Shown here in pieces: positions 1 to 64,000 of a stretch of DNA of 64,000 bases. Numbering within the stretch: position 1 is the first letter of the stretch; every line of letters begins with the position of its first letter. The translations under genes and the position numbers were made by a program. The DNA is from Actinopolymorpha alba DSM 45243 (GTDB lineage: Bacteria > Actinomycetota > Actinomycetes > Propionibacteriales > Actinopolymorphaceae): positions 436 through 64,435 of the forward strand of contig NZ_KB892790.1 of NCBI RefSeq assembly GCF_000373925.1. The letters are read 5' to 3'. The notes below the pieces were generated by a model. That model was given only the letters and a program-made list of their open reading frames with translations. It did not search any database and was not told where the DNA came from.

Positions 1-453
1 CACTGTCGCCAGATACAGTGGCCCCTCGCCGGTGGTGATCTCGGTGATGTCGCCGACCATCTTCGCCCCCGGCGCGGTGGCTGTGAAGTCACGCTCGACC
101 AGGTCCGGGATCGGTCCGGCGGCGGCGTCCGCCCTGGTCAGACAGCGGCGGCGCTTGACCTGGACCGGTGTCAGGTTCTGCTCCCGCATCAGTGCGCGGA
201 CCGTCTCATCGTCCACGGCGATGCCATCACGGGCCAGCTCGGCGTGCACCCTGCGGTAGCCGTAGGTGCGCCCGGACTGGACGAACCTGTCCTCCACCAG
301 GCCGGCCAGCTCCAGCCGCCACAGCGCGGCCTGCGACACCGATCGCTTTTCCCACTCGTAATACCCAGACTTCGACACACCGAGGAGCCGGCACATCATG
401 ACCACATCGAAGATAGCCTTCTCCGCGCGAACGAGCGCATACTTCTCGCTCAC
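1..453 (-). CDS. IS3-family transposase OrfB, N-terminal part (partial)
   Basis: The frame is open from a GTG at 453 to the left edge. It encodes the start of an IS3/IS150-type OrfB. An HTH_21-like region (residues about 15-60, reading CRLLGVSKSGYYEWEK) is followed by the linker with YGYRRVHAEL. The first strand of the DDE/RNase H fold comes near the edge (KMVGDITEITTGEGPLYL, containing the first catalytic Asp). The product would bind the IS ends and, with OrfA, catalyse transposition. The remaining two thirds with the other catalytic residues is outside the window. The GTG start is the first plausible start; expression in this family is usually by frameshifting from orfA. Confidence 0.75.
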   Translation of the reverse strand, partial: MSEKYALVRAEKAIFDVVMMCRLLGVSKSGYYEWEKRSVSQAALWRLELAGLVEDRFVQSGRTYGYRRVHAELARDGIAVDDETVRALMREQNLTPVQVKRRRCLTRADAAAGPIPDLVERDFTATAPGAKMVGDITEITTGEGPLYLATV

Positions 454-487
454 CGCTGTTCCTTCGCGAAGAAGGCCTCGGCTTTTT

Positions 488-742
488 TCAAGAAGGCATT
501 TTCCTGCTCAGTTCACGCACCCGCCGCTCGAGCTCGGATATCCGGGCACGGCCACCCGCCTCACGAGTCTCCTCAGTGTTTCCCAGCCGCTGTTCCTTCT
601 CCGCCTTCACCCAGTTCCTGACCGTCTCAGCGACCAGACCGAAATCCCTCGCGGCCTGCGCCGGCGTGTGATCGGCATCAAGCACATACGCGACCACCTC
701 AGCCCGCAACTCAGGCGAATACTTCCGCGGCTTGTTCGACAC
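488..742 (-). pseudogene. IS3-family OrfA (HTH_Tnp_1), frameshifted near its 3' end
   Basis: 84-codon reading frame beginning MSNKPRKYSPELRAEVV, a classic IS3 OrfA N-terminus. An HTH follows (TPAQAARDFGLVAETVRNWV), then the start of a leucine-zipper-like helix. The frame ends early at RKMPS. One base over, the sequence reads ENAFLKKAEAFFAKEQR, the expected end of OrfA, preceded by an A-rich slippery stretch. One nucleotide therefore appears to be missing around 505-512, making orfA a probable pseudogene. Confidence 0.7.
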
Positions 743-973
743 GAACCCATCCCTCCAGACAGTTAATTGACCCTACTTGGGTCCGTTTCCAGGACGCGCG
801 GGGCACCTCACGGTCCAAGGCCCGTCCGTAAGGTGACGCTCCGTCAGGCTGCATCAGGCGCGGATGCCGCAGGTTTGTGACCGCGAGTCTCCGATCTTGT
901 TCGTGCCAGCCCCGTAAGTTGTGGCGTGTGAGTGGCACAGCCAGCCATCGGCTGTGGGAAGGGAGGCGCTGAC

Positions 974-1174
974 ATGGAGATCGTGCTCGGAGTCTTTTCC
1001 GCAGTCTCGACCCGCGACGGGGAGGCACGCAGGCGTCACGGCCAGCCCTTCTTTGAGGCTAACGAGCTTGGTGTCGACGCACGCGGAGAGCGCCTGTTCG
1101 AGATCCGGTTCGCCGATGGTCTGTGGATCCTGGCTGTTGAATCCGACCTAGACCCAGTGCCGTGCCCGCGGTGA
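974..1174 (+). CDS. small hypothetical protein (66 aa)
   Basis: Starts at ATG 974, placed 7-8 bases after a strong GGGAGG ribosome-binding site. The product is acidic and hydrophilic, with no membrane segment. It contains FFEANELGVDARG and an FEIRFADGLWILAVESDL stretch that has the alternating pattern of beta strands. I do not recognise the family. It sits alone between an IS3 end and an ISL3 end, so it may be a small host gene that survived between insertions. Support comes only from the RBS and a protein-like composition. Confidence 0.45.
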   Translation: MEIVLGVFSAVSTRDGEARRRHGQPFFEANELGVDARGERLFEIRFADGLWILAVESDLDPVPCPR

Positions 1175-1268
1175 GGTCCACTCGATGTTGCACCCGACCC
1201 GGGGCAGTCCTCCAACGTGATCGAACCCCCAGACGTACTCGGGGTGCTCAGTTTCACCCGACGCCTAC

Positions 1269-2982
1269 GGCTCAGTTTTCAGGTTCTGGCACGTTTTCCG
1301 TGATCGACCCCGGCCGCTGGCGGGAGACGGTGTAGTTGATCATGGTTCGAGTGCGCTGATCTTGAGCCGTTGGCGGTGTTGTTTCCTCATCTGAGCGGGC
1401 TACGGATCGAGGGCATACGGGCTGCGGGGCCAGCGGTGCGGATCGAGGCCAGCACCCAGGACGCACCGGTGGCTTGTCCTGGATGCAGGATGCCGTCCGG
1501 CCGGGTGCACAGCCGCTACCAACGGCGGCTTGCCGACACCGCGATCGCCGGTCGGGAGATGCTGATCCGGTTGCGAGTACGGCGGTTGTTCTGCGACAAC
1601 GGCAACTGCGGTAAAAGGACCTTCGCCGAGCAGGTACCGGGAGTGGCGGCACGGCATGCCCGGCGCACGCCAGTACTGGAGCGGGTGTTGTGTGCGGTCG
1701 CGCTGGCGCTGGGTGGACGCGCCGGTGCGCGGTTGACGGGACGCTTGGCCGCGGCGGTCAGCCGGATGACCCTGCTACGCCTGATCCGTGCCCTGCCCGA
1801 CCCTGAACGATCAACTCCGCGCGTGCTGGGTGTGGATGATTTCGCCCTGCGCCGTGGACACAACTACGGCACGATCCTGATTGACATCGAGTCCCGCCGC
1901 CCGGTCGATGTGCTATCCGACCGCACTGCCCAGACCCTGACCACGTGGCTGAAAGCCCATCCCGGTGTGGAGATCGTCTGCCGAGACCGAGCTGGCGCGT
2001 ATGCCGAAGCAGCCCGCGAGGGCGCGCCCGATGCTCTGCAGGTCGCCGACCGGTGGCACGTCTGGCACAACCTGGGCGAGGCGGTGGAACGCACCGTGGC
2101 CCGGCACCGGAACTGCTTAACCGCCGCCCTGGCTGTTCAGGAGGGTAGGAACGCTGGTGCGGGCAACGAAAGCGATGGCAACGAAACTCACGGCGAGGAC
2201 CAGCCCGATCCAAGCGCTCCCCCGCGAACAGCGCCCTCCGTTCGGCCGGCAGACCGAACGGATCGGTGGGCGATTCGAGCGCGTGAACGACATGCCGCGG
2301 TGCACGCGCTACTGGCCGAGGGCACCAGCATCAGAGCCATCGGCGCTCAACTGGGGCTCTCGCGCGGGACCGTGCGCCGCTTCGCGCGCGCCACCACGGT
2401 CGAAGAACTGCTGACCCGCAACGGCACGGGACGCCGCCCCAGTCTGCTGGAGGAGTTCAAACCCTATCTACACCAACGCTTCAACGAGGGGTGCACCAAT
2501 TCCACCGAGCTGTTCGCTGAGATCAAGGCCCGGGGCTATCGCGGCGGCCAGAAGATCGTGCGCCAATACCTGCATCCGTTCCGCACCAGCGGTCACGTTC
2601 CCAGACCTACACCTCAACCGCCGTCGGTTCGTCGCGTCACAGGCTGGATCATGAGCGACCCGACGGCCGTCGGGTCGGCCGATCAACACCGGCTCGATGC
2701 GATCCTGGCGGTCAGCGCACCCCTCGCCGCGCTGGCCGGCCATGTCCGGGCCACCATGATGTGCGACCTGCGCGGTCATCAACTGGAGGGGTGGATGGCC
2801 ACCGTCGACGCCGACGACCAACCAGCTCTGCACTCCTTCGTCACCGGCCTGCGCCGCGACCAGGACGCCGTCACCACCGGTTTGACGCTGCCGTGGAACA
2901 GCGGCCCGGTGGAAGGGCACGTCAACCGCATCAAAATGCTCAAGAGGCAGATGTTCGGTCGCGCCAAGCCCGACCTGCTAGT
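1269..2982 (+). mobile_element. ISL3-family element, right end missing
   Basis: The probable left terminus is at 1269 (GGCTCAGTTTTCAGGTTCTG, similar in style to the GGCTCTTC... termini of ISL3 elements). The transposase starts about 100 bases inside. The right terminal repeat is absent. Recognisable transposase sequence stops at about 2982, where the sequence becomes the antisense of the ABC exporter gene. The element was therefore truncated, or its right side deleted, at this junction. Confidence 0.6.
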
Positions 2983-3208
2983 GCGGCGACTCTGGCGGCT
3001 TGGTCGGGCGGAAGTGCGGCACCGCCGAACAGCCCATCGCTGTCGGCCCGCGGCGAGTGGGACCACGGGTCGACGAACTCCTGCGTGGCGTCGTCCTCGT
3101 CCGCGCCGAACTCCTCGTCGTGTCCCGACAACAGCAGTCGATACCGTGGGCATCTGGCCAGCAGCTCGGCGTGGGTGCCCACGTCGACGACCTCGCCGTG
3201 ATGCATGA
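1370..3208 (+). CDS. ISL3-family transposase, C-terminus replaced by read-through into ABC gene
   Basis: 612-codon frame. The N-terminus has the ISL3 zinc-binding region (ACPGCRMPSGRVHSRYQRRL, then CDNGNCGKRTFAE). The DDE domain begins at LGVDDFALRRGHNYGT with the first Asp, followed by CRDRAGAYAEA and ADRWHVWHNL. An internal HTH (IGAQLGLSRGTVRRFA) precedes the final PWNSGPVEGHVNRIKMLKRQ motif, which carries the catalytic Glu. Natural similarity ends at about FGRAKPDLL (near 2982). The last 70-odd residues are antisense to the ABC exporter and are not transposase. Start at TTG 1370 or GTG 1376. The catalytic core is present, but without the right end the element is probably immobile. Confidence 0.8.
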   Translation: MAVLFPHLSGLRIEGIRAAGPAVRIEASTQDAPVACPGCRMPSGRVHSRYQRRLADTAIAGREMLIRLRVRRLFCDNGNCGKRTFAEQVPGVAARHARRTPVLERVLCAVALALGGRAGARLTGRLAAAVSRMTLLRLIRALPDPERSTPRVLGVDDFALRRGHNYGTILIDIESRRPVDVLSDRTAQTLTTWLKAHPGVEIVCRDRAGAYAEAAREGAPDALQVADRWHVWHNLGEAVERTVARHRNCLTAALAVQEGRNAGAGNESDGNETHGEDQPDPSAPPRTAPSVRPADRTDRWAIRARERHAAVHALLAEGTSIRAIGAQLGLSRGTVRRFARATTVEELLTRNGTGRRPSLLEEFKPYLHQRFNEGCTNSTELFAEIKARGYRGGQKIVRQYLHPFRTSGHVPRPTPQPPSVRRVTGWIMSDPTAVGSADQHRLDAILAVSAPLAALAGHVRATMMCDLRGHQLEGWMATVDADDQPALHSFVTGLRRDQDAVTTGLTLPWNSGPVEGHVNRIKMLKRQMFGRAKPDLLVRRLWRLGRAEVRHRRTAHRCRPAASGTTGRRTPAWRRPRPRRTPRRVPTTAVDTVGIWPAARRGCPRRRPRRDA

Positions 3209-4830
3209 CGGCGATCCGGTCCGCGAGCCGCAGGGTGCTGTGCCTGTGGGCTATGAGCAGTGTTGTGCGTCCCTGCATCACCCGGCGTAGCGTGGCGTGG
3301 ATCTCGGCCTCGACCCCGGCATCGACGGCTGACGTCGCGTCGTCGAGCACCAGCATCCGCGGATCGGTCAGCAGTGCGCGGGCAAGGGCGATGCGCTGCC
3401 GCTGGCCGCCGGAGAGCGTGAGACCCCGCTCCCCCACCACCGTCTCGTAGCCGTCGGCCAGCCCGTCGACGAACCGGTCGACCTCCGCCGCCCGCGCCGC
3501 CGCACGGACCTCGGCGTCTGTCGCCTCGGGGCGTCCGAACGCGATGTTGGCCCGCACTGTGTCGGAGAACAGGAAGCTCTCCTCCAGCACCGTGCCCATC
3601 CGCGCTCGCAACGACCTCATCGTGAACTCGCGGATGTCTCGGCCGTCGAGACGGACTGCACCGGCCTGTGGGTCGTAGCAGCGAGCGAGCAGGAGGGCGA
3701 CCGTCGACTTGCCCGACCCGGTACCTCCCACCAACGCGACCGACTCGCCCGGGTCAACCCGCAGCGACACGCGTTTCAGCACCGGATGGTCGGGGTCGTA
3801 CCCGAACGTGACGTCGGCGAGCTCAACCGGAACCGCGCCGGACGGTGCCCGACCCGCGTCGGCTGCGTCGGCGATCGTCGGCCGGGCATCGATGATCTCC
3901 AACACCCGTACGACCGCGGCCTTGGTGATGTTCCACTGGGCGAACTGGCCCACGAACGTACGCACCGGAGGCACCATCAGCGCCAGATAGCTCGCGAACG
4001 CCAGAAACGTTCCGAGCGTGATGTCGCCGCGCGCAGTGAGCCAGCCGCCGAAGGCGAGCACACCCACCTGGCCCGCTGCCGGTATCGCCGTCAGCGCAGG
4101 GACGTACGTACTTGTGAACCGCGTACGCCTGATCCCGGACGCGAACTGCCCACGCGCCGCCGCCTCCAGCTTCGCGAGCTCCTGCCCTTCCTGGCCGAAA
4201 CCCTTCACGACCCGCACACCCGTCACCGCCGCCTCTACCACGGCCGCGACCCGCCCGGACTGGTGCGAGTAGTCCCACGACGACGGGAACAACACCGAGT
4301 TCCCCCGGCGGGCCACCAGGTAGAGCACGGGCATCATCACGAGCGCCACCAGCGACAACAGCGGTGCGAGCGCGACCATGATGACCAGCGCCATGACGAA
4401 CCACACCAGATTGGTGACCAACTGCTGAGCTGTCTCGATCGACCGCTCGATCATCGCCACGTCCGACGTGCTGCGGCTCACGACCTGGCCTGTCCGCAGC
4501 CTGTCCTGCTGGTGCCCGTCCAAGCGCTGGAGCGAGGCGAAGAGATCGGTACGCAGCGAATAGCCGACGCGGTTCGCCAACTGACTCGCGTAGTAGCGAC
4601 GCAGCATGCTCAGGCCGAAACGTGCGACACCCGCGGCGAGCCAGCAGCATCAGCCACGGGGCAAGCGGCGAGCGTCGAGCCAGGATCACCTCATCGACGA
4701 CCTGCCGAACAATCAGCGGTGTAAATGCCGGAATGACGGTGCCACCGACACCACCGAGCAACGACAGCAAGATCGTCGAAGGATGTGCCCGGCAGTACGC
4801 CCACAACCGCCGCCACCACGAAGCCCTCAC
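2940..4830 (-). pseudogene. ABC exporter (fused TMD-NBD), frameshifted and 3'-truncated
   Basis: Half-transporter of the multidrug/lipid exporter type: six-helix membrane domain followed by a nucleotide-binding domain. The first 65 or so residues from ATG 4830 (MRASWWRRLWAYCRAH...) and the rest (from ARFGLSMLRRYYASQLANRV) are in different frames. Removing one base near 4634-4642 restores a continuous reading. The NBD has Walker A (GGTGSGKST), signature LSGGQRQRIALARALL, Walker B MLVLDDATSAVD and the H-loop LLIAHR, so the ATPase part is complete. The C-terminal tail after RVAAL is encoded by the antisense of the ISL3 element, so the natural end is lost at about 2982. The frameshift could be a sequencing error. 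Confidence 0.8.
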
Positions 4831-5433
4831 CCCTCACCAACCCTCCGCCGACAAGCTCGGCAGGAACGCCGACATGACCAGGCCATCGAGTCCTATGCGC
4901 CAAAGTCAACACAAAACGACCGCAAACGGCCACAACAACTCTCACATTCGGGGCACAGGGCGCTGGGTTCCCGACCTTTGCTTGGGACTGTCTGTTGACG
5001 CTACGTCTGGCCTTGCAAAGGCGCTTATAGGTCTCGCGCTCGACTGAGCGTAGATCGTCACCGCGTCTGAGCCCGGTTGTCGTGACCGTCTTTGACCGCT
5101 GGGGACAATGATCAGCCCCGTAATCTGGCACGTACTTAGCACGCGACCTTCAGCAACGTCGGTCCTGGATCTGGCCGCACGCTCGGCTGCGCCCGGCCTT
5201 GGTCGCGACGTCTTGGTCGTGCCTCCGGTCTCGCGTGGCGGCTACTCCTGAGAGACCGCTGATGACCGGTGCGGACTCGGCCTAACAGCACGCGTGGATG
5301 GCATCGGGCGGACGATTGTGGTTCTCGCGCTTCGCAGGACGTGCTTGGCAGTGGCGAAGAGGGGTGTGCGCTGAGTGACAGCGTGCCTAAAATCGGGCAA
5401 CGCGACAGTCACATCGTTGAGCCTGGAAGGGGC
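4831..5433. other. intergenic stretch, no gene recognised
   Basis: About 600 bases between the divergent ABC exporter remnant and the hypothetical gene at 5434. Several short frames cross it, but none has a ribosome-binding site with protein-like composition. No tRNA fold or strong terminator hairpin was seen. It presumably holds the promoters of both flanking genes. Confidence 0.4.
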
Positions 5434-5859
5434 GTGGTGGCTGTGGACTTGGCGAAGGTCGCAGGGCAAGCGGTTCGGCGCTTGGTCAGATCAGAACCAC
5501 AACGCACGGCGCTGACGGCCGATGAGGCGAATGCGCAGTTCCGCGAGGAAGCTGCCGAACTCGAGTTTCCGCCCGGCTACGTCCTGCCTCAGGAGCCACT
5601 TTCGGGTCAGGCGCCGGACGGAGCCGGGATCATGTATGGGGCCGGGACTGGGCGCGACCTCGCGCAGCGTCATTGGCGATGCGCATGGTTTCGGCAGCTG
5701 CGGCAGGCGGACTCCGAGGCTGAGCGGGTGTCCGTGCTCGGGCGACTTTCTCAGGTCCCCGAGTTGCGCCATCATCCGGCGATCACCGCAGTGAGGGCAG
5801 GTGACTTCGGCGAACTCGACCGTTACGTTGAGCTGAACTGTCCCTCCCCCGCCAAGTAG
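5434..5859 (+). CDS. hypothetical protein (about 141 aa)
   Basis: Several in-frame GTG codons are candidates (5434, 5437, 5443). The GGAAGGGG at 5425-5432 is best placed for 5443, and 5434 is the outermost. The protein starts VVAVDLAKVAGQAVRRL, has an EANAQFREEAAELEFPPGYVLPQE region, a Gly-rich MYGAGTGRDLAQ segment and a Trp/Arg-rich WRCAWFRQLRQAD helix. It has no signal peptide or membrane helix. I do not recognise a family. An in-frame ATG at 5269 would add 55 residues of low protein-likeness and is not preferred. Confidence 0.55.
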   Translation: MVAVDLAKVAGQAVRRLVRSEPQRTALTADEANAQFREEAAELEFPPGYVLPQEPLSGQAPDGAGIMYGAGTGRDLAQRHWRCAWFRQLRQADSEAERVSVLGRLSQVPELRHHPAITAVRAGDFGELDRYVELNCPSPAK

Positions 5860-5908
5860 AAGCCCGCGCCCGGCACGCAGATAGCACGTTTCTCGTTCTT
5901 CCGAGTCG

Positions 5909-6928
5909 TTACCTGGTCCGGCCGACTCGCTGCCACGTCGTCGAGCGTCGGGCCACGTCGTGGAGCTGGTCTTGTGTCTCTCGGTCCAGGCGGCGGCTCC
6001 GGATTAGCAGGTGGAACAGTAGACCTGACCGGGTAAGTACGCGGACGCCGGCGGCTCGGCGGCCACGGACTCCGACGGCGCCGACTATGACGACGAGCGG
6101 ATCGACATCGACGTGCCGTCCAGCGGCACGGGTGAGCAGCTCGGCTGCCCTGCGAGCTTCGTACCGCGCCTTCTCGGCGTACCTGGTCTGCTCCCCGCGT
6201 ACGAAAATCGCGACTCGGCCAGCCTTCACCACCGCGCCACGATGGTGCTTGGTATTGACGGTCAGAACACCACCGGGCCCGATGAGCACATGGTCGATGT
6301 CACCCCTGCCAAGAGGGACAGCGTGCAACGTCCGCCAGCCCAGCAGACGAGCCCACCAAAGGGTCCGTCCGACGAGCCGCTCACCTCGAGCACCGACCCG
6401 CCACGACACGTCCCGGGTACGAAACCCCAGCAGCTTGCCGAGGCGAGTCCATCCCGTCGTACGACTCCTGGCCGCGTCGAGGGCGGCTTGGCCAGGCTTG
6501 TTCTGTGCCAGGTCACCCCACACCGCGGAACCCTTGACCGGTTCTCGCGCCTCTCGTTGGCGTTGCGCGGTGGCGGGCCGAGGCCCGGTACCAGTGGCTT
6601 CTGTACGAGGTCCAGTGACCGCCGTATCACCAGAATCGACCGAACCGCTCGCTGGGCCTACCGGCGATGTCACCGAGGTCGGCCAGCGTGCCGCGTACAC
6701 CGTGAACCCGTTCTCGCGTAGCCAACCACCGACAAGTACGCCAATGTCGTCGGTCCAGGCCAGCCCACCCTTGGGGTGTGGTTGCCCGGTGCGCAGGTCA
6801 ACATAGCCGCGGTCCGATCCGTTCACGCCCTTCACATACAGCCGGTCATGGCCGTATCGAGTCCAACGCACCACGTGAGCCTTCACGGGGATCACGGTGC
6901 CACGTTCAGCGGCGAGGCGTGCCAACAA
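5909..6928 (-). CDS. NERD-domain nuclease-related protein
   Basis: 339 codons from TTG 6928. The C-terminal half carries a NERD (nuclease-related) domain: VGARGERLVGRTL, then GDIDHVLIGPGGVLTVNTKHH. The acidic residue and the Lys of NTKHH stand where a PD-(D/E)XK-like core would be. The N-terminal 90 residues have an R-x-YGHDRLYVKG segment of unknown role, joined by a Ser/Thr/Pro-rich linker. The protein is probably cytosolic; NERD proteins are inferred to act on DNA. In-frame sequence upstream of the TTG (DQDEQRAGPPVPPTDHTTG...) also looks like protein but has no start codon. An ATG at 7001 with a good GGAGG is one frame off. A one-base loss just after that ATG may have shortened the gene. 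Confidence 0.65.
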   Translation of the reverse strand: MLARLAAERGTVIPVKAHVVRWTRYGHDRLYVKGVNGSDRGYVDLRTGQPHPKGGLAWTDDIGVLVGGWLRENGFTVYAARWPTSVTSPVGPASGSVDSGDTAVTGPRTEATGTGPRPATAQRQREAREPVKGSAVWGDLAQNKPGQAALDAARSRTTGWTRLGKLLGFRTRDVSWRVGARGERLVGRTLWWARLLGWRTLHAVPLGRGDIDHVLIGPGGVLTVNTKHHRGAVVKAGRVAIFVRGEQTRYAEKARYEARRAAELLTRAAGRHVDVDPLVVIVGAVGVRGRRAAGVRVLTRSGLLFHLLIRSRRLDRETQDQLHDVARRSTTWQRVGRTR

Positions 6929-7013
6929 TTCCTGTGCGATCTCACCTGTCGTGTGGTCTGTTGGCGGAACGGGAGGTCCCGCACGCTGCTCGTCTTGGTC
7001 ATTGCTTCGCCTC

Positions 7014-7220
7014 CTACAATGCGAAGGGCCCCGGCATCCATCTCATGTCGGGGCCCCAACAGTTGTCGTCACTCGTTTCGTCTTCGGGCTCGTCGGTGCC
7101 GGCCAGGTTGCGCAGCCAGCCGGCCAGCATCTGGTCACCGACCAGCTCTGCGTACTCAGTCAAGTGCCACAGCTCGGCCCGTTCCACGGTCACGTACTCA
7201 CTCGTCTGGCTCACGGCCAT
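7014..7220 (-). CDS. small acidic hypothetical protein
   Basis: 68 codons from ATG 7220 (GTG 7223 is also possible), 5 bases after GAGGA. The product begins MAVSQTSEYVTVERAELWHL and contains ELVGDQMLAGWLRNLAG followed by an acidic DEPEDETSDD stretch. No known family is recognised. It follows the 55-residue gene at 7228 almost without gap, and the NERD gene region begins right after its stop, so these look like one minus-strand operon. Confidence 0.5.
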   Translation of the reverse strand: MAVSQTSEYVTVERAELWHLTEYAELVGDQMLAGWLRNLAGTDEPEDETSDDNCWGPDMRWMPGPFAL

Positions 7221-7227
7221 CACGTCC

Positions 7228-7395
7228 TCACTTCTCCGGGGTCACCTTGATCACGGCGATCTCCTTGTTCCACTCGAACTCCTTCTCGACCCGGCGGACC
7301 TCCGAGGCGGGCACCGACTTGTGCACCGTCCGCCGGCCATCCTTGTACGTGATCACCACCCGCTGCCGGTCACTGCTCTTGCCGAACAGGGTCAT
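7228..7395 (-). CDS. very small hypothetical protein (55 aa)
   Basis: Starts at ATG 7395, overlapping the TGA of the upstream gene as ATGA, which indicates translational coupling. The product starts MTLFGKSSDRQRVVITYKDG, is rich in Lys/Arg/Glu and ends VIKVTPEK. The pattern of alternating hydrophobic residues (RVVITYKDGRRTVHKS, then IAVIKV) suggests a compact beta-rich fold. Function unknown. The gene is short but supported by coupling on both sides. Confidence 0.5.
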   Translation of the reverse strand: MTLFGKSSDRQRVVITYKDGRRTVHKSVPASEVRRVEKEFEWNKEIAVIKVTPEK

Positions 7396-7571
7396 CGCTT
7401 GATCTCCTCTCGCACCGCCGACAGAAGGCCGGCCAGCCGTTCAGTCCTCTCGAAAGCTGCGACGTAATCTGGGTGGTCGAGCGTGGCCGCGTCCAACGCC
7501 TCTTCCGCCAGCCGTAGATGCCGCAGGATCTGCTCCAGGTCCAGGTCCTCTAGCGGTAGCTCGCGACCCAT
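7392..7571 (-). CDS. small helical hypothetical protein (59 aa)
   Basis: ATG 7571 starts MGRELPLEDLDLEQILRHLR, an acidic, Leu-rich helical peptide ending VREEIKR. Its stop overlaps the start of the gene at 7395 (ATGA). It lies in the same frame as the long open frame that begins at ssb (8534), so it could formally be that frame's C-terminus. A separate gene is more likely because the intervening 300 bases do not look coding in this frame. Function unknown. Confidence 0.45.
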   Translation of the reverse strand: MGRELPLEDLDLEQILRHLRLAEEALDAATLDHPDYVAAFERTERLAGLLSAVREEIKR

Positions 7572-8534
7572 CGTCAGCCGCTCCTCTGCGTCTTTCGCCA
7601 CGCCCGCTGTGCCGGGGTCAGCACGTCCTCGATCCCGAACAGTTCGCCCTGATCCCTGCACTGCCAGCACCTGCTGCCGGCCTTCACCTTGTGCTTCTGG
7701 CACTCCCAGACGATTTCCTCGACTACGCTTCTCCTGCCTTTCCTTTTCGCCATCCCCGTCTCCCTCCTCTACTTGCCGGCAGCCCTCCACCACGCGGTTA
7801 CGGTTGGCCAACCTTTTTCCTTGCCGTCCCGGCACCGAAGAATCAGCGGGCGTATAAGCGACCAGAGCGCAAGATGGAGCGCCCGCAGCGGAGCTTGCGG
7901 AGCGAGGACGAACGATCTTGCGTGGCGGGAGCGCGCCCGCAGACTTGGAGGGCCGGGAAGGCAAGGACCCTGGGGCAGCGGGCTGTGCGCCGAAGGCGCT
8001 CCGATTGTTCTTTCGGCCTTCTTCCAACCCAATGACTGACCGCGGGTCCTTCGAGTGCGAGTTTCCCGAAGGACCCCTAGGGCACTTTTCATGCTTCTTG
8101 CCCGGCCGGGTACATGCCGTGCTCGCCGTCGCCGCGATGTCGACGTGTTGGGCCTGGTCGTCGTAGCGGCGCGTGGGCTGGTTCTTCTGCGCCGTGACGG
8201 CGTGGAACCTGAAGCTGAACCCGATGGCGTCGGCAGTGAGTTTCTGCGTGGTGCGCTTCTCCCCCGTCGTACGGTCGGCGTGCGCCTCAGTGTGCAGCCT
8301 GCCCACGATGATCAGACGGTCACCAGTGCCGGCGCTGGAGGCGAGGTTCTCGGCGAGACGTTCCCACGCGATCACCCGGACCCGCGTCGGCTCATCTTCG
8401 TGGTACTCGTCGTTGACCCTGCGGCCGGTCTTGACCAACACGACAGCCTCAGCCAGGGCCGTGCCCGCCGGGGTGTACCGCAGCTGCGGATCAGAAGCCA
8501 GATTTCCCTCGACGGTGACCTGTGCGGCGAACAT
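7392..8534 (-). CDS. ssb: single-stranded DNA-binding protein (OB fold), frame open far beyond the domain
   Basis: From ATG 8534 (MFAAQVTVEGNLASDPQLRY) the first 125 or so residues are an SSB OB fold, with FAAQVTVEGNL, RVRVIAWERLAENLA, GDRLIIVGRL and ADAIGFSFRF. It would coat single-stranded DNA during replication or conjugative transfer. The typical acidic SSB tail is absent. In this frame there is no stop until 7392, which would give 380 residues, but from about 8130 onward the translation looks non-coding. A neighbouring frame reads GEHGMYPAGQEA and stops at about 8089. The natural end is therefore probably near 8090, after a small frameshift or deletion. A GGAAGGAGAC ribosome-binding site precedes the start. 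Confidence 0.6.
   Translation of the reverse strand: MFAAQVTVEGNLASDPQLRYTPAGTALAEAVVLVKTGRRVNDEYHEDEPTRVRVIAWERLAENLASSAGTGDRLIIVGRLHTEAHADRTTGEKRTTQKLTADAIGFSFRFHAVTAQKNQPTRRYDDQAQHVDIAATASTACTRPGKKHEKCPRGPSGNSHSKDPRSVIGLEEGRKNNRSAFGAQPAAPGSLPSRPSKSAGALPPRKIVRPRSASSAAGAPSCALVAYTPADSSVPGRQGKRLANRNRVVEGCRQVEEGDGDGEKERQEKRSRGNRLGVPEAQGEGRQQVLAVQGSGRTVRDRGRADPGTAGVAKDAEERLTMGRELPLEDLDLEQILRHLRLAEEALDAATLDHPDYVAAFERTERLAGLLSAVREEIKR
7574..7753 (-). CDS. small Cys-containing protein (59 aa), zinc-ribbon-like
   Basis: ATG 7753 is preceded by GAGGAGGGAGAC, a strong ribosome-binding site. The product begins MAKRKGRRSVVEEIVWECQK and has Cys18, Cys29 and Cys32 with His21 (WECQKHK... RCWQCRDQG), so a C-x2-H...C-x2-C metal site is possible. 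The basic N-terminus suggests nucleic-acid binding. The stop is two bases before the next small gene, consistent with an operon running to the NERD gene. No family recognised. Confidence 0.45.
   Translation of the reverse strand: MAKRKGRRSVVEEIVWECQKHKVKAGSRCWQCRDQGELFGIEDVLTPAQRAWRKTQRSG
8044..8076. terminator. hairpin downstream of the ssb OB-fold part
   Basis: Perfect 10-bp inverted repeat GGGTCCTTCG (8044-8053) and CGAAGGACCC (8067-8076) with a 13-base loop. It lies just after the point where the ssb reading ceases to look like SSB, consistent with a terminator and a natural end of ssb near 8089. Confidence 0.55.
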
Positions 8535-8561
8535 GCGCGTGTCTCCTTCCCTGTGAGGGTG

Positions 8562-8756
8562 CTGGGGTCCCGGCTTCGCCTGGCAGGCCATTGGGCCTGC
8601 CCGCCTGGGAGCCGCCCGTCGCGGGCGCAGAGGCTCGACGTCAAAGGGAAAGGCGTGAAGATGTTTTGCGAGCGGCAGCGGGCCCGAAGGGACGCAAAAG
8701 ATCTCTCGCGCGGCCCTTGACGTCGAGAGCGCCGGCGACAGGCTCCGGGACCCCAC
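8562..8756 (-). repeat. nested inverted repeats upstream of ssb (structured leader or origin-like)
   Basis: Three concentric palindromic arms: GGGGTCCCGG 8564-8573 with 8745-8754; CTCGACGTCAAAGGG 8634-8648 with CCCTTGACGTCGAG 8714-8727 (one base missing); TTTTGCG 8664-8670 with CGCAAAA 8693-8699. A side hairpin GCAGGCC-CAAT-GGCCTGC (minus strand) sits at about 8583-8600. The whole block lies 30-220 bases upstream of the ssb start. It could be an untranslated structured leader of ssb or a secondary structure used as a single-strand or transfer origin. The order of arms favours one long branched stem. Confidence 0.6.
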
Positions 8757-8913
8757 CCCAAAGGGGGCAACAGCTGCGCCCGGCGAAGCCGGCACCCTTC
8801 TGCAGTTCAAGGGCTCGTGCGACTTTCGAGCAGGGCTGCTGGATGTCGGTGCTCAGGTTCACACTGACTTTGAAGAGAAATCCACGGCCGGCATATCAGA
8901 GGGGGTTGAGGTG

Positions 8914-9375
8914 ATGGGGATCAAGGAGCTGTACCGGCGGATACCGGGTACAGCGGCCCCGACACGTGAGCAGGCCCACGGGGCCTGGGCGGCGGTGTCG
9001 ACGCTGCGGCACGAGTCGGAGCATCCGCTGGTGGTCGGCGCCTACACGGCCGCGGAGTGGACGCTTCAGCTCACCGACGTGCGCCCGCTGCCGCGGGCCA
9101 GCCTGACCGACGACGACATCGTCCGCATCGCGGTAGCCGATGACCCGGACCTGGTCCACCCCGCCAACCACGCCAACCACGCCAACCACGCCAACCACGC
9201 CACGATCGGCGACGAGGTGCTGCACGCGATCGACATTCTGGAGCACCGGCGGGCAGGTGATGAGAGCGTGGCGCTCGGCGTCTACGTATGGCTCGCCTGG
9301 TGGCTGGGCCACCGGGACCTTCCCGAAGAGCTCATCCCCGCCTCGGAAGCGTTCGAGCAGCTGCGAGCCGGATAG
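8914..9375 (+). CDS. hypothetical protein with an Asn-His-Ala tandem repeat
   Basis: 153 codons from ATG 8914 (GTG 8911 is also possible), after GAGGGGG. It begins MGIKELYRRIPGTAAPTREQ. A near-perfect 9-bp repeat (GCCAACCAC, four copies at 9163-9198) encodes NHANHANHANHA in the middle. The C-terminal part (IDILEHRRAG... VYVWLAWWLGHRDLPEEL) is helical and Trp-rich. No known family recognised and no signal peptide. The gene is followed at once by a hairpin terminator and is divergent from ssb across the nested inverted repeat. Confidence 0.6.
   Translation: MGIKELYRRIPGTAAPTREQAHGAWAAVSTLRHESEHPLVVGAYTAAEWTLQLTDVRPLPRASLTDDDIVRIAVADDPDLVHPANHANHANHANHATIGDEVLHAIDILEHRRAGDESVALGVYVWLAWWLGHRDLPEELIPASEAFEQLRAG
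9163..9198 (+). repeat. 9-bp tandem repeat inside a coding region
   Basis: Four uninterrupted copies of GCCAACCAC followed by a partial fifth. The unit is a multiple of three, so copy-number change would add or remove NHA tripeptides without breaking the frame. Confidence 0.9.
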
Positions 9376-9395
9376 ACCGGCCAGACGACAGAGGC

Positions 9396-9429
9396 CCCGG
9401 CCGCAGATCCTATAGGGTCTGCGGCCGGG
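9396..9429 (+). terminator. hairpin terminator after the NHA-repeat gene
   Basis: CCCGGCCGCAGA (9396-9407) pairs with TCTGCGGCCGGG (9418-9429) around a short loop, 20 bases after the stop codon. There is no T tract, as is common for actinobacterial terminators. Confidence 0.75.
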
Positions 9430-10002
9430 CACCCTCGTACCTGTGTCTGCATGGTCGCGTGTCCGGTCAATCGACCTCGGCTGCCGGGCTGCCGCCGCGA
9501 AGGGACGGCGGGCCCGAACAGTCAGCCCGACGTGGCCTCCACCGCGTTGCTCAGGGGCGAATAGCTCAGCGCCGTGTAGTCCGGGGCCACGAGGCTGACT
9601 TGCGAGCCTTTCGTCACGGTCACTGGCTCGGTCGGGTGGCCGTTGCTGATAGGTACCGTGATGGTTGTCGTTGCCCTGATAGGGCCGATGCGGCTTGGTG
9701 CGATCGTTCGTCTCGATCCGACCAGTCGGAGGCATTGTTCAACTGTTCGAGTGATTGTTCGAGCCTTCGAGCAGATCGTTGGCTGGGGTTCACTCAACCC
9801 ACAGGAGCGCCGCAATAACGACGAACGGGGCGTGCACTTGATGTGCACGCCCCTCCAAGCTCCCCACCTGTGGCGAACCCAATCCTATGGAGTCCACACC
9901 CCCGAATACCGCGGCGGCCGCCAACACCCCAGATCCGAGCTTCGGCTTTGTCACCATTACTCTTGCCTTACATTCTCCGACAAAGCCGGAGGTCCGTTCT
10001 GG
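9430..10002. other. intergenic region with a strong hairpin and possible gene scrap
   Basis: A perfect 11-bp stem GGGGCGTGCAC (9827-9837) / GTGCACGCCCC (9843-9853) with a 5-base loop is the probable terminator of the minus-strand genes at 10003-13292. On the minus strand, 9522-9700 reads a protein-like tail ending LSYSPLSNAVEATSG with no recognisable start. It may be the end of a decayed gene. Otherwise nothing recognised. Confidence 0.5.
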
Positions 10003-10671
10003 TTAGTCTTGTGGGTCGCTTGCTCGATGTGGGCACGAAAGGTTCGGCACTCCTGGAAAGTTTTTAAAGCGCTTATCTTCCGCCTTGTCCAGCTCTTCTT
10101 TAGTCGTGTATACCCGAGTTTCGTAGAGCGCGCCGATCGTTTGCTTGTAGCGGACACCCCTGGCGTCGTATTCCGCTTCCAAACACGGTATGTACAAGTT
10201 GCCCGAGCGTGAGACCCGGAATTCCAGCATGATGAACTCTCGCTCGACACTGACAAGAGACCGTCCAGGCTCAATTGTCTTGCCGATCACAGGCTCGGAC
10301 CGATGCTTTGCCGGGTCATCGCCCACCCCCACTCCTGTAGTGCTGGAGAACCAGGCCATGAGGCTCCCGCCATCGAAGTCCGCGACTCGATACGAGCGCA
10401 CATCGACAAAGTCCAAGCCAGGCGGACTTTTGTAAGGCCGGATGGCCCGCAGAGTTATGGGTGTGTCGGAGCTGTTCACGATGCCGGGCCCGATGTAGTA
10501 CAGCCTGTCGCCCACCAGAGCCGGCACGCCCATCGAGTCGCCACCCATGCCGGCCTCGATAGCCGTACCACCATGCCACGACCGCTTCGTGACAGTGATG
10601 TAGCCGGCCGCCGCACTGACCAGCAGTGCGGCGGCAACGACTACGAGCAGGACTCTGCGTCGTGTTACCAC
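10003..10671 (-). CDS. membrane-anchored hypothetical protein
   Basis: 222 codons from GTG 10671, overlapping the stop of the upstream secreted-protein gene by 7 bases (GTGGTAA). The N-terminus MVTRRRVLLVVVAAALLVSAAAG is one membrane helix or an uncleaved signal. The rest is outside the membrane, with strand-like segments such as GDRLYYIGPGIVNSS and REFIMLEFRVS, and a DARGVRYKQTIGALYETRV region. Family not recognised. Tight coupling to the large secreted protein suggests that the two work together at the cell surface. Confidence 0.65.
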   Translation of the reverse strand: MVTRRRVLLVVVAAALLVSAAAGYITVTKRSWHGGTAIEAGMGGDSMGVPALVGDRLYYIGPGIVNSSDTPITLRAIRPYKSPPGLDFVDVRSYRVADFDGGSLMAWFSSTTGVGVGDDPAKHRSEPVIGKTIEPGRSLVSVEREFIMLEFRVSRSGNLYIPCLEAEYDARGVRYKQTIGALYETRVYTTKEELDKAEDKRFKNFPGVPNLSCPHRASDPQD

Positions 10672-13292
10672 GAGTAGAAGACCTTCACCTTTGGCTTATA
10701 GCCGAGAGGCTGATCAGCGAAGATCCAATGTTTGGCCCAGGTCTTCCTGCCCATATGGATACACTGTTTTCTGTTTGTTGACCGGTTCGTTGACGCCGAC
10801 CCCTTGAAGCCGAGGACGGAGAACGAAGCCGAGTACTTCTTGTGTCTTCCGATGTCTACACAATAGTCCCCATTTTCTGGGATCTTGTTCTTATACGGAG
10901 CCGCGTCGAAACGGGAGTAGCCGTCTCGACTCTCGACGTTGTCTCCATACCTCCAGAGATCGCCACCGTTTGGGGCCTTGACTTTCTGCGGCTTTACCGT
11001 GTTCTTCCAGTAATACGGTCGTAGCCCATCGATGCGGTAGTCGTACTTGCACTTGTAGTACGCCCTATCGACCCAGCGAACCGGAATCCTGAGCTGATAT
11101 GCATCGTATGGTCCGCGGCCCGACCACCCGGTCGACATTCCCAGAGAATGGGCGGTGGTGTAGTCCCCGCCAACCTGAAAACCCTTTTTGTGGTTATAGC
11201 TGACGCCCCACTGCCATGACGTGTCGGCGTAGTTGCTGTAGTTCACCGAGTGTGTGGCGTCCCAGTATGCGTGGCCCTCGAGCACCCTCCCGTACCTGTA
11301 CAGATACTGGACGATGTAGCTCACGACCTGGTTTTCGTAGGTACAGTTCGTGGCGGATGCCTTGCCGCCGTCAGGGATGACCCCCGAGGCGCCGTAGTCC
11401 CCGATGCTGGGGGTCACGGTGGTCGTTGAGTAGTTCGTTGACCCGATCAGGTACGGGTTTTGTTCTTGTGGCACGAGCGATGTGGACGACGTGAACTTGC
11501 CCTCAGGCGGGGCATATTGTTCGGCGTCCGTGGCCGCTTCGAATGCGTCGTCGCTGGTTTGGGCGACAGTTGGTGGGGCCGTCAACTCGCTGGTGCGAAG
11601 AAGTGGATAGAGCTTAGTGGAGGCTACAGGGTCCTGCCTCGCATCGACGGCCGCCTCACTCAGCGTGCCATTCACCGCTATGCCGGCGCGCACCCCGAGA
11701 CTCGAGACGAACGGCCGCTGATCGGCTCCGCCGGAGCCCTCAGCGACGGCTTCCAGATTAAGGACACCGCCGTTGGCCTCCGCCTGAGCCTGAAACTCAC
11801 TCGGCAGAGTCGGCAAGGTTGCTGACCAGGTTCCATCGGCAGCAGTTGTCGCCTGCACCAGAGGCGTGAGAGTCTCCGGCGTAGTCGGCACGGTGTCCGA
11901 TTCAGCCACCGTCTCCGCATAGACGCTCACCACGAATCCTGCGGCCGCACCGCCATTCGGTTGCTGAAGCTTTCCGCGTACGACCGCAGGGTCGGTTGGG
12001 TCCGCGGTCGGGGGTGGTTCAGGTGTAGGCGTCGGCTGGGGCGGTACCGAGGGCTCTACGGCCGGACCTGGTTTCCCATCAAACCAACCCTGGACATCAA
12101 TCAGGACGTCGAATGACCCATTGGTCGGGTTCTTGATGAAGAGTGTCCCGTCACCGGAGATACGTGTCGCCAGGAGCGTCGCACGAGACGGACCCGCAGG
12201 GAAGAACACGTTGTTGAGGCTGGGTTCTGGATCGTCGGGCGACCACACCAGCAGGCCACCGTTAAGGGGAGGGGTGACAACGGTCACGTTCGCGAACACC
12301 GCGGCCATCCCCCGCTTTGGCAAGCCGGCGACACCGCCAACCTGAACAGTGAGGACCTCTCCTGCCGCAAGGGTCTTCTTCGGGCTAAGAATCCGCGCGG
12401 TTGTGGGTGTGAACAAGTCTCCGGAGCCCGAAGTCGCGGAGAAGTATCCTTGAACGTCCAACAGAACATCAAGAGTTCCGCTGGTCTGAAAGTTCTTGAT
12501 TGTGGCGTACCCGCTGGCGTCCGGCTTCACCGACACAGCTTGGGATACCGAGCCACCTGCCGTATAGGCCGGTCCGGACCCTCCCGGTGGAGTCCCGCGG
12601 GTGGAGATGCTCACCGATCCGTCCACGGTCGGTTTGGCGGCAATGAGGTTGACGAACAAGGCGCTCGCGTCCGCCGGTACGCCGTTCACCCCAGCAACCT
12701 TTACGTCGAGGGTGCCTCCGGCTGGAATGGATGCGGTCGTGCGGGTGTCGAGGATGCGCACCGGATTGATCGCCACGAAGCCGCCTGTGCCCGAGCCGCT
12801 GTCATCGAGGAAGTAGCCCTGCACGTTCAGGCCGGCAGTGATCGAGCCGGCGTTGTTGTAGACCTGTAGCGTCCCGGTATTCGTCAGCTCCACGACTGCC
12901 GTGTTCTGGACAGTCGTGCCGGTCGGCGCATTCACGTTGCTGGTATCTGGCCGGGTCCCGCTCGCCCACAGCGTCAGATAGGTGCTCGTCGCCGTGCCAT
13001 GCGCGACCGTGACATCCAGCAAGACCGCTCGGGCGTTGGCCGGGACACCAGCCTTACCGGTCACCTGGACCTGCTGGGTCTGCGCATCGGTCAACGATAG
13101 CGTCGTCAGATTGGTAAGCCGCTCCAGCGGCACATACGCCATCGGCGCGTCCGCGGCACGTGCACTGCTCGCTTGCATGCCGACCACCGCAGAGGCAAGC
13201 AAGCACAGGGCTGCGAACAACCAGGCCACCTTGAACGGTGATCGTGCAGAGGACCCGATCAAAGACACAGCGGGACCACGAACTGAAGCCAT
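10665..13292 (-). CDS. large secreted protein with three cell-surface repeats and an aromatic C-terminal domain
   Basis: 875 residues from ATG 13292 (MASVRGPAVSL) behind a GAGAGGG site. The signal peptide is clear (FKVAWLFAALCLLASAVVG... then SSARA/ADA). Three repeats of about 110 residues follow, each with a PVRILDTR-like start, a GVPA(D/N)A core and a terminal (N/D)VQGYF or DVQGWF motif. This repeat is common in actinobacterial secreted proteins. A Pro-rich linker (PSVPPQPTPTPEPPPTADP) and a Gly/Ala-rich middle region lead to a Tyr/Trp-rich C-terminal domain of about 280 residues with four or more Cys. That domain is unfamiliar and may carry the activity. An upstream in-frame start (13364) would spoil the signal peptide. 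Confidence 0.7.
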   Translation of the reverse strand: MASVRGPAVSLIGSSARSPFKVAWLFAALCLLASAVVGMQASSARAADAPMAYVPLERLTNLTTLSLTDAQTQQVQVTGKAGVPANARAVLLDVTVAHGTATSTYLTLWASGTRPDTSNVNAPTGTTVQNTAVVELTNTGTLQVYNNAGSITAGLNVQGYFLDDSGSGTGGFVAINPVRILDTRTTASIPAGGTLDVKVAGVNGVPADASALFVNLIAAKPTVDGSVSISTRGTPPGGSGPAYTAGGSVSQAVSVKPDASGYATIKNFQTSGTLDVLLDVQGYFSATSGSGDLFTPTTARILSPKKTLAAGEVLTVQVGGVAGLPKRGMAAVFANVTVVTPPLNGGLLVWSPDDPEPSLNNVFFPAGPSRATLLATRISGDGTLFIKNPTNGSFDVLIDVQGWFDGKPGPAVEPSVPPQPTPTPEPPPTADPTDPAVVRGKLQQPNGGAAAGFVVSVYAETVAESDTVPTTPETLTPLVQATTAADGTWSATLPTLPSEFQAQAEANGGVLNLEAVAEGSGGADQRPFVSSLGVRAGIAVNGTLSEAAVDARQDPVASTKLYPLLRTSELTAPPTVAQTSDDAFEAATDAEQYAPPEGKFTSSTSLVPQEQNPYLIGSTNYSTTTVTPSIGDYGASGVIPDGGKASATNCTYENQVVSYIVQYLYRYGRVLEGHAYWDATHSVNYSNYADTSWQWGVSYNHKKGFQVGGDYTTAHSLGMSTGWSGRGPYDAYQLRIPVRWVDRAYYKCKYDYRIDGLRPYYWKNTVKPQKVKAPNGGDLWRYGDNVESRDGYSRFDAAPYKNKIPENGDYCVDIGRHKKYSASFSVLGFKGSASTNRSTNRKQCIHMGRKTWAKHWIFADQPLGYKPKVKVFYSW

Positions 13293-13750
13293 ACCGGCCC
13301 TCTCAACTAGAAACTCAGCCGTCCCGATGGAAACGGCTGACGAACAGTAGCGACAGTCCCGCAAGTTTTGTGCGGTTTCCAGAACCTGCCGTCGCGCGCC
13401 GATGGGGAGATGTCCGGGTTGGCAGTGATTTGGCGCTGCCCCAGCGAGGAACGCGTCCGAATCTGGTCAACCGTTACCGCTCCGGAGCCCTCCATGGGGC
13501 GTCTCGCACACCACGATGTTCCCTCGATCAGGGCGTTTTTCCCCCTCTGCCTGACTCACGTCGTCCCGGTGGGGTCACCGAACGCTGTTACGGCCACCCC
13601 GGAAACCCGGAGTTGACATACTGGTCCCGCGCGACACTGGTGAAGCAGCTGCGAGCCGAATAGACGGGCCGGACGATTAGCGCCCGGCCACGGACCTTTT
13701 GAGTCCGCAGCCGGGCGTCGTCGCGTCGAAACCGGCCTTCGTGCGTCGGT
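13293..13750. other. intergenic region; contains a scrap resembling the end of the NHA-repeat gene
   Basis: 13293-13600 holds the upstream region of the secreted-protein gene and no convincing gene. At 13640-13676 the sequence (CAGCTGCGAGCCGAATAGAC...GGCC.GACGA) matches the end and downstream flank of the gene at 8914-9375, including a following hairpin. This region may be the tail of a lost paralogue. Confidence 0.4.
13681..13717. terminator. hairpin terminator
   Basis: CGCCCGGC...ACGGAC, loop CTTTTGA, GTCCG...GCCGGGCG form a long imperfect stem. It lies between a plus-strand scrap and the 3' end of the minus-strand relaxase remnant, and could terminate transcription from either side. Confidence 0.65.
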
Positions 13751-15840
13751 TCAGTCGATCGGTGTCGTCAGCTGAAGCTGAGGCGCGTTCTCGACTTCGC
13801 GGGTGTTGTTGTGCTCGTCGGCGCGGTCGTCGGCGTGCCAGCGGGTGAGCTGGTCGATGCGTGCGTCGTCGGCGGTACGTCGTTCCTCGAGCTGCTTGCG
13901 CTGCTCGATTTCGCGGAGGGCGCGCTGGGCACGGGTCACCGCGTTGGCGGTCTGGTCCGCGGTTGGCACGCGTGTCCAGTCCTCCGAGCCTAGGTCTGCG
14001 GCCGCGGGCTTTTCGGTGGTCTCGGCGCGAATGTCGGCCGGGGCCGACTCGGCGCGACCGGCGTCGGCGGCTCGGTCGGCGAAGACCGCGGCGTCGCTGG
14101 CGCGGGCTTCGGCGACGTCGGCCAGGTCGGCCTCGTCGGTGACGCTGCGGTGCTGGTCTTCGAGGCGTTCGGTTTCGGCGTGGGCGGCGAGCCATTCGTC
14201 GGCGGTGGTGTGGTCGTCGAGCTGGTCTGCGTCGACTCCCCGCCGGGCGAGTTCGTCGCGGGCGCGTTCAGCGGCCGTACGGGTTTCTGCGGTGTGGGCG
14301 TACCAGAGGGCTCGTGTCTGGTCGGCTTCGGCGAGTTGGTCTCGTTGCTTGGCGAGAGCGTCAGCCAGGGCTGTGGCTTGGGCGGCTTCGCGCTCCAGCC
14401 GCGTCTTTTCGGCCGGGTCGGTTGCGGCGCCGGCGGCGGTCGCCTGGATGGTCGCGTTGTGCCGCTGGCGTTGTTCTGCCTGGATGGTGCCGGCGAGTTC
14501 GTGGGCGACGTAGGCGGGCTGCCAGGTCTGTTCGCGTTCGTACGCACGAACCCGCACCCGTAGCTGCCCGTCGCTCATCTCGGCCTCGGCTCGGGTTGCC
14601 TCGGGCATGCCGAGGGCTCGCCAGGCGGCGCGCCAGGACGCGTATGCCTCGACCTGGCCGGGCTTGGGTGGTCCGGGCAGCGCGACGGCGGGGTCGTCGT
14701 GGCCGACGAGTTCACGGTGCGCGGCGACGGCGCTGGCTCGTTCTTGCCATTCCAGACGTTGCGTCGGATCGTCGGGTACTGGGCCGAAGGCCTCCACCGC
14801 CCACGCAGGGGTTTCGGCGACGGTTTCGGCTCCGAGGATGTCGCGGCGGGTGTCGGCGGCGAGCGCCAGGTCGGCCAGGTGCTGGTGCCAGGCCGGGTCG
14901 GCGACGGCGGGAATCCAGTCGGCGTACCGGTCACCGACCGGTTCGAGGTTGACCCGTTCGCTGATCCGGTGGTGCAGGACACCGGCCAGGCTGCGCACGT
15001 TGTTCAGGTATGCCAGGGTCACCGCCTCGGTGAGCACGCGGTGCGGGTCGTGGCCGGCGATCTCGGCCTGACGGAGTACACGAGCGAGGTTGGGCATGGC
15101 TTCGTCGGCGGCGACAGCTTGCCGCTGTTCACAGGTGAGGAGGCCGTCGTCGACGAGGCGGTCCAGCGACGTAGCCGCCCGGCTGGCAGTGGCCAGGGCG
15201 GCCACATCGGCGAACCGTTCACCAGCCGTCCGAATCGATGCGGCCTCCTCGGCGCTTTCTTCGGCCTCGACCACCGCGGCGACGTCCTCGAGATGTTCCA
15301 CCTCGTACGCCGCGGACAGGACGGCGATCGGGTCGCGGTGCTCCACCAGGTTCGTGGTCCCGACCGGTGCGTCGTCGGGGATCGCCTGGGTGACCACGTA
15401 GCAGGTGTTGCCGTCTCGGCCGCGGGTGAGCGCGACGGTACTGGGCCGCCGTTGTCTCGGGTTCCGATGACGCGGTAGAGCTCCCGGTTGATCGGGCCCC
15501 GTTTGTTGCCTTGGTAGCCGGCCAAGTGCCAGGCGTTGTGGCGGGCCTGCACGATGTCGCCGACCCCGGCGAGGGTGCCCTGCAGCCCGAGCGGAACACC
15601 GGTCTCGGCGACTTTCCCGAGCCGCACCAGTTCGGCGCGGACCTGCGCGGACACGCGTGCGGCTTGTTCGTTGGTGTCGGTGATGAGCAGGCTGTGCCGG
15701 CTGGCGAGATGGTCGCCGAGCCAGCCGCGCATCGCGGCCTGCTCGGCCTGCTCGACCGCACCGCCGTCGACGATCCGGCCGTGCTTGCGGCACTCGGCCA
15801 GGGCCTCCTCGTCGCCTTCCCGCAGGCGAAACGAAGCTCT
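13751..15840 (-). pseudogene. relaxase/helicase remnant (TraA/TrwC type): relaxase domain lost, internal deletion
   Basis: The sequence resembles the C-terminal half of the intact relaxase at 24893-29191. It begins inside the helicase (FRLREGDEEALAECRKHGRIVDGG, about 15840) and runs to GTRDNGGPVPS at about 15440. There the frame changes and about 60-70 codons expected from the homologue are missing. It resumes at ALTRGRDGNTCYVVTQAI and is open to the stop at 13751, with the typical coiled C-terminus (RARDELARRGVDADQL...TTADEWLAA). The catalytic Tyr/His domain and Walker A are absent. It is a fossil of a second conjugative element next to the present one. Short ATG/GTG starts inside it are not true gene starts. 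Confidence 0.85.
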
Positions 15841-15886
15841 GCGCTTGCGTTTACACACACGCTGCAGTGTGATTCCGACTCGGCGG

Positions 15887-16093
15887 CTATGCAACGATGA
15901 CGTCGCCATGGCGTACGTCGAGGTGGAATTCGATGCCGGTCCGTCTCGAGATCTTGGCCAGTGTTTGTACCGGAGTGGAGCGATCGAGAGTGACGACCAG
16001 GGGATCGCACCGCCCAGGAAGAATCGGTATCGCGCCCGAAGGTAACAGGAGGCCTTGGGCGGGAACGGACAGCGAGACTCGCGGATTCCGCAA
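15887..16093 (-). CDS. possible small hypothetical protein
   Basis: 68 codons from TTG 16093, reading MRNPRVSLSVPAQG... then LVVTLDRSTPVQTLAKISRR and ending DVRHGDVIVA. Composition is protein-like with alternating strand residues, but there is no strong ribosome-binding site and no recognised family. It sits in the 390-base gap upstream of the three-gene ATPase/nuclease cluster and may be a gene fragment. Confidence 0.3.
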   Translation of the reverse strand: MRNPRVSLSVPAQGLLLPSGAIPILPGRCDPLVVTLDRSTPVQTLAKISRRTGIEFHLDVRHGDVIVA

Positions 16094-16228
16094 CTGGCCG
16101 GTACGCCTGTCGAAAAAGTTGTAGCTTCAGCGCATGGTGATCACCTGCTCGTTCGCCGGTGGCCGCTGCCGTTGCTCCGTCACGGGTGTGTTCGTACCCG
16201 CGGGCGCCGAGGCGTCCGGGTGGGCGTG

Positions 16229-16939
16229 ATGGGGTCACCGCGGGCATCGGGCGGTTCGACGAGCCAGACCGCTGCCCGGCTGCTCATCATTCTCGACAAA
16301 CTCGGAGAGGCCTCAAGCGCCGCCGATCTCGCCGAGTTCCCGGACGCCGTGAAGGTTATCCGTGCGACGTCGCGGCTCGCCAAGCTCGACTTCTGGCTTC
16401 GGAACCCCGACTACCTGGCCGATGAGGTCCTGACCGACATCGTGGCCGGCGACATCGACCCGAAGGAGGGTCTGCCGCACGTCGAGCGGATGCTGGCCGG
16501 GTCCACGCCGCTGCTCCACCTGTACCCGATGCAGCGGTACAAGTACGGCGCGTGGGAACTGCCGGACAACGCGATCGCGGTGTTGAAGTCATACGGGTTC
16601 GTCGCGCAGCGGCGCGCCAAGGAGGTCGACACCGAGGCGGCGTCGCAGGCTCGGCGGGACTACTTCCTCCTCACCGACGGTGAGAGGGCCGTGGCGAACA
16701 TGCGCGCGCAGGTAGAGCAGATTGAGTGGTACGACCAGCAGGCTGACTCCATCAAGCTCCTCAACCTCGGCCCGAGCGGCGCGGCCGCGAAGAGCCGGCA
16801 GTACTGCCAGCCGGAGTACAAGGCGACGCCGGTCGGCCGGATCATCGCTCCAATCTTGGAGCGGGTGCGCCTACGCTTCGCCGAGGTCGCCGCAGCCTGC
16901 GCGTACACCATCGCCGCGCCCGCCGGAGATACCCCATGA
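16229..16939 (+). CDS. adaptor-like protein of the ATPase/nuclease cluster (winged-helix-like)
   Basis: 236 residues from ATG 16229. This start is chosen because upstream in-frame sequence is Arg/His-rich and not protein-like. The N-terminus is helical (TAARLLIILDKLGEASSAAD, then VIRATSRLAKLDFWLRNPDY), like the small middle components that accompany SMC-type ATPases in ABC-three-component conflict systems. The middle has a Tyr-rich YKYGAWELPDNAIAVLKSYG segment, and a long helix follows (RAVANMRAQVEQIEWYDQQA). The stop overlaps the ATPase start by four bases (ATGA), so the two proteins are translationally coupled and probably form a complex. The family assignment rests on size, position and fold impression, not on a decisive motif. 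Confidence 0.6.
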   Translation: MGSPRASGGSTSQTAARLLIILDKLGEASSAADLAEFPDAVKVIRATSRLAKLDFWLRNPDYLADEVLTDIVAGDIDPKEGLPHVERMLAGSTPLLHLYPMQRYKYGAWELPDNAIAVLKSYGFVAQRRAKEVDTEAASQARRDYFLLTDGERAVANMRAQVEQIEWYDQQADSIKLLNLGPSGAAAKSRQYCQPEYKATPVGRIIAPILERVRLRFAEVAAACAYTIAAPAGDTP

Positions 16940-19236
16940 TTAACACCGCCGTGTCCACCCGCGCCGCGGTCTTGTCTGAGCGCGCCTGGGCAGAAATCGT
17001 CGCCACTGCCATGGGGCTGGAAGAGCCCGCCGACATCGACCGGGTGCAGAATGTGCTCGCGGAGGCCGGCGTGACCGCCGGACGACCGCCGACTCAGGAG
17101 CATCACCTCAAGGTCAAGGGCATCTACTTCGCCGGCATCAAGGTTCTCCGGGGCTGCCCCTCCGAGGACGGCGGGGGCGAACCGGGCGCGGCCGACGATG
17201 CTGCCGACGCGCAGGTCACGACGGTCCCGTTCTCGTTCCTGCACACGTTCGGACCCGGATTCACCGCGTTCGCGACCGACGGCATCAATGACGCCGGCAA
17301 GTCCACCATTCTCGGTGTCCTGCTGTGGGCGATCCGCGGGTCTGCCCCGAACCCGACCCTTCAGGGCGACATCCGCGACAGCTGGCTGCGCGAAGCGGTC
17401 GTGACCCTCGACATCGATGGCACAACCATCCTCATCCACTGGCTCATCGACGACGGGCGTCCCGAAGGCGGCATCTACACCGTCGCAGGCGACGTCGACC
17501 TGGCCCAGCTGCGCGCCGCAGGCCTATGGACGGCGACGCAGGAATGGGAAGCTGCCAACCACCCGCCCGGGAACACCGACGACGCCGCGTCCATCAACGA
17601 GAGTGCGGTCATTTGGCCTGGCCAGGCGCTCGTCGACGACCTGCACGAGGCAGGTGGCGCGAGGATTCTTGCGAAGTTCGAGAACGACGGTGAGTTCGAG
17701 GAAGCCGTCGCCGGTGTGATGCTGCCTCGCATGGACCTCGAACCGGTCAAGGTGTGGCAGAAGCGTCCGGGTGCGGTCGATCAGCACGACGCGACCGTGG
17801 TCGAGCACGGCTGGAAGACCCTCGCACTTGCGCTGGCCATCACCGACCCGACCAGCGGTTCTGTTCTCGGGGAGCAGGTTTACGCGACCCAGCATCTGAT
17901 GTCCGTGTTCCTCGGCTCGACATGGTCGGTTCCGACTGTCACAGCGCGGTGGCAGCAGCGTCGAGCGGAGCAGATCGTGTCCGGTGCGCGCCGTCGGGTG
18001 GCCGAGGACCAGAAGGCCCGCCGGGAGAACCTGGATAAGCTCAATGACGAACTCGCCGAGGCCAAGGTTGCGCTCGATGCCCTCGGCAAGGTGCCTGCCT
18101 TCCTTGACGTGCTCGCCGTCACCGAGACCGCGTCGAACGACGCGTTAGCTGCGTCGGCGGCACAGCGGGCCTGGCTCGACGCGGCAGTCGAGTACGGCGA
18201 AGTGGAACGTGCACTCGACCGTGCCAAGCAGGACCTGCACGCGCTCGTTGAAGCGGCCGCGACGAAGAAGTTCTGGCACTCGCTGCGCCCATCGTGCTGC
18301 CCCCGGTGCGACAAGGTCATCGACAATCAGCAATGGGCGCGCGAGCAGGAGGGCCACTGCTCCCTGTGCGACGGCGAGTTCATCGAAGTAGCCATCGCGC
18401 CCGACGTGGACGAGCCGCCGGCCGTCGAGGATTCCGAGGTCGACGCCACTGAGGACAACGAGGACAACGAGGACAACGAGGACGAAATCGTTGCCGTCCG
18501 CGTCCAGGTCGCCGAGCTGGAGAAGCAACTCGCGACGGCCAGCGCCCTGGACGAGTCGACTAAAGCGACGTACGACCAGCTTCGCGAAGCCGCAGCAGCA
18601 TCCGCTGCCGTTCTTGCCCAGTACGACAAGGCGGCTGCGGCTGAACGCCGCCAGATGGAGGACCGGATCTCGGTCCTGATCGGTCGCATCGAGGAACGCG
18701 AAGCGATCGACGCCAGCGCCAGCGATCCGAATGTCGCGGAGCACGAGTTTGCCTGCAGCGTCTTCAAGGCCGCTGGCGAGTACGCCGTCAAACAGCGAGA
18801 CCTCGAACAACACAGGACCCTTAAGATCGTCTCTGAAGTCATCACCGACCTCGGCGCCAAGTTCGGTGTCCGCAACCTCATCAGTGCCAAGCTCGGCGCC
18901 AACGGCCACCTGCCGGTGATGAAGGGCGTCAAGACCGACAAGTTCAGCGATCTCGCACCCGGAGAACGCTTGCGACTGCGCATCGCGCTCATTGTCGGGC
19001 TCCTGCGAGCCGGCGATCAGACCGGAACCGGCCGCCACCCCGGCCTCCTTGTCGTTGATGACCTCACCACTCAGGAGATCAACCATGAGAACGCCGCCGC
19101 CATGACCCGTGAACTCGTCGCCATCCCGGGCCTACAGATCATCACCGCGTCCACCTACGCTTCCACCCTCGCCGAAGCAGCCGGCGACGCCGGGGATGTC
19201 GTGACACCACCTGAAGGCAGCGACGTGATGTTCTGA
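16936..19236 (+). CDS. Rad50/SMC-like ABC ATPase with CxxC zinc-hook motif
   Basis: 766 residues. Walker A is at 116-124 (GINDAGKST) after a strand FSFLHTFGPGFTAF. A helical arm follows (about 335-450), with a Cys-rich apex C455-x2-C458...C475-x2-C478, as in zinc hooks or zinc ribbons of Rad50-like proteins. An acidic repeat comes next (TEDNEDNEDNEDE, residues 505-517, from a 9-bp DNA repeat), then the return coiled coil (520-640). The C-terminal lobe has an ABC-signature-like LAPGERLR (673-680) and Walker B LLVVDDL (704-710). The enzyme presumably senses or clamps DNA using ATP and controls the nuclease encoded next. It is much shorter than true Rad50. The start overlaps the previous gene. 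Confidence 0.75.
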   Translation: MINTAVSTRAAVLSERAWAEIVATAMGLEEPADIDRVQNVLAEAGVTAGRPPTQEHHLKVKGIYFAGIKVLRGCPSEDGGGEPGAADDAADAQVTTVPFSFLHTFGPGFTAFATDGINDAGKSTILGVLLWAIRGSAPNPTLQGDIRDSWLREAVVTLDIDGTTILIHWLIDDGRPEGGIYTVAGDVDLAQLRAAGLWTATQEWEAANHPPGNTDDAASINESAVIWPGQALVDDLHEAGGARILAKFENDGEFEEAVAGVMLPRMDLEPVKVWQKRPGAVDQHDATVVEHGWKTLALALAITDPTSGSVLGEQVYATQHLMSVFLGSTWSVPTVTARWQQRRAEQIVSGARRRVAEDQKARRENLDKLNDELAEAKVALDALGKVPAFLDVLAVTETASNDALAASAAQRAWLDAAVEYGEVERALDRAKQDLHALVEAAATKKFWHSLRPSCCPRCDKVIDNQQWAREQEGHCSLCDGEFIEVAIAPDVDEPPAVEDSEVDATEDNEDNEDNEDEIVAVRVQVAELEKQLATASALDESTKATYDQLREAAAASAAVLAQYDKAAAAERRQMEDRISVLIGRIEEREAIDASASDPNVAEHEFACSVFKAAGEYAVKQRDLEQHRTLKIVSEVITDLGAKFGVRNLISAKLGANGHLPVMKGVKTDKFSDLAPGERLRLRIALIVGLLRAGDQTGTGRHPGLLVVDDLTTQEINHENAAAMTRELVAIPGLQIITASTYASTLAEAAGDAGDVVTPPEGSDVMF

Positions 19237-19270
19237 CGAGACCACGGCCCCACTCGAGGAGGCAGCGAAC

Positions 19271-21325
19271 ATGGACGACGCGCACGACCAGCCCGTTCCC
19301 TCCAGCCACGCTGAGACCCTCACCCTCATCCCCGGCTACGGCACAGCTGGCGAACTCCCTACCGTCGAGGGGGCGGGCGGGGAGACGACCGTGGTCACTA
19401 ACCCACCCCACGAACTAGAGCCCGACGTCCTGTACGAACGCGTCCTCGCCCTCTGTGCATCCTGGGCCGACCTGACCGACCGTGCCGGCGTGACCAATTG
19501 GCTCGAATCCGCGGTTCCACTGCTCGGGATCGAGGGCCTCATCGACTTCAACAACGTCGTCTTGACCTCCCCGGCCGCGCTCGGCGACCTCGCAGACGTC
19601 CTCGCGAAGATCTGGGAGGTCATCAGCGCCGACGACGGGTCCCGGGGCAACGTCGCGCTGGAAGGCTGGACTCGACTCGCGCTGGCCGGCTGGACCGAGA
19701 GCCTTCCCATCCGCGCGGCCCTCGGCAAACGAGCTGCACGCGCCGCCCAGGCCCACGCTCAAGCCGACGGATTCCTCGTCCGCAGCCTCGGCGCCGTTCT
19801 GGATCAGTGGCCCGACGCCGAATCCCGCAACTCGCTCGAACGCCTCGCCGTGATCGAGGAAGTCGAATGCAACGTCGCGTTCGAGCTCGGAATGGCCCTG
19901 CTCCGGCAAGCCGTCTCGGTTGACGACCTCGCCGATGCGGCTGGGGTCTTCGCCGCCGCCTACGACATGTTCAACCGCGCGAACCTCGAAGGAGAACGCC
20001 CAGACGCCGTCGCCTTCGGAACCGCATCATCGGCCGTCGGCGCCTTTCTGATCGGACAGCCCGTCGCGGAGGAGACCATCAGCAAGGTCCAAGGTGCAAT
20101 CACGGAGTGGTACAACGGCTATCTCGGACTTGTCCCCGAATGGCGGCAAGCACGCGCGCAGACCGCAGGGGCATGGGCCGCGCTCCTCACCGACCTCGGC
20201 AAGCTCAGCGACCTCGACCGCCCCTGGCTCGACGCAACCCGCCTCCTCGCCGATGTAGGCCACCTGTACAGCGCCCACAACTCCATGATCATGGTCGCCG
20301 ACCCGCGCAAGCTCCCGTCCCTGTTCGGTGACATCCTCCCGCTCCCCGTCGCTCCTGACGCCGACCGAGTCGACCACCCTGTCGGCATCCCGGTTGCGGT
20401 CAGTCCGCGCCTCGACGCAGCGCTCGTCCGCACCGCTGACAGTCTGGAGTTGGTCGACCGGTGGCTCGACGCGATGACGCAGCGCCTGCCCGACGACGTT
20501 GAAGAAGCCGCCGTCGATGCCATCAATCGGGCTCGTGAACGCATCAGGAGCGCTCCGCCCACGGGAAAAGCCGGCGCCTCGCGTGAGAGCCTCATCCCCG
20601 AGGAGATCCGCGAGGCACTCTCCGAACGACTCGACGAAGCCGAACTCGCACTCGTCGAGCACACCCTCGGGCCGCTGCTGACGCCAGCCGACGCGACCAT
20701 CGTCCGCGCCGGCATCACCGACGACCGCCCAGTGCCGCTCGCCGAAGAGCTCACCCTGGCCGGCATAACGGCCCAGCTTTCCGCATTGCTCCCGGACGAG
20801 TTCGACATCTGGGGGCCACGAGTCACCCAGGTCCTGCGAGCAGTCATCCGTGTCGTCACGATCGCCATCGATCGCGAACAGGGCGGCGCACGCAACCTCC
20901 CGTGGCATCGCGACCCTGACGAACGGAAGCCGCCGGAGGCCGAGCTCGCCGACTACCTCGCCCTCGGCATCCAGCTCGCCACCGGAAACCGCTGCCACGT
21001 CGAAGTACACAACACCGGCGGTGGCCGCGCCGATGTCCTCATCCCCATAGGCACCGAACAGTTCGTTATCGAGGTCAAGCGCATAACCGCCAAGCGAACC
21101 AACGACGCCCTCACCACCGAGTACGGGCCCCAAGCCACCGAGTACACCAAGACCGGCGCCCCGTTCGCCTTCCTCGCCGTGCTCGACCTAACCCGGCACG
21201 CCAGCCGCCTCGACCTGGCTGACTCGTTCTGGGTCGACGAGTGGCACGACGACTCCGGCCGTACGCGGGCCCTTACCGGCCTGCGCGTCCTCGGCAAGGT
21301 CGACCCGCCCTCAAGCAAGTCGTAG
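19271..21325 (+). CDS. large effector protein with C-terminal PD-(D/E)XK nuclease-like domain
   Basis: 684 residues from ATG 19271, behind GAGGAGG and 34 bases after the ATPase stop. The long N-terminal region (1-540) is helical, with no recognised domain. The C-terminus has the restriction-endonuclease-fold pattern: a leading helix with Glu (PPEAELADYLALGIQL), then GRADVLIP with Asp588, 12 residues, and IEVKRI with Glu601 and Lys603, then a helix. This D...ExK arrangement and the beta-rich context fit a metal-dependent DNA nuclease effector, as seen at the end of many bacterial defence operons. It is likely regulated by the ATPase upstream. The target and trigger are unknown. Confidence 0.7.
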   Translation: MDDAHDQPVPSSHAETLTLIPGYGTAGELPTVEGAGGETTVVTNPPHELEPDVLYERVLALCASWADLTDRAGVTNWLESAVPLLGIEGLIDFNNVVLTSPAALGDLADVLAKIWEVISADDGSRGNVALEGWTRLALAGWTESLPIRAALGKRAARAAQAHAQADGFLVRSLGAVLDQWPDAESRNSLERLAVIEEVECNVAFELGMALLRQAVSVDDLADAAGVFAAAYDMFNRANLEGERPDAVAFGTASSAVGAFLIGQPVAEETISKVQGAITEWYNGYLGLVPEWRQARAQTAGAWAALLTDLGKLSDLDRPWLDATRLLADVGHLYSAHNSMIMVADPRKLPSLFGDILPLPVAPDADRVDHPVGIPVAVSPRLDAALVRTADSLELVDRWLDAMTQRLPDDVEEAAVDAINRARERIRSAPPTGKAGASRESLIPEEIREALSERLDEAELALVEHTLGPLLTPADATIVRAGITDDRPVPLAEELTLAGITAQLSALLPDEFDIWGPRVTQVLRAVIRVVTIAIDREQGGARNLPWHRDPDERKPPEAELADYLALGIQLATGNRCHVEVHNTGGGRADVLIPIGTEQFVIEVKRITAKRTNDALTTEYGPQATEYTKTGAPFAFLAVLDLTRHASRLDLADSFWVDEWHDDSGRTRALTGLRVLGKVDPPSSKS

Positions 21326-22123
21326 ATCCAAGACCTCGAGAGATCGTGCTTCGCGTGCAGCCGCGCGGGCATGGCTGAAGTGCGAGTGGGAAGGAGTTCC
21401 CCGGTTCTGGTCGAGGTTGAGCGGGAGGTCACACCCCTAGATCAGTACAGCCTCGGCCCTCCATGGTTCGGGGCACTCTACCCAGCACACACGTGCGTGT
21501 GCACCCATCCAGGCCGACAGCTCGGCCTCGCCCCGTAGCCCGAAGGTCATGCGCTTGCCACTCCCCACGCGCCGCAGCTCAAGGCCGAGGAGACAGCCGA
21601 GTGTCAACCTTAGAGTGGATCCCTCGGCGTCGCCACTCCACCGCAGAACACAGTCTGGCTGGAGGTTCGAACTCAGCGATGTAGGCCGCGGACTCGCCGA
21701 TCACATTGTTCGTCATCTTCGGAGGGACGGGCACTGGCGAGGATGACGTCACCGAACTCTCCGATCTCGTAGCCGTCGACCAACCGCCCATACCTACCCT
21801 GCCCGCCCGCGCCCTCATCATTAACTGGACACATATTCGACGTGCAGGCGTTCGGTGGCGCCAGCGGGCCGTCGATGAGGGCGGCGAAGGTGGTTCGCTG
21901 GCGGCGTGCTGTCGATCCTCGTGGCGGTGCCGGCGAAGGCGGTGTAGGTGGTCTCGGCGACCTCGACCCCAGAGGCTGTTGAGCATGGTGAGTGATTACG
22001 GTGCGCGTTGGGTATCGATGTTGAGTCGTCGGGTGGCTTCGCGGTGTGATCGCTCCAGCGGCAGACTTTCGCCGGCGAGTCGGGTGGCCATCAGGTGGAT
22101 CATCGCCGTCGGCGCGGTGGTGA
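21326..22123. other. intergenic stretch with decayed mobile-element DNA
   Basis: No convincing intact gene. On the minus strand, 21996-22110 reads MIHLMATRLAGESLPLERSH and ends RRLNIDTQRAP, resembling the tail of a transposase or similar protein, but it has no start. The rest (21331-21990) shows only shadow frames. Confidence 0.35.
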
Positions 22124-22347
22124 CGATCCCGCCCGGTATGCACCCGTCGACTGATCCGGTGCGGGTCGTTCGGGCATGGCTGGACGCGCTCGCCGCGCAG
22201 GGCGTCATGGACGGGCCGCTACTGCGCAGGGTGAACCGGTCGGGGCGCCTGCAACCTGGTGGTATGTCCCCGGCCGCGGTCAACCAACGTATCCGCACCC
22301 TCGCCCGCGCTGCTGGGCTCCCCGACGCCGGTCATCACCGCCAGTAG
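22124..22347 (+). pseudogene. tyrosine-recombinase (phage integrase) fragment
   Basis: The plus-strand reading TDPVRVVRAWLDALAAQGV... LLRRVNRSGRLQ... SPAAVNQRIRTLARAAGLPDA is the segment just before the HxLR box of actinobacterial tyrosine recombinases. It stops at HHRQ, before the catalytic His-x-x-Arg and Tyr. Upstream sequence in this frame is not integrase. It is a remnant, and may mark a former integration end of a mobile element next to the TcmP pair. Confidence 0.55.
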
Positions 22348-22366
22348 AAGTCCCTGTGAAGGCAGG

Positions 22367-22633
22367 TCAGCCGTGCTGTCTGCTGAACTCGAGACCAGCA
22401 CACATTGCTGCCTCGACCGTCGGCTGGCCAACACCGGTCGCCGCGGAGATCGCTTTCGCCAAATCGTCGACGCGTTCTATGACATAGCGCGGCGGCGTGA
22501 TCCAGACGTCGGGACCGTCATCGTCGGAGTTGCCGTTGCGGGTCAGTTGCGCGTACCAGATGCCGTTGTCGCGCCCCCACGTGCTGAGGTTGTCCCATCC
22601 GTCGAGGAACAGCGGATAGATAGAGTCGCTCAT
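22367..22633 (-). CDS. hypothetical protein (88 aa)
   Basis: ATG 22633 follows GAAGGGGACAG. The product starts MSDSIYPLFLDGWDNLSTWG, has WYAQLTRNGN and an acidic DDDGPDVWITPPRYVIE segment, and ends GLEFSRQHG. The Trp/Asp-rich N-terminus and helical C-terminus look like a small globular cytosolic protein. I do not recognise a family. It is divergent from tcmP, with 270 bases between the two starts. Confidence 0.5.
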   Translation of the reverse strand: MSDSIYPLFLDGWDNLSTWGRDNGIWYAQLTRNGNSDDDGPDVWITPPRYVIERVDDLAKAISAATGVGQPTVEAAMCAGLEFSRQHG

Positions 22634-22907
22634 CGGAATCTGTCCCCTTCCCAGTGGCCACCGGCCGTCAACCCGCATGCCAGGTCCTTCCAGCGTGCCA
22701 GCAATCGCCGACACGTTCCTGCCGTCCGTCGCGGCGTGGTTAGTGGCTTGCTTCAGCCTTTCCAGCTTGATCGCGCGGCGGTTTCGCTGAGCAACCCGCA
22801 AGCGTCCGGACTCACAGGCCGTGTGATCTGCGAGTTAGATCGTTGAACCGTGCGGTTACTGCTCGTACGCTTCGAGCTACATGGCGACCTGCGGGGAGGG
22901 GTCAACG

Positions 22908-24014
22908 GTGGCCAGCGATGCCGATCCGTCGAAGTGGAACTGCCCGGCCCACACCAAGGCTAAGCACGAAATGCTGCGCCGTTATCTCGATGGTTGGTAT
23001 CCGATCCTGTCCAAGTGGAACGGTCGAATCCTGTTCCTGGACGGGTTTGCTGGGCGCGGCCGCTACAACGATGGCTCGGAGGGCTCGCCGTTGATCGCCC
23101 TGCGGCGGCTGGTAGAGCACAGGTTCTTCCCGCAGATGGCGCACCGGGAGTTTCTGTTCTACTTCGTCGAAGCGAATCGCGACAACGCAGCAGCGCTTCA
23201 GCATGAGATCAACCAGCTGAAGGTCGAGCTTGCTCCGTGGCCGGCCACGGTCAAGGCCCACGTGCTGAACGAGAAGTTCGATGTGACCGCTAACGCGATC
23301 ATCTCGCGTCTCCGCGAGCAGAAGCAGACCCTGGCGCCGACGTTCGCGTTCGTGGATCCCTTCGGTTACAGCGGGATGCCTTTGGAGCTGCTCGCCGGCC
23401 TGCTCGACTATCCACGTTCCGAGGTGTTTGTCAACTTTATGGTCGGCCACGTCATGCGCTTCATCGAGCGTGACGGCCAGGAGGCCGCGATGCGCGGCCT
23501 GTTCGGCATGGATGTGCGGGACGTCCTCGACGGTTGGGACGGGCGGCGAGATCGGGTAGAGCATCTCCGCTCGGTGTATGGGCGGCAGCTTCAGACCCGG
23601 GCAGGGTTTGACCATGTGCAGTCTTTCGCGATGATCAACGCGACTGGAAACGTTGGGTACTACCTATTCCATGGCACCAGGCACCGCGTCGGTGTGCAGC
23701 GCATGAAGGCCGCGATGTGGGCGGTCGATCCTGGCGGCGGGTTCACCTTCTCGGACCGGCTCGCCGGCGAAGATGTGCTTTTCGCACTGGAACCTGATCT
23801 TTCGCCTCTGCGCCAGGAATTACTCAGGTATTACGCCGGCCAGAAGAGGATCGCGGTGGAGGATATCGAGTGGTACACACTGCTGCATACGCCATACCGT
23901 GAGACCCACGTACGTCCCGTTCTTCGGCAACTGGAGAGCGACGGTTGCATCGTGGTGAACCGACCACCAGGAAAGAGACAATTTGCTGACGGGGTGACTA
24001 TCAGTTTTCCGTAG
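22908..24014 (+). CDS. tcmP: three-Cys-motif partner protein TcmP
   Basis: 369 residues from GTG 22908, which follows GGGGAGGGG at good spacing; ATG 22881 would add 9 residues. The N-terminus has the family hallmark W..PAHTKAKHEMLRRYLDGWYPIL, followed by a methyltransferase-like glycine loop ILFLDGFAGRGRY and a FAFVDPFGYSGMPLELL motif in a Rossmann-like fold. TcmP is known as the standard neighbour of DUF5131/three-Cys-motif proteins; its biochemistry is unsettled. Its 3' end overlaps the convergent DUF5131 gene by 14 bases. The pair sits in a mobile region and may act in nucleic-acid modification or defence (inference). Confidence 0.8.
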   Translation: MASDADPSKWNCPAHTKAKHEMLRRYLDGWYPILSKWNGRILFLDGFAGRGRYNDGSEGSPLIALRRLVEHRFFPQMAHREFLFYFVEANRDNAAALQHEINQLKVELAPWPATVKAHVLNEKFDVTANAIISRLREQKQTLAPTFAFVDPFGYSGMPLELLAGLLDYPRSEVFVNFMVGHVMRFIERDGQEAAMRGLFGMDVRDVLDGWDGRRDRVEHLRSVYGRQLQTRAGFDHVQSFAMINATGNVGYYLFHGTRHRVGVQRMKAAMWAVDPGGGFTFSDRLAGEDVLFALEPDLSPLRQELLRYYAGQKRIAVEDIEWYTLLHTPYRETHVRPVLRQLESDGCIVVNRPPGKRQFADGVTISFP

Positions 24015-24750
24015 CGAAGACGGGCATTTCGTCCCAGGTACGGTCGTCTAGTTGGCGGCCTCCGGCCTTCGGTGTGCGGCCACCCCATTGTTTGAAGAAG
24101 AATGGGACCTTCTCGGTTGCGCATTGGTCACGAAGCTGCTGAACCCAGGCCGCCTGCATAGGCCGGGCACCTCGTCCACTTTCCCCGCCCGCGATAACCC
24201 AGTCGATACCTTTCAGCGATAGACCATCGAGCGGTCCCAGGAGTGGCTCACAGGATAGGAACCGTACGGCGGCCGGCACGATGCGGAGGTCATCGACGCG
24301 ATGTAGCACCTCGGCATCCTCAACTGAGACGCCCATCCACACGTTTTCTGGCCAGCGGAGACCAGGCGCGAGCCTTCGAAGGCGACGAGCCCGCTTGGTT
24401 AGGACCTGATAGGTGTGCTGAGGCGTGGCCGCCATGACCTCAAACACCTGCGCCACGAACGACCGTGGCACTTGCGCGTGGAACAGATCGCTCATCGAGT
24501 TCACGAACACCAGCCGTGGCCGCCGCCATTTGTATGGCAGCCGCAGCGCGTCGGGATGGCAGGTAACACCGAAGCCGGGACCGCTCGTACGCGGGTCGCC
24601 ATCGCGCTGATAGCGCGGCTGACCCATCGCCTTCAGCCGACGAGCCAACGTCATCGCGTAGCAGTTGTCGCAGCCGCGCGAGACGCGGTCGCACCCAGTC
24701 GTCGGGTTCCAGGTGGCCTGCGTCCACTCGATCGCCGTTCGGTCGCCCAT
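24001..24750 (-). CDS. DUF5131 (phage Gp37/Gp68-like) three-Cys-motif protein
   Basis: 249 residues from ATG 24750 (GGAAGGAG nine bases upstream). The motif IEWTQATWNPTTGCDRVSRG is followed by CDNCYA, giving C-x6-C-x2-C, which resembles a radical-SAM cluster site. RPRLVFVNSMSDLFHAQVP and VLTKRARRLRRL, then WMGVSVED and the GESGRGARPM segment, are all diagnostic of the family. The C-terminus ends FFFKQWGGRTPKAGGRQLDD. It is the expected partner of TcmP and is convergent with it. The activity is not established; iron-sulphur chemistry on a nucleic acid is a reasonable guess. Confidence 0.85.
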   Translation of the reverse strand: MGDRTAIEWTQATWNPTTGCDRVSRGCDNCYAMTLARRLKAMGQPRYQRDGDPRTSGPGFGVTCHPDALRLPYKWRRPRLVFVNSMSDLFHAQVPRSFVAQVFEVMAATPQHTYQVLTKRARRLRRLAPGLRWPENVWMGVSVEDAEVLHRVDDLRIVPAAVRFLSCEPLLGPLDGLSLKGIDWVIAGGESGRGARPMQAAWVQQLRDQCATEKVPFFFKQWGGRTPKAGGRQLDDRTWDEMPVFATEN

Positions 24751-24892
24751 CGATGGAGCTCCTTCCTTCTCGAAATCTACTCCAGTCATTCGAACTTGTG
24801 TTCATCCCGTGCCGTCAGCGAGCCAGAGACTTCCTCCTGTTCGGCTTGTCGCATGCCACCTGCACAGCTTTGGGCGTGGAGCGGCTGAGTCG

Positions 24893-27800
24893 TCAGTCGG
24901 CGACCGATTCGTGAACCCACTCGGTTTGCCGCTTCTGCTCCTCGTGGTGTTGGCCATCGGGGTCGAGCTCGTACCGCTCCACCTCGAGGCGGTCGGGGGT
25001 GTTGGCGTCGTGGAGCTTGTCGGCGGGTTGGTTGCGCGAGGCACGGGCGGCGATGCGTTCCAGCGCCGCGGCGGAGCGCTGGGTGCCCAGCTCGACTTCT
25101 AGCTGGTCGGGGTCGGCGGACATTACCTCGTGTGCCCCGCCGGCTACTGATTTAAGTGGTGGCGGTTCGAGCATGGCGAGGTCTCCAGCACGTGTTTCGA
25201 CCCCTTCGGCGAGCGTCGCGTCTCGTTCGGGGTTGTGGAGGTCTGGTTCGGTGATGGGTCGGTAGGGGTCTTCGGCGTGGTCGGCGGCGCGTTGGGCGGC
25301 GAGCCATTCTTCGGCGGTGGTGCGGTCGGGCTCGCGGTCGAGGGGGATGCCGCGTGCTTCCAATTCTGCTTCGGCTCGCGCGGCGGCAGCACGCGTGGCT
25401 GCGGTCTCTGCTGCCCACGCCGCACGGGCGTCAGCGGCTTGTTCGGCGACACGGGCGATCGCGGCGCGCTGCTCGTGGTGCGCCTGCTGTTCGTTCTTCT
25501 CGTTGTCGGTGTTGGTGAGGATCGCTGCGATGCGGGCGTCTTCGGCCCCGATGGATGCGGCGCGGAGGGCGTCGTCTGCGTGGGGTGGTGCCCAGGCTTG
25601 TTCGCGTTTCCATGCTTCGACGCGTACTCGGAGCCGACCGTCGGTCATGGCGGCTTCTTCGCGGGCTTCTTCGGGTCGGCCGAGTGCTTCCCATGCCCGC
25701 CACCAGGATGGTCGCCGTTCGGTGGAGTGGATGCCGGGTGGGTCTCCGATGGGGCGGTGTTCGTCGGTCCAGCCGGTGGCTTCGCGGTGTCCGGCGATGA
25801 TGCCGGCGCGGTCTGCCCATTCCAGCCGTTCCGCAGCACCTTCGGGGACTGGGCCAAGAGCACGCACCGCCCAGTCCGGTGGGTTCTCCGAGACCTGGGT
25901 CCCAAGCTCGCTGCGCCGCTGGTCCGCGCGGGCGTGGAGCCGCTGCAGGTAGGCAGAGATCTGTGGTGATAACTCGGATGGGACGGGCATCGCGTTGGGC
26001 GGCAGGAATTGTGGGCGTGCGGCGTTGATCCGGTTGGAGAGGACCTGGGCGACGGAGCGGGCATCGCCTAGGCCGCGCCGGTCGACCACGGCTTCGCGGA
26101 GCACTGCGGCGGGGTCCTCGCCTCCTTGTTCGACGGCACGTAGGAGTCGGGAGAGGTTTTCGGTCGCTTGGTCGGCGCAGAGCCGTGCTCGTGAGGTGTT
26201 GTCGAGTGCGCCGTCTTCGACGAGTTGGTCGAGGTGGTGTTCCAGCCGGTTGCGGCAGGCCAGGCGTACGGCGTCTTCGATGCGGCCGTGGATGGTGTCG
26301 AGCGAGGCGAGCCGGGCGTCGTCACGTTCGCGGGTAACGAGGGCCGCGTCGTTGTCTTCGCCGCCACGCGCGAGAGCATCCTCGAGCACCGCCCGCCCAG
26401 ACGGACGCTCATGATCGGCGGAGGCTTCGACGACGGCGGCCTTGTCGTCCTGGCCCGCGAGTCGCCGTACGGCTTGTGGGGTTGACGGGTCGGCCGGTTC
26501 GCGGTCGAGGGCGACGAACACTTTGTTGATGGTCTTGCCGCGGGTCATCATCACGTACAGGGCAGCCGCATCCAGCTGCCCTGCGGTGACCCCGTAGCCG
26601 GCGTCGACGGTGAGGCCTTCGGCGGCGTGGACGGTGCCGGCGTAGCCGCTGGCGACATGTTCGCGAACGTAGGCGGCTGAGAGTCGAAGGATCTCCCCGG
26701 TGCGTCGGCCGGCGACGGTGAGGCTGCCGTCCTCGCCGATCTCGCGTACTTGGTAGAGCTGTCGGTTGGTGACGCCGAGCCGCCGGTCGTTTTGCCGGCA
26801 CATGATGTCGTCTCCCACCCCTGCGGTTCCGCCGTGGGTGGCCAGGTCGACTCCGGCCTGGTCGACAACGCCGGCGGCGACGAGGATCTCCCGGACGGTG
26901 GCGGCAACCTCCGCCGACTCTTCGTTAGTGCCGGCGACCACGACGACCTCGCGGCCTTCGAGCCGGTCCGCGGCGGCGGCGCGGGCGGCTTGCTGGATGG
27001 CGTCGTCCACGGAGGCGGCGTCGATGATGCGGCCGTGCCGGTCGTATTCGGCGAGGGCGGCTGGGTCGGCGTCGCGCAGGGCGAGGGAGGCTTCGCGTTC
27101 CCATGCGGCGTGGAAGCGGCGTACGTCGGTGAGGGTGTAGGTCTCGGCGTGCCCGTTGACCAGCCCCATGGCCCCGCCTGCTTGGACGGCGGCGAGCTGT
27201 CGGGGGTCGCCTGTGAGTACGAGTCGGGCACCTGCTGCCTCGATGACTGTGCGGATCCGGGTGAGGTCGGCGGTGCCGACCATCGAGGCTTCGTCGACGA
27301 GAACGATGTCGCGTTCCCGGACCGCGTAGCGATGGTCGGTCGGGCGTGCCTTGCCGTTGGCCAGCCGCCGCTGGGCGTCGAGCCAGGCCGAGATGTTCGC
27401 GGTGATCTTCACCCCGTCGTGGACGAGGACGTCCGCGGCGATCTGCGACACGGCCAAACCTTGCACGCGCCCGCCCTCGGACAGGTCGTTCCACACCTCG
27501 GCGAGGGCACCGACGGCGAAGGATTTGCCGGTGCCGGCTGGGCCGACGAGGACGGCGAGGGCGGCGTCGGAGGAGGCCAGGCCACGTACCGCGGCCCGCT
27601 GGTCGGCCCCCACCGTCTGGTATTTCTCGTGCGTGTCCAGCCAGGCGTCGACCTGCGCGGCGTCGAGGCGGTGGCGGCCGCGGGTGATCGCGGCCTGCCG
27701 GATCGCCTCCTCGGCAGCGAGCGAGGCGGTGGCCGCGTATCGGCGGGCGGTTGGGCGGGTGTAGGTGTCGGGGTCGCCGAGTTCGGCTGGCATGGGGGGA

Positions 27801-29191
27801 CCGTCGCGGCCGGACACCTGCGTTACCAGCCGGGGGTCGGTGAGTGCTTGGTCGGTGAGCCGTTCGAGGAGCTCGGTGAGATCGTCTGGGTCCATCCCGG
27901 TGCCCAACAGGGGAAGCCGTTGTTCGATCTCGCGCGTCAGGTCCGCGCGACGCCAGGTGGATCGCTGTTCGGCCATCGCCGCGACCGCGGTCGTGCACAC
28001 CGCCGACGGTGACCACCGTGGCGCCTCCCGCGACTCGGAGGGCGGCTCGGCGGTGACGGCGGCTATCGCCTGGTCGGCGATCGGTTCGAGCCCGGTGGCG
28101 ATCGCGGCCTTCAGTTCGGCCTGCCACCGGTCGTGCCGTTCCTCGGTCATCTCACCGTCATGGGTCTTGCCCGGCCGGGTATTCACGGTGATCTGTTTGT
28201 GGAGTCGCGCGATCTCGACGTCGGTCAGCTCCCGCCCGAGCCGCTCCTCCGCCGTCTTTACCGCCTTGTCCAGCTCGCCTTTGATCACCTTGGTACGCGC
28301 GGAGAACAGGTCGCACACCTGCTGGGAGACCCCGGCGATCTCCCAGGCGGGTTTCTCTCGGTCCCCGTGCCGTAGTTTCAGCCGGAGGCCGAGCGCGGCG
28401 AGTTCTTCGGCGAGTACCCGGTCCACGACCGCGGAGATGGCGTGCTGCTGGGCGAACAGGTCGACGGTATCCAGGGCCCGGATCTCACCGTCGGCACAGC
28501 TGGCCCGGTTCAAGATCACGTTGTGGGTGTGCAGCTGCGGCTGGATCGACCTCGAGGTGTGTTGGAAGAACGACGCGACGATCAGGTCCGGCGCCCCGAC
28601 CCACCGGCCCGCCGTTCCGGTGCCGCCGTGCCGGCCCGTCCGGGCGACCGCCAGCTTCGCGGCGTATCGCAGTCCGGCGTCGTTGGCTTTGGCGATCGCC
28701 GCCTCGATCGCGAGTCGGGTCGACCTCGCGGAGTCGAGTCGGGTCGTCTCACCCGACCGCTCCGCCTGGAGTTCGGCCCGGTGCACCGCCGTGTGCACGA
28801 CTGAGACCGACTTGGGGACGCTGAACGTCAGGTCGACCCCAAGAGTCGCCCTCCGCTGACTCGACTCGATCGACCGGCGCGTCTCAGCGATTTCTTCCGG
28901 TAGGGCGTCGGGGTGGTCGGCCTTCCAGGAGTCGAGTCGGGCCTCGACTGAGCCGTAGCGTCCAGGACGCTGCCCCAGCTGCGTCCCGTCCGGTGCTTCG
29001 AAACCGTCGAACAGCTTGTGCATGTCCGCACCCGCCACCTCGCCGGTCAAACCGACCTGCTCGGCCAGGCTCCCGGACCAGCGGCCCGGCGGCTCCCCCG
29101 CCGTCACCGCGTCCAGGTAGTAGGACTCCCGGCCGCCGCCGACGCTGGACACGTAGTACTCGACGTCGGTCACCTTGCTCGCCGTGATCAC
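24893..29191 (-). CDS. conjugative relaxase-helicase (TraA/TrwC family, MOBF)
   Basis: 1432 residues from GTG 29191 (GGGGAGG eight bases upstream). The N-terminal TrwC domain has catalytic tyrosines at 12-13 and 24-25 and the metal-binding His cluster around H211...H221-T-H223 (PQLHTHNVILNRA). The helicase domain follows: Walker A 550-557 (GPAGTGKS), Walker B IVLVDEASM, LVLTGDPRQLAAV, and the C-terminal helicase motif DAAALYVMMTRGK. The last 350 residues are helical and charged, ending with DPDGQHHEEQKRQTEWVHES. It would nick oriT, stay bound to the strand and unwind it for export through the coupling protein at 36663-38414. It is the last gene of the minus-strand conjugation operon. A decayed homologue lies at 13751-15840. 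Confidence 0.92.
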   Translation of the reverse strand: MITASKVTDVEYYVSSVGGGRESYYLDAVTAGEPPGRWSGSLAEQVGLTGEVAGADMHKLFDGFEAPDGTQLGQRPGRYGSVEARLDSWKADHPDALPEEIAETRRSIESSQRRATLGVDLTFSVPKSVSVVHTAVHRAELQAERSGETTRLDSARSTRLAIEAAIAKANDAGLRYAAKLAVARTGRHGGTGTAGRWVGAPDLIVASFFQHTSRSIQPQLHTHNVILNRASCADGEIRALDTVDLFAQQHAISAVVDRVLAEELAALGLRLKLRHGDREKPAWEIAGVSQQVCDLFSARTKVIKGELDKAVKTAEERLGRELTDVEIARLHKQITVNTRPGKTHDGEMTEERHDRWQAELKAAIATGLEPIADQAIAAVTAEPPSESREAPRWSPSAVCTTAVAAMAEQRSTWRRADLTREIEQRLPLLGTGMDPDDLTELLERLTDQALTDPRLVTQVSGRDGPPMPAELGDPDTYTRPTARRYAATASLAAEEAIRQAAITRGRHRLDAAQVDAWLDTHEKYQTVGADQRAAVRGLASSDAALAVLVGPAGTGKSFAVGALAEVWNDLSEGGRVQGLAVSQIAADVLVHDGVKITANISAWLDAQRRLANGKARPTDHRYAVRERDIVLVDEASMVGTADLTRIRTVIEAAGARLVLTGDPRQLAAVQAGGAMGLVNGHAETYTLTDVRRFHAAWEREASLALRDADPAALAEYDRHGRIIDAASVDDAIQQAARAAAADRLEGREVVVVAGTNEESAEVAATVREILVAAGVVDQAGVDLATHGGTAGVGDDIMCRQNDRRLGVTNRQLYQVREIGEDGSLTVAGRRTGEILRLSAAYVREHVASGYAGTVHAAEGLTVDAGYGVTAGQLDAAALYVMMTRGKTINKVFVALDREPADPSTPQAVRRLAGQDDKAAVVEASADHERPSGRAVLEDALARGGEDNDAALVTRERDDARLASLDTIHGRIEDAVRLACRNRLEHHLDQLVEDGALDNTSRARLCADQATENLSRLLRAVEQGGEDPAAVLREAVVDRRGLGDARSVAQVLSNRINAARPQFLPPNAMPVPSELSPQISAYLQRLHARADQRRSELGTQVSENPPDWAVRALGPVPEGAAERLEWADRAGIIAGHREATGWTDEHRPIGDPPGIHSTERRPSWWRAWEALGRPEEAREEAAMTDGRLRVRVEAWKREQAWAPPHADDALRAASIGAEDARIAAILTNTDNEKNEQQAHHEQRAAIARVAEQAADARAAWAAETAATRAAAARAEAELEARGIPLDREPDRTTAEEWLAAQRAADHAEDPYRPITEPDLHNPERDATLAEGVETRAGDLAMLEPPPLKSVAGGAHEVMSADPDQLEVELGTQRSAAALERIAARASRNQPADKLHDANTPDRLEVERYELDPDGQHHEEQKRQTEWVHESVAD

Positions 29192-29439
29192 CGAAAAGCC
29201 TCCCCATCAACCAGCAGATCAAGATCAACTTGATTTCCGGAAATACGCGGCGCGACCCACCCGGAGGGCCTATTCGATCGAGATGCATTGGTCTGTGTTC
29301 TTCGGAATGGGTGCGGGTGCTTTTCTCGGCGGGCGGTAGTGAATTCGGTGTTATCGGTTCGTGATAGAGGCATGCTGGGGTTTCTTTCGAGTGTTCGGGA
29401 GGGGGCTGGCTGCTGTGCTGGGCGCTGGTGCAGCTCTGG
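29192..29439. promoter_or_regulatory. relaxase upstream region with palindromes (candidate operator/oriT)
   Basis: 250 bases between the relaxase start and the DUF2637 gene. It contains two abutting palindromes: ATCAAG-ATCAA-CTTGAT (29218-29234) and ATTTCCGGAAAT (29233-29244). Their position directly before a relaxase gene fits an operator or part of oriT. The A/T content of this spot is clearly higher than that of the surrounding genes. No nick-site consensus can be proven by eye. Confidence 0.45.
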
Positions 29440-30834
29440 TCAGGTGTGGTTGTTGAGGGCGGCGCGTGCTGCGTCGCGGGCGGCTCTGGCTTCTGCCATG
29501 CCGGTTCCGAGGAATGCTCGGATGGGGTCGGCGCCGGCGTTGGGGCGGAGTTCGCCGGCCTCCCAGGCGGCTAGGAGGCGCTTGACGTGTTCGGGGCGTG
29601 CGGTCGGGCGACGGCGCGGTTTGGTCTCGCTCTTGGTGGGTCGACTCGACTCGGGCGCCTCGGACTCGGCCCGCCCACTCGATTGCGAGTTCGGTGAGTC
29701 GACTCCCCCGACCACGACGTCGCGCGACTGCGCCGGCCGGTCTGCGTCGACCCGACCCGACTCCACCTCGCCCCTCGACGGCTCAGCCCGACCGGACTCT
29801 CCCTGGCCCGACTCGGTGCGGCCGCGCACGACCGGAGTCGGGTCGGCCTGGACCCGACTCGGGGGTTCCGCGGATTCGCTGTTCGCGGACCGGGCGGCGG
29901 GGTCGACCTGGTCAACCCCAAGCGGCGCAGCGTGCGGCGCGACCCTCAGCTGGCCGCTGACGACGGCCCACGCGGTCCTGCCGCGACCGGTCGGGGCTGT
30001 GTGCAGCTGGCGCAGGAGCCGGTCGGCGTTGTAGCCGGCCCAGGCGGCCGCCGGGTCGGTGATGTTGTGCTCGATGGACCAGCGCCGGGCGCCCCACGTA
30101 CGAAGGGGGAAGGCTCGCCTGCGTTCGGCGCTGAACACCGCACCGGTGCGGTCGACCGCACCTTCGTCGAGGAGCTGGACGTGCTGGGCGCGGCGGGTGT
30201 GCAATCCCCACAGCCATGGCGACAGCAGCGACAGCAGCCCGAACGCCACAGCCGCGGCTGTGGGGGCAAGGGACGGTCCGGCAAAGTGGGCGTAGTTGAT
30301 GCCTGCGACGATCCCGGCGAGCGCGTACGACGCGCGGCGCAGCCTGGCCGCAGTGGCGGTCGCCTTCGACAACAACGCGTCATGGGCGTGCCAGCCCACA
30401 TAGATCGCGATCGACTCCACCGCGGCGGCGAACAGCACCGACAGGCCCAGCCGCGCGGGCATCAGCCAGGCCTGCGGGGCGATCGACTCGTACGCGTAGG
30501 CGATCTGCCCGTACACAGCGGCGGAGTTCACAATCAGCAGCGGCGCCAACAGACGCAACCGGCTACCAAACCTGCGCCAGGCCAGGTTGCGGCGCTCACG
30601 TTGCTCGGCCCGTTCCCGTCGGCGTTCGTGGGTGCGTTCCCGCTTAGCCTCCCGCGCCAGCCGGGCCGACTCCCGCGCCGCGGCCCGCTGCGCGGCGTCC
30701 TGTTCTCGACGCAGCTGCGCCAACGCGCGGGCCCGCTCGATCTCCGCGCGGGTCTCGGCCGCACGCGCCTGCGCCACCTGCGCGGCCGTAGCCGGGTCCA
30801 TCGCAGCCTTACCGCGGGTCGACAACCTCAGCAC
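29440..30834 (-). CDS. DUF2637 (SpdB-like) membrane protein
   Basis: 464 residues from GTG 30834 (VLRLSTRGKAAMDP), spaced six bases from GGAAGGGA. ATG 30801 is a shorter option. A long Ala/Arg/Glu coiled coil (30-95) precedes a DUF2637 core with about four membrane helices (LLIVNSAAVYGQIAYAY, LGLSVLFAAAVESIAIYVGW, YALAGIVAGINYAHF, AAVAFGLLSLLSPWLWGLH). The C-terminal half is Ser/Arg/Glu/Pro-rich and disordered, encoded by many GAGTCG/CGACTC hexamers. Proteins of this type are widespread on actinobacterial conjugative elements and are thought to help DNA spread or transfer. It is preceded by repeat copy 1. Confidence 0.75.
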   Translation of the reverse strand: MLRLSTRGKAAMDPATAAQVAQARAAETRAEIERARALAQLRREQDAAQRAAARESARLAREAKRERTHERRRERAEQRERRNLAWRRFGSRLRLLAPLLIVNSAAVYGQIAYAYESIAPQAWLMPARLGLSVLFAAAVESIAIYVGWHAHDALLSKATATAARLRRASYALAGIVAGINYAHFAGPSLAPTAAAVAFGLLSLLSPWLWGLHTRRAQHVQLLDEGAVDRTGAVFSAERRRAFPLRTWGARRWSIEHNITDPAAAWAGYNADRLLRQLHTAPTGRGRTAWAVVSGQLRVAPHAAPLGVDQVDPAARSANSESAEPPSRVQADPTPVVRGRTESGQGESGRAEPSRGEVESGRVDADRPAQSRDVVVGGVDSPNSQSSGRAESEAPESSRPTKSETKPRRRPTARPEHVKRLLAAWEAGELRPNAGADPIRAFLGTGMAEARAARDAARAALNNHT

Positions 30835-30862
30835 AGCACGTCCCTTCCTCGAAACCGTTGGG

Positions 30863-30927
30863 GGTTGGAAGGCACGGGGGCGGCGGGTATCCCTCGCCAA
30901 AGGTTCAGCGCCGCCCCCGCACCGCTC
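30863..30927 (-). repeat. intercistronic hairpin element, copy 1
   Basis: Minus-strand arms GGGGGCGGCG (complement of 30909-30918) and CGCCGCCCCC (30876-30885) enclose the conserved CUGAACCUUUGGCGAGGGAU(ACC) segment, and UUCCAACC follows. It begins right after the stop of the 218-residue gene and ends 29 bases before the DUF2637 start. One of five copies in this operon. Confidence 0.85.
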
Positions 30928-30929
30928 AA

Positions 30930-31586
30930 TCAGATGCCGCAGTCGGCCGCGTCGTCGTACGTGGACGTGCTCACCGCTTCGTCTGCGTCGCGAGCCTCGT
31001 GCTCTGCCTCAAGCCTCGCCGCGTAAGCGTCGTACTCGTCCCCGTCGAACTGGCTGGACGTCACATACTCAAGCCTGTCGCGGGGCCACATGTTGAACGG
31101 CTCCGCAAGCGTCTCCGGCGCGAACACGTCGTACGCCTGCTCGTTTCGCATGCCTTCCGCTGGTGTGCTCGTCTCTTCCTTCTCACACGTTTCCGCCACG
31201 TCGTCGCCGAGCTCCACCTCCAGCCACGCCGCGCGCGCCCGCTCAAAGGCATCGATCTGATCCGCCAGCTCCCCCAGCTGCGGTGTCCAGCGGGCCGCAT
31301 CCGCCCAACTGTCGAGGCCGCCATCTACACCAGGCACCCCAGCAGCGACCGCATCGACGTCCAAGCCGATGTGCGCGCCCGGCCCCCAGCTCTCCTGGGC
31401 CCGCTCGGCCTTCGCGAACCGTTCGATTACCTCCAGGTGGGCCGCGGTACCGGGGGCGGCCTTGACGATGTTGGAGTCTTCATCGACGGCCCACCCGTGG
31501 ATGGCGAGGTCGATGATGTCGGCTGCCGGATCGCCCCAGCGCGCGCGCTCGAACATGTCCTCGGGATCCTGCTCGAACTCGCTCAT
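30930..31586 (-). CDS. acidic hypothetical protein of the conjugation operon (218 aa)
   Basis: ATG 31586 (MSEFEQDPEDMFERARW) lies after AAAGGAGAAGGAGTGCC. The product is strongly acidic. It has ADIIDLAIHGWAVDEDSNIV and a helical region LGELADQIDAFERARAAWLE, and ends DEAVSTSTYDDAADCGI. There is no membrane helix, signal or recognisable domain. It stands between repeat copies 2 and 1. Its role is unknown; the context suggests an accessory function of the mobile element. Confidence 0.6.
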   Translation of the reverse strand: MSEFEQDPEDMFERARWGDPAADIIDLAIHGWAVDEDSNIVKAAPGTAAHLEVIERFAKAERAQESWGPGAHIGLDVDAVAAGVPGVDGGLDSWADAARWTPQLGELADQIDAFERARAAWLEVELGDDVAETCEKEETSTPAEGMRNEQAYDVFAPETLAEPFNMWPRDRLEYVTSSQFDGDEYDAYAARLEAEHEARDADEAVSTSTYDDAADCGI

Positions 31587-31620
31587 GGCACTCCTTCTCC
31601 TTTGATCGAAATGAGGGTTG

Positions 31621-31684
31621 GGATTGGAAGAAGCGGGGCGGCGGGTATCCCTCGCCAAAGGTTCAGCGCCGCCCCGCCCCACTC
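31621..31684 (-). repeat. intercistronic hairpin element, copy 2
   Basis: Stem arms GGGGCGGCG (31635-31643) and CGCCGCCCC (31667-31675). Both arms are one G/C shorter than copy 1, so pairing is kept. The conserved apical segment is identical to copy 1. It lies between the stop at 31708 and the start at 31586. Confidence 0.85.
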
Positions 31685-31707
31685 GCTCGGTGACCGGTGG
31701 TGGCTCG

Positions 31708-32313
31708 CTAGAGCCCGGCCGCATCGTCGTCGAGGTTCTCGACCTTTTCGGCGATCAGCCGCGTGAACTGCGACTCCTCGACGGTGTAGTGGAAGACGTC
31801 CTGGCCCTCGGTCCAGGCATCGTCGTCCTCCTCACCGTCCTCGTCCGCGTCGCTTGAATCGGCTGCCGTCAAGCCGGCGGCGGGCGCCTGCTGGCCCGCA
31901 TCAGCGTCCTCGTGACGGGCGACCGCTGAGCTGGTACGCGCTTCGCTGTCAACGTCGGCTTGTCGGGAGGCTTGCTGATGTTCGTCGGCGACTTCGCGCT
32001 CAACGACCCGGCGTGCACCGTCGATCTCGGCGTTCACCAGCGTCGCTTCGGCGCCGCGGGCCTGGTCGAGCAGCTGCGCGACCGTGTCCGCGCGAGAGGC
32101 CGCAATCCGGTAAGGCTTGTCCGCCGCCAGCGCTTTGAGCAACGCATCCTCCCCCTCACCGACGTTCGAGGCGATCCGATGCCTGATGGATCGGCTCAAC
32201 GACTCAGCGGACTGGCGGGCGAACTCCAGTCCTTCCACGGCCAGTCTCAGGTCTCGCCGCAACTCCGCCCGCATAAGATCCTCACCTTGCAACGGGCTTT
32301 CGGCTCTGCTCAT
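31708..32313 (-). CDS. helical, acidic hypothetical protein (201 aa)
   Basis: ATG 32313 (MSRAESPLQGEDLMRAELRR) follows AAGGAATGGAGTGAC. The protein is almost wholly helical, with a predicted coiled coil (ASRADTVAQLLDQARGAEAT, NAEIDGARRVVEREVADEHQ) and a long acidic, low-complexity region (AADSSDADEDGEEDDDAW) near the end. No catalytic motif or membrane segment was seen. It lies between repeat copies 3 and 2. It may be a structural or DNA-mimic-like accessory protein; that is a guess from its charge. Confidence 0.6.
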   Translation of the reverse strand: MSRAESPLQGEDLMRAELRRDLRLAVEGLEFARQSAESLSRSIRHRIASNVGEGEDALLKALAADKPYRIAASRADTVAQLLDQARGAEATLVNAEIDGARRVVEREVADEHQQASRQADVDSEARTSSAVARHEDADAGQQAPAAGLTAADSSDADEDGEEDDDAWTEGQDVFHYTVEESQFTRLIAEKVENLDDDAAGL

Positions 32314-32342
32314 GTCACTCCATTCCTTGGTCAGATGCGGGT

Positions 32343-32407
32343 GGTTGGAAAGAGAGCGGGGCGGCGGGTATCCCTCGCCGAAGGTTCAGAGCCGCCCCGC
32401 ACCGCAC
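32343..32407 (-). repeat. intercistronic hairpin element, copy 3
   Basis: Arms GCGGGGCGGC (32356-32365) and GCCGCCCCGC (32391-32400): ten perfect pairs with one closing pair shifted relative to copies 1 and 4. The apical segment differs from copy 1 by one base (CUUCGG instead of CUUUGG). It follows the stop of the gene at 32410. Confidence 0.85.
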
Positions 32408-32409
32408 GG

Positions 32410-32691
32410 TCAGGCGCCGTAGTCGTCGGCGGCGTCGTGCCGCTGCTCGTGGATCTCGGCGATGGCCCGGCCGAATGCTTCAGCGCTGTCCGGGACCTCG
32501 AGCGATCTGAGACGGGGATTGGTCACTTCCCGGTAGGCAGCTGACGTGTCGCGCCAGGCGACTTTCGTTCGCTCGGCCAACGTCTGGTAATCAGGGCAGG
32601 GGCTCAGGAGCCGGCATTCGGGGCAGCCGGCGTAGTGGCGGTGCGCGGCCTCCTCCAACACCTCGTGACGAGATTCGCTCGTCGCACTCAT
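32410..32691 (-). CDS. small Cys-containing hypothetical protein (93 aa)
   Basis: ATG 32691 (MSATSESRHEVLEEAAHRHY) nine bases after AAGGAG; GTG 32709, overlapping the previous stop, is the longer alternative. It has a Cys cluster AGCPECRLLSPCPDYQTLAE (C-x2-C-x5-C), probably a small zinc site, then a helix and an acidic His-rich tail (EIHEQRHDAADDYGA). Small zinc proteins of this style are frequent in actinobacterial mobile elements; the function is not known. Confidence 0.6.
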   Translation of the reverse strand: MSATSESRHEVLEEAAHRHYAGCPECRLLSPCPDYQTLAERTKVAWRDTSAAYREVTNPRLRSLEVPDSAEAFGRAIAEIHEQRHDAADDYGA

Positions 32692-32705
32692 CGGCTTCGT
32701 CTCCT

Positions 32706-32978
32706 TCACAGCTCGTAGGTGTCGCCGCGGTCGACCGACCGCTCCTCGGGCGGTATGCGGTGCACGTCGGCGCCGGAGCCTGCGACATCGCGGTGCAGGT
32801 CGGCTTCTGCGTTGGATGCCTTGTGCCGTTCAGCGTTGAGCGCTGCGCACCCGCACGGGCAGGTGGCACGGTGCATGCCGTCGTGGCCGACCGGCAGGCC
32901 GCAGGTGGAGCCAAGCCACTGGTCTCCGCACGCCGGTGAAACGTGTGCTACGAGGTCCGGGCTGGCGCTGTTGCTCAT
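32706..32978 (-). CDS. Cys-rich small protein (90 aa)
   Basis: ATG 32978 behind GGGAGGAAACCG. It carries five Cys in VSPACGDQWLGSTCGLPVGH and RATCPCGCAAL together with three His, which suggests a treble-clef or zinc-ribbon metal site. The second half is hydrophilic (RIPPEERSVDRGDTYEL). The gene directly precedes the 93-residue gene with three bases of overlap or spacing, so the two are coupled. No family named. Confidence 0.6.
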   Translation of the reverse strand: MSNSASPDLVAHVSPACGDQWLGSTCGLPVGHDGMHRATCPCGCAALNAERHKASNAEADLHRDVAGSGADVHRIPPEERSVDRGDTYEL

Positions 32979-33007
32979 CGGTTTCCTCCCGTTTGTTGAT
33001 TGCCGGG

Positions 33008-33418
33008 TCAGGCGCCGAGGGCGTCTCCGTCGCAGTGGCCGTCGCGGGTGGCGCGGTAGTGGCCGCGGCGGTCGACGTCGTAGTCCTCGACATCAGGTGG
33101 CGGAGGGTGGACGAACGGGCCGGTACGCGCCATGTAGGCGGCGGCCCGCCGCGCCTCGAGCACCGCTGCCGGGTAGGTGTTGACCCGCATCTGGGCCCAC
33201 CTCCGGTCCGGGTCGAGCTCGTCGATGCTGGGCTCATCGGCCTGGTCGAGAGCTTCAGCGGCCAAGGAACCGGCGATCGGGGGCGGGATGTCTGGCCGCA
33301 GCTCCGCGATCAGCGCCGCGACCGCGGCCACCGTCTTCTTGTCCCGGTCGCTCTTGGTCGGAGCCTCCTTGTCTGGAGCCTTCTTGTCCTGGTCGTCATC
33401 GCGTTGGCGGGGCATCAT
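33008..33418 (-). CDS. hypothetical protein (136 aa)
   Basis: Starts ATG-ATG at 33418/33415, overlapping the stop of the upstream gene. The N-terminus is highly charged (RQRDDDQDKKAPDKEAPTKS). A hydrophobic helix follows (KKTVAAVAALIAELRP), then PIAGSLAAEALDQADEP and an EARRAAAYMARTGPF segment, and a His/Asp-rich tail. No recognised domain. It is placed in the tightly overlapping part of the operon. Confidence 0.6.
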   Translation of the reverse strand: MMPRQRDDDQDKKAPDKEAPTKSDRDKKTVAAVAALIAELRPDIPPPIAGSLAAEALDQADEPSIDELDPDRRWAQMRVNTYPAAVLEARRAAAYMARTGPFVHPPPPDVEDYDVDRRGHYRATRDGHCDGDALGA

Positions 33419-34038
33419 GCGACACCTGCCAGGCCGGGCGGTTCGCCTTCCTTGCTGACCGTCCACCAGTACGCGAGTTCGTCGATCGCGGTGGTGTCGA
33501 CTCGGGTTCGTCCGAGGTGGCTACGCGGGGAGCAGTCCTGGAGCAGCTTGACCATGCGGCTTTCCGCCGCGGGCAGCCATCTGGTCAGCAGGTCCGACAC
33601 CGCTGTTGGGGCGGTGCCGGTGTAGGCGGCGCCGTAGTGGGCGTGCAGGGCGAGCATCTCCACCACCACCGCGGGGTGCCACGGCCAGCAGTCCGGCAGC
33701 GGGTCAGTCGCCAGCCACCGGTAGACCCGGCCATGCCAGTCCCCCACCTCGGCCAACCACCCCCGGGCCACCTCGGGGTCGGTGACGGCGAACCAGTCCT
33801 GCTGCCCCTCCTCCGACTCCCCGCCCTGCCCTGCGGGTCCGCCGGCGGCACCGTCGGCCATGTCGCGCAGGGTGGCGTTGAGCATGCCCAGGCCACGGCC
33901 CAACGCCTCGACGTCCTTCTCAACTTTCTCGTGGACGAGGCGGTGCATCCCGGACAACCGGCTGTCGAGGTCGTCCACCCGCCCAACCAGGTGATCAACC
34001 ACGCCGGCCAGATCGGCAGGCTCGTACCTTCTGCTCAT
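33415..34038 (-). CDS. hypothetical protein with N-terminal coiled coil (207 aa)
   Basis: ATG 34038 overlaps the methyltransferase stop as ATGA. The N-terminal 60 residues form a coiled coil (LAGVVDHLVGRVDDLDSRLS, then VHEKVEKDVEALGRGLGML). A Gly/Glu linker leads to a Trp-rich C-terminal domain (DWFAVTDPEVARGWLAEVGD, WHGRVYRWL, DCWPWHPAVVVEMLALH). This domain type recurs on actinobacterial plasmids and integrative elements; I cannot attach a function. It is perhaps an oligomeric DNA-transfer accessory protein. Confidence 0.6.
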   Translation of the reverse strand: MSRRYEPADLAGVVDHLVGRVDDLDSRLSGMHRLVHEKVEKDVEALGRGLGMLNATLRDMADGAAGGPAGQGGESEEGQQDWFAVTDPEVARGWLAEVGDWHGRVYRWLATDPLPDCWPWHPAVVVEMLALHAHYGAAYTGTAPTAVSDLLTRWLPAAESRMVKLLQDCSPRSHLGRTRVDTTAIDELAYWWTVSKEGEPPGLAGVA

Positions 34039-35750
34039 CTCGCTGCCGCCCCTCCGCCGAGGGCGGCGGCGAGTGCGGTGCCGAGCCATTGGGCGACATT
34101 GGTTGCGACGGCGTTGCCTGCCTGCATGGTCTGCTCGCCCTTGTTGCCGTGGACGATGTAGGTGTCGGGGAACGTCTGGGCCCGCAGGTGTTCGCGGGGT
34201 TGGAGCATCCGGAAGTGGCAGTCGTCGATGTTCACCGCGGGGTCGAGGACGCCGTGCTGTTCCACCGTCGCGACCGTCGACAGCGGCGCCTCAACAGCCC
34301 GGTACGGCTTGGCTGCACGCCGGTACGGGATGACAAGAGCGTGATGATCCCGCGCGGTGACAGTGCCCATCGGCCGCCCGGCCGGCACGATCGTGTCCTT
34401 CGGGGCGCAGTTTCCGCCGTAGTTCTTCACCAGGAACGGCGGGTAGACCAGCGAGTGGTGCCTCCCGGTCGTCACCGTGCCCATCGGCTGGTCGGTGGCG
34501 ACGATGGCACGCTCGGGTGGGAGGAACCCACTGTGGTTCTTCACCAGGAAGGGGTTCACGAGCGCGTGGTGGTTGCCCTCGGCGGCGATCGTTGTCAGCG
34601 GCTCGTCAACGCCACGGGCATTGCAGTTGTTGCGCAGCTCCACGACGTACGGCGGGCAGAAGAGCGCCTCCATGCCTTTGGGGTTCGCTGTGCGGGTGCG
34701 GAACGGCTCGTCGACCGTGCGGGCGTCCTCGTTCCACGTGCCGCCGGAGGGGACAACCATCGGCGGGATCGCGAGGGCGTCTCCGATCTTGCCTGTTCTG
34801 GTTGCCAGCGGCGCCGACTCGGCGGGGTAGGCCCGGAAGTCGTCATGGTTCACAGCGACGACGGACGCGCGAGCGAACATGTCGAGCCCGACCTGGATGC
34901 GGCGCATGGTCGCCGCCGCTAGCGGTCGTTTCCGGTCGCCGATGCGGGTGCCGAGGTCGCTCCAATCGATCGCGGTCGCGGCTGGGAGCACGTACGGCTC
35001 GACGGTCTGTCGCCGGTGGCTCGGGCAGCGGTAGTCGTACTGGGCGCGGTACTTCCCGATCCGCCGGCCGGGCTTTTTCCAGGACTGGAACGCTTCCACG
35101 TCCTCGTCGCAGCTGGAGCACCACGCCACCGGCCGCGGGTCCACGTCCGGCAGCGGGATGCCTTTGCGGGTGAAGACCAGGTAGAGCCGGTCACGCCACT
35201 GCGGGGCGTACGGGATGGTTCCCCCGCCGATGTGCGCGGCGGAGACGGAAACGAACTGGACCTCGTACCCGAGCAGGAGCATGCCGTTGACCCACCAGTC
35301 GAACAGCTCCCACTCCGAGGCGACCTCGACGACGTTCTCCACCAGGATCGCCTTGTACCGGTGGACTTCGGTGGCGCGGATGACGTCGTGGAACGTTGCG
35401 CGGGTGCGCTCGTAGCCGGCCTGGGAGATCGGCCCGAACTCGAGCAGGTCGATTTGCCCGGGCGCCGGCTTGGTCCGCTTGTGCGCTTGGCCTTTCCTGC
35501 GTCGCCCTCCAGCTGGTGACACCTCGGTGCAGATCGGCGACGCCCACAAGACGTCGGTGGTCGGTAGCCGTCGCATGTCGTAGTTGTTCACATCGGCGCA
35601 CAGGTGCTCGGCGTCGGTGAAGTTCGCGCTGTGGGTTTCGATCGCGCGGGCCCAGTGGTTCGCGGCCAGCTTCAGTTCGAAACCAGCGGAGGCGAGCCCG
35701 ATGGAGGAGCCGCCAGCGCCGCAGAAGATGTCGGTGAACGTGAGACTCAT
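34035..35750 (-). CDS. DNA (cytosine-5) methyltransferase
   Basis: 571 residues from ATG 35750, overlapping the WhiB-like gene stop. Motif I DIFCGAGGSSIGL (8-19) binds S-adenosylmethionine. Motif IV is ASPICTEVSPAGG with the catalytic Cys at 74, and it varies from the usual PPC. Motif VI is VENV, motif VIII QWRDRLYLV, and motifs IX-X are at the end (MQAGNAVATNVAQWLG). The target-recognition region is long and holds a tandem repeat of P(L/M)(T/G)T(V/I)...HH(A/S)LV units (three or more). The enzyme would protect the element's DNA from host restriction or imprint it; no cognate endonuclease is adjacent. Confidence 0.85.
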   Translation of the reverse strand: MSLTFTDIFCGAGGSSIGLASAGFELKLAANHWARAIETHSANFTDAEHLCADVNNYDMRRLPTTDVLWASPICTEVSPAGGRRRKGQAHKRTKPAPGQIDLLEFGPISQAGYERTRATFHDVIRATEVHRYKAILVENVVEVASEWELFDWWVNGMLLLGYEVQFVSVSAAHIGGGTIPYAPQWRDRLYLVFTRKGIPLPDVDPRPVAWCSSCDEDVEAFQSWKKPGRRIGKYRAQYDYRCPSHRRQTVEPYVLPAATAIDWSDLGTRIGDRKRPLAAATMRRIQVGLDMFARASVVAVNHDDFRAYPAESAPLATRTGKIGDALAIPPMVVPSGGTWNEDARTVDEPFRTRTANPKGMEALFCPPYVVELRNNCNARGVDEPLTTIAAEGNHHALVNPFLVKNHSGFLPPERAIVATDQPMGTVTTGRHHSLVYPPFLVKNYGGNCAPKDTIVPAGRPMGTVTARDHHALVIPYRRAAKPYRAVEAPLSTVATVEQHGVLDPAVNIDDCHFRMLQPREHLRAQTFPDTYIVHGNKGEQTMQAGNAVATNVAQWLGTALAAALGGGAAAR

Positions 35751-36199
35751 GCCGCACACCACCCGTCGTCTTGGCGGGTGTGGCCTGCCGAGTCAACCTC
35801 GTACTCATCAACGTCGTGCGGGTTGACGTCGTGCTGGTGTTGGCGGTGGCGTTGCCGTTCGGCTCGTTTCTGCACGGCTTCGGGGGTGGTGGACATGAAG
35901 ACGTCGAATCCCAGGTGCACGGGCGCGGTGAGGCGGATGCCGAGGTCTCGCCTTGTTTTCTTGAGCTGGTTGCCGGAGAGGCCGCCCCACATTCCGTGTT
36001 GTTCGTGGTGGAGGGCGTAGTGGCGGCAGTCCTCCATTACGGGGCAGGCCGGCATCCGGTCATCGCCGAGGCAGAGCCGTTTGGCGTCTTCGATGTCGTT
36101 GTCGTCGGGGAAGAACAGGTCGGGTGCGATCTGGCAGGACTGTTCTCCGGTGAGAACGTCCTTCAGTTGCGGGGGTTCGCTTGTGTAGTCGCGGCTCAC
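35747..36199 (-). CDS. WhiB-like iron-sulphur protein with expanded Cys spacing
   Basis: 150 residues from GTG 36199, overlapping the ASCH stop. Cys22, Cys43, Cys52 and Cys58 are the four cluster ligands, and G-M-W-G-G at 69-73 is the WhiB turn. The middle pair is C-x8-C, where the family has C-x2-C; C-x5-C is normal. A basic stretch LSGNQLKKTRRDLG follows, like the WhiB AT-hook-like tail. A long extra C-terminus is His/Arg/Asp-rich. It probably binds a [4Fe-4S] cluster and modulates transcription of the element through sigma factor contact. Confidence 0.8.
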   Translation of the reverse strand: MSRDYTSEPPQLKDVLTGEQSCQIAPDLFFPDDNDIEDAKRLCLGDDRMPACPVMEDCRHYALHHEQHGMWGGLSGNQLKKTRRDLGIRLTAPVHLGFDVFMSTTPEAVQKRAERQRHRQHQHDVNPHDVDEYEVDSAGHTRQDDGWCAA

Positions 36200-36666
36200 T
36201 GGGTCTCACCTGCTTTCGCCTGATCGAGGCCCGCCGTGATGGCGGCGGCGAGGTCGGGTGTGGGGGTCCACAGACCGAGCCGTCCTTTGCACGGGATCGG
36301 CTGGACGGGTTGGGGGTTTGCGGTGACGAGGTGGATGACGCCGGGCGCGGTGTGGGCCCAGGGCCGGCAGCAGCCCCTGCTGGGGTGGGCGTCGGTCAGG
36401 TCGATGACGCCGATCACGGCGCCGAAGGTGAGGACGTCGCGCAGCTTCACGCCTTGCCCGGCGTAGCGTCGGTGGAGCGCGTCACGCACCTCGGGTTCGC
36501 AGAGGTTGGCGAGAAGCTCGCGGTAGACGCCCGCGCGGGTGGGGAACGCGGCCGCGTGGATCGCGAGGGGCCCGCGGTAGCCGGTTGACCAGGTGCGGTT
36601 CTCCACGTTCTTGCCGCCGTGGATCAGCGCCCACGCCCATGGCTGTCGTACGGTCAGGGCTCTCAC
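36196..36666 (-). CDS. ASCH-domain protein
   Basis: 156 residues from GTG 36666, overlapping the coupling-protein stop by four bases. The N-terminus MRALTVRQPWAWALIHGGKN, then VENRTWSTGYRGPLAIHAA, is the ASCH (PUA-like) signature. LTFGAVIGVIDLTDAHPSRG and the RLGLWTPTP end complete the beta barrel. ASCH domains bind RNA or modified nucleotides. On mobile elements they accompany methyltransferases, as here (the C5 methyltransferase is two genes away). The substrate is unknown. Confidence 0.8.
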   Translation of the reverse strand: MRALTVRQPWAWALIHGGKNVENRTWSTGYRGPLAIHAAAFPTRAGVYRELLANLCEPEVRDALHRRYAGQGVKLRDVLTFGAVIGVIDLTDAHPSRGCCRPWAHTAPGVIHLVTANPQPVQPIPCKGRLGLWTPTPDLAAAITAGLDQAKAGETQ

Positions 36667-38414
36667 GGGGCTTCACCGGCTTTCGCCTGTTCGGGCAGGG
36701 CGATCCGTGAGGTGGTGGAGGGGGCTGGGGTGTCGGTCAGCGGCATTCGGGCGGGTGGCTTGCCGCGTTCCCAGATGCGGGGCGCCCACCCCACGATGGG
36801 GAGCAGGCCACGGCGCAGCAGGAGGACCTGACCTTTGCCGAGGGCACGCAGCTGCGCTTCGTCGAGGACTGCGGCCCATCGGTGGCTGTTGGGGTCATCA
36901 TCGTCGACGCCTGCCACTCGGTGTCGGCTGTCACCGGTGAGGGTGGAGATGTCGCGCAGGTCGTCCGCGCCGTTCCCGCCCCCGTAGACGAGCAGGTTGT
37001 TGGTGTTGCCGAGGATGGTGCCGGCCCCATCGCTGCCCCACCGCTGCCGCAGCTGCGCCAGCGACTGCACGGAGGTGTGGATGGTCACGCCCCGCCCGCC
37101 CATGTCGGCGGTCCACTTGTCCAGCGGCACCGGACACACCAGGGCGGCCTCGTCCAACACCATCGTCAGCGGCGGGTCGAGCCGCCCCTCGAGCATCGCC
37201 CCTGCCGCCCGCCTGGCTTGGTGCGCGATCTCATCAACGAGGCAGGCGTTGAGCGGCCCGAGGCCTTCTTGGGATTCGTGGCCGAACAGGTGCAGCGTCT
37301 CCCGCTCGACGATCAGCCGGCCGATGTCGAGGGTGGTCGTTTCGGTGGGGGCGTCGCCCAGTTCCCGGGCCTGGTCGTGGGACATCCAGTCCAGGCCGCG
37401 GCGCATCGTGTGCGTGATCGACGTACGGGTCCGGTCGTTCAGCCCCCAGAAGTGGCGGGCCTGCGCCGCCCGGATCGGCCCACCGTCGGCGACGGTGAGG
37501 ACGGCCTCGATCACCTGGTCCCGGGCCCGGCAGCGGCCGTTACGGTCCGGCTCGTCCCCGACCCAGCGGAGCACGTCGATCATCCGGAGCCCTGACAGGG
37601 CGGCGGCGTGGAGCAGCAGCGCCAGCACGGGGCGGGCCGCCTCGTCCCAACGGGCCGCCTCCCCCTCCCCTGCGGAGGGGATCAGCGCGGCGGCCCGGCG
37701 GGTGGCGGTGGCGTAGTCGGCGCAGCCGGTCAGCACCGACCAGCGGACCGTGCTCGGCACGTCGACGTACCCGGACGGGTTGAACAGGTGCACCGCCCGC
37801 CCGTCACCGCTGCGGACCTGATGAACCCACTCGGCCAGGTCGGACCTGGTGGAGGTGGTCACCAAAGCGCCGGGCGCGTCGTTACCGAAGCACGCCAACA
37901 GGCCCGTCTTCCCGGTGCGTGGGCCGCCCACCACGGTGGTGGTGTCCTCTGGGGTGGACCACACCTGCTCGCCGGGCAACCAGCCCAGCCCGGTCTCGAG
38001 CAGCTGCACCCCCAGTTCACGCATCGGCGTACGCCGCAGCCGCCACCACGAAACGTCTCGCAGTGACGGGCGTACCACCCGCGCTTGGCGTCGCAGCGCC
38101 GCCGGTGAGGCGTGCTGCTGGATGTCCAGCCGCGACGCGGTGCCGCCCGAGCGTTGGTGGTACTCGTTCATCCGCGCCAACAGCGCCTTGGCGCTGCCCG
38201 GCCGCATCACATGCCGGCCCCACCACCAACAGCAGCTGCCGACACCGCCAGCGGCGCCACCGGCCGCCGCATACAGGGCCGGGTCATGCATCCCGGCCGC
38301 GTTCATGCCGGCGCCCAGGCCGACCGCGGCGGCCGACACCGCGCCCAGCGGCCATGGGAAGCGGTGCACAGCCCGTGCGGCGTCGAACGCCGCGTCCCGC
38401 ACAGAGCGGCTCAT
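36663..38414 (-). CDS. type IV coupling protein (TraG/TraD/VirD4-like ATPase)
   Basis: 583 residues from ATG 38414, overlapping the preceding stop. Two or three N-terminal hydrophobic segments (PLGAVSAAAVGLGAGMNAAG, ALYAAAGGAAGGVG) anchor it in the membrane. Walker A is VGGPRTGKTG (163-171). Walker B is LTMVLDEAA. The C-terminal TraM-recognition part has GVTIHTSVQSLAQLRQRWG, TILGNTNNLLVYGG and LPIVGWAPRIWERG. The hexamer would take the relaxase-DNA complex to the export machinery. No VirB4-like partner is visible in this window. Confidence 0.88.
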   Translation of the reverse strand: MSRSVRDAAFDAARAVHRFPWPLGAVSAAAVGLGAGMNAAGMHDPALYAAAGGAAGGVGSCCWWWGRHVMRPGSAKALLARMNEYHQRSGGTASRLDIQQHASPAALRRQARVVRPSLRDVSWWRLRRTPMRELGVQLLETGLGWLPGEQVWSTPEDTTTVVGGPRTGKTGLLACFGNDAPGALVTTSTRSDLAEWVHQVRSGDGRAVHLFNPSGYVDVPSTVRWSVLTGCADYATATRRAAALIPSAGEGEAARWDEAARPVLALLLHAAALSGLRMIDVLRWVGDEPDRNGRCRARDQVIEAVLTVADGGPIRAAQARHFWGLNDRTRTSITHTMRRGLDWMSHDQARELGDAPTETTTLDIGRLIVERETLHLFGHESQEGLGPLNACLVDEIAHQARRAAGAMLEGRLDPPLTMVLDEAALVCPVPLDKWTADMGGRGVTIHTSVQSLAQLRQRWGSDGAGTILGNTNNLLVYGGGNGADDLRDISTLTGDSRHRVAGVDDDDPNSHRWAAVLDEAQLRALGKGQVLLLRRGLLPIVGWAPRIWERGKPPARMPLTDTPAPSTTSRIALPEQAKAGEAP

Positions 38415-38998
38415 CGGGGCACCTCCCGCCAACCGGCCAGGAGCCGATTCAGGTCGGGGGCGACGGCGGAGTTGATCTGGTGGCAGATCTCGCGCACCGC
38501 GGCCTTGGCCATGCCGACGTTGACGCCCGGCCGCTGCGGGGCTGGAAGACCCTCGGCCGGCAGTTCCGCCACGAACCGGGCGGTGAACAACAGCGTGGAA
38601 CGGTTCTCTTCTGGCTCGACATACGGGCTCGGGTCGTCACTCCACGGCCGCTGCCGGGCCCAGTCCGCCCAGCCGAACCGGCGCAGGCCGCGCACCTGGG
38701 GCGGGTGAGGCAGCCGCACCTCGAGCTCAGCGACGAGACGGTCACGGTCCTCCCTTGGGTGGCACGTCACCCAGGGGATGTCCGGACGGACGCGGATGTA
38801 GCCGGGGCTCATCACCGGCCCGGATGCGATCCGCCACGCCGTCCACGCGAAGTCGACCGGATCCAGCGGGTCGCTCGCGGTGTTGAACAGGTGGGCCCGG
38901 TCGCGCAGGTAAGCGCCGTAGCGGCTGATCCCATCCGATGCGTAGTCCCGGTCATAGAACTCGTCGACGAACACGACCTTTTTTGCGGGCGGTTTCAT
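38411..38998 (-). CDS. hypothetical protein of the conjugation operon (195 aa)
   Basis: ATG 38998 overlaps the HTH gene stop (ATGA). The product starts MKPPAKKVVFVDEFYDRDYA and has a YLRDRAHLFNTASDPLD segment, a Pro-rich VRLPHPPQVRGLRRFGWADW and a STLLFTARFVAELPA strand near the end. It has no membrane segment. It always precedes the coupling protein here, with overlapping codons, so a role with it (docking or assembly) is reasonable but not shown by any motif. Confidence 0.6.
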   Translation of the reverse strand: MKPPAKKVVFVDEFYDRDYASDGISRYGAYLRDRAHLFNTASDPLDPVDFAWTAWRIASGPVMSPGYIRVRPDIPWVTCHPREDRDRLVAELEVRLPHPPQVRGLRRFGWADWARQRPWSDDPSPYVEPEENRSTLLFTARFVAELPAEGLPAPQRPGVNVGMAKAAVREICHQINSAVAPDLNRLLAGWREVPR

Positions 38999-39387
38999 GC
39001 GGCACCACCGCCCCGACGCGACCCACCGTCGGTCGCCTGCTGCCAGGCCGGCATGAATTCCATGACGTCCACGCACGCGCCCGCGCCGGTCGCGGCGTCC
39101 AGCAGCTGCTCGACAGCTTTGGCCGGAACGACGTAGCGGCCCTGATCACCGCCGATCCGCATCCGCACCGCGGGGAACGCGTCCGCCCGTACCAGCCGGT
39201 ACAGGTGCTCCTGCGAAATGCTCAGCAGTGCCGCTGCCTCCGGGACCGAGTACGTCGGGACCCCGGCCTCCCGCTTGCGCAGCGCGTTCCGCAACGCCAC
39301 GTCACGAATCTGGGCCCGCCACGTCGCGCGGCCACCAACGTCGGTGTTGTCGCGCTCGAGGTCCTGGCCCTCGCTACTCTTGGGCAT
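38995..39387 (-). CDS. HTH DNA-binding protein (excisionase/MerR-like, HTH_17)
   Basis: 130 residues from ATG 39387 (MPKSSEGQDLERD) behind GGAGTGG. The HTH is SVPEAAALLSISQEHLYRLV followed by DAFPAVRMRIGGDQGRYVVP, which is the helix-turn-helix plus wing of excisionase/HTH_17 proteins. It may act as an excisionase or as a transcription regulator of the element. The C-terminus is Gly-rich. It comes directly after repeat copy 4 and is coupled to the gene at 38998. Confidence 0.75.
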   Translation of the reverse strand: MPKSSEGQDLERDNTDVGGRATWRAQIRDVALRNALRKREAGVPTYSVPEAAALLSISQEHLYRLVRADAFPAVRMRIGGDQGRYVVPAKAVEQLLDAATGAGACVDVMEFMPAWQQATDGGSRRGGGAA

Positions 39388-39416
39388 GCCACTCCACTCC
39401 TTCGATGGGGTTAGGG

Positions 39417-39480
39417 GTTGGAAGGAGCGGGGGCGGCGGGTATCCCTCGCCAAAGGTTCAGCGCCGCCCCCGCACCGCTC
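39417..39480 (-). repeat. intercistronic hairpin element, copy 4
   Basis: Arms GGGGGCGGCG (39429-39438) and CGCCGCCCCC (39462-39471), identical in pairing to copy 1, with identical apical sequence. It begins at the stop of the gene at 39482 and ends 30 bases before the HTH gene start. Confidence 0.85.
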
Positions 39481-39481
39481 T

Positions 39482-39793
39482 TCAGGTGCCGTGGCCGTCA
39501 GCGTTTTCGTCGCTGTCGTCGGCCGTCATGGGTTGGAGTTCGCTCCGGTCGCGGAAACACGCCGGGTACCAGACCTCGCCGTCCTCGATCTCGGCGAGCT
39601 CGTCGACATCGATGCGCACATGCCACTCGTTCGGGCCGCACTGCCCGAGGATCGAGCCCGGTAGCCAGGGCCACCTATCCCGTTCCGATACGGCCTGGCC
39701 GAGCGGGTAGCGCACCAGCACTAGCGAGTCATCCGGGAAGGTGCCGTCGTTGTCGTCATAGCCCTTCCGGTCCGAGTCCCTCGCGCTGCTCAT
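39482..39793 (-). CDS. small acidic hypothetical protein (103 aa)
   Basis: ATG 39793 overlaps the preceding stop. It starts MSSARDSDRKGYDDNDGTFP. The core SLVLVRYPLGQAVSERDRWPWLPG and then NEWHVRIDVDELAEIEDGEV has alternating strand residues and looks like a small beta barrel (SH3/Tudor-like fold impression), ending with WYPACFRDRSEL and an acidic tail. No family named. It lies between the Cys-containing 67-residue gene and repeat copy 4. Confidence 0.6.
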   Translation of the reverse strand: MSSARDSDRKGYDDNDGTFPDDSLVLVRYPLGQAVSERDRWPWLPGSILGQCGPNEWHVRIDVDELAEIEDGEVWYPACFRDRSELQPMTADDSDENADGHGT

Positions 39794-39993
39794 GCGGCCA
39801 ACCTCCAGCCGGTCCGCTGGTGCTGGTTGCGTACGTGGGAGTCGGCGTCGTCGTAGGCGGTACGCCACGAGTCGGCTTCGGAGATCAGCAGGCGAAGTGG
39901 CAGCGGACACAAGCCGCAGCGCCACCCCCACCGCCCGACTGGCTGCCGATACACCGTGACCGGCCGGTCAACACGTAGACGGTCACTCATCAT
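39790..39993 (-). CDS. very small Cys-containing protein (67 aa)
   Basis: ATG 39993 (MMSDRLRVDRPVTVYRQPVG) lies after GAAGGGGACGA. It has C-x2-C (WRCGLCPLPLR) and a His pair in DSHVRNQHQRTG, an arrangement that could bind zinc in a C2H2-like way. Basic and probably nucleic-acid binding. It follows repeat copy 5 and overlaps the next gene start. Function unknown. Confidence 0.55.
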   Translation of the reverse strand: MMSDRLRVDRPVTVYRQPVGRWGWRCGLCPLPLRLLISEADSWRTAYDDADSHVRNQHQRTGWRLAA

Positions 39994-40034
39994 TCGTCCC
40001 CTTCTTCGAGAGGTCCGGATTGAAGGTTTGTTCG

Positions 40035-40099
40035 GGTTGGAAAGCACGGGGACGGCGGGTATCCCTCGCCAAAGGTCCAGCGCCGCCCCCGCGCCGCTC
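40035..40099 (-). repeat. intercistronic hairpin element, copy 5
   Basis: Plus-strand arms GGGGACGGCG (40048-40057) and CGCCGCCCCC (40081-40090). Read as minus-strand RNA, the single difference from copy 1 is a G-U pair; as plus-strand RNA it would be an A-C mismatch. This supports function in the RNA of the operon. Confidence 0.85.
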
Positions 40100-40137
40100 A
40101 TGAGACAGGCGACCTGTCCGGCCGCGCGGCCGTGGGT

Positions 40138-40986
40138 TTACAGGGGTTCGGGGAAGTTGGTCGACGACCATCCGCCACGAGGCGCCTGCAGCCTCGTCAG
40201 GCTCCGGCCCGTGCGGAACGCGTTCCAGGCCAGAAAGATGTACCGCAGCGTGTCATCGGCGTTCGTGCGGCCACGGGCCGTGCCCATGTCGTTCAGCCGC
40301 TTGTACAACACCCGCGCCGGGTCCGCCGCCCTCAGGCCGATCCCTTCGATCAACTGGGTGACGAAGAACTGATTCGCCTGCTCCCCGTTGACCTGCGAGC
40401 ACAGGTGATACGCCACACCCACCATCGACGGACTACACGGCAGAAACCTCTTCGCCTTGTTCGCGACCTCCGCCGCCGACCGCACCGTCGGATGCGCCTC
40501 CAGGTACTCGCGCATCTCCGCGTGCGTAGGGTTCTTCGCGCCACCATCGAACGACCGGAACCCCGCCTGGTAGGCCACCAGACGGCGAAGGATCGCCGCG
40601 ACCATCGACCCGTTCGCCTCACCGGCCAGGATGAGCTGATCCGACATCAGCCGTGCCGCGCCGATGTCCATCGTGTCCTGCGAGTCAGCCGCCAGGTTGT
40701 AAACCACCAGCACCTGAACAGTCACACCCGACCGAACCACGGCGTGGCAGCGGTGCTGGCCATCCAGCATGCTCCCGTTCACGGCGAACCTGATCGGGTC
40801 ACCGTTGAACTGCCACTTACCCGCCGCCATATCCCGGGCGTACTGATCCACCTTGCTCAACCGCAGATTCCGGTTGTGACGGTTCCGCTCCAGCCACTTG
40901 GTCGCCAGCGCCGGGTCGAGCATCACCAACTCATGCGCAGGCTGTTGCGAACCCCTCGACGAGCGTGCAAACATGCTCGCAGTCAT
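40138..40986 (-). CDS. ParB/DGQHR-like domain protein
   Basis: 282 residues from ATG 40986, overlapping the upstream stop (ATGA). KVDQYARDMAAGKWQFNGDP, then SMLDGQHRCHAVVRSGVTVQ, is the ParB-N-like/DGQHR fold core (compare DGNHRL/DGQHR boxes). A helical C-terminal domain follows (AILRRLVAYQAGF, ADPARVLYKRLNDM), ending GGWSSTNFPEPL. It is common as the second gene of actinobacterial conjugative operons. It probably binds DNA or nucleotide and contributes to partition, copy control or regulation together with the KorB-like gene before it. Confidence 0.7.
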   Translation of the reverse strand: MTASMFARSSRGSQQPAHELVMLDPALATKWLERNRHNRNLRLSKVDQYARDMAAGKWQFNGDPIRFAVNGSMLDGQHRCHAVVRSGVTVQVLVVYNLAADSQDTMDIGAARLMSDQLILAGEANGSMVAAILRRLVAYQAGFRSFDGGAKNPTHAEMREYLEAHPTVRSAAEVANKAKRFLPCSPSMVGVAYHLCSQVNGEQANQFFVTQLIEGIGLRAADPARVLYKRLNDMGTARGRTNADDTLRYIFLAWNAFRTGRSLTRLQAPRGGWSSTNFPEPL

Positions 40987-41789
40987 TCGGTCTCCTCCAA
41001 GAGATCAGCCAGTCGCTGCAACGACTGGATCGCATCGTTGAGGTCACGCGCCCACCGCGTGGCCTCTTCGCTTCTCGACTTCAAGTGCTCCCGCCGGATC
41101 TGCCCAGCCGCGGCGGCAGCGTCGGCCGACTTGTTGATGACCTTCGCCATCACCGCAACCACATTCGTCCGCGACCCACGCGGCCGCTGCTCCGGCTGAC
41201 GCCTCGGCTCGGGCTCATCCACCGGGGCCGAGTCGACTACTTCCTCATCCGCTTCCGGTTCTTGCTTCGGGTGAACGACGTATTCCTTGCCGTCTCGGCC
41301 GGTCACCGCGCGAGGCTTCTCGCCTGTCTCACCTGAGACAGGCGAGACAGGTGCTGGGTCGTCGTCAGCAGGGCGTCCGCCTCCAGCCCTTGAGTCAGGT
41401 GGTGCAGTTGCACCACCTGAGAGATCACGTCGTACGGTCGCGCTATCGACACCGGCTATAGGCGCGATCGCGCGCGACGACATCCCCATATCGCCCAACC
41501 GAACAACCAACTCCTGGCGATCTTGCTTCGGTAAACGGAGCGGCATCTGCCCGAACTCCCGCTCGGCGTACTCAGTCCACGACCGATATCCAAGGGCGAG
41601 ATGAGCACTGCAGTCGCGAGCCTCTTCCACGAGACGAACCAGCTCATCAACCTGCTCTTGCACCGCTTCGAGCAGCACACGGATCCGCTCCGTTAGCCGC
41701 CGAGCCGACGCCTCATCTAGGCGCATCACCTCGCCCGGTCCATCCTTGGGCTCCGATTCCTCGTCCTCCCCGCGCTGGACCAGATGCAT
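40983..41789 (-). CDS. KorB/ParB-like regulator, first gene of the conjugation operon
   Basis: 268 residues from ATG 41789 (AAAGGAGGTGACGAG directly upstream). An N-terminal helical part (ARRLTERIRVLLEAVQEQVD, then HLALGYRSWTEYAEREFG) is followed by an HTH (VRLGDMGMSSRAIAPIAGVD with SATVRRDLSG). A disordered linker (PVSPVSGETGEK... PEPRRQPEQRPRGSR) leads to a C-terminal helix. It likely binds the promoter region in front of itself and controls the whole operon. It is divergent from the GntR gene, so the pair forms a regulatory switch. Confidence 0.7.
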   Translation of the reverse strand: MHLVQRGEDEESEPKDGPGEVMRLDEASARRLTERIRVLLEAVQEQVDELVRLVEEARDCSAHLALGYRSWTEYAEREFGQMPLRLPKQDRQELVVRLGDMGMSSRAIAPIAGVDSATVRRDLSGGATAPPDSRAGGGRPADDDPAPVSPVSGETGEKPRAVTGRDGKEYVVHPKQEPEADEEVVDSAPVDEPEPRRQPEQRPRGSRTNVVAVMAKVINKSADAAAAAGQIRREHLKSRSEEATRWARDLNDAIQSLQRLADLLEETE

Positions 41790-41902
41790 CTCGTCACCTC
41801 CTTTGGCTCAGTATAGCCCAAGCTAGCCTAGGCCTGTCTTGCTTGCACTGATTGCGGTGGCCCAACATGGCTTGGGGTGGCCTGGTCAACTAATCTCGTC
41901 GG
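41790..41902. promoter_or_regulatory. divergent promoter/operator between conjugation operon and GntR gene
   Basis: Minus-strand -10-like TATACT at about 41814-41809, ahead of the KorB-like gene. On the plus strand TAATCT (41890-41895) lies about seven bases before GTG 41903, so the GntR message may be leaderless. Between them lie GCCTAGGC and repeated TGGCC/TGGGG-type blocks (AGCCCAAGCTAGCC, GGTGGCCCAACATGGC, TTGGGGTGGCC), plausible operator half-sites. Confidence 0.5.
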
Positions 41903-42277
41903 GTGAGGGTGAGCAGGGACGATCCACGTCCTCCGTACGTGCAGCTGACCGACGAGCTACGGCGAGCGATCGATGCCGGCGAGTACCGACCCGGGCAGCG
42001 CCTGCCATCCGTGCGCGCGCTGTCTGAGCAGTACGACGTCAGCCGCGGCACCATGCAGCGAGTGCTTGATGCACTGAAGGCGGCTGGAATGGTGGAGTCG
42101 CATCCGCCGCTCGGGATCTTCGTCCGCGGTTCCGGTAGCGAGCCCGAGCAGCGCTCACCCGAGTATGTCGAGATCATGCGACAGCTCGACGATCTTCAGG
42201 AGAGCATGCGGGACCTTGCTGCACGACTTCGCCATCTAGAGGAGAGAGTGGACCAAGGTTCGGGTCCGACTTCGTAG
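41903..42277 (+). CDS. GntR-family regulator (KorSA-like)
   Basis: 124 residues from GTG 41903. Typical GntR N-terminal winged helix: PPYVQLTDELRRAIDAGEYR, PGQRLPSVRALSEQYDVSRG, TMQRVLDALKAAGMVES, then GIFVRG. There is no ligand-binding domain, only a coiled coil at the end (EIMRQLDDLQESMRDLAARL), as in the short KorSA-type repressors of Streptomyces integrative elements. It probably represses the divergent operon. Confidence 0.85.
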   Translation: MRVSRDDPRPPYVQLTDELRRAIDAGEYRPGQRLPSVRALSEQYDVSRGTMQRVLDALKAAGMVESHPPLGIFVRGSGSEPEQRSPEYVEIMRQLDDLQESMRDLAARLRHLEERVDQGSGPTS

Positions 42278-42425
42278 CAACGGCCTGCAACCTGACATGA
42301 AGGTCATGGAGCTGTCGTCCAAGCATCGCTAAGCGTTCTGAGATCTCGCGGTACTCGTCCTCCAGCGATGCATCCTGCGACTCCTCGTGTCTACCTGGTT
42401 GCTGCTCCTCGCGCCTCGCTCCCAT
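42174..42425 (-). CDS. small coiled-coil protein antisense to the GntR 3' end (83 aa)
   Basis: ATG 42425 follows CAGGAGGAGGCATCAG, one of the best ribosome-binding sites in the window. The product starts MGARREEQQPGRHEESQDAS and has a heptad-like helix (EISERLAMLGRQLHDLHVRL). It overlaps the last 104 bases of the GntR gene on the other strand. Its helix resembles the GntR C-terminal coiled coil in style, so interaction with GntR is conceivable. Not recognised otherwise. Confidence 0.45.
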   Translation of the reverse strand: MGARREEQQPGRHEESQDASLEDEYREISERLAMLGRQLHDLHVRLQAVATKSDPNLGPLSPLDGEVVQQGPACSPEDRRAVA

Positions 42426-42449
42426 CTGATGCCTCCTCCTGACAACTCA

Positions 42450-42465
42450 GCCGCCTTCTGGCGGC
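42450..42465. terminator. short hairpin
   Basis: GCCGCC-TTCT-GGCGGC, a perfect 6-bp stem with a tetraloop in the gap upstream of the small minus-strand gene and the plus-strand regulator at 42610. It may be a terminator or an operator. Confidence 0.4.
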
Positions 42466-42609
42466 GCAAGCGCTGCTGACATCAGGTAGTCAACGGGCGA
42501 GACACGTTGCGTTGCTACACCGCGCGTGTTGCTTCCCAAACTTCTCGTACTCGAACTGTCTCTTCTATGCTTCGTCTGTGTCTCGCCTAGATCCGGCGAA
42601 GGGTGGATT

Positions 42610-43737
42610 ATGGGGAGCCCTCCAATCAGACTGAAGACACTCCTGCAGGTACGCCACTGGCAGACCTATCGAACGTTCTGCGCCGAGTACGACAAAGCAG
42701 CGAAGTCAGTTGATCCAGCCTTGGTCGGCCGCTGGCCAAGCCGGGCTCAGCTTCACCGTTGGTTGTCCGGCGAACTCAGAGGACTTCCGTACCCCGACCA
42801 CTGTCGTGTGCTGGAGGAGATGTTTCCTGGATTCACGGCCCCTCAGCTGTTCGAGCCCAGTGAGCCGGACCAGGCGGCGCGGGTGCCGGGCGAAGAGGTC
42901 GACCCCCGACCTGAGAACGTGAGTGCGCTCCTCGCTGTCCTTGACGGACGACTGGAGACCCCGGAATCGACTGACGTTGCCTGGGGCATGATCCAGAACG
43001 CGGAACAACGGCAAGCCAACGGAACCCCGCTGGCCATACCTGACGTGCTCAGCGCCGGCGGGGATCCCGCGAGTGACCAGGCCCGAATCCTCGGACGAAG
43101 GCTGCTGGAACTGCAGAAGATCCGGCGCTTCAGCGACAGCGAGATCAAAGAACTCGCTGGCCTGGCTGGTCACGTCGTCGAACTCGCCGAAACGATGGAC
43201 ATCGAGATCGACGCGGACGGGCGCGCACTGATCGTGTACCACTTCGATCTGCTGAACCTCAGCGATCGTCCGCTTGCCCGCGTCGCCCGAGAGATCTGGT
43301 TCCAATGCGTCGACGGCGACGCGCTAGCCATCGATCCAACGCCCGACTCCGACCGCAGGGTGGTGATCCAGCGCATCCATGACACGGCGGACATGGCCAA
43401 GTTTGCCTTCCAGATCTCTCCGCCGCTCAAGCCGGGCGAGTCGGCGCGCGTGGGCTACTCCTGCCGTGGCGGCAGGTTCGACGTCAAGCACTACTGGCGA
43501 CAGTTCTTCCCTCGCTTCACCCGGCACTTCACCCTGCGCGTACGTCAGAAGGGCATACAGCTCGCCGGATGCACGGCCATCGAGGAACGCCCTGATGGAT
43601 CCGAGGAGTCCGCTGCGGATACGCTCATCTGGGATTACGAGGGCAACGATGCGACCATGACCCTGACTCGCGACTATCTGCGCCCCAACCAGTACATCAC
43701 GTTGCGTTGGGAAGTGATCCGTGGAGCTCCGGGATGA
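42610..43737 (+). CDS. HTH-type regulator/sensor protein (375 aa)
   Basis: ATG 42610 (MGSPPIRLKTLLQVRHWQTY) follows GAAGGGTGGATT. The N-terminal 75 residues are the HTH-like region common in actinomycete regulators (YRTFCAEYDKAAKSVDPALV, RAQLHRWLSGELRGLPYPDH, CRVLEEMFPGFTAPQLFEP). A helical middle is followed by a beta-rich C-terminal domain (DADGRALIVYHFDLLNLSDR, ETWF-like segments, YITLRWEVI). It overlaps the next gene by 17 bases, so the regulator and metallopeptidase-like protein are co-expressed. The C-terminal domain may sense a lipid or protein signal; this is inferred from fold impression only. Confidence 0.6.
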   Translation: MGSPPIRLKTLLQVRHWQTYRTFCAEYDKAAKSVDPALVGRWPSRAQLHRWLSGELRGLPYPDHCRVLEEMFPGFTAPQLFEPSEPDQAARVPGEEVDPRPENVSALLAVLDGRLETPESTDVAWGMIQNAEQRQANGTPLAIPDVLSAGGDPASDQARILGRRLLELQKIRRFSDSEIKELAGLAGHVVELAETMDIEIDADGRALIVYHFDLLNLSDRPLARVAREIWFQCVDGDALAIDPTPDSDRRVVIQRIHDTADMAKFAFQISPPLKPGESARVGYSCRGGRFDVKHYWRQFFPRFTRHFTLRVRQKGIQLAGCTAIEERPDGSEESAADTLIWDYEGNDATMTLTRDYLRPNQYITLRWEVIRGAPG

Positions 43738-44887
43738 GATCGAAGCAGTGATCAGGGCTTGGCACCTCTACGAGGTCAGGCGCGGGTCGACCGCTGTAGT
43801 CGACTTCGACTGCTACCCGTCAGCCGAAGTTCCCGAGCCCGCTTCGAGTCGGCTCGAGGTCTACCGTGAGTTCCTGGCACTGCGAGATCGTGCTGCGGCC
43901 GCCGGCGCGACCCGCTTGGTCGCACGCGTGAATGCCGACATCGCGTACCTACGGGCCTTGCTCGGTGAACGTCCGCCCCTCGCCGATTACGTCAGGGCCA
44001 CCCAAGGCTGTAGCGCCACCGGCTGGGCAGACACCTACATAACCGCCTGTGGAGATACCGCACGCGCCGCCCTCGCTGACATCGGCATCGGCTGGGGCCC
44101 ACACACCGACAAGGAGCTCCGCGAAGTCGAGGGCCCGATCGCAGTCGAAGACGCACCGGACGCGATCCGCGAGGCAGTCACCGAGCATGAGACGGCAGTC
44201 CGACGCGTGACTGGCACGGATGCCTCATTCCAGCTCACGATTGAGAGCACCAACATCGACTCCTACTGGTCGTACTGGTTGGACGGGGCTGGCGATCGCG
44301 TGCGGTTGCGCTTGAACCTTCAGCAGGCAACTTTTACCAAGGTGGCCGCGCGACAGTTCGCGCTGCACGAAGTCCTTGGCCACGGTCTGCAAGGGGCGAG
44401 TTGGCATGCCCGCTGCACCTTCGAGGACGTGCCCTGGGTCCGGCTGATGTCCGTCCACGCTAACCAGCAGGTCTTGCTGGAAGGTCTCGCCCAGGCGATG
44501 CCACTGTTCGTCACGCCCGACGACCAGCTGCTCACCACCCGAGTGCGGCTGGACCACTACACCCAACTCGTTCGCGGTGAACTCCACCTCGCATGGAACA
44601 GCGGCGCCACGATCGACGAATGCGCCCAGCAGGCACGGGAACGAGTGCCGTACTGGACCGACGCGCAGGTCTCTGACTTCCTCACCGACCGCAGTGTCAA
44701 CCCGCAGTTGCGCACATACCTGTGGGCCTACCCCGCCGGGTTCGACTGGTTCGCCAACCTCGCCGTCGCCGATCACGACACCATCCAAACCGTCCTGCGG
44801 GCCTCCTACAGCGAACCGCTCAGCCCAGACGACCTTGCCAACTTCTGGCCATCCGGACCGGCCATCGGCGGATCGAACCACCAGTAA
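43721..44887 (+). CDS. metallopeptidase-like protein with HEVLGH motif (DUF885-like)
   Basis: 388 residues from GTG 43721. The zinc-binding signature is FALHEVLGHGLQG at about 219-231. It has the spacing H-E-x-x-G-H seen in DUF885-type HEAxPGHH proteins rather than plain HExxH. Downstream, LLEGLAQAMPLF offers a third acidic ligand. The N-terminal half is helical. No signal peptide, so cytosolic. It is coupled to the HTH protein upstream, a layout like the regulator plus ImmA-like peptidase switches of mobile elements. A peptidase role is inferred from the motif. Confidence 0.6.
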   Translation: MELRDEIEAVIRAWHLYEVRRGSTAVVDFDCYPSAEVPEPASSRLEVYREFLALRDRAAAAGATRLVARVNADIAYLRALLGERPPLADYVRATQGCSATGWADTYITACGDTARAALADIGIGWGPHTDKELREVEGPIAVEDAPDAIREAVTEHETAVRRVTGTDASFQLTIESTNIDSYWSYWLDGAGDRVRLRLNLQQATFTKVAARQFALHEVLGHGLQGASWHARCTFEDVPWVRLMSVHANQQVLLEGLAQAMPLFVTPDDQLLTTRVRLDHYTQLVRGELHLAWNSGATIDECAQQARERVPYWTDAQVSDFLTDRSVNPQLRTYLWAYPAGFDWFANLAVADHDTIQTVLRASYSEPLSPDDLANFWPSGPAIGGSNHQ

Positions 44888-44922
44888 GGAATTTCTCGAA
44901 CGCGCGGCACGGTGACAGGTAT

Positions 44923-44970
44923 TGAACGCGAGCGACCCCGGGGAGAGTTCGTCGAGGCCGCTCGCGTTCA
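44923..44970 (+). terminator. hairpin terminator after the metallopeptidase gene
   Basis: Perfect 12-bp arms TGAACGCGAGCG (44923-44934) and CGCTCGCGTTCA (44959-44970), 36 bases after the stop. Confidence 0.75.
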
Positions 44971-45240
44971 TGACGCCAGGGTGCTGCTTCCGACTCCTCC
45001 GCCCCACCTTCGTGCGAGGGTGGCCGGCGGTTGACGAGGGTGGCTTGTCCCAGGCACCGCACCACAATGCCCTATTTCGGGTCCTACGGCGTCGGCAGTA
45101 TCCACAGGTGAAGGTGCAGTAGAGGGCAGGGATGGCTATGTCGGCTTCGTCCGACACCGCTTGTAGGTCTCGTTCGACATCACTTGGGTGCGTGACGGGC
45201 TAGGAATGTCGGCTTGGTTCGACACCACGTTGGAGCTGCT

Positions 45241-46023
45241 CTACTGCTGTGCGAGCTGTCGTGTGGTGTGGGCGAGGCGGTAGGAGTCGGTGCCGGTTTC
45301 GATGATGGTGCCGCCGAAGGTGAGCCGGTCGACGATGGCGGCGCAGAGCCTCGGGTCGGTGAAGGTCTTGGTCCAGCCGGAGAAGGACTCGTTGGACGCG
45401 ATCGCGACGGAGGCCTTCTCTTCGCGTTCGGTGAGGACTTGGAAGAGCAGCTCGGCTCCGCGGCGGTCGAGCTGCATGTAGCCGAGTTCGTCGATGCAGA
45501 GCAGGTCGACACGGCCGTAGCGGGCGATGGTCTTCGACAGGGTCTTCTCGTCGGCGGCCTCGACCAGCTCGTTGGCCAGCTTCGTCGCCAGGGTGTACTT
45601 GACCCGGTAGCCAGCCATCGCGGCCTCGGTTCCGAGCGCGATCAGCAGATGGGACTTGCCGGTGCCGGAGTCCCCGATCAGGCAGAGCGGCTGGCCCTTC
45701 TTCACCCACTCGCACTTGGCGAGGGTGTGGACCGTGGCGGGATCAATGTTCGGGTTCGCGTCAAAGTCGAACGCCCGCAGTGACTTCTCGCGGGGGAACT
45801 TCGCGGCCTTGATCCGCCGCTCTGAGCGACGTCGTGCTCGGTCGTCGCATTCGGCGAGAAGTAGCTCGGCGAGGAACCCGCGATAGGACATCTGCTCGGC
45901 CGCGGCCCGGTCGGCTCCGTCGGCGAAGCCCTGACGGATGGTGGGAAGCCGCAGCATGCGGCAAGCCTGGTCGATAGCTGTGTCAGCGGCTTCTTCGGTC
46001 ATGCCGCGGCGGCGAGTGGTCAT
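45241..46023 (-). CDS. istB: IS21-family helper ATPase IstB
   Basis: 260 residues, ATG 46023. AAA+ ATPase: Walker A LIGDSGTGKSHLL (about 114-126), Walker B LLCIDELGYMQLD, sensor ASNESFSGW, C-terminal FGGTIIETGTDSYRL. IstB assists target capture by IstA. It sits 11 bases downstream of istA, the normal order. Confidence 0.93.
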   Translation of the reverse strand: MTTRRRGMTEEAADTAIDQACRMLRLPTIRQGFADGADRAAAEQMSYRGFLAELLLAECDDRARRRSERRIKAAKFPREKSLRAFDFDANPNIDPATVHTLAKCEWVKKGQPLCLIGDSGTGKSHLLIALGTEAAMAGYRVKYTLATKLANELVEAADEKTLSKTIARYGRVDLLCIDELGYMQLDRRGAELLFQVLTEREEKASVAIASNESFSGWTKTFTDPRLCAAIVDRLTFGGTIIETGTDSYRLAHTTRQLAQQ

Positions 46024-46034
46024 CGGGGATCCCT

Positions 46035-47663
46035 TCAGTCCTGGGCGCGAGAGGTTCGGCGTAGCAGCTGGTCGTACTGATCGACCGTGGGCAGCGGACG
46101 GGTGTCGACGGGCAGCGGCTTACGCAACCGTCGTTCAGTGAGCGAGGCGATGCCGCCGGGGATGTTGACCGAGGCAGCCTCGTCGCCATCGCGATCGGCA
46201 TCCACAGCGGTGTCGCGGGCCTTGCGTGCTTCCAGCGTGACGACGTCGGCGGTATACCCACCCGCCTGGAGTGCGGCGGCAAGTCCGGCGACGACGTGCT
46301 GGTCGGGTAGGTGGCGGTGCAGCAGGAGCACCTCGATCAGTGCTCTGGTGCCGTCGGCATCGCCGTGGGTCTTGCACGCGGCAGCCCACCACTCGTCGTG
46401 GATGGGGGTGAACATGGCCGCCTTGCGGGCCTGCTCGAGCGCGGTGGCTCCGGGCAGTGCACCGGGTTTGCGGAACAACACCTCGAGGTAGTGGTCGAGG
46501 TCGAGCCGGACGCCGCCCTTGGTCATCAAGCGTTCGTGCCGCGCGACAGCGGCCTGACCGTCGTAGACGACCAGCTCGGAAGCGTGCAGCAGCACCCGGA
46601 GCTGTCGGCCGACGTAGTGGGCGGGCACGGAGTACTTGTTCATCCGGACCGTGACCTGGGCGAACCTGTCGACCCTTGGGGTGAACCAGCGGCCGGTCTC
46701 GAACGCCTCGACCGGCAACGGAGCCAGGAGGGGCTGCTCGGTGGCGAAGTGTTCTCCGATGGTGTGGGCACGGGTCGCGATCCGCCGCTGCTCGTCGGCG
46801 AGGTCCCAGGCGTCAACCATGGCGTTGAGCTCGTCGATGGAGTCGGCCTCGGGGATGGGGACGAGGTGGTTTCGGCGGAACCAGCCGATGTCGCCCTCGA
46901 CTCCGCCCTTTTCATGTGCGCCGGTGATCCCGGGCTGGCAGTAGAACGCCTCGATCCCGTAGTGAGAGCGGAACGCGGTCCACCGGTCGGCCTCCACGCG
47001 CTGGCGGGAGAACCCGATCACGGACGCGACCGCGGCTTTGAGGTTGTCGTAACGGATCTTGCCTGTGGGGACACCACCGAGGACTCGGAGGGCGTGCGCG
47101 TGGCCTTCGAAGAAGGCCTCTTGGCCAGCCGAGGCGCTGATCCGGTGAACGGCCTTCCCGGAGTACGACAGCCGCAGGCTGAACAGGGTGCACGTCACCA
47201 GCTCGCCACGGAGCCTGACGACGACTTCGCCGAAGTCGACCTCGGCCTCACGACCAGGCCGGTGGGTCTGCGGAATGAACGTTTTCGCTGGCTCGCGGCC
47301 GGCCCCGACGCGGATCTGACGGCGACGAGTGGCGTAGTCACGCACCATCCCGTACGACACCACTCCAGCGGCGTCGTGCTCGTCCAGGAGCCGTTCGAAG
47401 ATCCTTTTCGCGGTATGCCGCTGCTTCCTCGGAGCGTCCAGATCCTCACGCAGCCAGCCGTCGATCACGTCCCGGTAGCGGTCGAGCCTTGATCCACGTT
47501 TCGGCGGTCGTTTCGGTCGCTTGGGCCACGCCGACTCCAGCGCCGCGGCCACCGTCCGGTAGCCAACACCGTTCTTGCGCTGCAGGGCACGGTTCGACAG
47601 TCCCGCTTTGGCGTCGCGTCGGATAGCGGCGAAGAGCGCGACTCTTGAATCCCCGGACGGCAT
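46035..47663 (-). CDS. istA: IS21-family transposase IstA
   Basis: 542 residues from 47663. The N-terminal HTH region has SNRALQRKNGVGYRTVAAAL. The DDE integrase core has Asp in EAEVDFGEVVVRL, Asp in GKIRYDNLKAAV and Glu in EKGGVEGDIGWFRRN. The C-terminal part RVDRFAQVTVRMNKYSVPAH is the usual end-binding domain. It is complete and in frame, so the element may be active. It cuts and joins the ends at 45139 and about 49458. Confidence 0.93.
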   Translation of the reverse strand: MPSGDSRVALFAAIRRDAKAGLSNRALQRKNGVGYRTVAAALESAWPKRPKRPPKRGSRLDRYRDVIDGWLREDLDAPRKQRHTAKRIFERLLDEHDAAGVVSYGMVRDYATRRRQIRVGAGREPAKTFIPQTHRPGREAEVDFGEVVVRLRGELVTCTLFSLRLSYSGKAVHRISASAGQEAFFEGHAHALRVLGGVPTGKIRYDNLKAAVASVIGFSRQRVEADRWTAFRSHYGIEAFYCQPGITGAHEKGGVEGDIGWFRRNHLVPIPEADSIDELNAMVDAWDLADEQRRIATRAHTIGEHFATEQPLLAPLPVEAFETGRWFTPRVDRFAQVTVRMNKYSVPAHYVGRQLRVLLHASELVVYDGQAAVARHERLMTKGGVRLDLDHYLEVLFRKPGALPGATALEQARKAAMFTPIHDEWWAAACKTHGDADGTRALIEVLLLHRHLPDQHVVAGLAAALQAGGYTADVVTLEARKARDTAVDADRDGDEAASVNIPGGIASLTERRLRKPLPVDTRPLPTVDQYDQLLRRTSRAQD

Positions 47664-47728
47664 CTGACAGTTCCGCTCACCATTGGCCCGGGCTGATCAG
47701 CGCTCATGCCTAGGCTGGGAGCACAGTC

Positions 47729-48631
47729 TTAGGAACGAGCGCTCGTTGAGGCGTGATCTGCGAGGTCGCGAACGAAGCGGGCGATCTCGCTCGGCTTCTC
47801 TTCTGCCATGAAGTGGCCGGCATCGATGGGTTGGTAGGTCAGGTCGGGAGCCCACGCACGCCAGAGGCCGGATGCATCGAAGCCGAGTTGACTTCCCCAG
47901 TCTTGGGAGATGACGCCCACGGGCATGGGCAGTGTTCGGCCGGCGGCGCGGTCAGCTTTGTCCATGTCTAGGTCGATCCCTGCCGTGGCGCGATAGTCGG
48001 CGACGATCGAGTCGACGGCTCCGATGGAGCTATCGATGTAGTACCGGCGGATCTCAGGGGGGAAGCTCGTTCCGTCGTTGTCCCAGGCGTCGAGGAATGA
48101 GGTGAAGAAGTCCTCGGCAACGGCCTTGATCATCTTCTCGGGCAGACCCGCTGGCTGTGCCATCAGGTACAGGTGCCAAGCCACCTTGGCGTCGACTCCT
48201 TTGAGGACGTTCCAGGTGTCGAGGGTTGGCAGCACATCGAGGATCCCGAGAAACCGCACATGGTCCGGATAGTCCAGACCGGCGCGCACACCGACGAGCG
48301 CACCTCGGTCATGGCCGACCACGCCGAAGCGGTCGTGGCCGAGCGCATTGGCGATCGCGACGACGTCGGCTGCCATGGTGCGCTTGGAGTAAGTGGTCTC
48401 ATCACGCGCGGGAGGCTTTCCGCTTGCACCGTAGCCGCGCAGGTCGGGAACGATCACCGTGTAATCGGTGGCCAGGTCCCGTGCCACCTCGCGCCACATG
48501 TAATGGGTCTGGGGGAAGCCGTGGAGCAGCACGATGGCCGGTCCGCTCCCCCCGGATGCGACGTTCAGTTCGATGGCGTCTTGGCCGGGGAGGTTCTGGT
48601 AATGGAATCCGTCGATGGTGGGCGTGTTCAT
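47729..48631 (-). CDS. alpha/beta hydrolase (epoxide hydrolase/haloacetate dehalogenase-like), IS21 passenger
   Basis: 300 residues from ATG 48631. Oxyanion region VLLHGFPQTHYMWREV, then DLRGYGASGKP; nucleophile elbow VVGHDRGALVG with Asp, which is typical of epoxide hydrolases and dehalogenases; cap domain rich in Trp/Phe; catalytic His in IDAGHFMAEEKP. It is a cytosolic enzyme for a small epoxide, halide or ester; the substrate is unknown. It overlaps the tetR stop by four bases, so TetR likely controls it. A 14-bp palindrome AACGAGCGCTCGTT lies at its very end (47734-47747). Confidence 0.85.
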   Translation of the reverse strand: MNTPTIDGFHYQNLPGQDAIELNVASGGSGPAIVLLHGFPQTHYMWREVARDLATDYTVIVPDLRGYGASGKPPARDETTYSKRTMAADVVAIANALGHDRFGVVGHDRGALVGVRAGLDYPDHVRFLGILDVLPTLDTWNVLKGVDAKVAWHLYLMAQPAGLPEKMIKAVAEDFFTSFLDAWDNDGTSFPPEIRRYYIDSSIGAVDSIVADYRATAGIDLDMDKADRAAGRTLPMPVGVISQDWGSQLGFDASGLWRAWAPDLTYQPIDAGHFMAEEKPSEIARFVRDLADHASTSARS

Positions 48632-49335
48632 GGGTGTCCTTCACTGCTCGTGGGTGCGGGCGTGGGGCGTCCGGAGAAGATTCCGGCGGGAAGTGCTGCA
48701 GACCGCTGGGAGGTAGCGCGCAGGGCGGGAATGAGGATCGAGTCCACCAACGCGGTGAGGTAGGCCGAGTCGGTACTGAGCCCGTTGAGGCGGCGTAGGA
48801 GCAGCGTTGCTCCTGCGACCTCCTCGAAGGGAAATGGATCGACATCGTCGGGTAGTTCGCCGCGGCGGATGGCGGCGTCGACAACCGCCGTGGGCAACCT
48901 GGCTCCAGTTGGACCGGCTGCACGTTCGATGTCTTCACAGAGTTCGGGATCTTCGAGCCCGGCCTGGAGAAGGAGGAGCGCGGTCTGGCTGTCCGTCGAG
49001 TGCATTGTTCTGATCAGGCGCTCGCATAGGGCTAGGAGGTCGCCGCGCAGACTGCCGGTGTTGATCTCGTCCTGGTCGTCTCGCCGCGCCGGCCCTGCCT
49101 TCACGGCGGCCACGACCATTTCTCGCCGAGACTTCCAACGGCGATAGAGAGTGGGCTTGGAGGCACCGGCCCGCCGGGCCACTTCCTCGAAGGTGATCCC
49201 CTCGTAGCCGCGCTCGGCCAGCAGTGCCGTCACCACCGCCAGGATTTCGGCCTCCCTTTCAGCATCACGGGGCCGCCCTCCTCGTGAACGCTGCTGACGT
49301 TCGGCGGAGGGATGAGATCCATACACATACGACAC
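48628..49335 (-). CDS. TetR-family regulator of the hydrolase, IS21 passenger
   Basis: About 235 residues. The start is taken at GTG 49335 because an ATG at 49347 lies inside the operator palindrome; GTG 49326 is also possible. The DNA-binding domain has REAEILAVVTALLAERGYEG, ITFEEVARRAGASKPTLYRR and WKSRREMVVAAV. The C-terminal ligand domain is helical (LTALVDSILIPALRA). A -10-like TATGAT inside the palindrome and a start about 10 bases later suggest a leaderless message and self-repression. Confidence 0.82.
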   Translation of the reverse strand: MSYVYGSHPSAERQQRSRGGRPRDAEREAEILAVVTALLAERGYEGITFEEVARRAGASKPTLYRRWKSRREMVVAAVKAGPARRDDQDEINTGSLRGDLLALCERLIRTMHSTDSQTALLLLQAGLEDPELCEDIERAAGPTGARLPTAVVDAAIRRGELPDDVDPFPFEEVAGATLLLRRLNGLSTDSAYLTALVDSILIPALRATSQRSAALPAGIFSGRPTPAPTSSEGHP

Positions 49336-49337
49336 GT

Positions 49338-49352
49338 TCCGTATCATACGGA
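49338..49352 (-). promoter_or_regulatory. TetR operator/promoter palindrome
   Basis: TCCGTAT-C-ATACGGA, a perfect 15-bp palindrome containing the minus-strand -10-like TATGAT just upstream of the tetR start. A typical self-regulation site. Confidence 0.65.
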
Positions 49353-49576
49353 TCCCGGGCCTGTTCTGCAGGCGGTGTCGAAGGTCATCGATATCCAATC
49401 GGCGAGGAGCTCGGTGGAGTCGAACTAAGCCGACAAGCGGTGTCGAAGGAGAACGACAGGACCACAGGGAGGTAACCCACGCGATCGGGGCGCCTGCAGC
49501 TACGGCTCCGGTCGTCGTAAGGGGCTGGCATTACCCCGGCGTTTTCCGCGCGTTGCCTGCGGCGGAGGGTGGAGGT

Positions 49577-50185
49577 GTGCATGTTCGGCTGCCGATTGAG
49601 CCGATGCTCGCTCGGAGCACCGAACAGTTTCCCGAGCCCGAACAACGTTCCGGAGCTTGGCGCTTTGAGCCGAAATGGGATGGCTACCGAGCAATTTCGC
49701 TCGTCACGGACGAAGGGAACGTACGGATCGTCAGCCGACATGGAACCGATCTCACTGACGTGTTCCCCGAGATCGTAGGGGCGCTGTTCGCGACCGTACC
49801 GAAGGCTTCCGCCGTTGACGGGGAGATCGTCAGATGGACCGGCGGCAAGCTGGACTTCTCCGCGCTGCAACGCCGGTACGCGCGCCGTCGGTACGCCGCG
49901 AAGCTCGCCAAGACCGAGCCCGCGCACCTGATCGTGTTTGACCTCCTCGAACTCGCTGGACGCGACTACAGGCGGCAGCCGCTGACCGAACGTCGCCGCG
50001 CCCTCGAGGGCGTCCTCCGCCGCGCCCCGGCCGGGCTGCCGTTGGCGCTGGGCATGCAGACGAGCGACATCGGCGTGGCACGAGGCTGGTTCGACGAACT
50101 GTCGGTCGTCGGCGTCGAAGGCCTCGTGATCAAACCCGCATCCAGCCGGTACGAGCAGGACCGCCGCGGCTGGTACAAATTCAAA
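49577..50185 (+). pseudogene. ATP-dependent DNA ligase, N-terminal (adenylation) half, interrupted
   Basis: Begins at GTG 49577 (VHVRLPIEPMLARS) after GGAGGGTGG. Nucleotidyltransferase motifs: EPKWDGYRAIS with the AMP-accepting Lys, SRHGTDLTDVFPEI, VDGEIVRW, LIVFDLLEL, EGLVIKPASSRYE, and WYKFK as the last motif. Adenylation-domain sequence stops at 50185 and the frame ends four codons later (SVG, stop 50195-50197). The OB-fold half resumes at 55933. The gene resembles LigC/LigD-type ligases of actinobacteria and is broken by a 5.76-kb insertion. The N-terminal part alone could still be made, but nick sealing would be impaired. Confidence 0.85.
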
Positions 50186-50259
50186 TCTGTCGGGTGAGCT
50201 CCGTCCGGGTCGGTGGCCGGAGTAGCAACCAGCGAGGTCGCGGGCGGGTCGGTTGCGAG

Positions 50260-50293
50260 GTTGCTGTGCGCGACACCTGTCGCGCACAGCAAC
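50260..50293. terminator. long perfect hairpin
   Basis: GTTGCTGTGCGCGACA (50260-50275), two-base loop, TGTCGCGCACAGCAAC (50278-50293): 16 uninterrupted pairs. It lies about 75 bases inside the left end of the insertion and could stop transcription coming from the broken ligase. Confidence 0.7.
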
Positions 50294-50667
50294 GGCCGGT
50301 CGTTGACGCTACGTGCTTCATGACACGGGTGGAGGTCGAGCCCTAGATGCCTGGCCAGGGTGCCGCTGGTCAACGGAGCTGCTGGGAGGCCGCCCAGGTC
50401 CGCAGCGGCGACGCAAGACTAGCCAGGGTCACCGAACAGGCGCTGCACTTGCATCCCGTGCGGGACTGCGGCCGCCGCCCGCTCGAAGCCGGCCCCGGAG
50501 AGCTCCTTGATCAGGACGAAGAGACGCGCGGAGTCACGAAGGCAGGCTAATTTTCGGCCCGTTCCGATCTCGGCCGTAATACGTCCCTGGGGCTTGTTGA
50601 TCAGATAGGTCCAGAACAGTACCGTCAGGGCTTCGAGAGCAGGACACACATTCGTACTGGGGGAATC
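50294..50667. other. intergenic stretch, nothing recognised
   Basis: 370 bases between the long hairpin and the secreted-protein gene. Several short frames occur, none with protein-like composition and a ribosome-binding site. Presumably it contains the promoter for the operon that starts at 50668. Confidence 0.4.
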
Positions 50668-51090
50668 ATGAACCGTCGTGTTCGCGTCGTTATCGGTGTG
50701 TTATGTGCCACCCTTGCTGGTGGTGTGACTACGGCTCTCGCTGACTCCGGTCAGTTCGTTCGTGGGCCAGGCAGTGTCGTCTTCTATTACGGGGTGTCCG
50801 CGGGTAATGCGCGCAGCAACGACATCGCCGGTGGCCCGACATTCAAGTTCTGCGCGGACACGCCTGGCGTGTCATCGAACAAGACCTTCGGTGGTTCGTT
50901 CTTGCGTAACGTTCCACTGGCGCCTGATGAGGTCATTCGCAGTAGGACCGCGTACTTCAGTGATCCGCGGTACTGCTCGACAGCGGTCGCGACCAGCTCG
51001 AGCAACGATTACCACACGGATGCGGTTTGGCCCTATGAACCGGCCTATGGGGCGGGTGCGAACGGCTATTCCAGGGTAGAAGCTCAGTAG
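50668..51090 (+). CDS. secreted small protein (140 aa)
   Basis: ATG 50668 after CTGGGGGAATC. Signal peptide MNRRVRVVIGVLCATLAGGV followed by TTALA/DSG. The mature part of about 115 residues has two Cys (KFCADTPG, RYCSTAVAT), SVVFYYGVSAGNARSND and a Tyr/Gly-rich end (YEPAYGAGANGYSRVEAQ). Family not recognised. It is followed directly by an ABC transporter operon, which suggests a co-expressed export or signalling unit. Confidence 0.65.
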   Translation: MNRRVRVVIGVLCATLAGGVTTALADSGQFVRGPGSVVFYYGVSAGNARSNDIAGGPTFKFCADTPGVSSNKTFGGSFLRNVPLAPDEVIRSRTAYFSDPRYCSTAVATSSSNDYHTDAVWPYEPAYGAGANGYSRVEAQ

Positions 51091-51092
51091 TT

Positions 51093-51872
51093 GTGATCGA
51101 TGAGTTCGACGGCCGCTCCGAGCGGGCCCAGATGGTAGCTGAGGGCTTGACGTTCACCTATCGAGGTGGGCGTCAGGCCCTCGTCGACGTGACGTTCAGC
51201 TGCTCGGCCCGGCGGGTGGCGTTGTTAGGGCCGAACGGCGCAGGTAAGTCGACCCTTCTGGGGATCGTGACCGGTGCCCGGCGGGCCAGCGGCGGCCGGA
51301 TCCAGGTGCGGGGGTACGACTCCAGCGACCGGCGACAGGTCCGGATGTTGCAACGGTCGCTTGGTTTCCTGCCCCAGTCGTTCGCGCCGTTCCCGGGATA
51401 CACCGCTGAGGAGTTCTTGCGGTACGTGGCCTGGCTGCGTGAGGTCCCAGCCGGTCGGGTTGCGGGCCTGGTCGAGAAGGCATTGGCCACGGTCGACCTG
51501 GCCGGTGAGGGAGGGCTGAAGATCAGGCAGATGAGTGGCGGGATGCGCCGCCGCCTCGGTCTTGCTCAAGCCCTGGTCAACGAGCCCGATGTGGTTGTCC
51601 TGGACGAGCCGACGGTGGGGCTGGACCCGCAACAGCGGGCCGAGTTCCGCGACGCGTTGGCGAGGGTAGGGCAGCGATCACTGGTGCTGATGGCCACACA
51701 TCTGGTCGAGGACGTGGCCGTGGTCTGCGACGAGGTCGTCATCCTCGACCGCGGCAAGGTCGCCTTTAGCGGCCCACTGCCCAGTCTGGTCGAGCTGACC
51801 GGCCGCAATATCGTCGATGGCGCGGCCGTCGAGGCGGCCTACCTTCACGTGATGAATGGCGGCGCCGCGTGA
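51093..51872 (+). CDS. ABC transporter ATP-binding protein
   Basis: 259 residues from GTG 51093, two bases after the previous stop; ATG 51132 is a shorter option. Walker A LLGPNGAGKSTLL, Q-loop region FLPQSFAPFPGYTAEEFLRY, signature QMSGGMRRRLGLAQALV, Walker B VVVLDEPTVGLDP, H-loop MATHLVEDV. A typical drug/lantibiotic-immunity-type export ATPase, working with the membrane proteins encoded next. Confidence 0.88.
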   Translation: MIDEFDGRSERAQMVAEGLTFTYRGGRQALVDVTFSCSARRVALLGPNGAGKSTLLGIVTGARRASGGRIQVRGYDSSDRRQVRMLQRSLGFLPQSFAPFPGYTAEEFLRYVAWLREVPAGRVAGLVEKALATVDLAGEGGLKIRQMSGGMRRRLGLAQALVNEPDVVVLDEPTVGLDPQQRAEFRDALARVGQRSLVLMATHLVEDVAVVCDEVVILDRGKVAFSGPLPSLVELTGRNIVDGAAVEAAYLHVMNGGAA

Positions 51873-53140
51873 GTCCTGTGCGCTCCTTGCAGGTCAAGGC
51901 GCTGTGGCGGGTGCTCCTCGAGCACGCCACCGCGGGGGCACCGTTCGCGGGTGGACTTGTCCTTCTAGCCATTGCCACGGCGGCCGGGCTTGGCGTGGAC
52001 CTGTCCAGCGGGCCCGCTCTGTGGGCCAACCCACTCAATGCCGCACTCGTCTCGGTGATGTTCATCGGCGCGGTGAGCGCTGGGTTGGCCACCGTGCAGA
52101 TGCAGGTGCTGCGTACTGGTGGTGTCTTGACTGTCGTACGCACCAGCCCAGGTGGGCCATCACGGGCCATCCTGCTCGCGGTGGCGGTAACCGCGGGGTG
52201 GGGTCTGATGTCCTACTGGTGGGTGACCACGCTCGCCATCCTGCGCGCCGGACCCAGCGGGATACCTGGCCTATCCAGCCTGTCCCTCGTGGCGTTGGGG
52301 TCGGTCGCCGTCATCGCCTCGTGCGCGGTCGGTGCATGCGTCGGCCTGTTCTCCTCTGGCATCTTCACCGCACCAGCGCTCGCGCTCGCGCAGTTCGGCT
52401 GGATCTTCGCTTCCATCTACGCCGATGGCTGGCCAGCGCGGCTCGCACCCACCTACGCCGGTACCTACTATCGGATCTACTCCCAACCCAATATCCGCCT
52501 CGTCGCCGCACAGATCGGCCTTGGGTTGGCTGTGATGTTGGTATGTGCGGCCGTCTGTCTCCTGACCCGCACCCCCACCCGCCTCATCGCCGTCGGAATC
52601 GCCGCCGTGGTGGCCGCGGGATGTGTGACGTCGCTGGCGGCACACGGCGAAGAGGTCGTCAGCCTACGCCGCCTTACCGGCAAGCCTGCCTGTGTGGGCG
52701 GACAGGGCGCCGGGAAGCAGATCCAGATGTGCGGATGGCCTGAGCACCGGGATGCGCTGCCCGCGGCAGCACGGGCGCTGGCGCAGGTGATCGAGCGAGT
52801 CGACCCCATCCTTTCGACACCGACGACCTTCGCAGAACCAGGCGTCGCAGGTAGAGGAATGGCGGGTGCCGGCGTCTACGATACTGGCCAGGTCCAGGTC
52901 CCCCGCTCGGATATCTACCAGGCTGTCGACGCGGTGGCCCCTCGATCGACCTGCGGGTCGAATCGGCCCGGGTCCGGCGTGGTTCCCTCCGCCGAGAAGC
53001 AGCTGCGGTCATGGATTGCCGGCCGCGTGGTCGGACCGGAAACCCTGGACGACAAAGACGTCGCGAACGTGCTGACACAGTCTGATGCACGACAGCGCCA
53101 ATGGGTTCGGCAGCGCCTAGACGACCTACGGTCATGCTGA
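51869..53140 (+). CDS. ABC-transporter-associated membrane protein (423 aa)
   Basis: GTG 51869 overlaps the ATPase stop (GTGA). About six membrane helices (VLLAIATAAGLGVDL, AALVSVMFIGAVSAGLATV, AILLAVAVTAGWGLMSYW, LSLVALGSVAVIASCAVGAC, GLGLAVMLVCAAVCLL, LIAVGIAAVVAAGCVTSLAA) and then a large extracytoplasmic C-terminal domain with Cys pairs (GKPACVGG...QMCGWPEH, RSTCGS). It is the likely permease of the ATPase; the extra domain may bind the cargo, perhaps the small secreted protein. Family not named. Confidence 0.7.
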   Translation: MSPVRSLQVKALWRVLLEHATAGAPFAGGLVLLAIATAAGLGVDLSSGPALWANPLNAALVSVMFIGAVSAGLATVQMQVLRTGGVLTVVRTSPGGPSRAILLAVAVTAGWGLMSYWWVTTLAILRAGPSGIPGLSSLSLVALGSVAVIASCAVGACVGLFSSGIFTAPALALAQFGWIFASIYADGWPARLAPTYAGTYYRIYSQPNIRLVAAQIGLGLAVMLVCAAVCLLTRTPTRLIAVGIAAVVAAGCVTSLAAHGEEVVSLRRLTGKPACVGGQGAGKQIQMCGWPEHRDALPAAARALAQVIERVDPILSTPTTFAEPGVAGRGMAGAGVYDTGQVQVPRSDIYQAVDAVAPRSTCGSNRPGSGVVPSAEKQLRSWIAGRVVGPETLDDKDVANVLTQSDARQRQWVRQRLDDLRSC

Positions 53141-53769
53141 ACCGCAACGTCCGACAAGCCAGGACGCGCCTCCTGCTTTACCTGCTGGTCGTGTGCAAAG
53201 GACACCGGGTCGCCCCGGCAGGCCTGGCGATCCTGGCAGTGGCCGCTGGCCTGTCGATCGCCCCCACCACCGTGACCCTGCCGCAGGTCCGGACCACTAT
53301 CCCGGTATTCACCACCACGACCTTGCTCGCGGGAGCGGTCGCGGCTTTGCTCGCGCTGTCGACCCTGACCGAACCCGCCGCCTCCGTCGCACGGACCTCG
53401 CCACGCGGTTGGGCACGCCTACGTGCCACCCGCGCCCTCCTAGCCACCGCCGCTGCCGCGGCCGCACTGACCGCAGCCCGACCCGTGGCTGCCGGATTCA
53501 CCCTGGTCGTGGTGCTCGCCCTCATCGGCGAAGGGATGCTGCTGGCCTCCCGAGTCGGCACCAAACTTGCCTGGATACTCCCCACCTCCCACCTCGCCGC
53601 GGCCGCCACCTTCGGAACGTCCAGGACCGGCGAAACAGCGCCCTGGGCATGGATAATCGAACCCCACGCCAGCACCGGCGCGCTGCTCACCAGCCTGCTC
53701 CTCTATTCCATCGGCCTCACCTTCTGGATGCACAGCCCAGACCACGACATCACCGACCCGGACCAGTGA
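53134..53769 (+). CDS. second membrane protein of the ABC transporter operon
   Basis: 211 residues from ATG 53134, overlapping the previous stop by seven bases. Five or six membrane segments (LLLYLLVVCKGHRVAPAGLA, LAILAVAAGLSIAP, TLLAGAVAALLALSTL, ALTAARPVAAGFTLVVVLAL, TSLLLYSIGLTFWM). It is probably a second permease subunit. It ends the operon of secreted protein, ATPase and two membrane proteins. Confidence 0.68.
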   Translation: MLNRNVRQARTRLLLYLLVVCKGHRVAPAGLAILAVAAGLSIAPTTVTLPQVRTTIPVFTTTTLLAGAVAALLALSTLTEPAASVARTSPRGWARLRATRALLATAAAAAALTAARPVAAGFTLVVVLALIGEGMLLASRVGTKLAWILPTSHLAAAATFGTSRTGETAPWAWIIEPHASTGALLTSLLLYSIGLTFWMHSPDHDITDPDQ

Positions 53770-53869
53770 GCCCTCCTTCCCGGATGGTGTTCGCTGCCTC
53801 ACGTACGTCGTGTCCGTGGGGAGCGCCTGATCGCCAGGATGGGAAGTACGTGATCGTCGCCACCGCGTT

Positions 53870-54451
53870 TCAGCGTCGGCGTGTTGAGGAGGTAGTGGAA
53901 GTCGCGTTGAGCTGGGTCATCAGTTCTCGATTGGCGGCACGAGCGGCGGCGAGTTCGTCGGTGCGTTCCTCCAGTTGGCGGCGTAGTTCGAGGGTCTGGT
54001 GATGGGCCTCGGACAGTGACTGCTGGAGACTTCGAATGTCGTCTGGTGCGCCGAGGCCGCTGCCGCGGAAGACGGCCTCGCCGAGGGTCTCAGACAGCCG
54101 GGTTTCGAGGCTGCGGATGCGGTCGTGGAGCCGGGTGTTCTGGGCTCTGGTGTTGAGTAGATCGGCGCGCAGCGTTGCCATGCTGGTGGCGCTGTTGGTC
54201 GGTGATGGCTGAGCCGGCTGCTCGGCTGCGGCGAGGACGGCAGCGTGCAGGTCGGGGTGGCGGTGGATGAAGCTGCGGTGCACCCGGGCCGCCCGGGCTA
54301 CTGAGGACACGGTGACGTGCGAGCCTTCGGCACGCAGCTGGGCGATCGCGTTGTGGACTTGCAGTCGGCGCCTGGCGGTGTCTCGGCGTCGGGCTCGGAT
54401 GAGCGGGCTTTCGTCGTCGCCGGTAGTGCCGGGGTGGAGAGGTTCGGTCAT
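53870..54451 (-). CDS. TnpC-like/DUF6262 transposition helper
   Basis: 193 residues from ATG 54451 (GTG 54454 possible). An N-terminal HTH-like region ARRRLQVHNAIAQLRAEGSH, VTVSSVARAARVHRSFIHRH is followed by a long coiled coil (LRADLLNTRAQNTRLHDRIR, LEERTDELAAARAANRELM). This is the usual accessory protein after the tnpB integrase of Tn554-type elements. It lies six bases downstream of the broken integrase. The reading frame is intact. Confidence 0.75.
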   Translation of the reverse strand: MTEPLHPGTTGDDESPLIRARRRDTARRRLQVHNAIAQLRAEGSHVTVSSVARAARVHRSFIHRHPDLHAAVLAAAEQPAQPSPTNSATSMATLRADLLNTRAQNTRLHDRIRSLETRLSETLGEAVFRGSGLGAPDDIRSLQQSLSEAHHQTLELRRQLEERTDELAAARAANRELMTQLNATSTTSSTRRR

Positions 54452-54457
54452 CACGCT

Positions 54458-55810
54458 TCACCGCCCCGCCGCTCGGACAGTGCGGGGATCCGCTGCGGGT
54501 CTGGTTGGCATGCCGAGATCGATGACGGTAGACACGGTTCGACGGGTGGCGCGTAGCACGTTGACGGCCTCGCTGATCTGGTCACGTTCGTCGGTGGCCA
54601 GGTCGTCCAGGTGGGCTTCAACTCGTCGGATCAGGGCGCGAAGTTTGTCGATCTCTATGTCGCTGGGCGTGGCCTCTTCCTTGGCCCATGCCTCGAGTTC
54701 GGTTGCCGCGAGCACGCGTTCGCGGTCGGCGAGCAGCCGGTCAAGGTGTGCCTTGAGCTCGGGGAGATACGCCACGTCGGTGCGGAAGTGGCCGCAGCCG
54801 AGGCAGCGGAACCGGAACGGGCAGGCGCCGCCGCCGGCTTGGACGTTCGATGGTTCGGTGCAGACGCCGTAGGGGACGGCGATCTGGCCAACTCGCATCC
54901 GGGTGCGTTCGCTGTCCGACAGCGTGGTGACATTGCGCCAGATGCGGTTGCCGGCCCCGTCGAACTGGTGCTGGGCGACCCTGTTGACGGCGGCGCGCGT
55001 GCGGGCCTCGGTGATCTTGTAGTAGGCCTCGGTGGAGTGGACGCTGCGGTGTCCAATCAGCTCGCGTAGCACGTCGATCGGAGTGCCCGCGTCGGCGTGC
55101 CGCTGGGCGTAGCTATGCCGGTAGGCGTAGGCGACCACAGTCGACGCCGGGAAGACGCCACCGTCGGACAACACGAACTCGGGCAGCCGGTCGACCCACG
55201 TGCGGTGGATGTTTGTCAGCACGCGTGCGCGCAGCGGCTTGGTGCCGTCAAGGTTGGCGGTGGCCGCCGGCAGCAGCACCAGCTGCGCCGGCTTGGAGTG
55301 CGGGAACGCGGCCCGAACCGTGGCCTGCTGCTCGCGGATCAGTTTCGCGGTGCTGTCTGGGATAGGCAGCCGCCGCTGCAGCCGGTTCTCCTTGTAGTCG
55401 GTGTAGATGAGCACCTACTTGCCGTCGGCGTCCTTGTCGAGACAGTCCAGCGGCAGCTGACACACCTCGTCAGGGCGGCGGCCGGTGTCCATCAGCAGCT
55501 CGACGGCGACGCGGGCGGCGCGGCCGCTGATCTCCTCCAGGATTGACAGGGCATCGTTGAGGGCGTTCATGACCTCGTTGGGCAACGCGCGGCCCGGTCC
55601 GTCCACCGATTGCTGGTCAGGGATGTCGTCCGCGCGGACGGCGAACTCGCCCGGCAGCCCTGCAGCGCAGCCACCCGCGCGGGTCAGTCCGAGATCCCTC
55701 GCGTCTCGCAGCAGGGTGCGGACGTGCCGGACGATCTGCAGGCGCCGGTTCGCCGACAGAGTCTCTGTCTGCTCCAGGTGCCCCAGACGGAAGACGAACC
55801 ACGAATGCAC
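54458..55810 (-). pseudogene. Tn554 TnpB-type tyrosine recombinase, 5'-truncated and split by an in-frame TAG
   Basis: One frame from about 55830 to 54458 interrupted only by TAG at 55415-55417 (…CLDKDADGK, stop, VLIYTDYKENRLQRR…). The catalytic domain has the Arg box MDTGRRPDEVCQLPL, then AYRHSYAQRHADAG (H-x-x-R-like), IDVLRELIGHRS and Tyr in TEAYYKITEARTR. A Cys-rich C-terminus (CPFRFRCLGCGHFRTD) follows, as in TnpB-type site-specific integrases. The N-terminal arm-binding part (about 200 residues) and tnpA are missing. Inactive unless TAG is read through. Confidence 0.82.
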
Positions 55811-55932
55811 GCACGAGCGCCCAACCTAGGCACCTAACAGGTCCCGATCGGTGCCCTTGGGCAGCGTGTCGCGCACGGCCTCAGCCAGGCCCTCACTGCG
55901 ACAGTGCACGACACCTCCGGAGGCCCCAAGGG

Positions 55933-56337
55933 AAACTGAAGACCCGCGCGACAACCGAGTCGATCGTCGGCGGCGTCACCGGCCACCTCCACCGGCCGCG
56001 CCGCCTGATCCTTGGCCGCTACGACTCCGAGACCGGCCGGCTGCGCGTCATCGGGAGCACGACCCAGCTGTCCGACCAGGCGGCAGCCGATGTAGCCCCT
56101 GCCATGACAGTCGCGGTCGGCCCACACCCGTGGCCAGAGGAACTGCCACTCGACTGGCGAGGCGGCCCAACCCAGTATGTGCGGGTCGAGCCCACTGTGG
56201 TTGTAGAGGTCAGCGCCGACCTTGCAACCGATCGCGGACAGCGCTGGCGGCACGCCGTGCGATTCCTCAGAGTTCGAGACTTGCCACCAGACCAGGTGCC
56301 CTTCGATCTGGACCTCGAAACGAGGGAGCAGCCATAG
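55933..56337 (+). pseudogene. ATP-dependent DNA ligase, C-terminal OB-fold half
   Basis: The frame reads KLKTRATTESIVGGVTGHLH, RPRRLILGRYDSETGRLRVI, LPLDWRGGPTQYVRVEPTVV, RWRHAVRFLRVRDLPPDQVP and stops at TAG 56335-56337. This is the OB fold and end of the ligase whose N-terminal half is at 49577-50185; the KLK here aligns with KFK there. It has no start or ribosome-binding site of its own; an internal ATG at 56104 is not a true gene start. Confidence 0.85.
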
Positions 56338-57011
56338 CCTCGGTCCGCGGTACGGCCCTTGGCGCCTACCTCTTTGGAAAAGCCATTCACGGCCTCCCGC
56401 TGGCCCGAGCGTGGATCGTCCGCGCGTCAGAGCCCGGACGATGTGTCCGTCACTGATAATTGACCGTCTCGAACCATGATCCGCCATGTCTTCAGGCACG
56501 CCGGGGGGCACGCTAGCCCCTCAGTCCCATCCCCGACGTCTGGGCGGCTGCCGCGCTGGATCTGTTCATGGCGGGCCCGGACAGGTGCTCAGACAGACTC
56601 TCCCACCACGGTTCGGTGACCACTACGCGGGTGCCGGGCATCGAGCGACGGATGCGTAGTGCTCGGTCAGTGCGCCTGGTAGGCCTAGCTCGTCGAGGTC
56701 GGTCTGCCGACCTTCGTCATCCCAGACCGGTCCCGCTCAGTAGTCCGGCCAGAACTCAAGTGCTCGCACCACCGACGCAATGTCTCTTCGAAGAACCCGG
56801 TCGAGTCGGTTTCGGAGGTGAGGGTGACCATGCGTACGGCCATGTATGTGCTCCCGGATCTGGGCATGAGAAAGGCCCCGGCAACTGGGATGTCCGGGGC
56901 CTACCTGTGGATACACGTATCCGGGGCTGAGTGTTCACCAGTTTTTAAGCGGATGCAAGCCGACCCGCCCCACCATGCAGAGACGACCACGCATGGGCCA
57001 ACCGTCGTCCC
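56338..57011. other. intergenic region with terminator; possible small minus-strand frame
   Basis: Mostly non-coding. AGGCCCCGG (56873-56881) / CCGGGGCCT (56894-56902) is a clear terminator-like hairpin. On the minus strand a short frame from ATG 56843 reads MAVRMVTLTSETDSTGFFEE then TLRRWCEHL before losing protein character, possibly a broken small gene. Nothing else recognised. Confidence 0.4.
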
Positions 57012-57572
57012 CTACCAACTGACATAATTCACTTCCCACCGCTGGTAGTTGCTGCCGTTGCACCCATAGGCACGCAAGCCATAGCTGAAGCTGTGGTCCA
57101 GGCAGCGACTGGTCTTGTGATTCATGTACCTCTCTCTGGTGCCATACCACCAGGATTGGTAACCGCCCCCGTTGCAGGTAATTGCTCGTAGACCGTAGCT
57201 ATTGCTGTGGTCGAGGCATTTCCCAGTTGCGCGGTTCTTCAGAATGTGCGAGCCGCCGGGAGCACCAAAGTAGATGTCCCATATCTGGTTGGGTCCGAAG
57301 TTGCAGTCGAAAGCGCGCAGGCCACGGGAACTACTGTGGTCCAGACACTTACGCGTGTAGCCGTTGCGCAACCTCCAGGTGTATGAAGGTCCGCTGACCT
57401 GGGCCTGCATGGCTGGCTCTGCCTGACGCTCCGCCGTCGGTGCCGTGATCGACCCATCGTCGATGGGTCTCGCCTCGCTCTGGCCCGGCGCACCTATGAG
57501 CGTGGCGAGGGCCATCCCGAGCACCGCCGCCAGCATGACCGATCCACGACGAAGCCCGATACTCCGCACCAC
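57012..57572 (-). CDS. secreted ricin-type beta-trefoil lectin
   Basis: Best start is GTG 57572 (VVRSIGLRRGSVMLAAVLGM), placed after GAAGGGAAGAAG. It gives a normal signal peptide (h-region to GAPGQSEA). ATG 57635 would add 21 charged residues. The mature part has three repeats of the ricin type, each with (R/K)CLDHS...GLRA..CN and a Q-x-W-like end (NQIWDI, YQSWWY, YQRWEV). It should bind sugar outside the cell. There is no catalytic domain, so it may be an adhesin or a surface-binding lectin. Confidence 0.85.
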   Translation of the reverse strand: MVRSIGLRRGSVMLAAVLGMALATLIGAPGQSEARPIDDGSITAPTAERQAEPAMQAQVSGPSYTWRLRNGYTRKCLDHSSSRGLRAFDCNFGPNQIWDIYFGAPGGSHILKNRATGKCLDHSNSYGLRAITCNGGGYQSWWYGTRERYMNHKTSRCLDHSFSYGLRAYGCNGSNYQRWEVNYVSW

Positions 57573-57978
57573 GATGATCTTCTTCCCTTCGCTCGACTTC
57601 TTGGAACGCGGGGACGGATCTCTCCCGGGGGCCATCCATGGGGCACGATGACGCTAGACGTACGAGATCCGCCACACGCCAAGGAGTAGACCAACTCCCA
57701 CTCCCACGGCTCTCCCACTGCGCTGTCACCGCGCTCTCACCGGGTTGGTTGGGGCGTCGAGAGCCCTTCATGTCTCCATCAGGAAGCCTGGTCGGCACGG
57801 CCTGCCTGGCTCGCCCGAGATCGATTCGTGTGCGGCCGAGGGTGCGTGCGCACGCCAAAACTTCGTCGAGGTTGTACAGGGCCACGCCTCGCGGGCCTGT
57901 ACCGCGCCGGGCGATGTGGCCTTCCACGGCCCAGCGCCGGATAGTGCCCTCCGGGATGCAGAGGAACGCGGCAAGCAA
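57349..57978 (-). CDS. small HTH DNA-binding protein (frame continues over the lectin start)
   Basis: Only the first 70 residues or so from TTG 57978 look real: LAAFLCIPEGTIRRWAVEGH, IARRGTGPRGVALYNLDEVL, ACARTLGRTRIDLG, an excisionase/MerR-like helix-turn-helix with wing. There is no in-frame stop until 57349, where it would overlap the lectin gene in another frame, and this tail is not protein-like. Probably a short HTH gene that has lost its start and stop, or a frameshifted one. No ribosome-binding site. Confidence 0.4.
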   Translation of the reverse strand: MLAAFLCIPEGTIRRWAVEGHIARRGTGPRGVALYNLDEVLACARTLGRTRIDLGRARQAVPTRLPDGDMKGSRRPNQPGESAVTAQWESRGSGSWSTPWRVADLVRLASSCPMDGPRERSVPAFQEVERREEDHRGAEYRASSWIGHAGGGARDGPRHAHRCAGPERGETHRRWVDHGTDGGASGRASHAGPGQRTFIHLEVAQRLHA

Positions 57979-58010
57979 CGGGGGGCGGGGATCACATCAC
58001 CCAGTGTGCA

Positions 58011-58040
58011 CGATGCCCCGACCGTAGGGCCGGGGCATCG
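58011..58040 (-). terminator. hairpin terminator
   Basis: CGATGCCCCG (58011-58020), ten-base loop, CGGGGCATCG (58031-58040), just after the stop of the minus-strand gene at 58058. Confidence 0.8.
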
Positions 58041-58057
58041 TCGGCACAGTTGGGCCG

Positions 58058-58414
58058 TCAGAAGACGGTGCCGTTGATGTTGACGTTGCACCACGTGCCG
58101 AGTGACCAGCAGTCCCTCTCTTGGTTGTAGCCGGGCTTCTGGATGCCGGTGAAGAACTGGCGCAGCGCGGCGCCGAGCTGCTTGGCCTCGGGGCTGATCT
58201 GGTGCCGGTAACCGGTTTCGGCGTAGGTGGCGTCGTCGACCCGGCGGTAGAGCCACGCCTCGGGGGCGGCGACGCTGACGGAAACGGCGCTGTACATGGA
58301 TGCCAGCTCGGTGCGGACGCTGACCTTTCCGCCCTCGGGGAGGTTGATGCGGCCGTCCTTGATGGCCTTGCGGATCTCGCGCCGGACGTTCGCGGCGATG
58401 TCCTTGGTGTCCAT
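58058..58414 (-). CDS. hypothetical protein (118 aa), divergent from an operator-controlled gene
   Basis: ATG 58414 (MDTKDIAANVRREIRKAIKD) after GGAAGAAGGGCGG. It has VRTELASMYSAVSVSVAAPE, then a HQISPEAKQLGAALRQFFTG helix and two Cys near the end (RDCWSLGTWCNVNINGTVF). Family unknown to me. It shares the promoter region 58415-58534 with the gene at 58535. Confidence 0.6.
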   Translation of the reverse strand: MDTKDIAANVRREIRKAIKDGRINLPEGGKVSVRTELASMYSAVSVSVAAPEAWLYRRVDDATYAETGYRHQISPEAKQLGAALRQFFTGIQKPGYNQERDCWSLGTWCNVNINGTVF

Positions 58415-58534
58415 GGCTTCCGCCCTTCTTCCTTGCTGCTGACGTCTTCGACTCCACCGATTAACTCTTGACGAACGCAAGAGATATTCAGTATGTTTTT
58501 CTTGTCAGCGACAAGGAAAGGAGGTGAAGTAACG
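58415..58534. promoter_or_regulatory. divergent promoter with two palindromic operators
   Basis: CTCTTG-ACGAACG-CAAGAG at 58465-58483 and CTTGTC-AGC-GACAAG at 58501-58515. TTGACG (58468-58473) with TATGTT about 18 bases downstream could be the plus-strand promoter, which the palindromes would overlap. The second palindrome touches the ribosome-binding site (AAAGGAGG) of the gene at 58535. Confidence 0.6.
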
Positions 58535-58834
58535 ATGCCGAGCAGTGAGCACCGGACCGGCGACATGCGGGTGGCTGTTCAGGCGATCGTCAGCGGTGAC
58601 CAGGACTCCCGGGTCCAGGCCGTGACCGCCGATGCGAGCCCGACGGGCGAGCCGTACGTCTCCGTTCGGGTGGGCCGGGTTCTCCTCTACCTGGAGGACC
58701 GTGCCGCGCTGAACGCCTTCGCGAAGGCGTTCGACCGTGCACGCGGCTACGCCGAGGCAGCCTTCGGGTCAGACGACGCGGAGTTCGAGGCCCGTGAGCG
58801 GAAGACCTTCGAGCAGAGCACCGACCGCCCGTAG
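58535..58834 (+). CDS. hypothetical protein (99 aa)
   Basis: ATG 58535 (MPSSEHRTGDMRVAVQAIVS) after AAAGGAGGTGAAGTAACG. The product has SVRVGRVLLYLEDRAALNAF, then AKAFDRARGYAEAAFGSD, a strand-strand-helix pattern. No family named. It precedes another gene carrying the same palindrome and may be regulated by the same DNA-binding protein. Confidence 0.6.
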   Translation: MPSSEHRTGDMRVAVQAIVSGDQDSRVQAVTADASPTGEPYVSVRVGRVLLYLEDRAALNAFAKAFDRARGYAEAAFGSDDAEFEARERKTFEQSTDRP

Positions 58835-59008
58835 CCGGGTGAAGGGTCCGCCGCCGAACCAAGCGGCGGCGGACCCGTTCTCCACAATCTCACTGCTCGG
58901 CCGAGGTACGTCACCGAGGTCATGGCAGCGTGGTCGGCATGGATCATGACGAAGCTCTCTTCGCCCTGGGCGAGCAGGAACTTTGGTGGACGCTAACCTC
59001 GGATAAGT

Positions 59009-59083
59009 CTTGTCAGCGACAAGACGGCCCCAGGCAGAACCCGGGGCCGCCACCCTTCGACCTCGAGGTGTCAGCAACAAGGG
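59009..59083. promoter_or_regulatory. further copies of the CTTGTC-AGC-GACAAG operator
   Basis: A perfect copy at 59009-59023, extended to GTCTTGTC-AGC-GACAAGAC, and a degenerate one at 59069-59083 (GTGTCAGCAACAAGG) directly before the GGAAGGAG ribosome-binding site of the gene at 59098. Same layout as at 58501. Confidence 0.6.
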
Positions 59084-59097
59084 AAGGAGTCACCACC

Positions 59098-59589
59098 ATG
59101 GCGACGTGGGTTGCACGTGTCGAGTGGCACGGCACCGAGCAGGCGCCAAGCGATGACGACCTGGAGACGATCGCTGAGGCGCTCGCGCAGAACGCTGGAT
59201 CGGTAGGCCGCGAGCGCGAACCCGACAGGGTGTCCGCGACCGTCGCTGTCGAGGCGAACAGCTTGCGCCAGGCGATCGACGGGGCGCTGCGCGTCGTACG
59301 GTACGCGGTACAGGGGCAGAACCTGCCGTTCGCGCCACACGGTGTCGAGGTGCTCGACGAGAACACCTTCGCCCGCCGGTTGACGCTGCCGAGCATCCCG
59401 CCGCTGGTGGGGTACGCCGAGATTGCCCGCATGGCCGATGTGTCCCGGCAGCGTGCCCAGCAGCTCTCCGAGCTCCCCGGGTTCCCGCCCGCGGTACCCG
59501 ACGTTCCGGGGCCGCTTCGGGTCCGCTCGCAGGTCGAGACGTGGTTGTCGAAGTGGGAGCGCAAGCCCGGCAGGCCACGCAAGGCCTAG
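59098..59589 (+). CDS. HTH-containing small protein (163 aa)
   Basis: ATG 59098 (MATWVARVEWHGTEQAPSDD) after GGAAGGAGTCACCACC. The N-terminal two thirds has a strand/helix fold (DRVSATVAVEANSLRQAIDG, LRVVRYAVQG). The C-terminus is an HTH: LVGYAEIARMADVSRQRAQQ, LSELPGFPPAVPD, then RVRSQVETWLSKWERKPGR. The HTH may bind the palindromes at 58465-59083, making this the autoregulator of the cluster (inference). Confidence 0.65.
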   Translation: MATWVARVEWHGTEQAPSDDDLETIAEALAQNAGSVGREREPDRVSATVAVEANSLRQAIDGALRVVRYAVQGQNLPFAPHGVEVLDENTFARRLTLPSIPPLVGYAEIARMADVSRQRAQQLSELPGFPPAVPDVPGPLRVRSQVETWLSKWERKPGRPRKA

Positions 59590-59639
59590 GACGTGTCTCC
59601 TGGACCTTGAGTTGGCTGTCGTGTAGTTCGTGGTGGGTG

Positions 59640-59902
59640 CTGGATCGGCATGACTTTCCAATGAGGAGTGGGTGCGGTTAGAGCCGCTGCTACCGCGTGA
59701 TCCTGGTCGTGGTGGCCGGTGGGCCGACCACCGTCGCACGATCAACGGTGTGTTCTTGCGGACTCGGACCGGTTACCCGTGGCGGGACCTGCCCGAGCAA
59801 TACCTCGCAGACATTGCCGCGTTCCTCGTCGGACCCGACAGCGGCTGGCTGACCGGACGAAAGCTCAAAGCCGCCGGCGTTCCCGTGATCCAGCACAGGT
59901 GA
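59640..59902 (+). pseudogene. chimeric scrap: IS5-type transposase start joined to a dehydrogenase end
   Basis: The reading frame to 59902 begins with RLEPLLPRDPGRGGRWADHR, RTINGVFLRTRTGYPWRDLP, the N-terminus of IS5-family DDE transposases. After about PEQ it changes to YLADIAAFLVGPDSGWLTGR, the C-terminal segment of a short-chain dehydrogenase. Neither part is complete. It marks a deletion or recombination join at about 59795. Confidence 0.6.
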
Positions 59903-59939
59903 GTGCGCTCGAGCCGGTTCATGTGGCAGTATCCCGGGG

Positions 59940-61737
59940 ATGGCCGAGCCAGCGTGGGTGCGGCGGTTTCACGCCACCTCTATCACCTTTCCCGAATGTG
60001 CTCGTGATGCGCCGCATCGCTGCGCCTATCAGTCCAACGCCAGCGGTACGTCCGAGTTGTACGCCTGGGACCGTCGACGTGATCAGCACGCGCGGCTCAC
60101 CGATCGCCCCGAGGGCACCCGACTGGGCCGGATCACTCCAGACGGCGAGTGGGTCTGGTGGTTCGACGACACCAACGGCGACGAATGCGGTCGCTGGATG
60201 CGGCAACAATTCGACGTCCTCACCGGCGATGCGCAGCCCGAGCCGGCGGTGCCCGAGCTGGCGCCGGGTTATCCCGTCGGACTGGCACTCGGGCGTACGC
60301 TCGCTGCGATCGGACTCTCCACCCGCGACGGGGTCAGTGTCTACCTGCACCGGTACGGCTCTTCCACCACCACGGTGTACGCCGCGACCAGGCACGCCTC
60401 GGTGAGGTCCTTGTCCCACGACGAGACGCTGGTGCGCGATCGAGCACTCCGAGCACGGTGACGCGTCCAATCCGGCAGTCCGGGTGCTCCGGACCAGCAT
60501 CAACGGCGACTCCGATGGGAAGACGGTCGGTGAGCTGTGGGACGGGCCAGGGCGCGGGCTGCGGGTGGTGGGTTTCGCTCCGCTCAGCGGGGACGCCCGG
60601 CTACTCATCCAACATGAGCGTTCCGGCCGCTCCCAACCGCTGGTCTGGGATCTCGAGAGCGGCGCCTGTAACGAGCCGCGCGTTGACCTGCCCGGCGAAC
60701 TGGTCGGCTCGTGGTACCCCCACGGCAAGGCACTCCTGCTCCGGCACCACCGGCACGGACGGGACGAGCTCTACCGATATGACCTGACCGCCGATCAACT
60801 CACCCGCCTGGATACGCCGAGAGGCGTCGTCGACGCATGTCAGATACGCCCGGACGGGTCGCTTGAATACCAATGGTCGTCTGGGGAGCACCCACACGTC
60901 CTGCTGGCAGATTCTGGCTCGCAGGTGCTGACACCTCCCACGCCCGCACCGCCATCGGTGCCGCTGGCCGATGCCTGGGTCGACAGCCCGGGCGGCCGGG
61001 TGCACGCGCTCGTAGCCCAGCCGCGTACCGATGCTCCTGCGGCGACAGTGTTCATGTTGCACGGCGGGCCGGGCGGCCAGGTCGCAGACGGATTCTGGCC
61101 GGCTCGGGCCGCCTTCGTAGACGCCGGCTACTGCGTCATCCACGTCAACTATCGCGGCTCATCCGGCTACGGCTCGGCCTGGCTGTACGCCGACCGAGAG
61201 CAACCCGGGCTGATCGAGCTGGAGGACGTCGCAGCCGTACAGGACTGGGCAATCAGCGCCGGGATCGCCGATCCCGACCGGTGCGTGCTCGCTGGGGTCT
61301 CCTGGGGTGGCTACCTCACCCTGCTGGGCCTCGGCACCCAGCCCGAGCGCTGGGCCGCCGGCGTAGCCTCCGTACCCATCGGCGATCTGGTCGCGTTGTA
61401 CGAAGACGAGATGGAACCCGTCCGTGAACACGACCGGTCATTGTTCGGCGGCTCACCCGAGGAATTGCCGGAGAAATGGGCACGTTCGTCGCCGATCAGC
61501 TACGCAAATCGAGTCCAGGCGCCCATCCTCATCATCGCCAGCCGAAACGACCCACGCTGCCCCATCCGGCAGGTCGACAACTACCTCGCCACACTCACTG
61601 AGCTCGGCAAGGAATACGAGTCGTACCTATTCGATGCCGGTCACTTCAGCCTGGTCGTCGAGGAACAGATCCACCAGATGGCACTCCAGCTCGATTTCTG
61701 CGCCCGTCATGTGCGACCGGATTCGCCGGCCGGCTGA
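59940..61737 (+). pseudogene. S9-family peptidase (prolyl oligopeptidase-like), frameshifted
   Basis: The first frame (59940-60461) is the propeller start (FPECARDAPHRCAYQSNASG, TDRPEGTRLGRITPDGEWVW). The second (60484-61737) has the rest of the propeller and the hydrolase domain: HGGPGGQV, VNYRGSSGYG, GVSWGGYLT with the catalytic Ser, ASRNDPRCP with Asp, and AGHFS with His. Removing one base near 60429-60441 joins them (AIEHSEHGDASNPAVRVL). Either a recent pseudogene or a sequence error. Cytosolic, acting on short peptides or acyl-amino acids when intact. Confidence 0.8.
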
Positions 61738-61802
61738 CCTCGACCGTCTGGCTTATCCGGGTACTGGACTATTCAGAATCCAGGGGTGGCCTGTGGACGA
61801 GA

Positions 61803-61843
61803 ACACACTCTTAATGCGTAGGTCGTGGGTTCGAGTCTCACAA
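61803..61843 (+). other. tRNA-Lys(CUU)-like 3' fragment, possible attachment site
   Basis: ACACACTCTTAATGCGTAGG followed by TCGTGGGTTCGAGTCTCACA reads as anticodon arm (loop CTCTTAA with anticodon CTT), variable loop and T arm (GTTCGAGTC) of a lysine tRNA. The 5' half and acceptor stem are absent. Such 3' fragments are typical of integration sites of actinobacterial elements. No matching full tRNA is in the window. Confidence 0.45.
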
Positions 61844-62010
61844 GCGGCTCTCTCGAAAGTCCAGGAAGCACTTCTGACGCTTTCAGCCGGGGCTTTCGAT
61901 TCAACTGGTGCGGCGCGAGCAGCAACCGAGCAGCAAGACGTTCATTTCGAGGGCACTATGACCTGGGTAGCCGCGTTTTGAAACTTCCGGGTCAATATGA
62001 ACCCTCGCGT

Positions 62011-62136
62011 CATACGCCACCACCCCAGCCCGCAACTCAGGCGAATACATCCGCGGCATGTTCGACACGAACCCATCCCTCCAGACAGTCAATTGACCCT
62101 ACTTGGGTCCGTGTCCAGGACGCGCGGGGCACCTCA
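62011..62136 (-). mobile_element. IS3-family end, 126-bp remnant
   Basis: About 93 per cent identical by eye to 685-810: same terminus TGAGGTGCCCCGCGCGTCC (minus strand) and the first codons of orfA (MPRMYSPELRAG). The rest of the IS is missing at about 62011. A second, decayed copy of the IS at the left edge. Confidence 0.75.
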
Positions 62137-62220
62137 GCCGTTGCCCTGCGCCGTGTCGTGCGTCGGCCGATGCATTGTGCGGTAGTTGGGTGGGCATCGG
62201 CGACGGTGGGGCATGCATGC

Positions 62221-62670
62221 TCAGTTGTCAGCGGAGGCGCTTTCCGGGTCTTCGATGTACGCCAGGCTGCCTGTGCTGATCACGCGCTTGGCGTCGGCAT
62301 AGGTGATCGTCAGCCGGGGCACCCTGCGCGCGATCCGCGCAACGGCAGCGCGGTGCCATGATGCCGGGAACGGGATCGTGGGGTGCGACGACCATCGTCT
62401 GGCCCAGCGAGCGAGGTGAAAGTCGGCGTCGTCGTGGAAGGTGACAATGTTCGGCTCTGGCACGCGGCTAAGTTGCTGGACGTATTCCGCGATGAATGCA
62501 GCGGTCCGCTGCGTCAGGTCCTCGATTGCTATTCGCACGCTGCCTGGGATTGGGGCGTGCCCACGCTCCCATGCCCGCACGGTGCGCCGGTTCACGCAGA
62601 GGTATGCGGCGAGCCAGTCCTCGGTCAGGCCGAGAGGCTCTCGGAGAACTCGAAGCCCCACAGGAGTCAT
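62221..62670 (-). CDS. HTH-type regulator (149 aa)
   Basis: ATG 62670 (MTPVGLRVLREPLGLTEDWL); ATG 62688 would add six residues. The HTH at LTEDWLAAYLCVNRRTVRAW, then ERGHAPIPGSVR, is the plasmid-maintenance or XRE-like type (compare LGLTGDWLAAHLDVSPRTVRHW in related proteins). Helical C-terminus: ARWARRWSSHPTIPFPASWH, ISTGSLAYIEDPE. Stand-alone; probably represses its own gene or a nearby toxin. Confidence 0.65.
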   Translation of the reverse strand: MTPVGLRVLREPLGLTEDWLAAYLCVNRRTVRAWERGHAPIPGSVRIAIEDLTQRTAAFIAEYVQQLSRVPEPNIVTFHDDADFHLARWARRWSSHPTIPFPASWHRAAVARIARRVPRLTITYADAKRVISTGSLAYIEDPESASADN

Positions 62671-63091
62671 GTGCCTATTACCAGGCATTGGTGCTGAGTC
62701 TCAGCATCGCCCGCCGTCTGCTTCTTGAACACGGTGTCTCCTCCGCCGAGAAGGGTCAGAACGTTCGACGCCAACGAACAGTGGACCGATTCGTACGTGC
62801 ATGGCACCCCAAGGGGCGGCCGCGATCACGGTGATGCGGGCAGCCCGGCCTTGCGTCAAATCGCCTTACCTCATGACCATCACGCGATATCGCTAAACGG
62901 GGCGTGAGCCGTCAGGTCTGGCTGGGCTCTCCCATCCACGTTCACAACGTGGGCGAGGTCTGCTCCGGGCGCAGACCGTCGATCGCGCGGTCTCTAGGCG
63001 GTGTTTCTTGGATCATGGAACGGGGTCGCCTCCTGGGTCGGGTGTGGGTCGGTCAGTTTCCGACGCACGGGGATAGGGGGAGGTGAATGAT
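62671..63091. other. intergenic stretch, no gene recognised
   Basis: About 420 bases between the divergent HTH gene and the acyltransferase gene. Several open frames cross it, but none has a protein-like composition with a good ribosome-binding site. It should hold both promoters. No strong inverted repeat seen. Confidence 0.4.
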
Positions 63092-64000
63092 GTGGAGATG
63101 CAAACGGGGGAACGTGGCCGAATTGCTGCGCTCGATGGGTTGCGCGGTCTGTGCGCGCTCATTGTGGTCATTACTCATACGGCGCTACTCAACCCGCAAC
63201 TGGCGGCCGGCTACCTGCCCAACCCTCCGGCCAGCCATGGGTGGGCCTGGTGGATGATCCACACACCGCTGCACCTGTTCTGGACCGGCGGCGATGCGGT
63301 CCACGTGTTCTTCGTGCTGTCTGGGTTCGTGCTCACCCTGCCGTTCGTCAGCGCCACTCCGTCATGGCGCGCCTACTACCCACGTCGGCTGGTGCGGCTC
63401 TACGTACCGGTGTGGGGGGCACTGGTGTTTGCGCTGCTCGTCATGGCAATGATTCCTCGCGTCCATCAGACGGAGTCGCGGTGGGTGAACGTCCAGGCCG
63501 TACACCCCACCTGGGCCAGCATGCTCAAAGACGCCACCTTGACGAGGCCCACCGCCCTGGACTCGCCGCTGTGGTCCCTTAAATGGGAGGTGGTGTTCTC
63601 GCTGCTGCTCCCCGCCTACCTAGCGGTAGCCAAGGGCCTGAGACGGGTCGGCTTGTTCGGCCTGGTGGTGCCGGCCGTTCTGGTCCTGGCGGGCACAGTG
63701 ACTGGTTCGGCGGCCCTGCTGTACCTACCGATGTTCGCGGTCGGGGTACTGATGGCCACCAACCTGCACTCCCTGCGCGCAATGGCCGCCAGGCTCGACA
63801 GGTGGTGGCCACTGGTCGCAGTGGCCGGCGGTGGAATTCTGGTGGGCCGCTGGTGGCTCCCGTTGGGCGTTGCCGACGTCCTGATGTCCGTGGTTAGCGC
63901 CGGTGTCGTGGTGCTCTTGTTCCTCGCCTGGGCACCCGCGCGGACGGTCGGGGAGCACCGGGTGTCTCAATGGGTCGGGCGCCGGTCGTTCAGCCTCTAC
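63092..64000 (+). CDS. acyltransferase-3 family membrane protein, partial at the right edge
   Basis: GTG 63092 (VEMQTGERGRIAALDGLRGL) is spaced six bases from GGGGGAGGTG. Family hallmark at the start: IAALDGLRGLCALIVVITHT, then GGDAVHVFFVLSGFVLTLPF, and YYPRRLVRLYVPVWGAL. Ten or so membrane segments are expected; about seven are visible here (ALVFALLVMAMI, LWSLKWEVVFSLLLPAYLAV, VPAVLVLAGTV, LLYLPMFAVGVLM, LVAVAGGGILVG, SVVSAGVVVLLFLAW). It transfers acyl groups to sugars or antibiotics at the cell surface. The frame is open at 64000, so about 60-100 residues are missing. Confidence 0.85.
   Translation, partial: MEMQTGERGRIAALDGLRGLCALIVVITHTALLNPQLAAGYLPNPPASHGWAWWMIHTPLHLFWTGGDAVHVFFVLSGFVLTLPFVSATPSWRAYYPRRLVRLYVPVWGALVFALLVMAMIPRVHQTESRWVNVQAVHPTWASMLKDATLTRPTALDSPLWSLKWEVVFSLLLPAYLAVAKGLRRVGLFGLVVPAVLVLAGTVTGSAALLYLPMFAVGVLMATNLHSLRAMAARLDRWWPLVAVAGGGILVGRWWLPLGVADVLMSVVSAGVVVLLFLAWAPARTVGEHRVSQWVGRRSFSLY

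Follow-up and report, generated by a model that had tools for sequence, protein, structure and literature searches.

A covarying hairpin in actinobacterial conjugative elements and its possible role as a leader RNA of transfer genes

The 64,000-nucleotide stretch of the Actinopolymorpha alba DSM 45243 genome analyzed here (the window) contains five copies of a 65-nt element, all on the minus strand, which is the orientation of the TrwC/TraG conjugation operon. The element folds into a GC-rich hairpin whose stem, when relatives from other actinobacteria are added, is maintained as RNA pairing and not as sequence. Judged against open-licence papers, it appears to be an RNA control element that has not been described, but an earlier description elsewhere is possible. 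The odds are about even that actinobacterial conjugative elements use it as a structured, cis-acting leader RNA, which would insulate translation initiation at the following gene and keep it under control.

Five copies in a conjugation operon

A first-pass annotation, made from the letters of the window, had placed copies at 30863, 31621, 32343, 39417 and 40035, in one orientation and each between a stop codon and the following start codon; the covariance model R3 (see below) matches all five in this arrangement (Table 1). The 17-nt core of the element occurs five times in the window compared with 0.47 expected occurrences, and none of 100 shuffles reaches five. The copies follow the layout of the operon: between 41.8 and 29.4 kb, all five gaps of 94–144 nt hold one copy each, and at the remaining junctions the genes either overlap by 4 nt (ATGA) or are separated by 14 and 29 nt. 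No hairpin lies in the 248-nt gap ahead of the relaxase gene.

Table 1. The hairpin copies and the associated genes and region of the window (R3, third covariance model)
Feature	Position	Strand	Evidence and remarks
Hairpin copy 1 (stem, loop, UUCCAACC tail)	30861..30927	-	R3 match; leads to gene 29440-30834
Hairpin copy 2, one G-C pair fewer	31620..31684	-	R3 match; leads to gene 30930-31586
Hairpin copy 3, same coordinated one-pair loss as copy 2	32342..32407	-	R3 match; gene 31708-32313 downstream
Hairpin copy 4, ahead of HTH_17 gene	39414..39480	-	R3 match; synteny; start context
Hairpin copy 5, stem with G-U pair	40033..40099	-	R3 match; leads to gene 39790-39993
TrwC-type relaxase/helicase	24893..29191	-	Pfam TrwC, E 8.8e-53
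464-aa protein with hydrophobic stretches, downstream of copy 1	29440..30834	-	DUF2637-like by eye; no Pfam match
218-aa protein downstream of copy 2	30930..31586	-	ORF
201-aa protein downstream of copy 3	31708..32313	-	ORF
TraG/TrwB-type coupling protein	36663..38414	-	Pfam TraG-D_C, E 2.7e-19
HTH_17/excisionase-like gene downstream of copy 4	38995..39387	-	Profile match and sequence comparison
67-aa protein with cysteine/histidine, downstream of copy 5	39790..39993	-	ORF
Candidate operon promoter/operator region	41790..41889	-	Sequence comparison with relative G002

The operon also encodes WhiB-like, ASCH-like (below cutoff) and DNA cytosine methylase genes. The position of copy 4 is common to two same-genus relatives, and the HTH_17 gene is 70–80% identical to the one that follows the single hairpin of these genomes. 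The candidate promoter/operator region contains a 21-nt sequence, GCTAGCTTGGGCTATAYTGAG, that recurs upstream of the single hairpin in G002; the promoter scan finds no consensus sigma-70 site in this region. Upstream of the operon, positions 45241-47663 encompass IstB and Mu-transposase C-domain genes (IS21-like). A 126-nt direct repeat, 95% identical, lies at 685-810 and 62011-62136, 61 kb apart; as attachment sites these repeats were rejected and, by eye, they look like an insertion-sequence remnant.

The copies in the window fold into GC stems of 12–15 bp, G-U pairs included, with minimum free energies of -31 to -40 kcal/mol (z -2.0 to -3.9); the GC stem previously proposed for the minus strand is thus present, but the proposed length of 9–10 bp is too short. 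Compensation inside the window, claimed from the same annotation, is real yet thin. The shorter stem of copy 2 and the G-U pair of copy 5 are confirmed, but a single coordinated loss (GGGG/CCCC instead of GGGGG/CCCCC) is common to copies 2 and 3, and the alignment of the five window sequences contains no two-sided change in the inner helix. Arm swaps between the two groups (copies 2/3 vs 1/4/5) are mostly costly, with a penalty of ~6–14 kcal/mol when the 3' arm of copy 2 or 3 is paired with the 5' arm of copy 1, 4 or 5. Strong covariation appears only once relatives are added.

Relatives, their genomic context and covariation of the stem

Used as a search tool with up to three mismatches, the 17-nt core pattern missed all relatives in other genomes, and therefore, a covariance model was needed; it was built from the five window copies and refined twice, the third version being R3. 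The first model detected copies in G002 (two), G003, G006 and G007, all from the same family as the window host, and a later one detected a further copy in G002 (L081:9619-9680), which is situated in the same element as the first, ~320 nt farther upstream, and precedes another small cysteine-rich ORF. The second model, run on a class-wide sample, added G865, G595 and G846, and R3 yielded more instances in the families of G865 and G595. Outside the window, this amounts to 20 instances in other actinobacterial genomes, the sequence of every one of which was inspected, plus plasmid pMR2 of Micromonospora rosaria (E 3.2e-5 in 44 kb), where the hairpin (L133:879-930) occupies the gap ahead of an FtsK gene; the genomes are a sample, and true frequency cannot be read from these counts. 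A small ORF missing from the PLSDB gene table follows the pMR2 hairpin; by eye, it is similar to the ORF of 54 aa behind the hairpin of G1111.

Several other candidates were examined. The nearest-looking plasmid match, H1, was discarded as lying inside a coding gene; the matches of the second model in the order beyond the family look like ordinary terminators, which have short loops and a different tail, or chance; and 11 viral-contig matches to the tail-plus-start pattern have no hairpin and no R3 match up to E 0.5, and are read as chance. Inspection reveals no hairpin upstream of the HTH homologues in G841 and G1082. The Mycobacterium avium plasmid pS2b (L135:2660-2785) has a strong hairpin with a C-rich tail and the start AUG UCG AAU AGU before an FtsK gene; it gives no R3 match up to E 0.5 and is possibly a divergent relative.

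All instances with known context belong to mobile elements, mostly pSAM2-type or TrwC/TraG elements, where the hairpin stands ahead of a transfer-operon gene, and the position and orientation relative to the downstream genes are consistent across instances. The suggested tie to conjugation operons and the constant co-orientation are supported, as is a probable action on the downstream gene. In G006, G865 (L108) and G595 (L109), the hairpin is found within elements with RepSA; FtsK-like (TraSA-like) genes follow it in G006, G002b, G865 and G935; and the element in G846 (L110) is of another type. In G002a and G003, the hairpin is succeeded by the HTH gene, then by homologues of the 38411 gene and TraG, and further on by TrwC. 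No co-directional gene precedes the hairpin in G002 and G003, the upstream neighbor being divergent and, from its sequence, apparently of GntR type, which indicates that the hairpin goes with the downstream gene.

The covariation was assessed in a MAFFT alignment (A6) of 24 sequences that was not fitted to the structure and includes 19 of the 20 outside instances; L117 was left out as it repeats the hairpin of L116. In this alignment, 95.2% of the stem cells are paired, the count being slightly lowered by a misplaced 3' arm of G1111, compared with 45.9–56.8% for slid-helix controls, which keep the relatedness among the sequences. Two-sided changes occur at 8 of the 14 pairs, in 34 cells compared with 7.3 +/- 2.3 after shuffling, a value reached in none of 500 shuffles, which do not remove relatedness. 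The covariation is visible already with 10 sequences. G-U and U-G cells outnumber A-C and C-A cells 29 to 3 and therefore indicate RNA on the transcribed strand. The structured RNA that had been postulated for this strand, and for which covariation in a larger alignment had been named as a test, is thus corroborated.

The start region and the proposed function

The UUCCAA tail and the start context recur ahead of non-homologous genes. Codons 1–5 conform to AUG UCY RAN NNU A in eight downstream-gene groups that are unjoined by BLASTP, with the proviso that short proteins may hide kinship; the background in long ORFs of these loci is 6.8% for third-base U and 16.3% for first-base A. The constraint on the start context, judged from these sequences, can be read as acting on nucleotides rather than on the protein. 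The start context was in none of the models and so supports most instances independently; the weakest members, G1126 and G1111, are without it, and in G002b, the second codon is GGC. In the window, the gene behind copy 4 keeps most of the context (AUG CCC AAG AGU AGC), whereas copies 1, 2, 3 and 5 lack it, so that the start context is separable from the hairpin. For the same reason, copy 4 is probably the original position, the others being inferred to have come later: they look like a secondary spread of the hairpin with its tail from the copy that precedes the HTH gene.

The distance from the stem end to the start codon is 26–50 nt in 23 leaders and never below 26, a spacing beyond the usual initiation footprint. 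Pairing of the tail with the Shine-Dalgarno sequence, with a mean fraction of 0.44 relative to dinucleotide shuffles, is not above them, and the comparison of own with swapped tail pairs gives p 0.015, uncorrected for relatedness. The masking test is thus negative for the shuffles and weakly positive for the swaps, and insulation and a trans-acting factor are therefore put forward as inferences. The leader would function as one unit, in which the GC hairpin of ~14 bp is followed by a C-rich linker with UUCCAA at its start, a Shine-Dalgarno sequence and the opening codons of the gene behind it. The hairpin would separate initiation at the downstream gene from upstream translation and from flanking RNA and leave a single-stranded site for loading, and a factor acting in trans, either a protein or a small RNA, may read the loop, the tail and the start region and thereby set transfer-gene translation. 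Because unrelated elements share the hairpin, such a factor is probably supplied by the host. The previously suggested binding by an operon-encoded protein finds no support here, the same hairpin being present in elements whose transfer genes are unrelated. In the window operon, the hairpin and tail would have spread to four further uncoupled junctions, providing extra genes with their own initiation sites. It is unlikely, though conceivable, that a single host RNA-binding protein or small RNA recognizes a shared leader code (loop, UUCCAA tail and AUG UCY RAN NNU A) in unrelated families of actinobacterial conjugative elements, such that one factor sets the translation of transfer genes in many elements and copying of the module in the window operon has brought further genes under its control.

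The very stable stem and its location, intercistronic in the window and 3–36 nt past the preceding stop codon in most relatives, would also fit an mRNA processing or stability element, in which RNase cleavage close to the hairpin would leave the stem shielding the downstream 5' end or the upstream 3' end, resulting in unequal expression across the operon. Such a role leaves the start-codon context unexplained, however, and upstream 3'-end protection is not its general form because G002 and G003 have no co-directional gene before the hairpin; this explanation appears somewhat unlikely. An attenuator of transcription or a non-canonical terminator, at which readthrough or antitermination would gate the entry into the transfer genes, is improbable. 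The GC stem is strong, the C-rich, G-poor linker could, by inspection, help Rho, and terminators without a U-tract are under discussion for actinobacteria, but here the stem leads into UUCCAACC instead of a U-tract, the terminator scan of the operon detects no minus-strand site with a T-tract, the terminator-like hairpins that the model picked up in the same order have short loops and another tail, and five such sites in one operon would require a dedicated antiterminator. The two exclusive folds of an attenuator that the first-pass annotation envisaged are disfavored for additional reasons: the alternative hairpin GGC-GA-GGG-AUA-CCC-GCC is possible on paper, yet within the full element its stability is lower by ~8–9 kcal/mol, and the loop sequence that forms it is replaced or absent in most relatives.

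The confinement of context-known instances to mobile elements and the multicopy spread in the window would also fit a palindrome that is bound or recombined as DNA by an element protein, in replication, transfer or insertion. What is maintained in the stem is pairing rather than sequence, however, the excess of G-U over A-C favors the transcribed RNA strand, and the copies are always co-oriented and similarly placed relative to start codons, which makes a DNA-level site very improbable. Integron attC was set aside by eye because its core-site consensus is not matched by the tail. The covariance model can be used for annotating transfer operons, with pMR2 as a test case.

Comparison with known systems

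Like the structured leaders in Rfam, the hairpin has a conserved stem that shows compensatory changes and lies ahead of a defined gene set, but no Rfam 15 family reaches the gathering threshold in the window or in ten relatives. The nearest analogy is with the start-associated (SAS) and extended start-associated (ESAS) sequences of Cluster K mycobacteriophages, which are likewise multicopy, in one orientation and just upstream of starts in a mobile genome. SAS is GGGATAGGAGCCC, located within a few nucleotides of the start, and ESAS has, in addition, imperfect inverted repeats of 17 bp ahead of SAS, for which the authors find no support for RNA pairing and favor a DNA-binding site (PMC3203893). 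In the elements described here, by contrast, stem pairing is strongly supported, the sequences are different (by eye, GGGATAGGAGCCC is not present next to the start codon in the junction sequences) and the hosts are conjugative elements.

For pSAM2-type AICEs, the control described in the circuit of KorSA, Pra, TraSA and RepSA is transcriptional, with KorSA acting on pra and Pra on the rep operon (PMC3218068, PMC8584621); no KorSA site is reported upstream of traSA, and SCO3933 is called a Pra homologue (PMC8584621). The terms hairpin and inverted repeat do not occur in these two papers. The hairpin described here is located upstream of traSA-like genes in such elements, and its copy in G595 follows an SCO3933-like gene (E 1.9e-17, yet below the curated cutoff). 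If the proposed function holds, an RNA leader ahead of traSA-like genes, shared with the TrwC/TraG elements, would constitute a missing layer of control.
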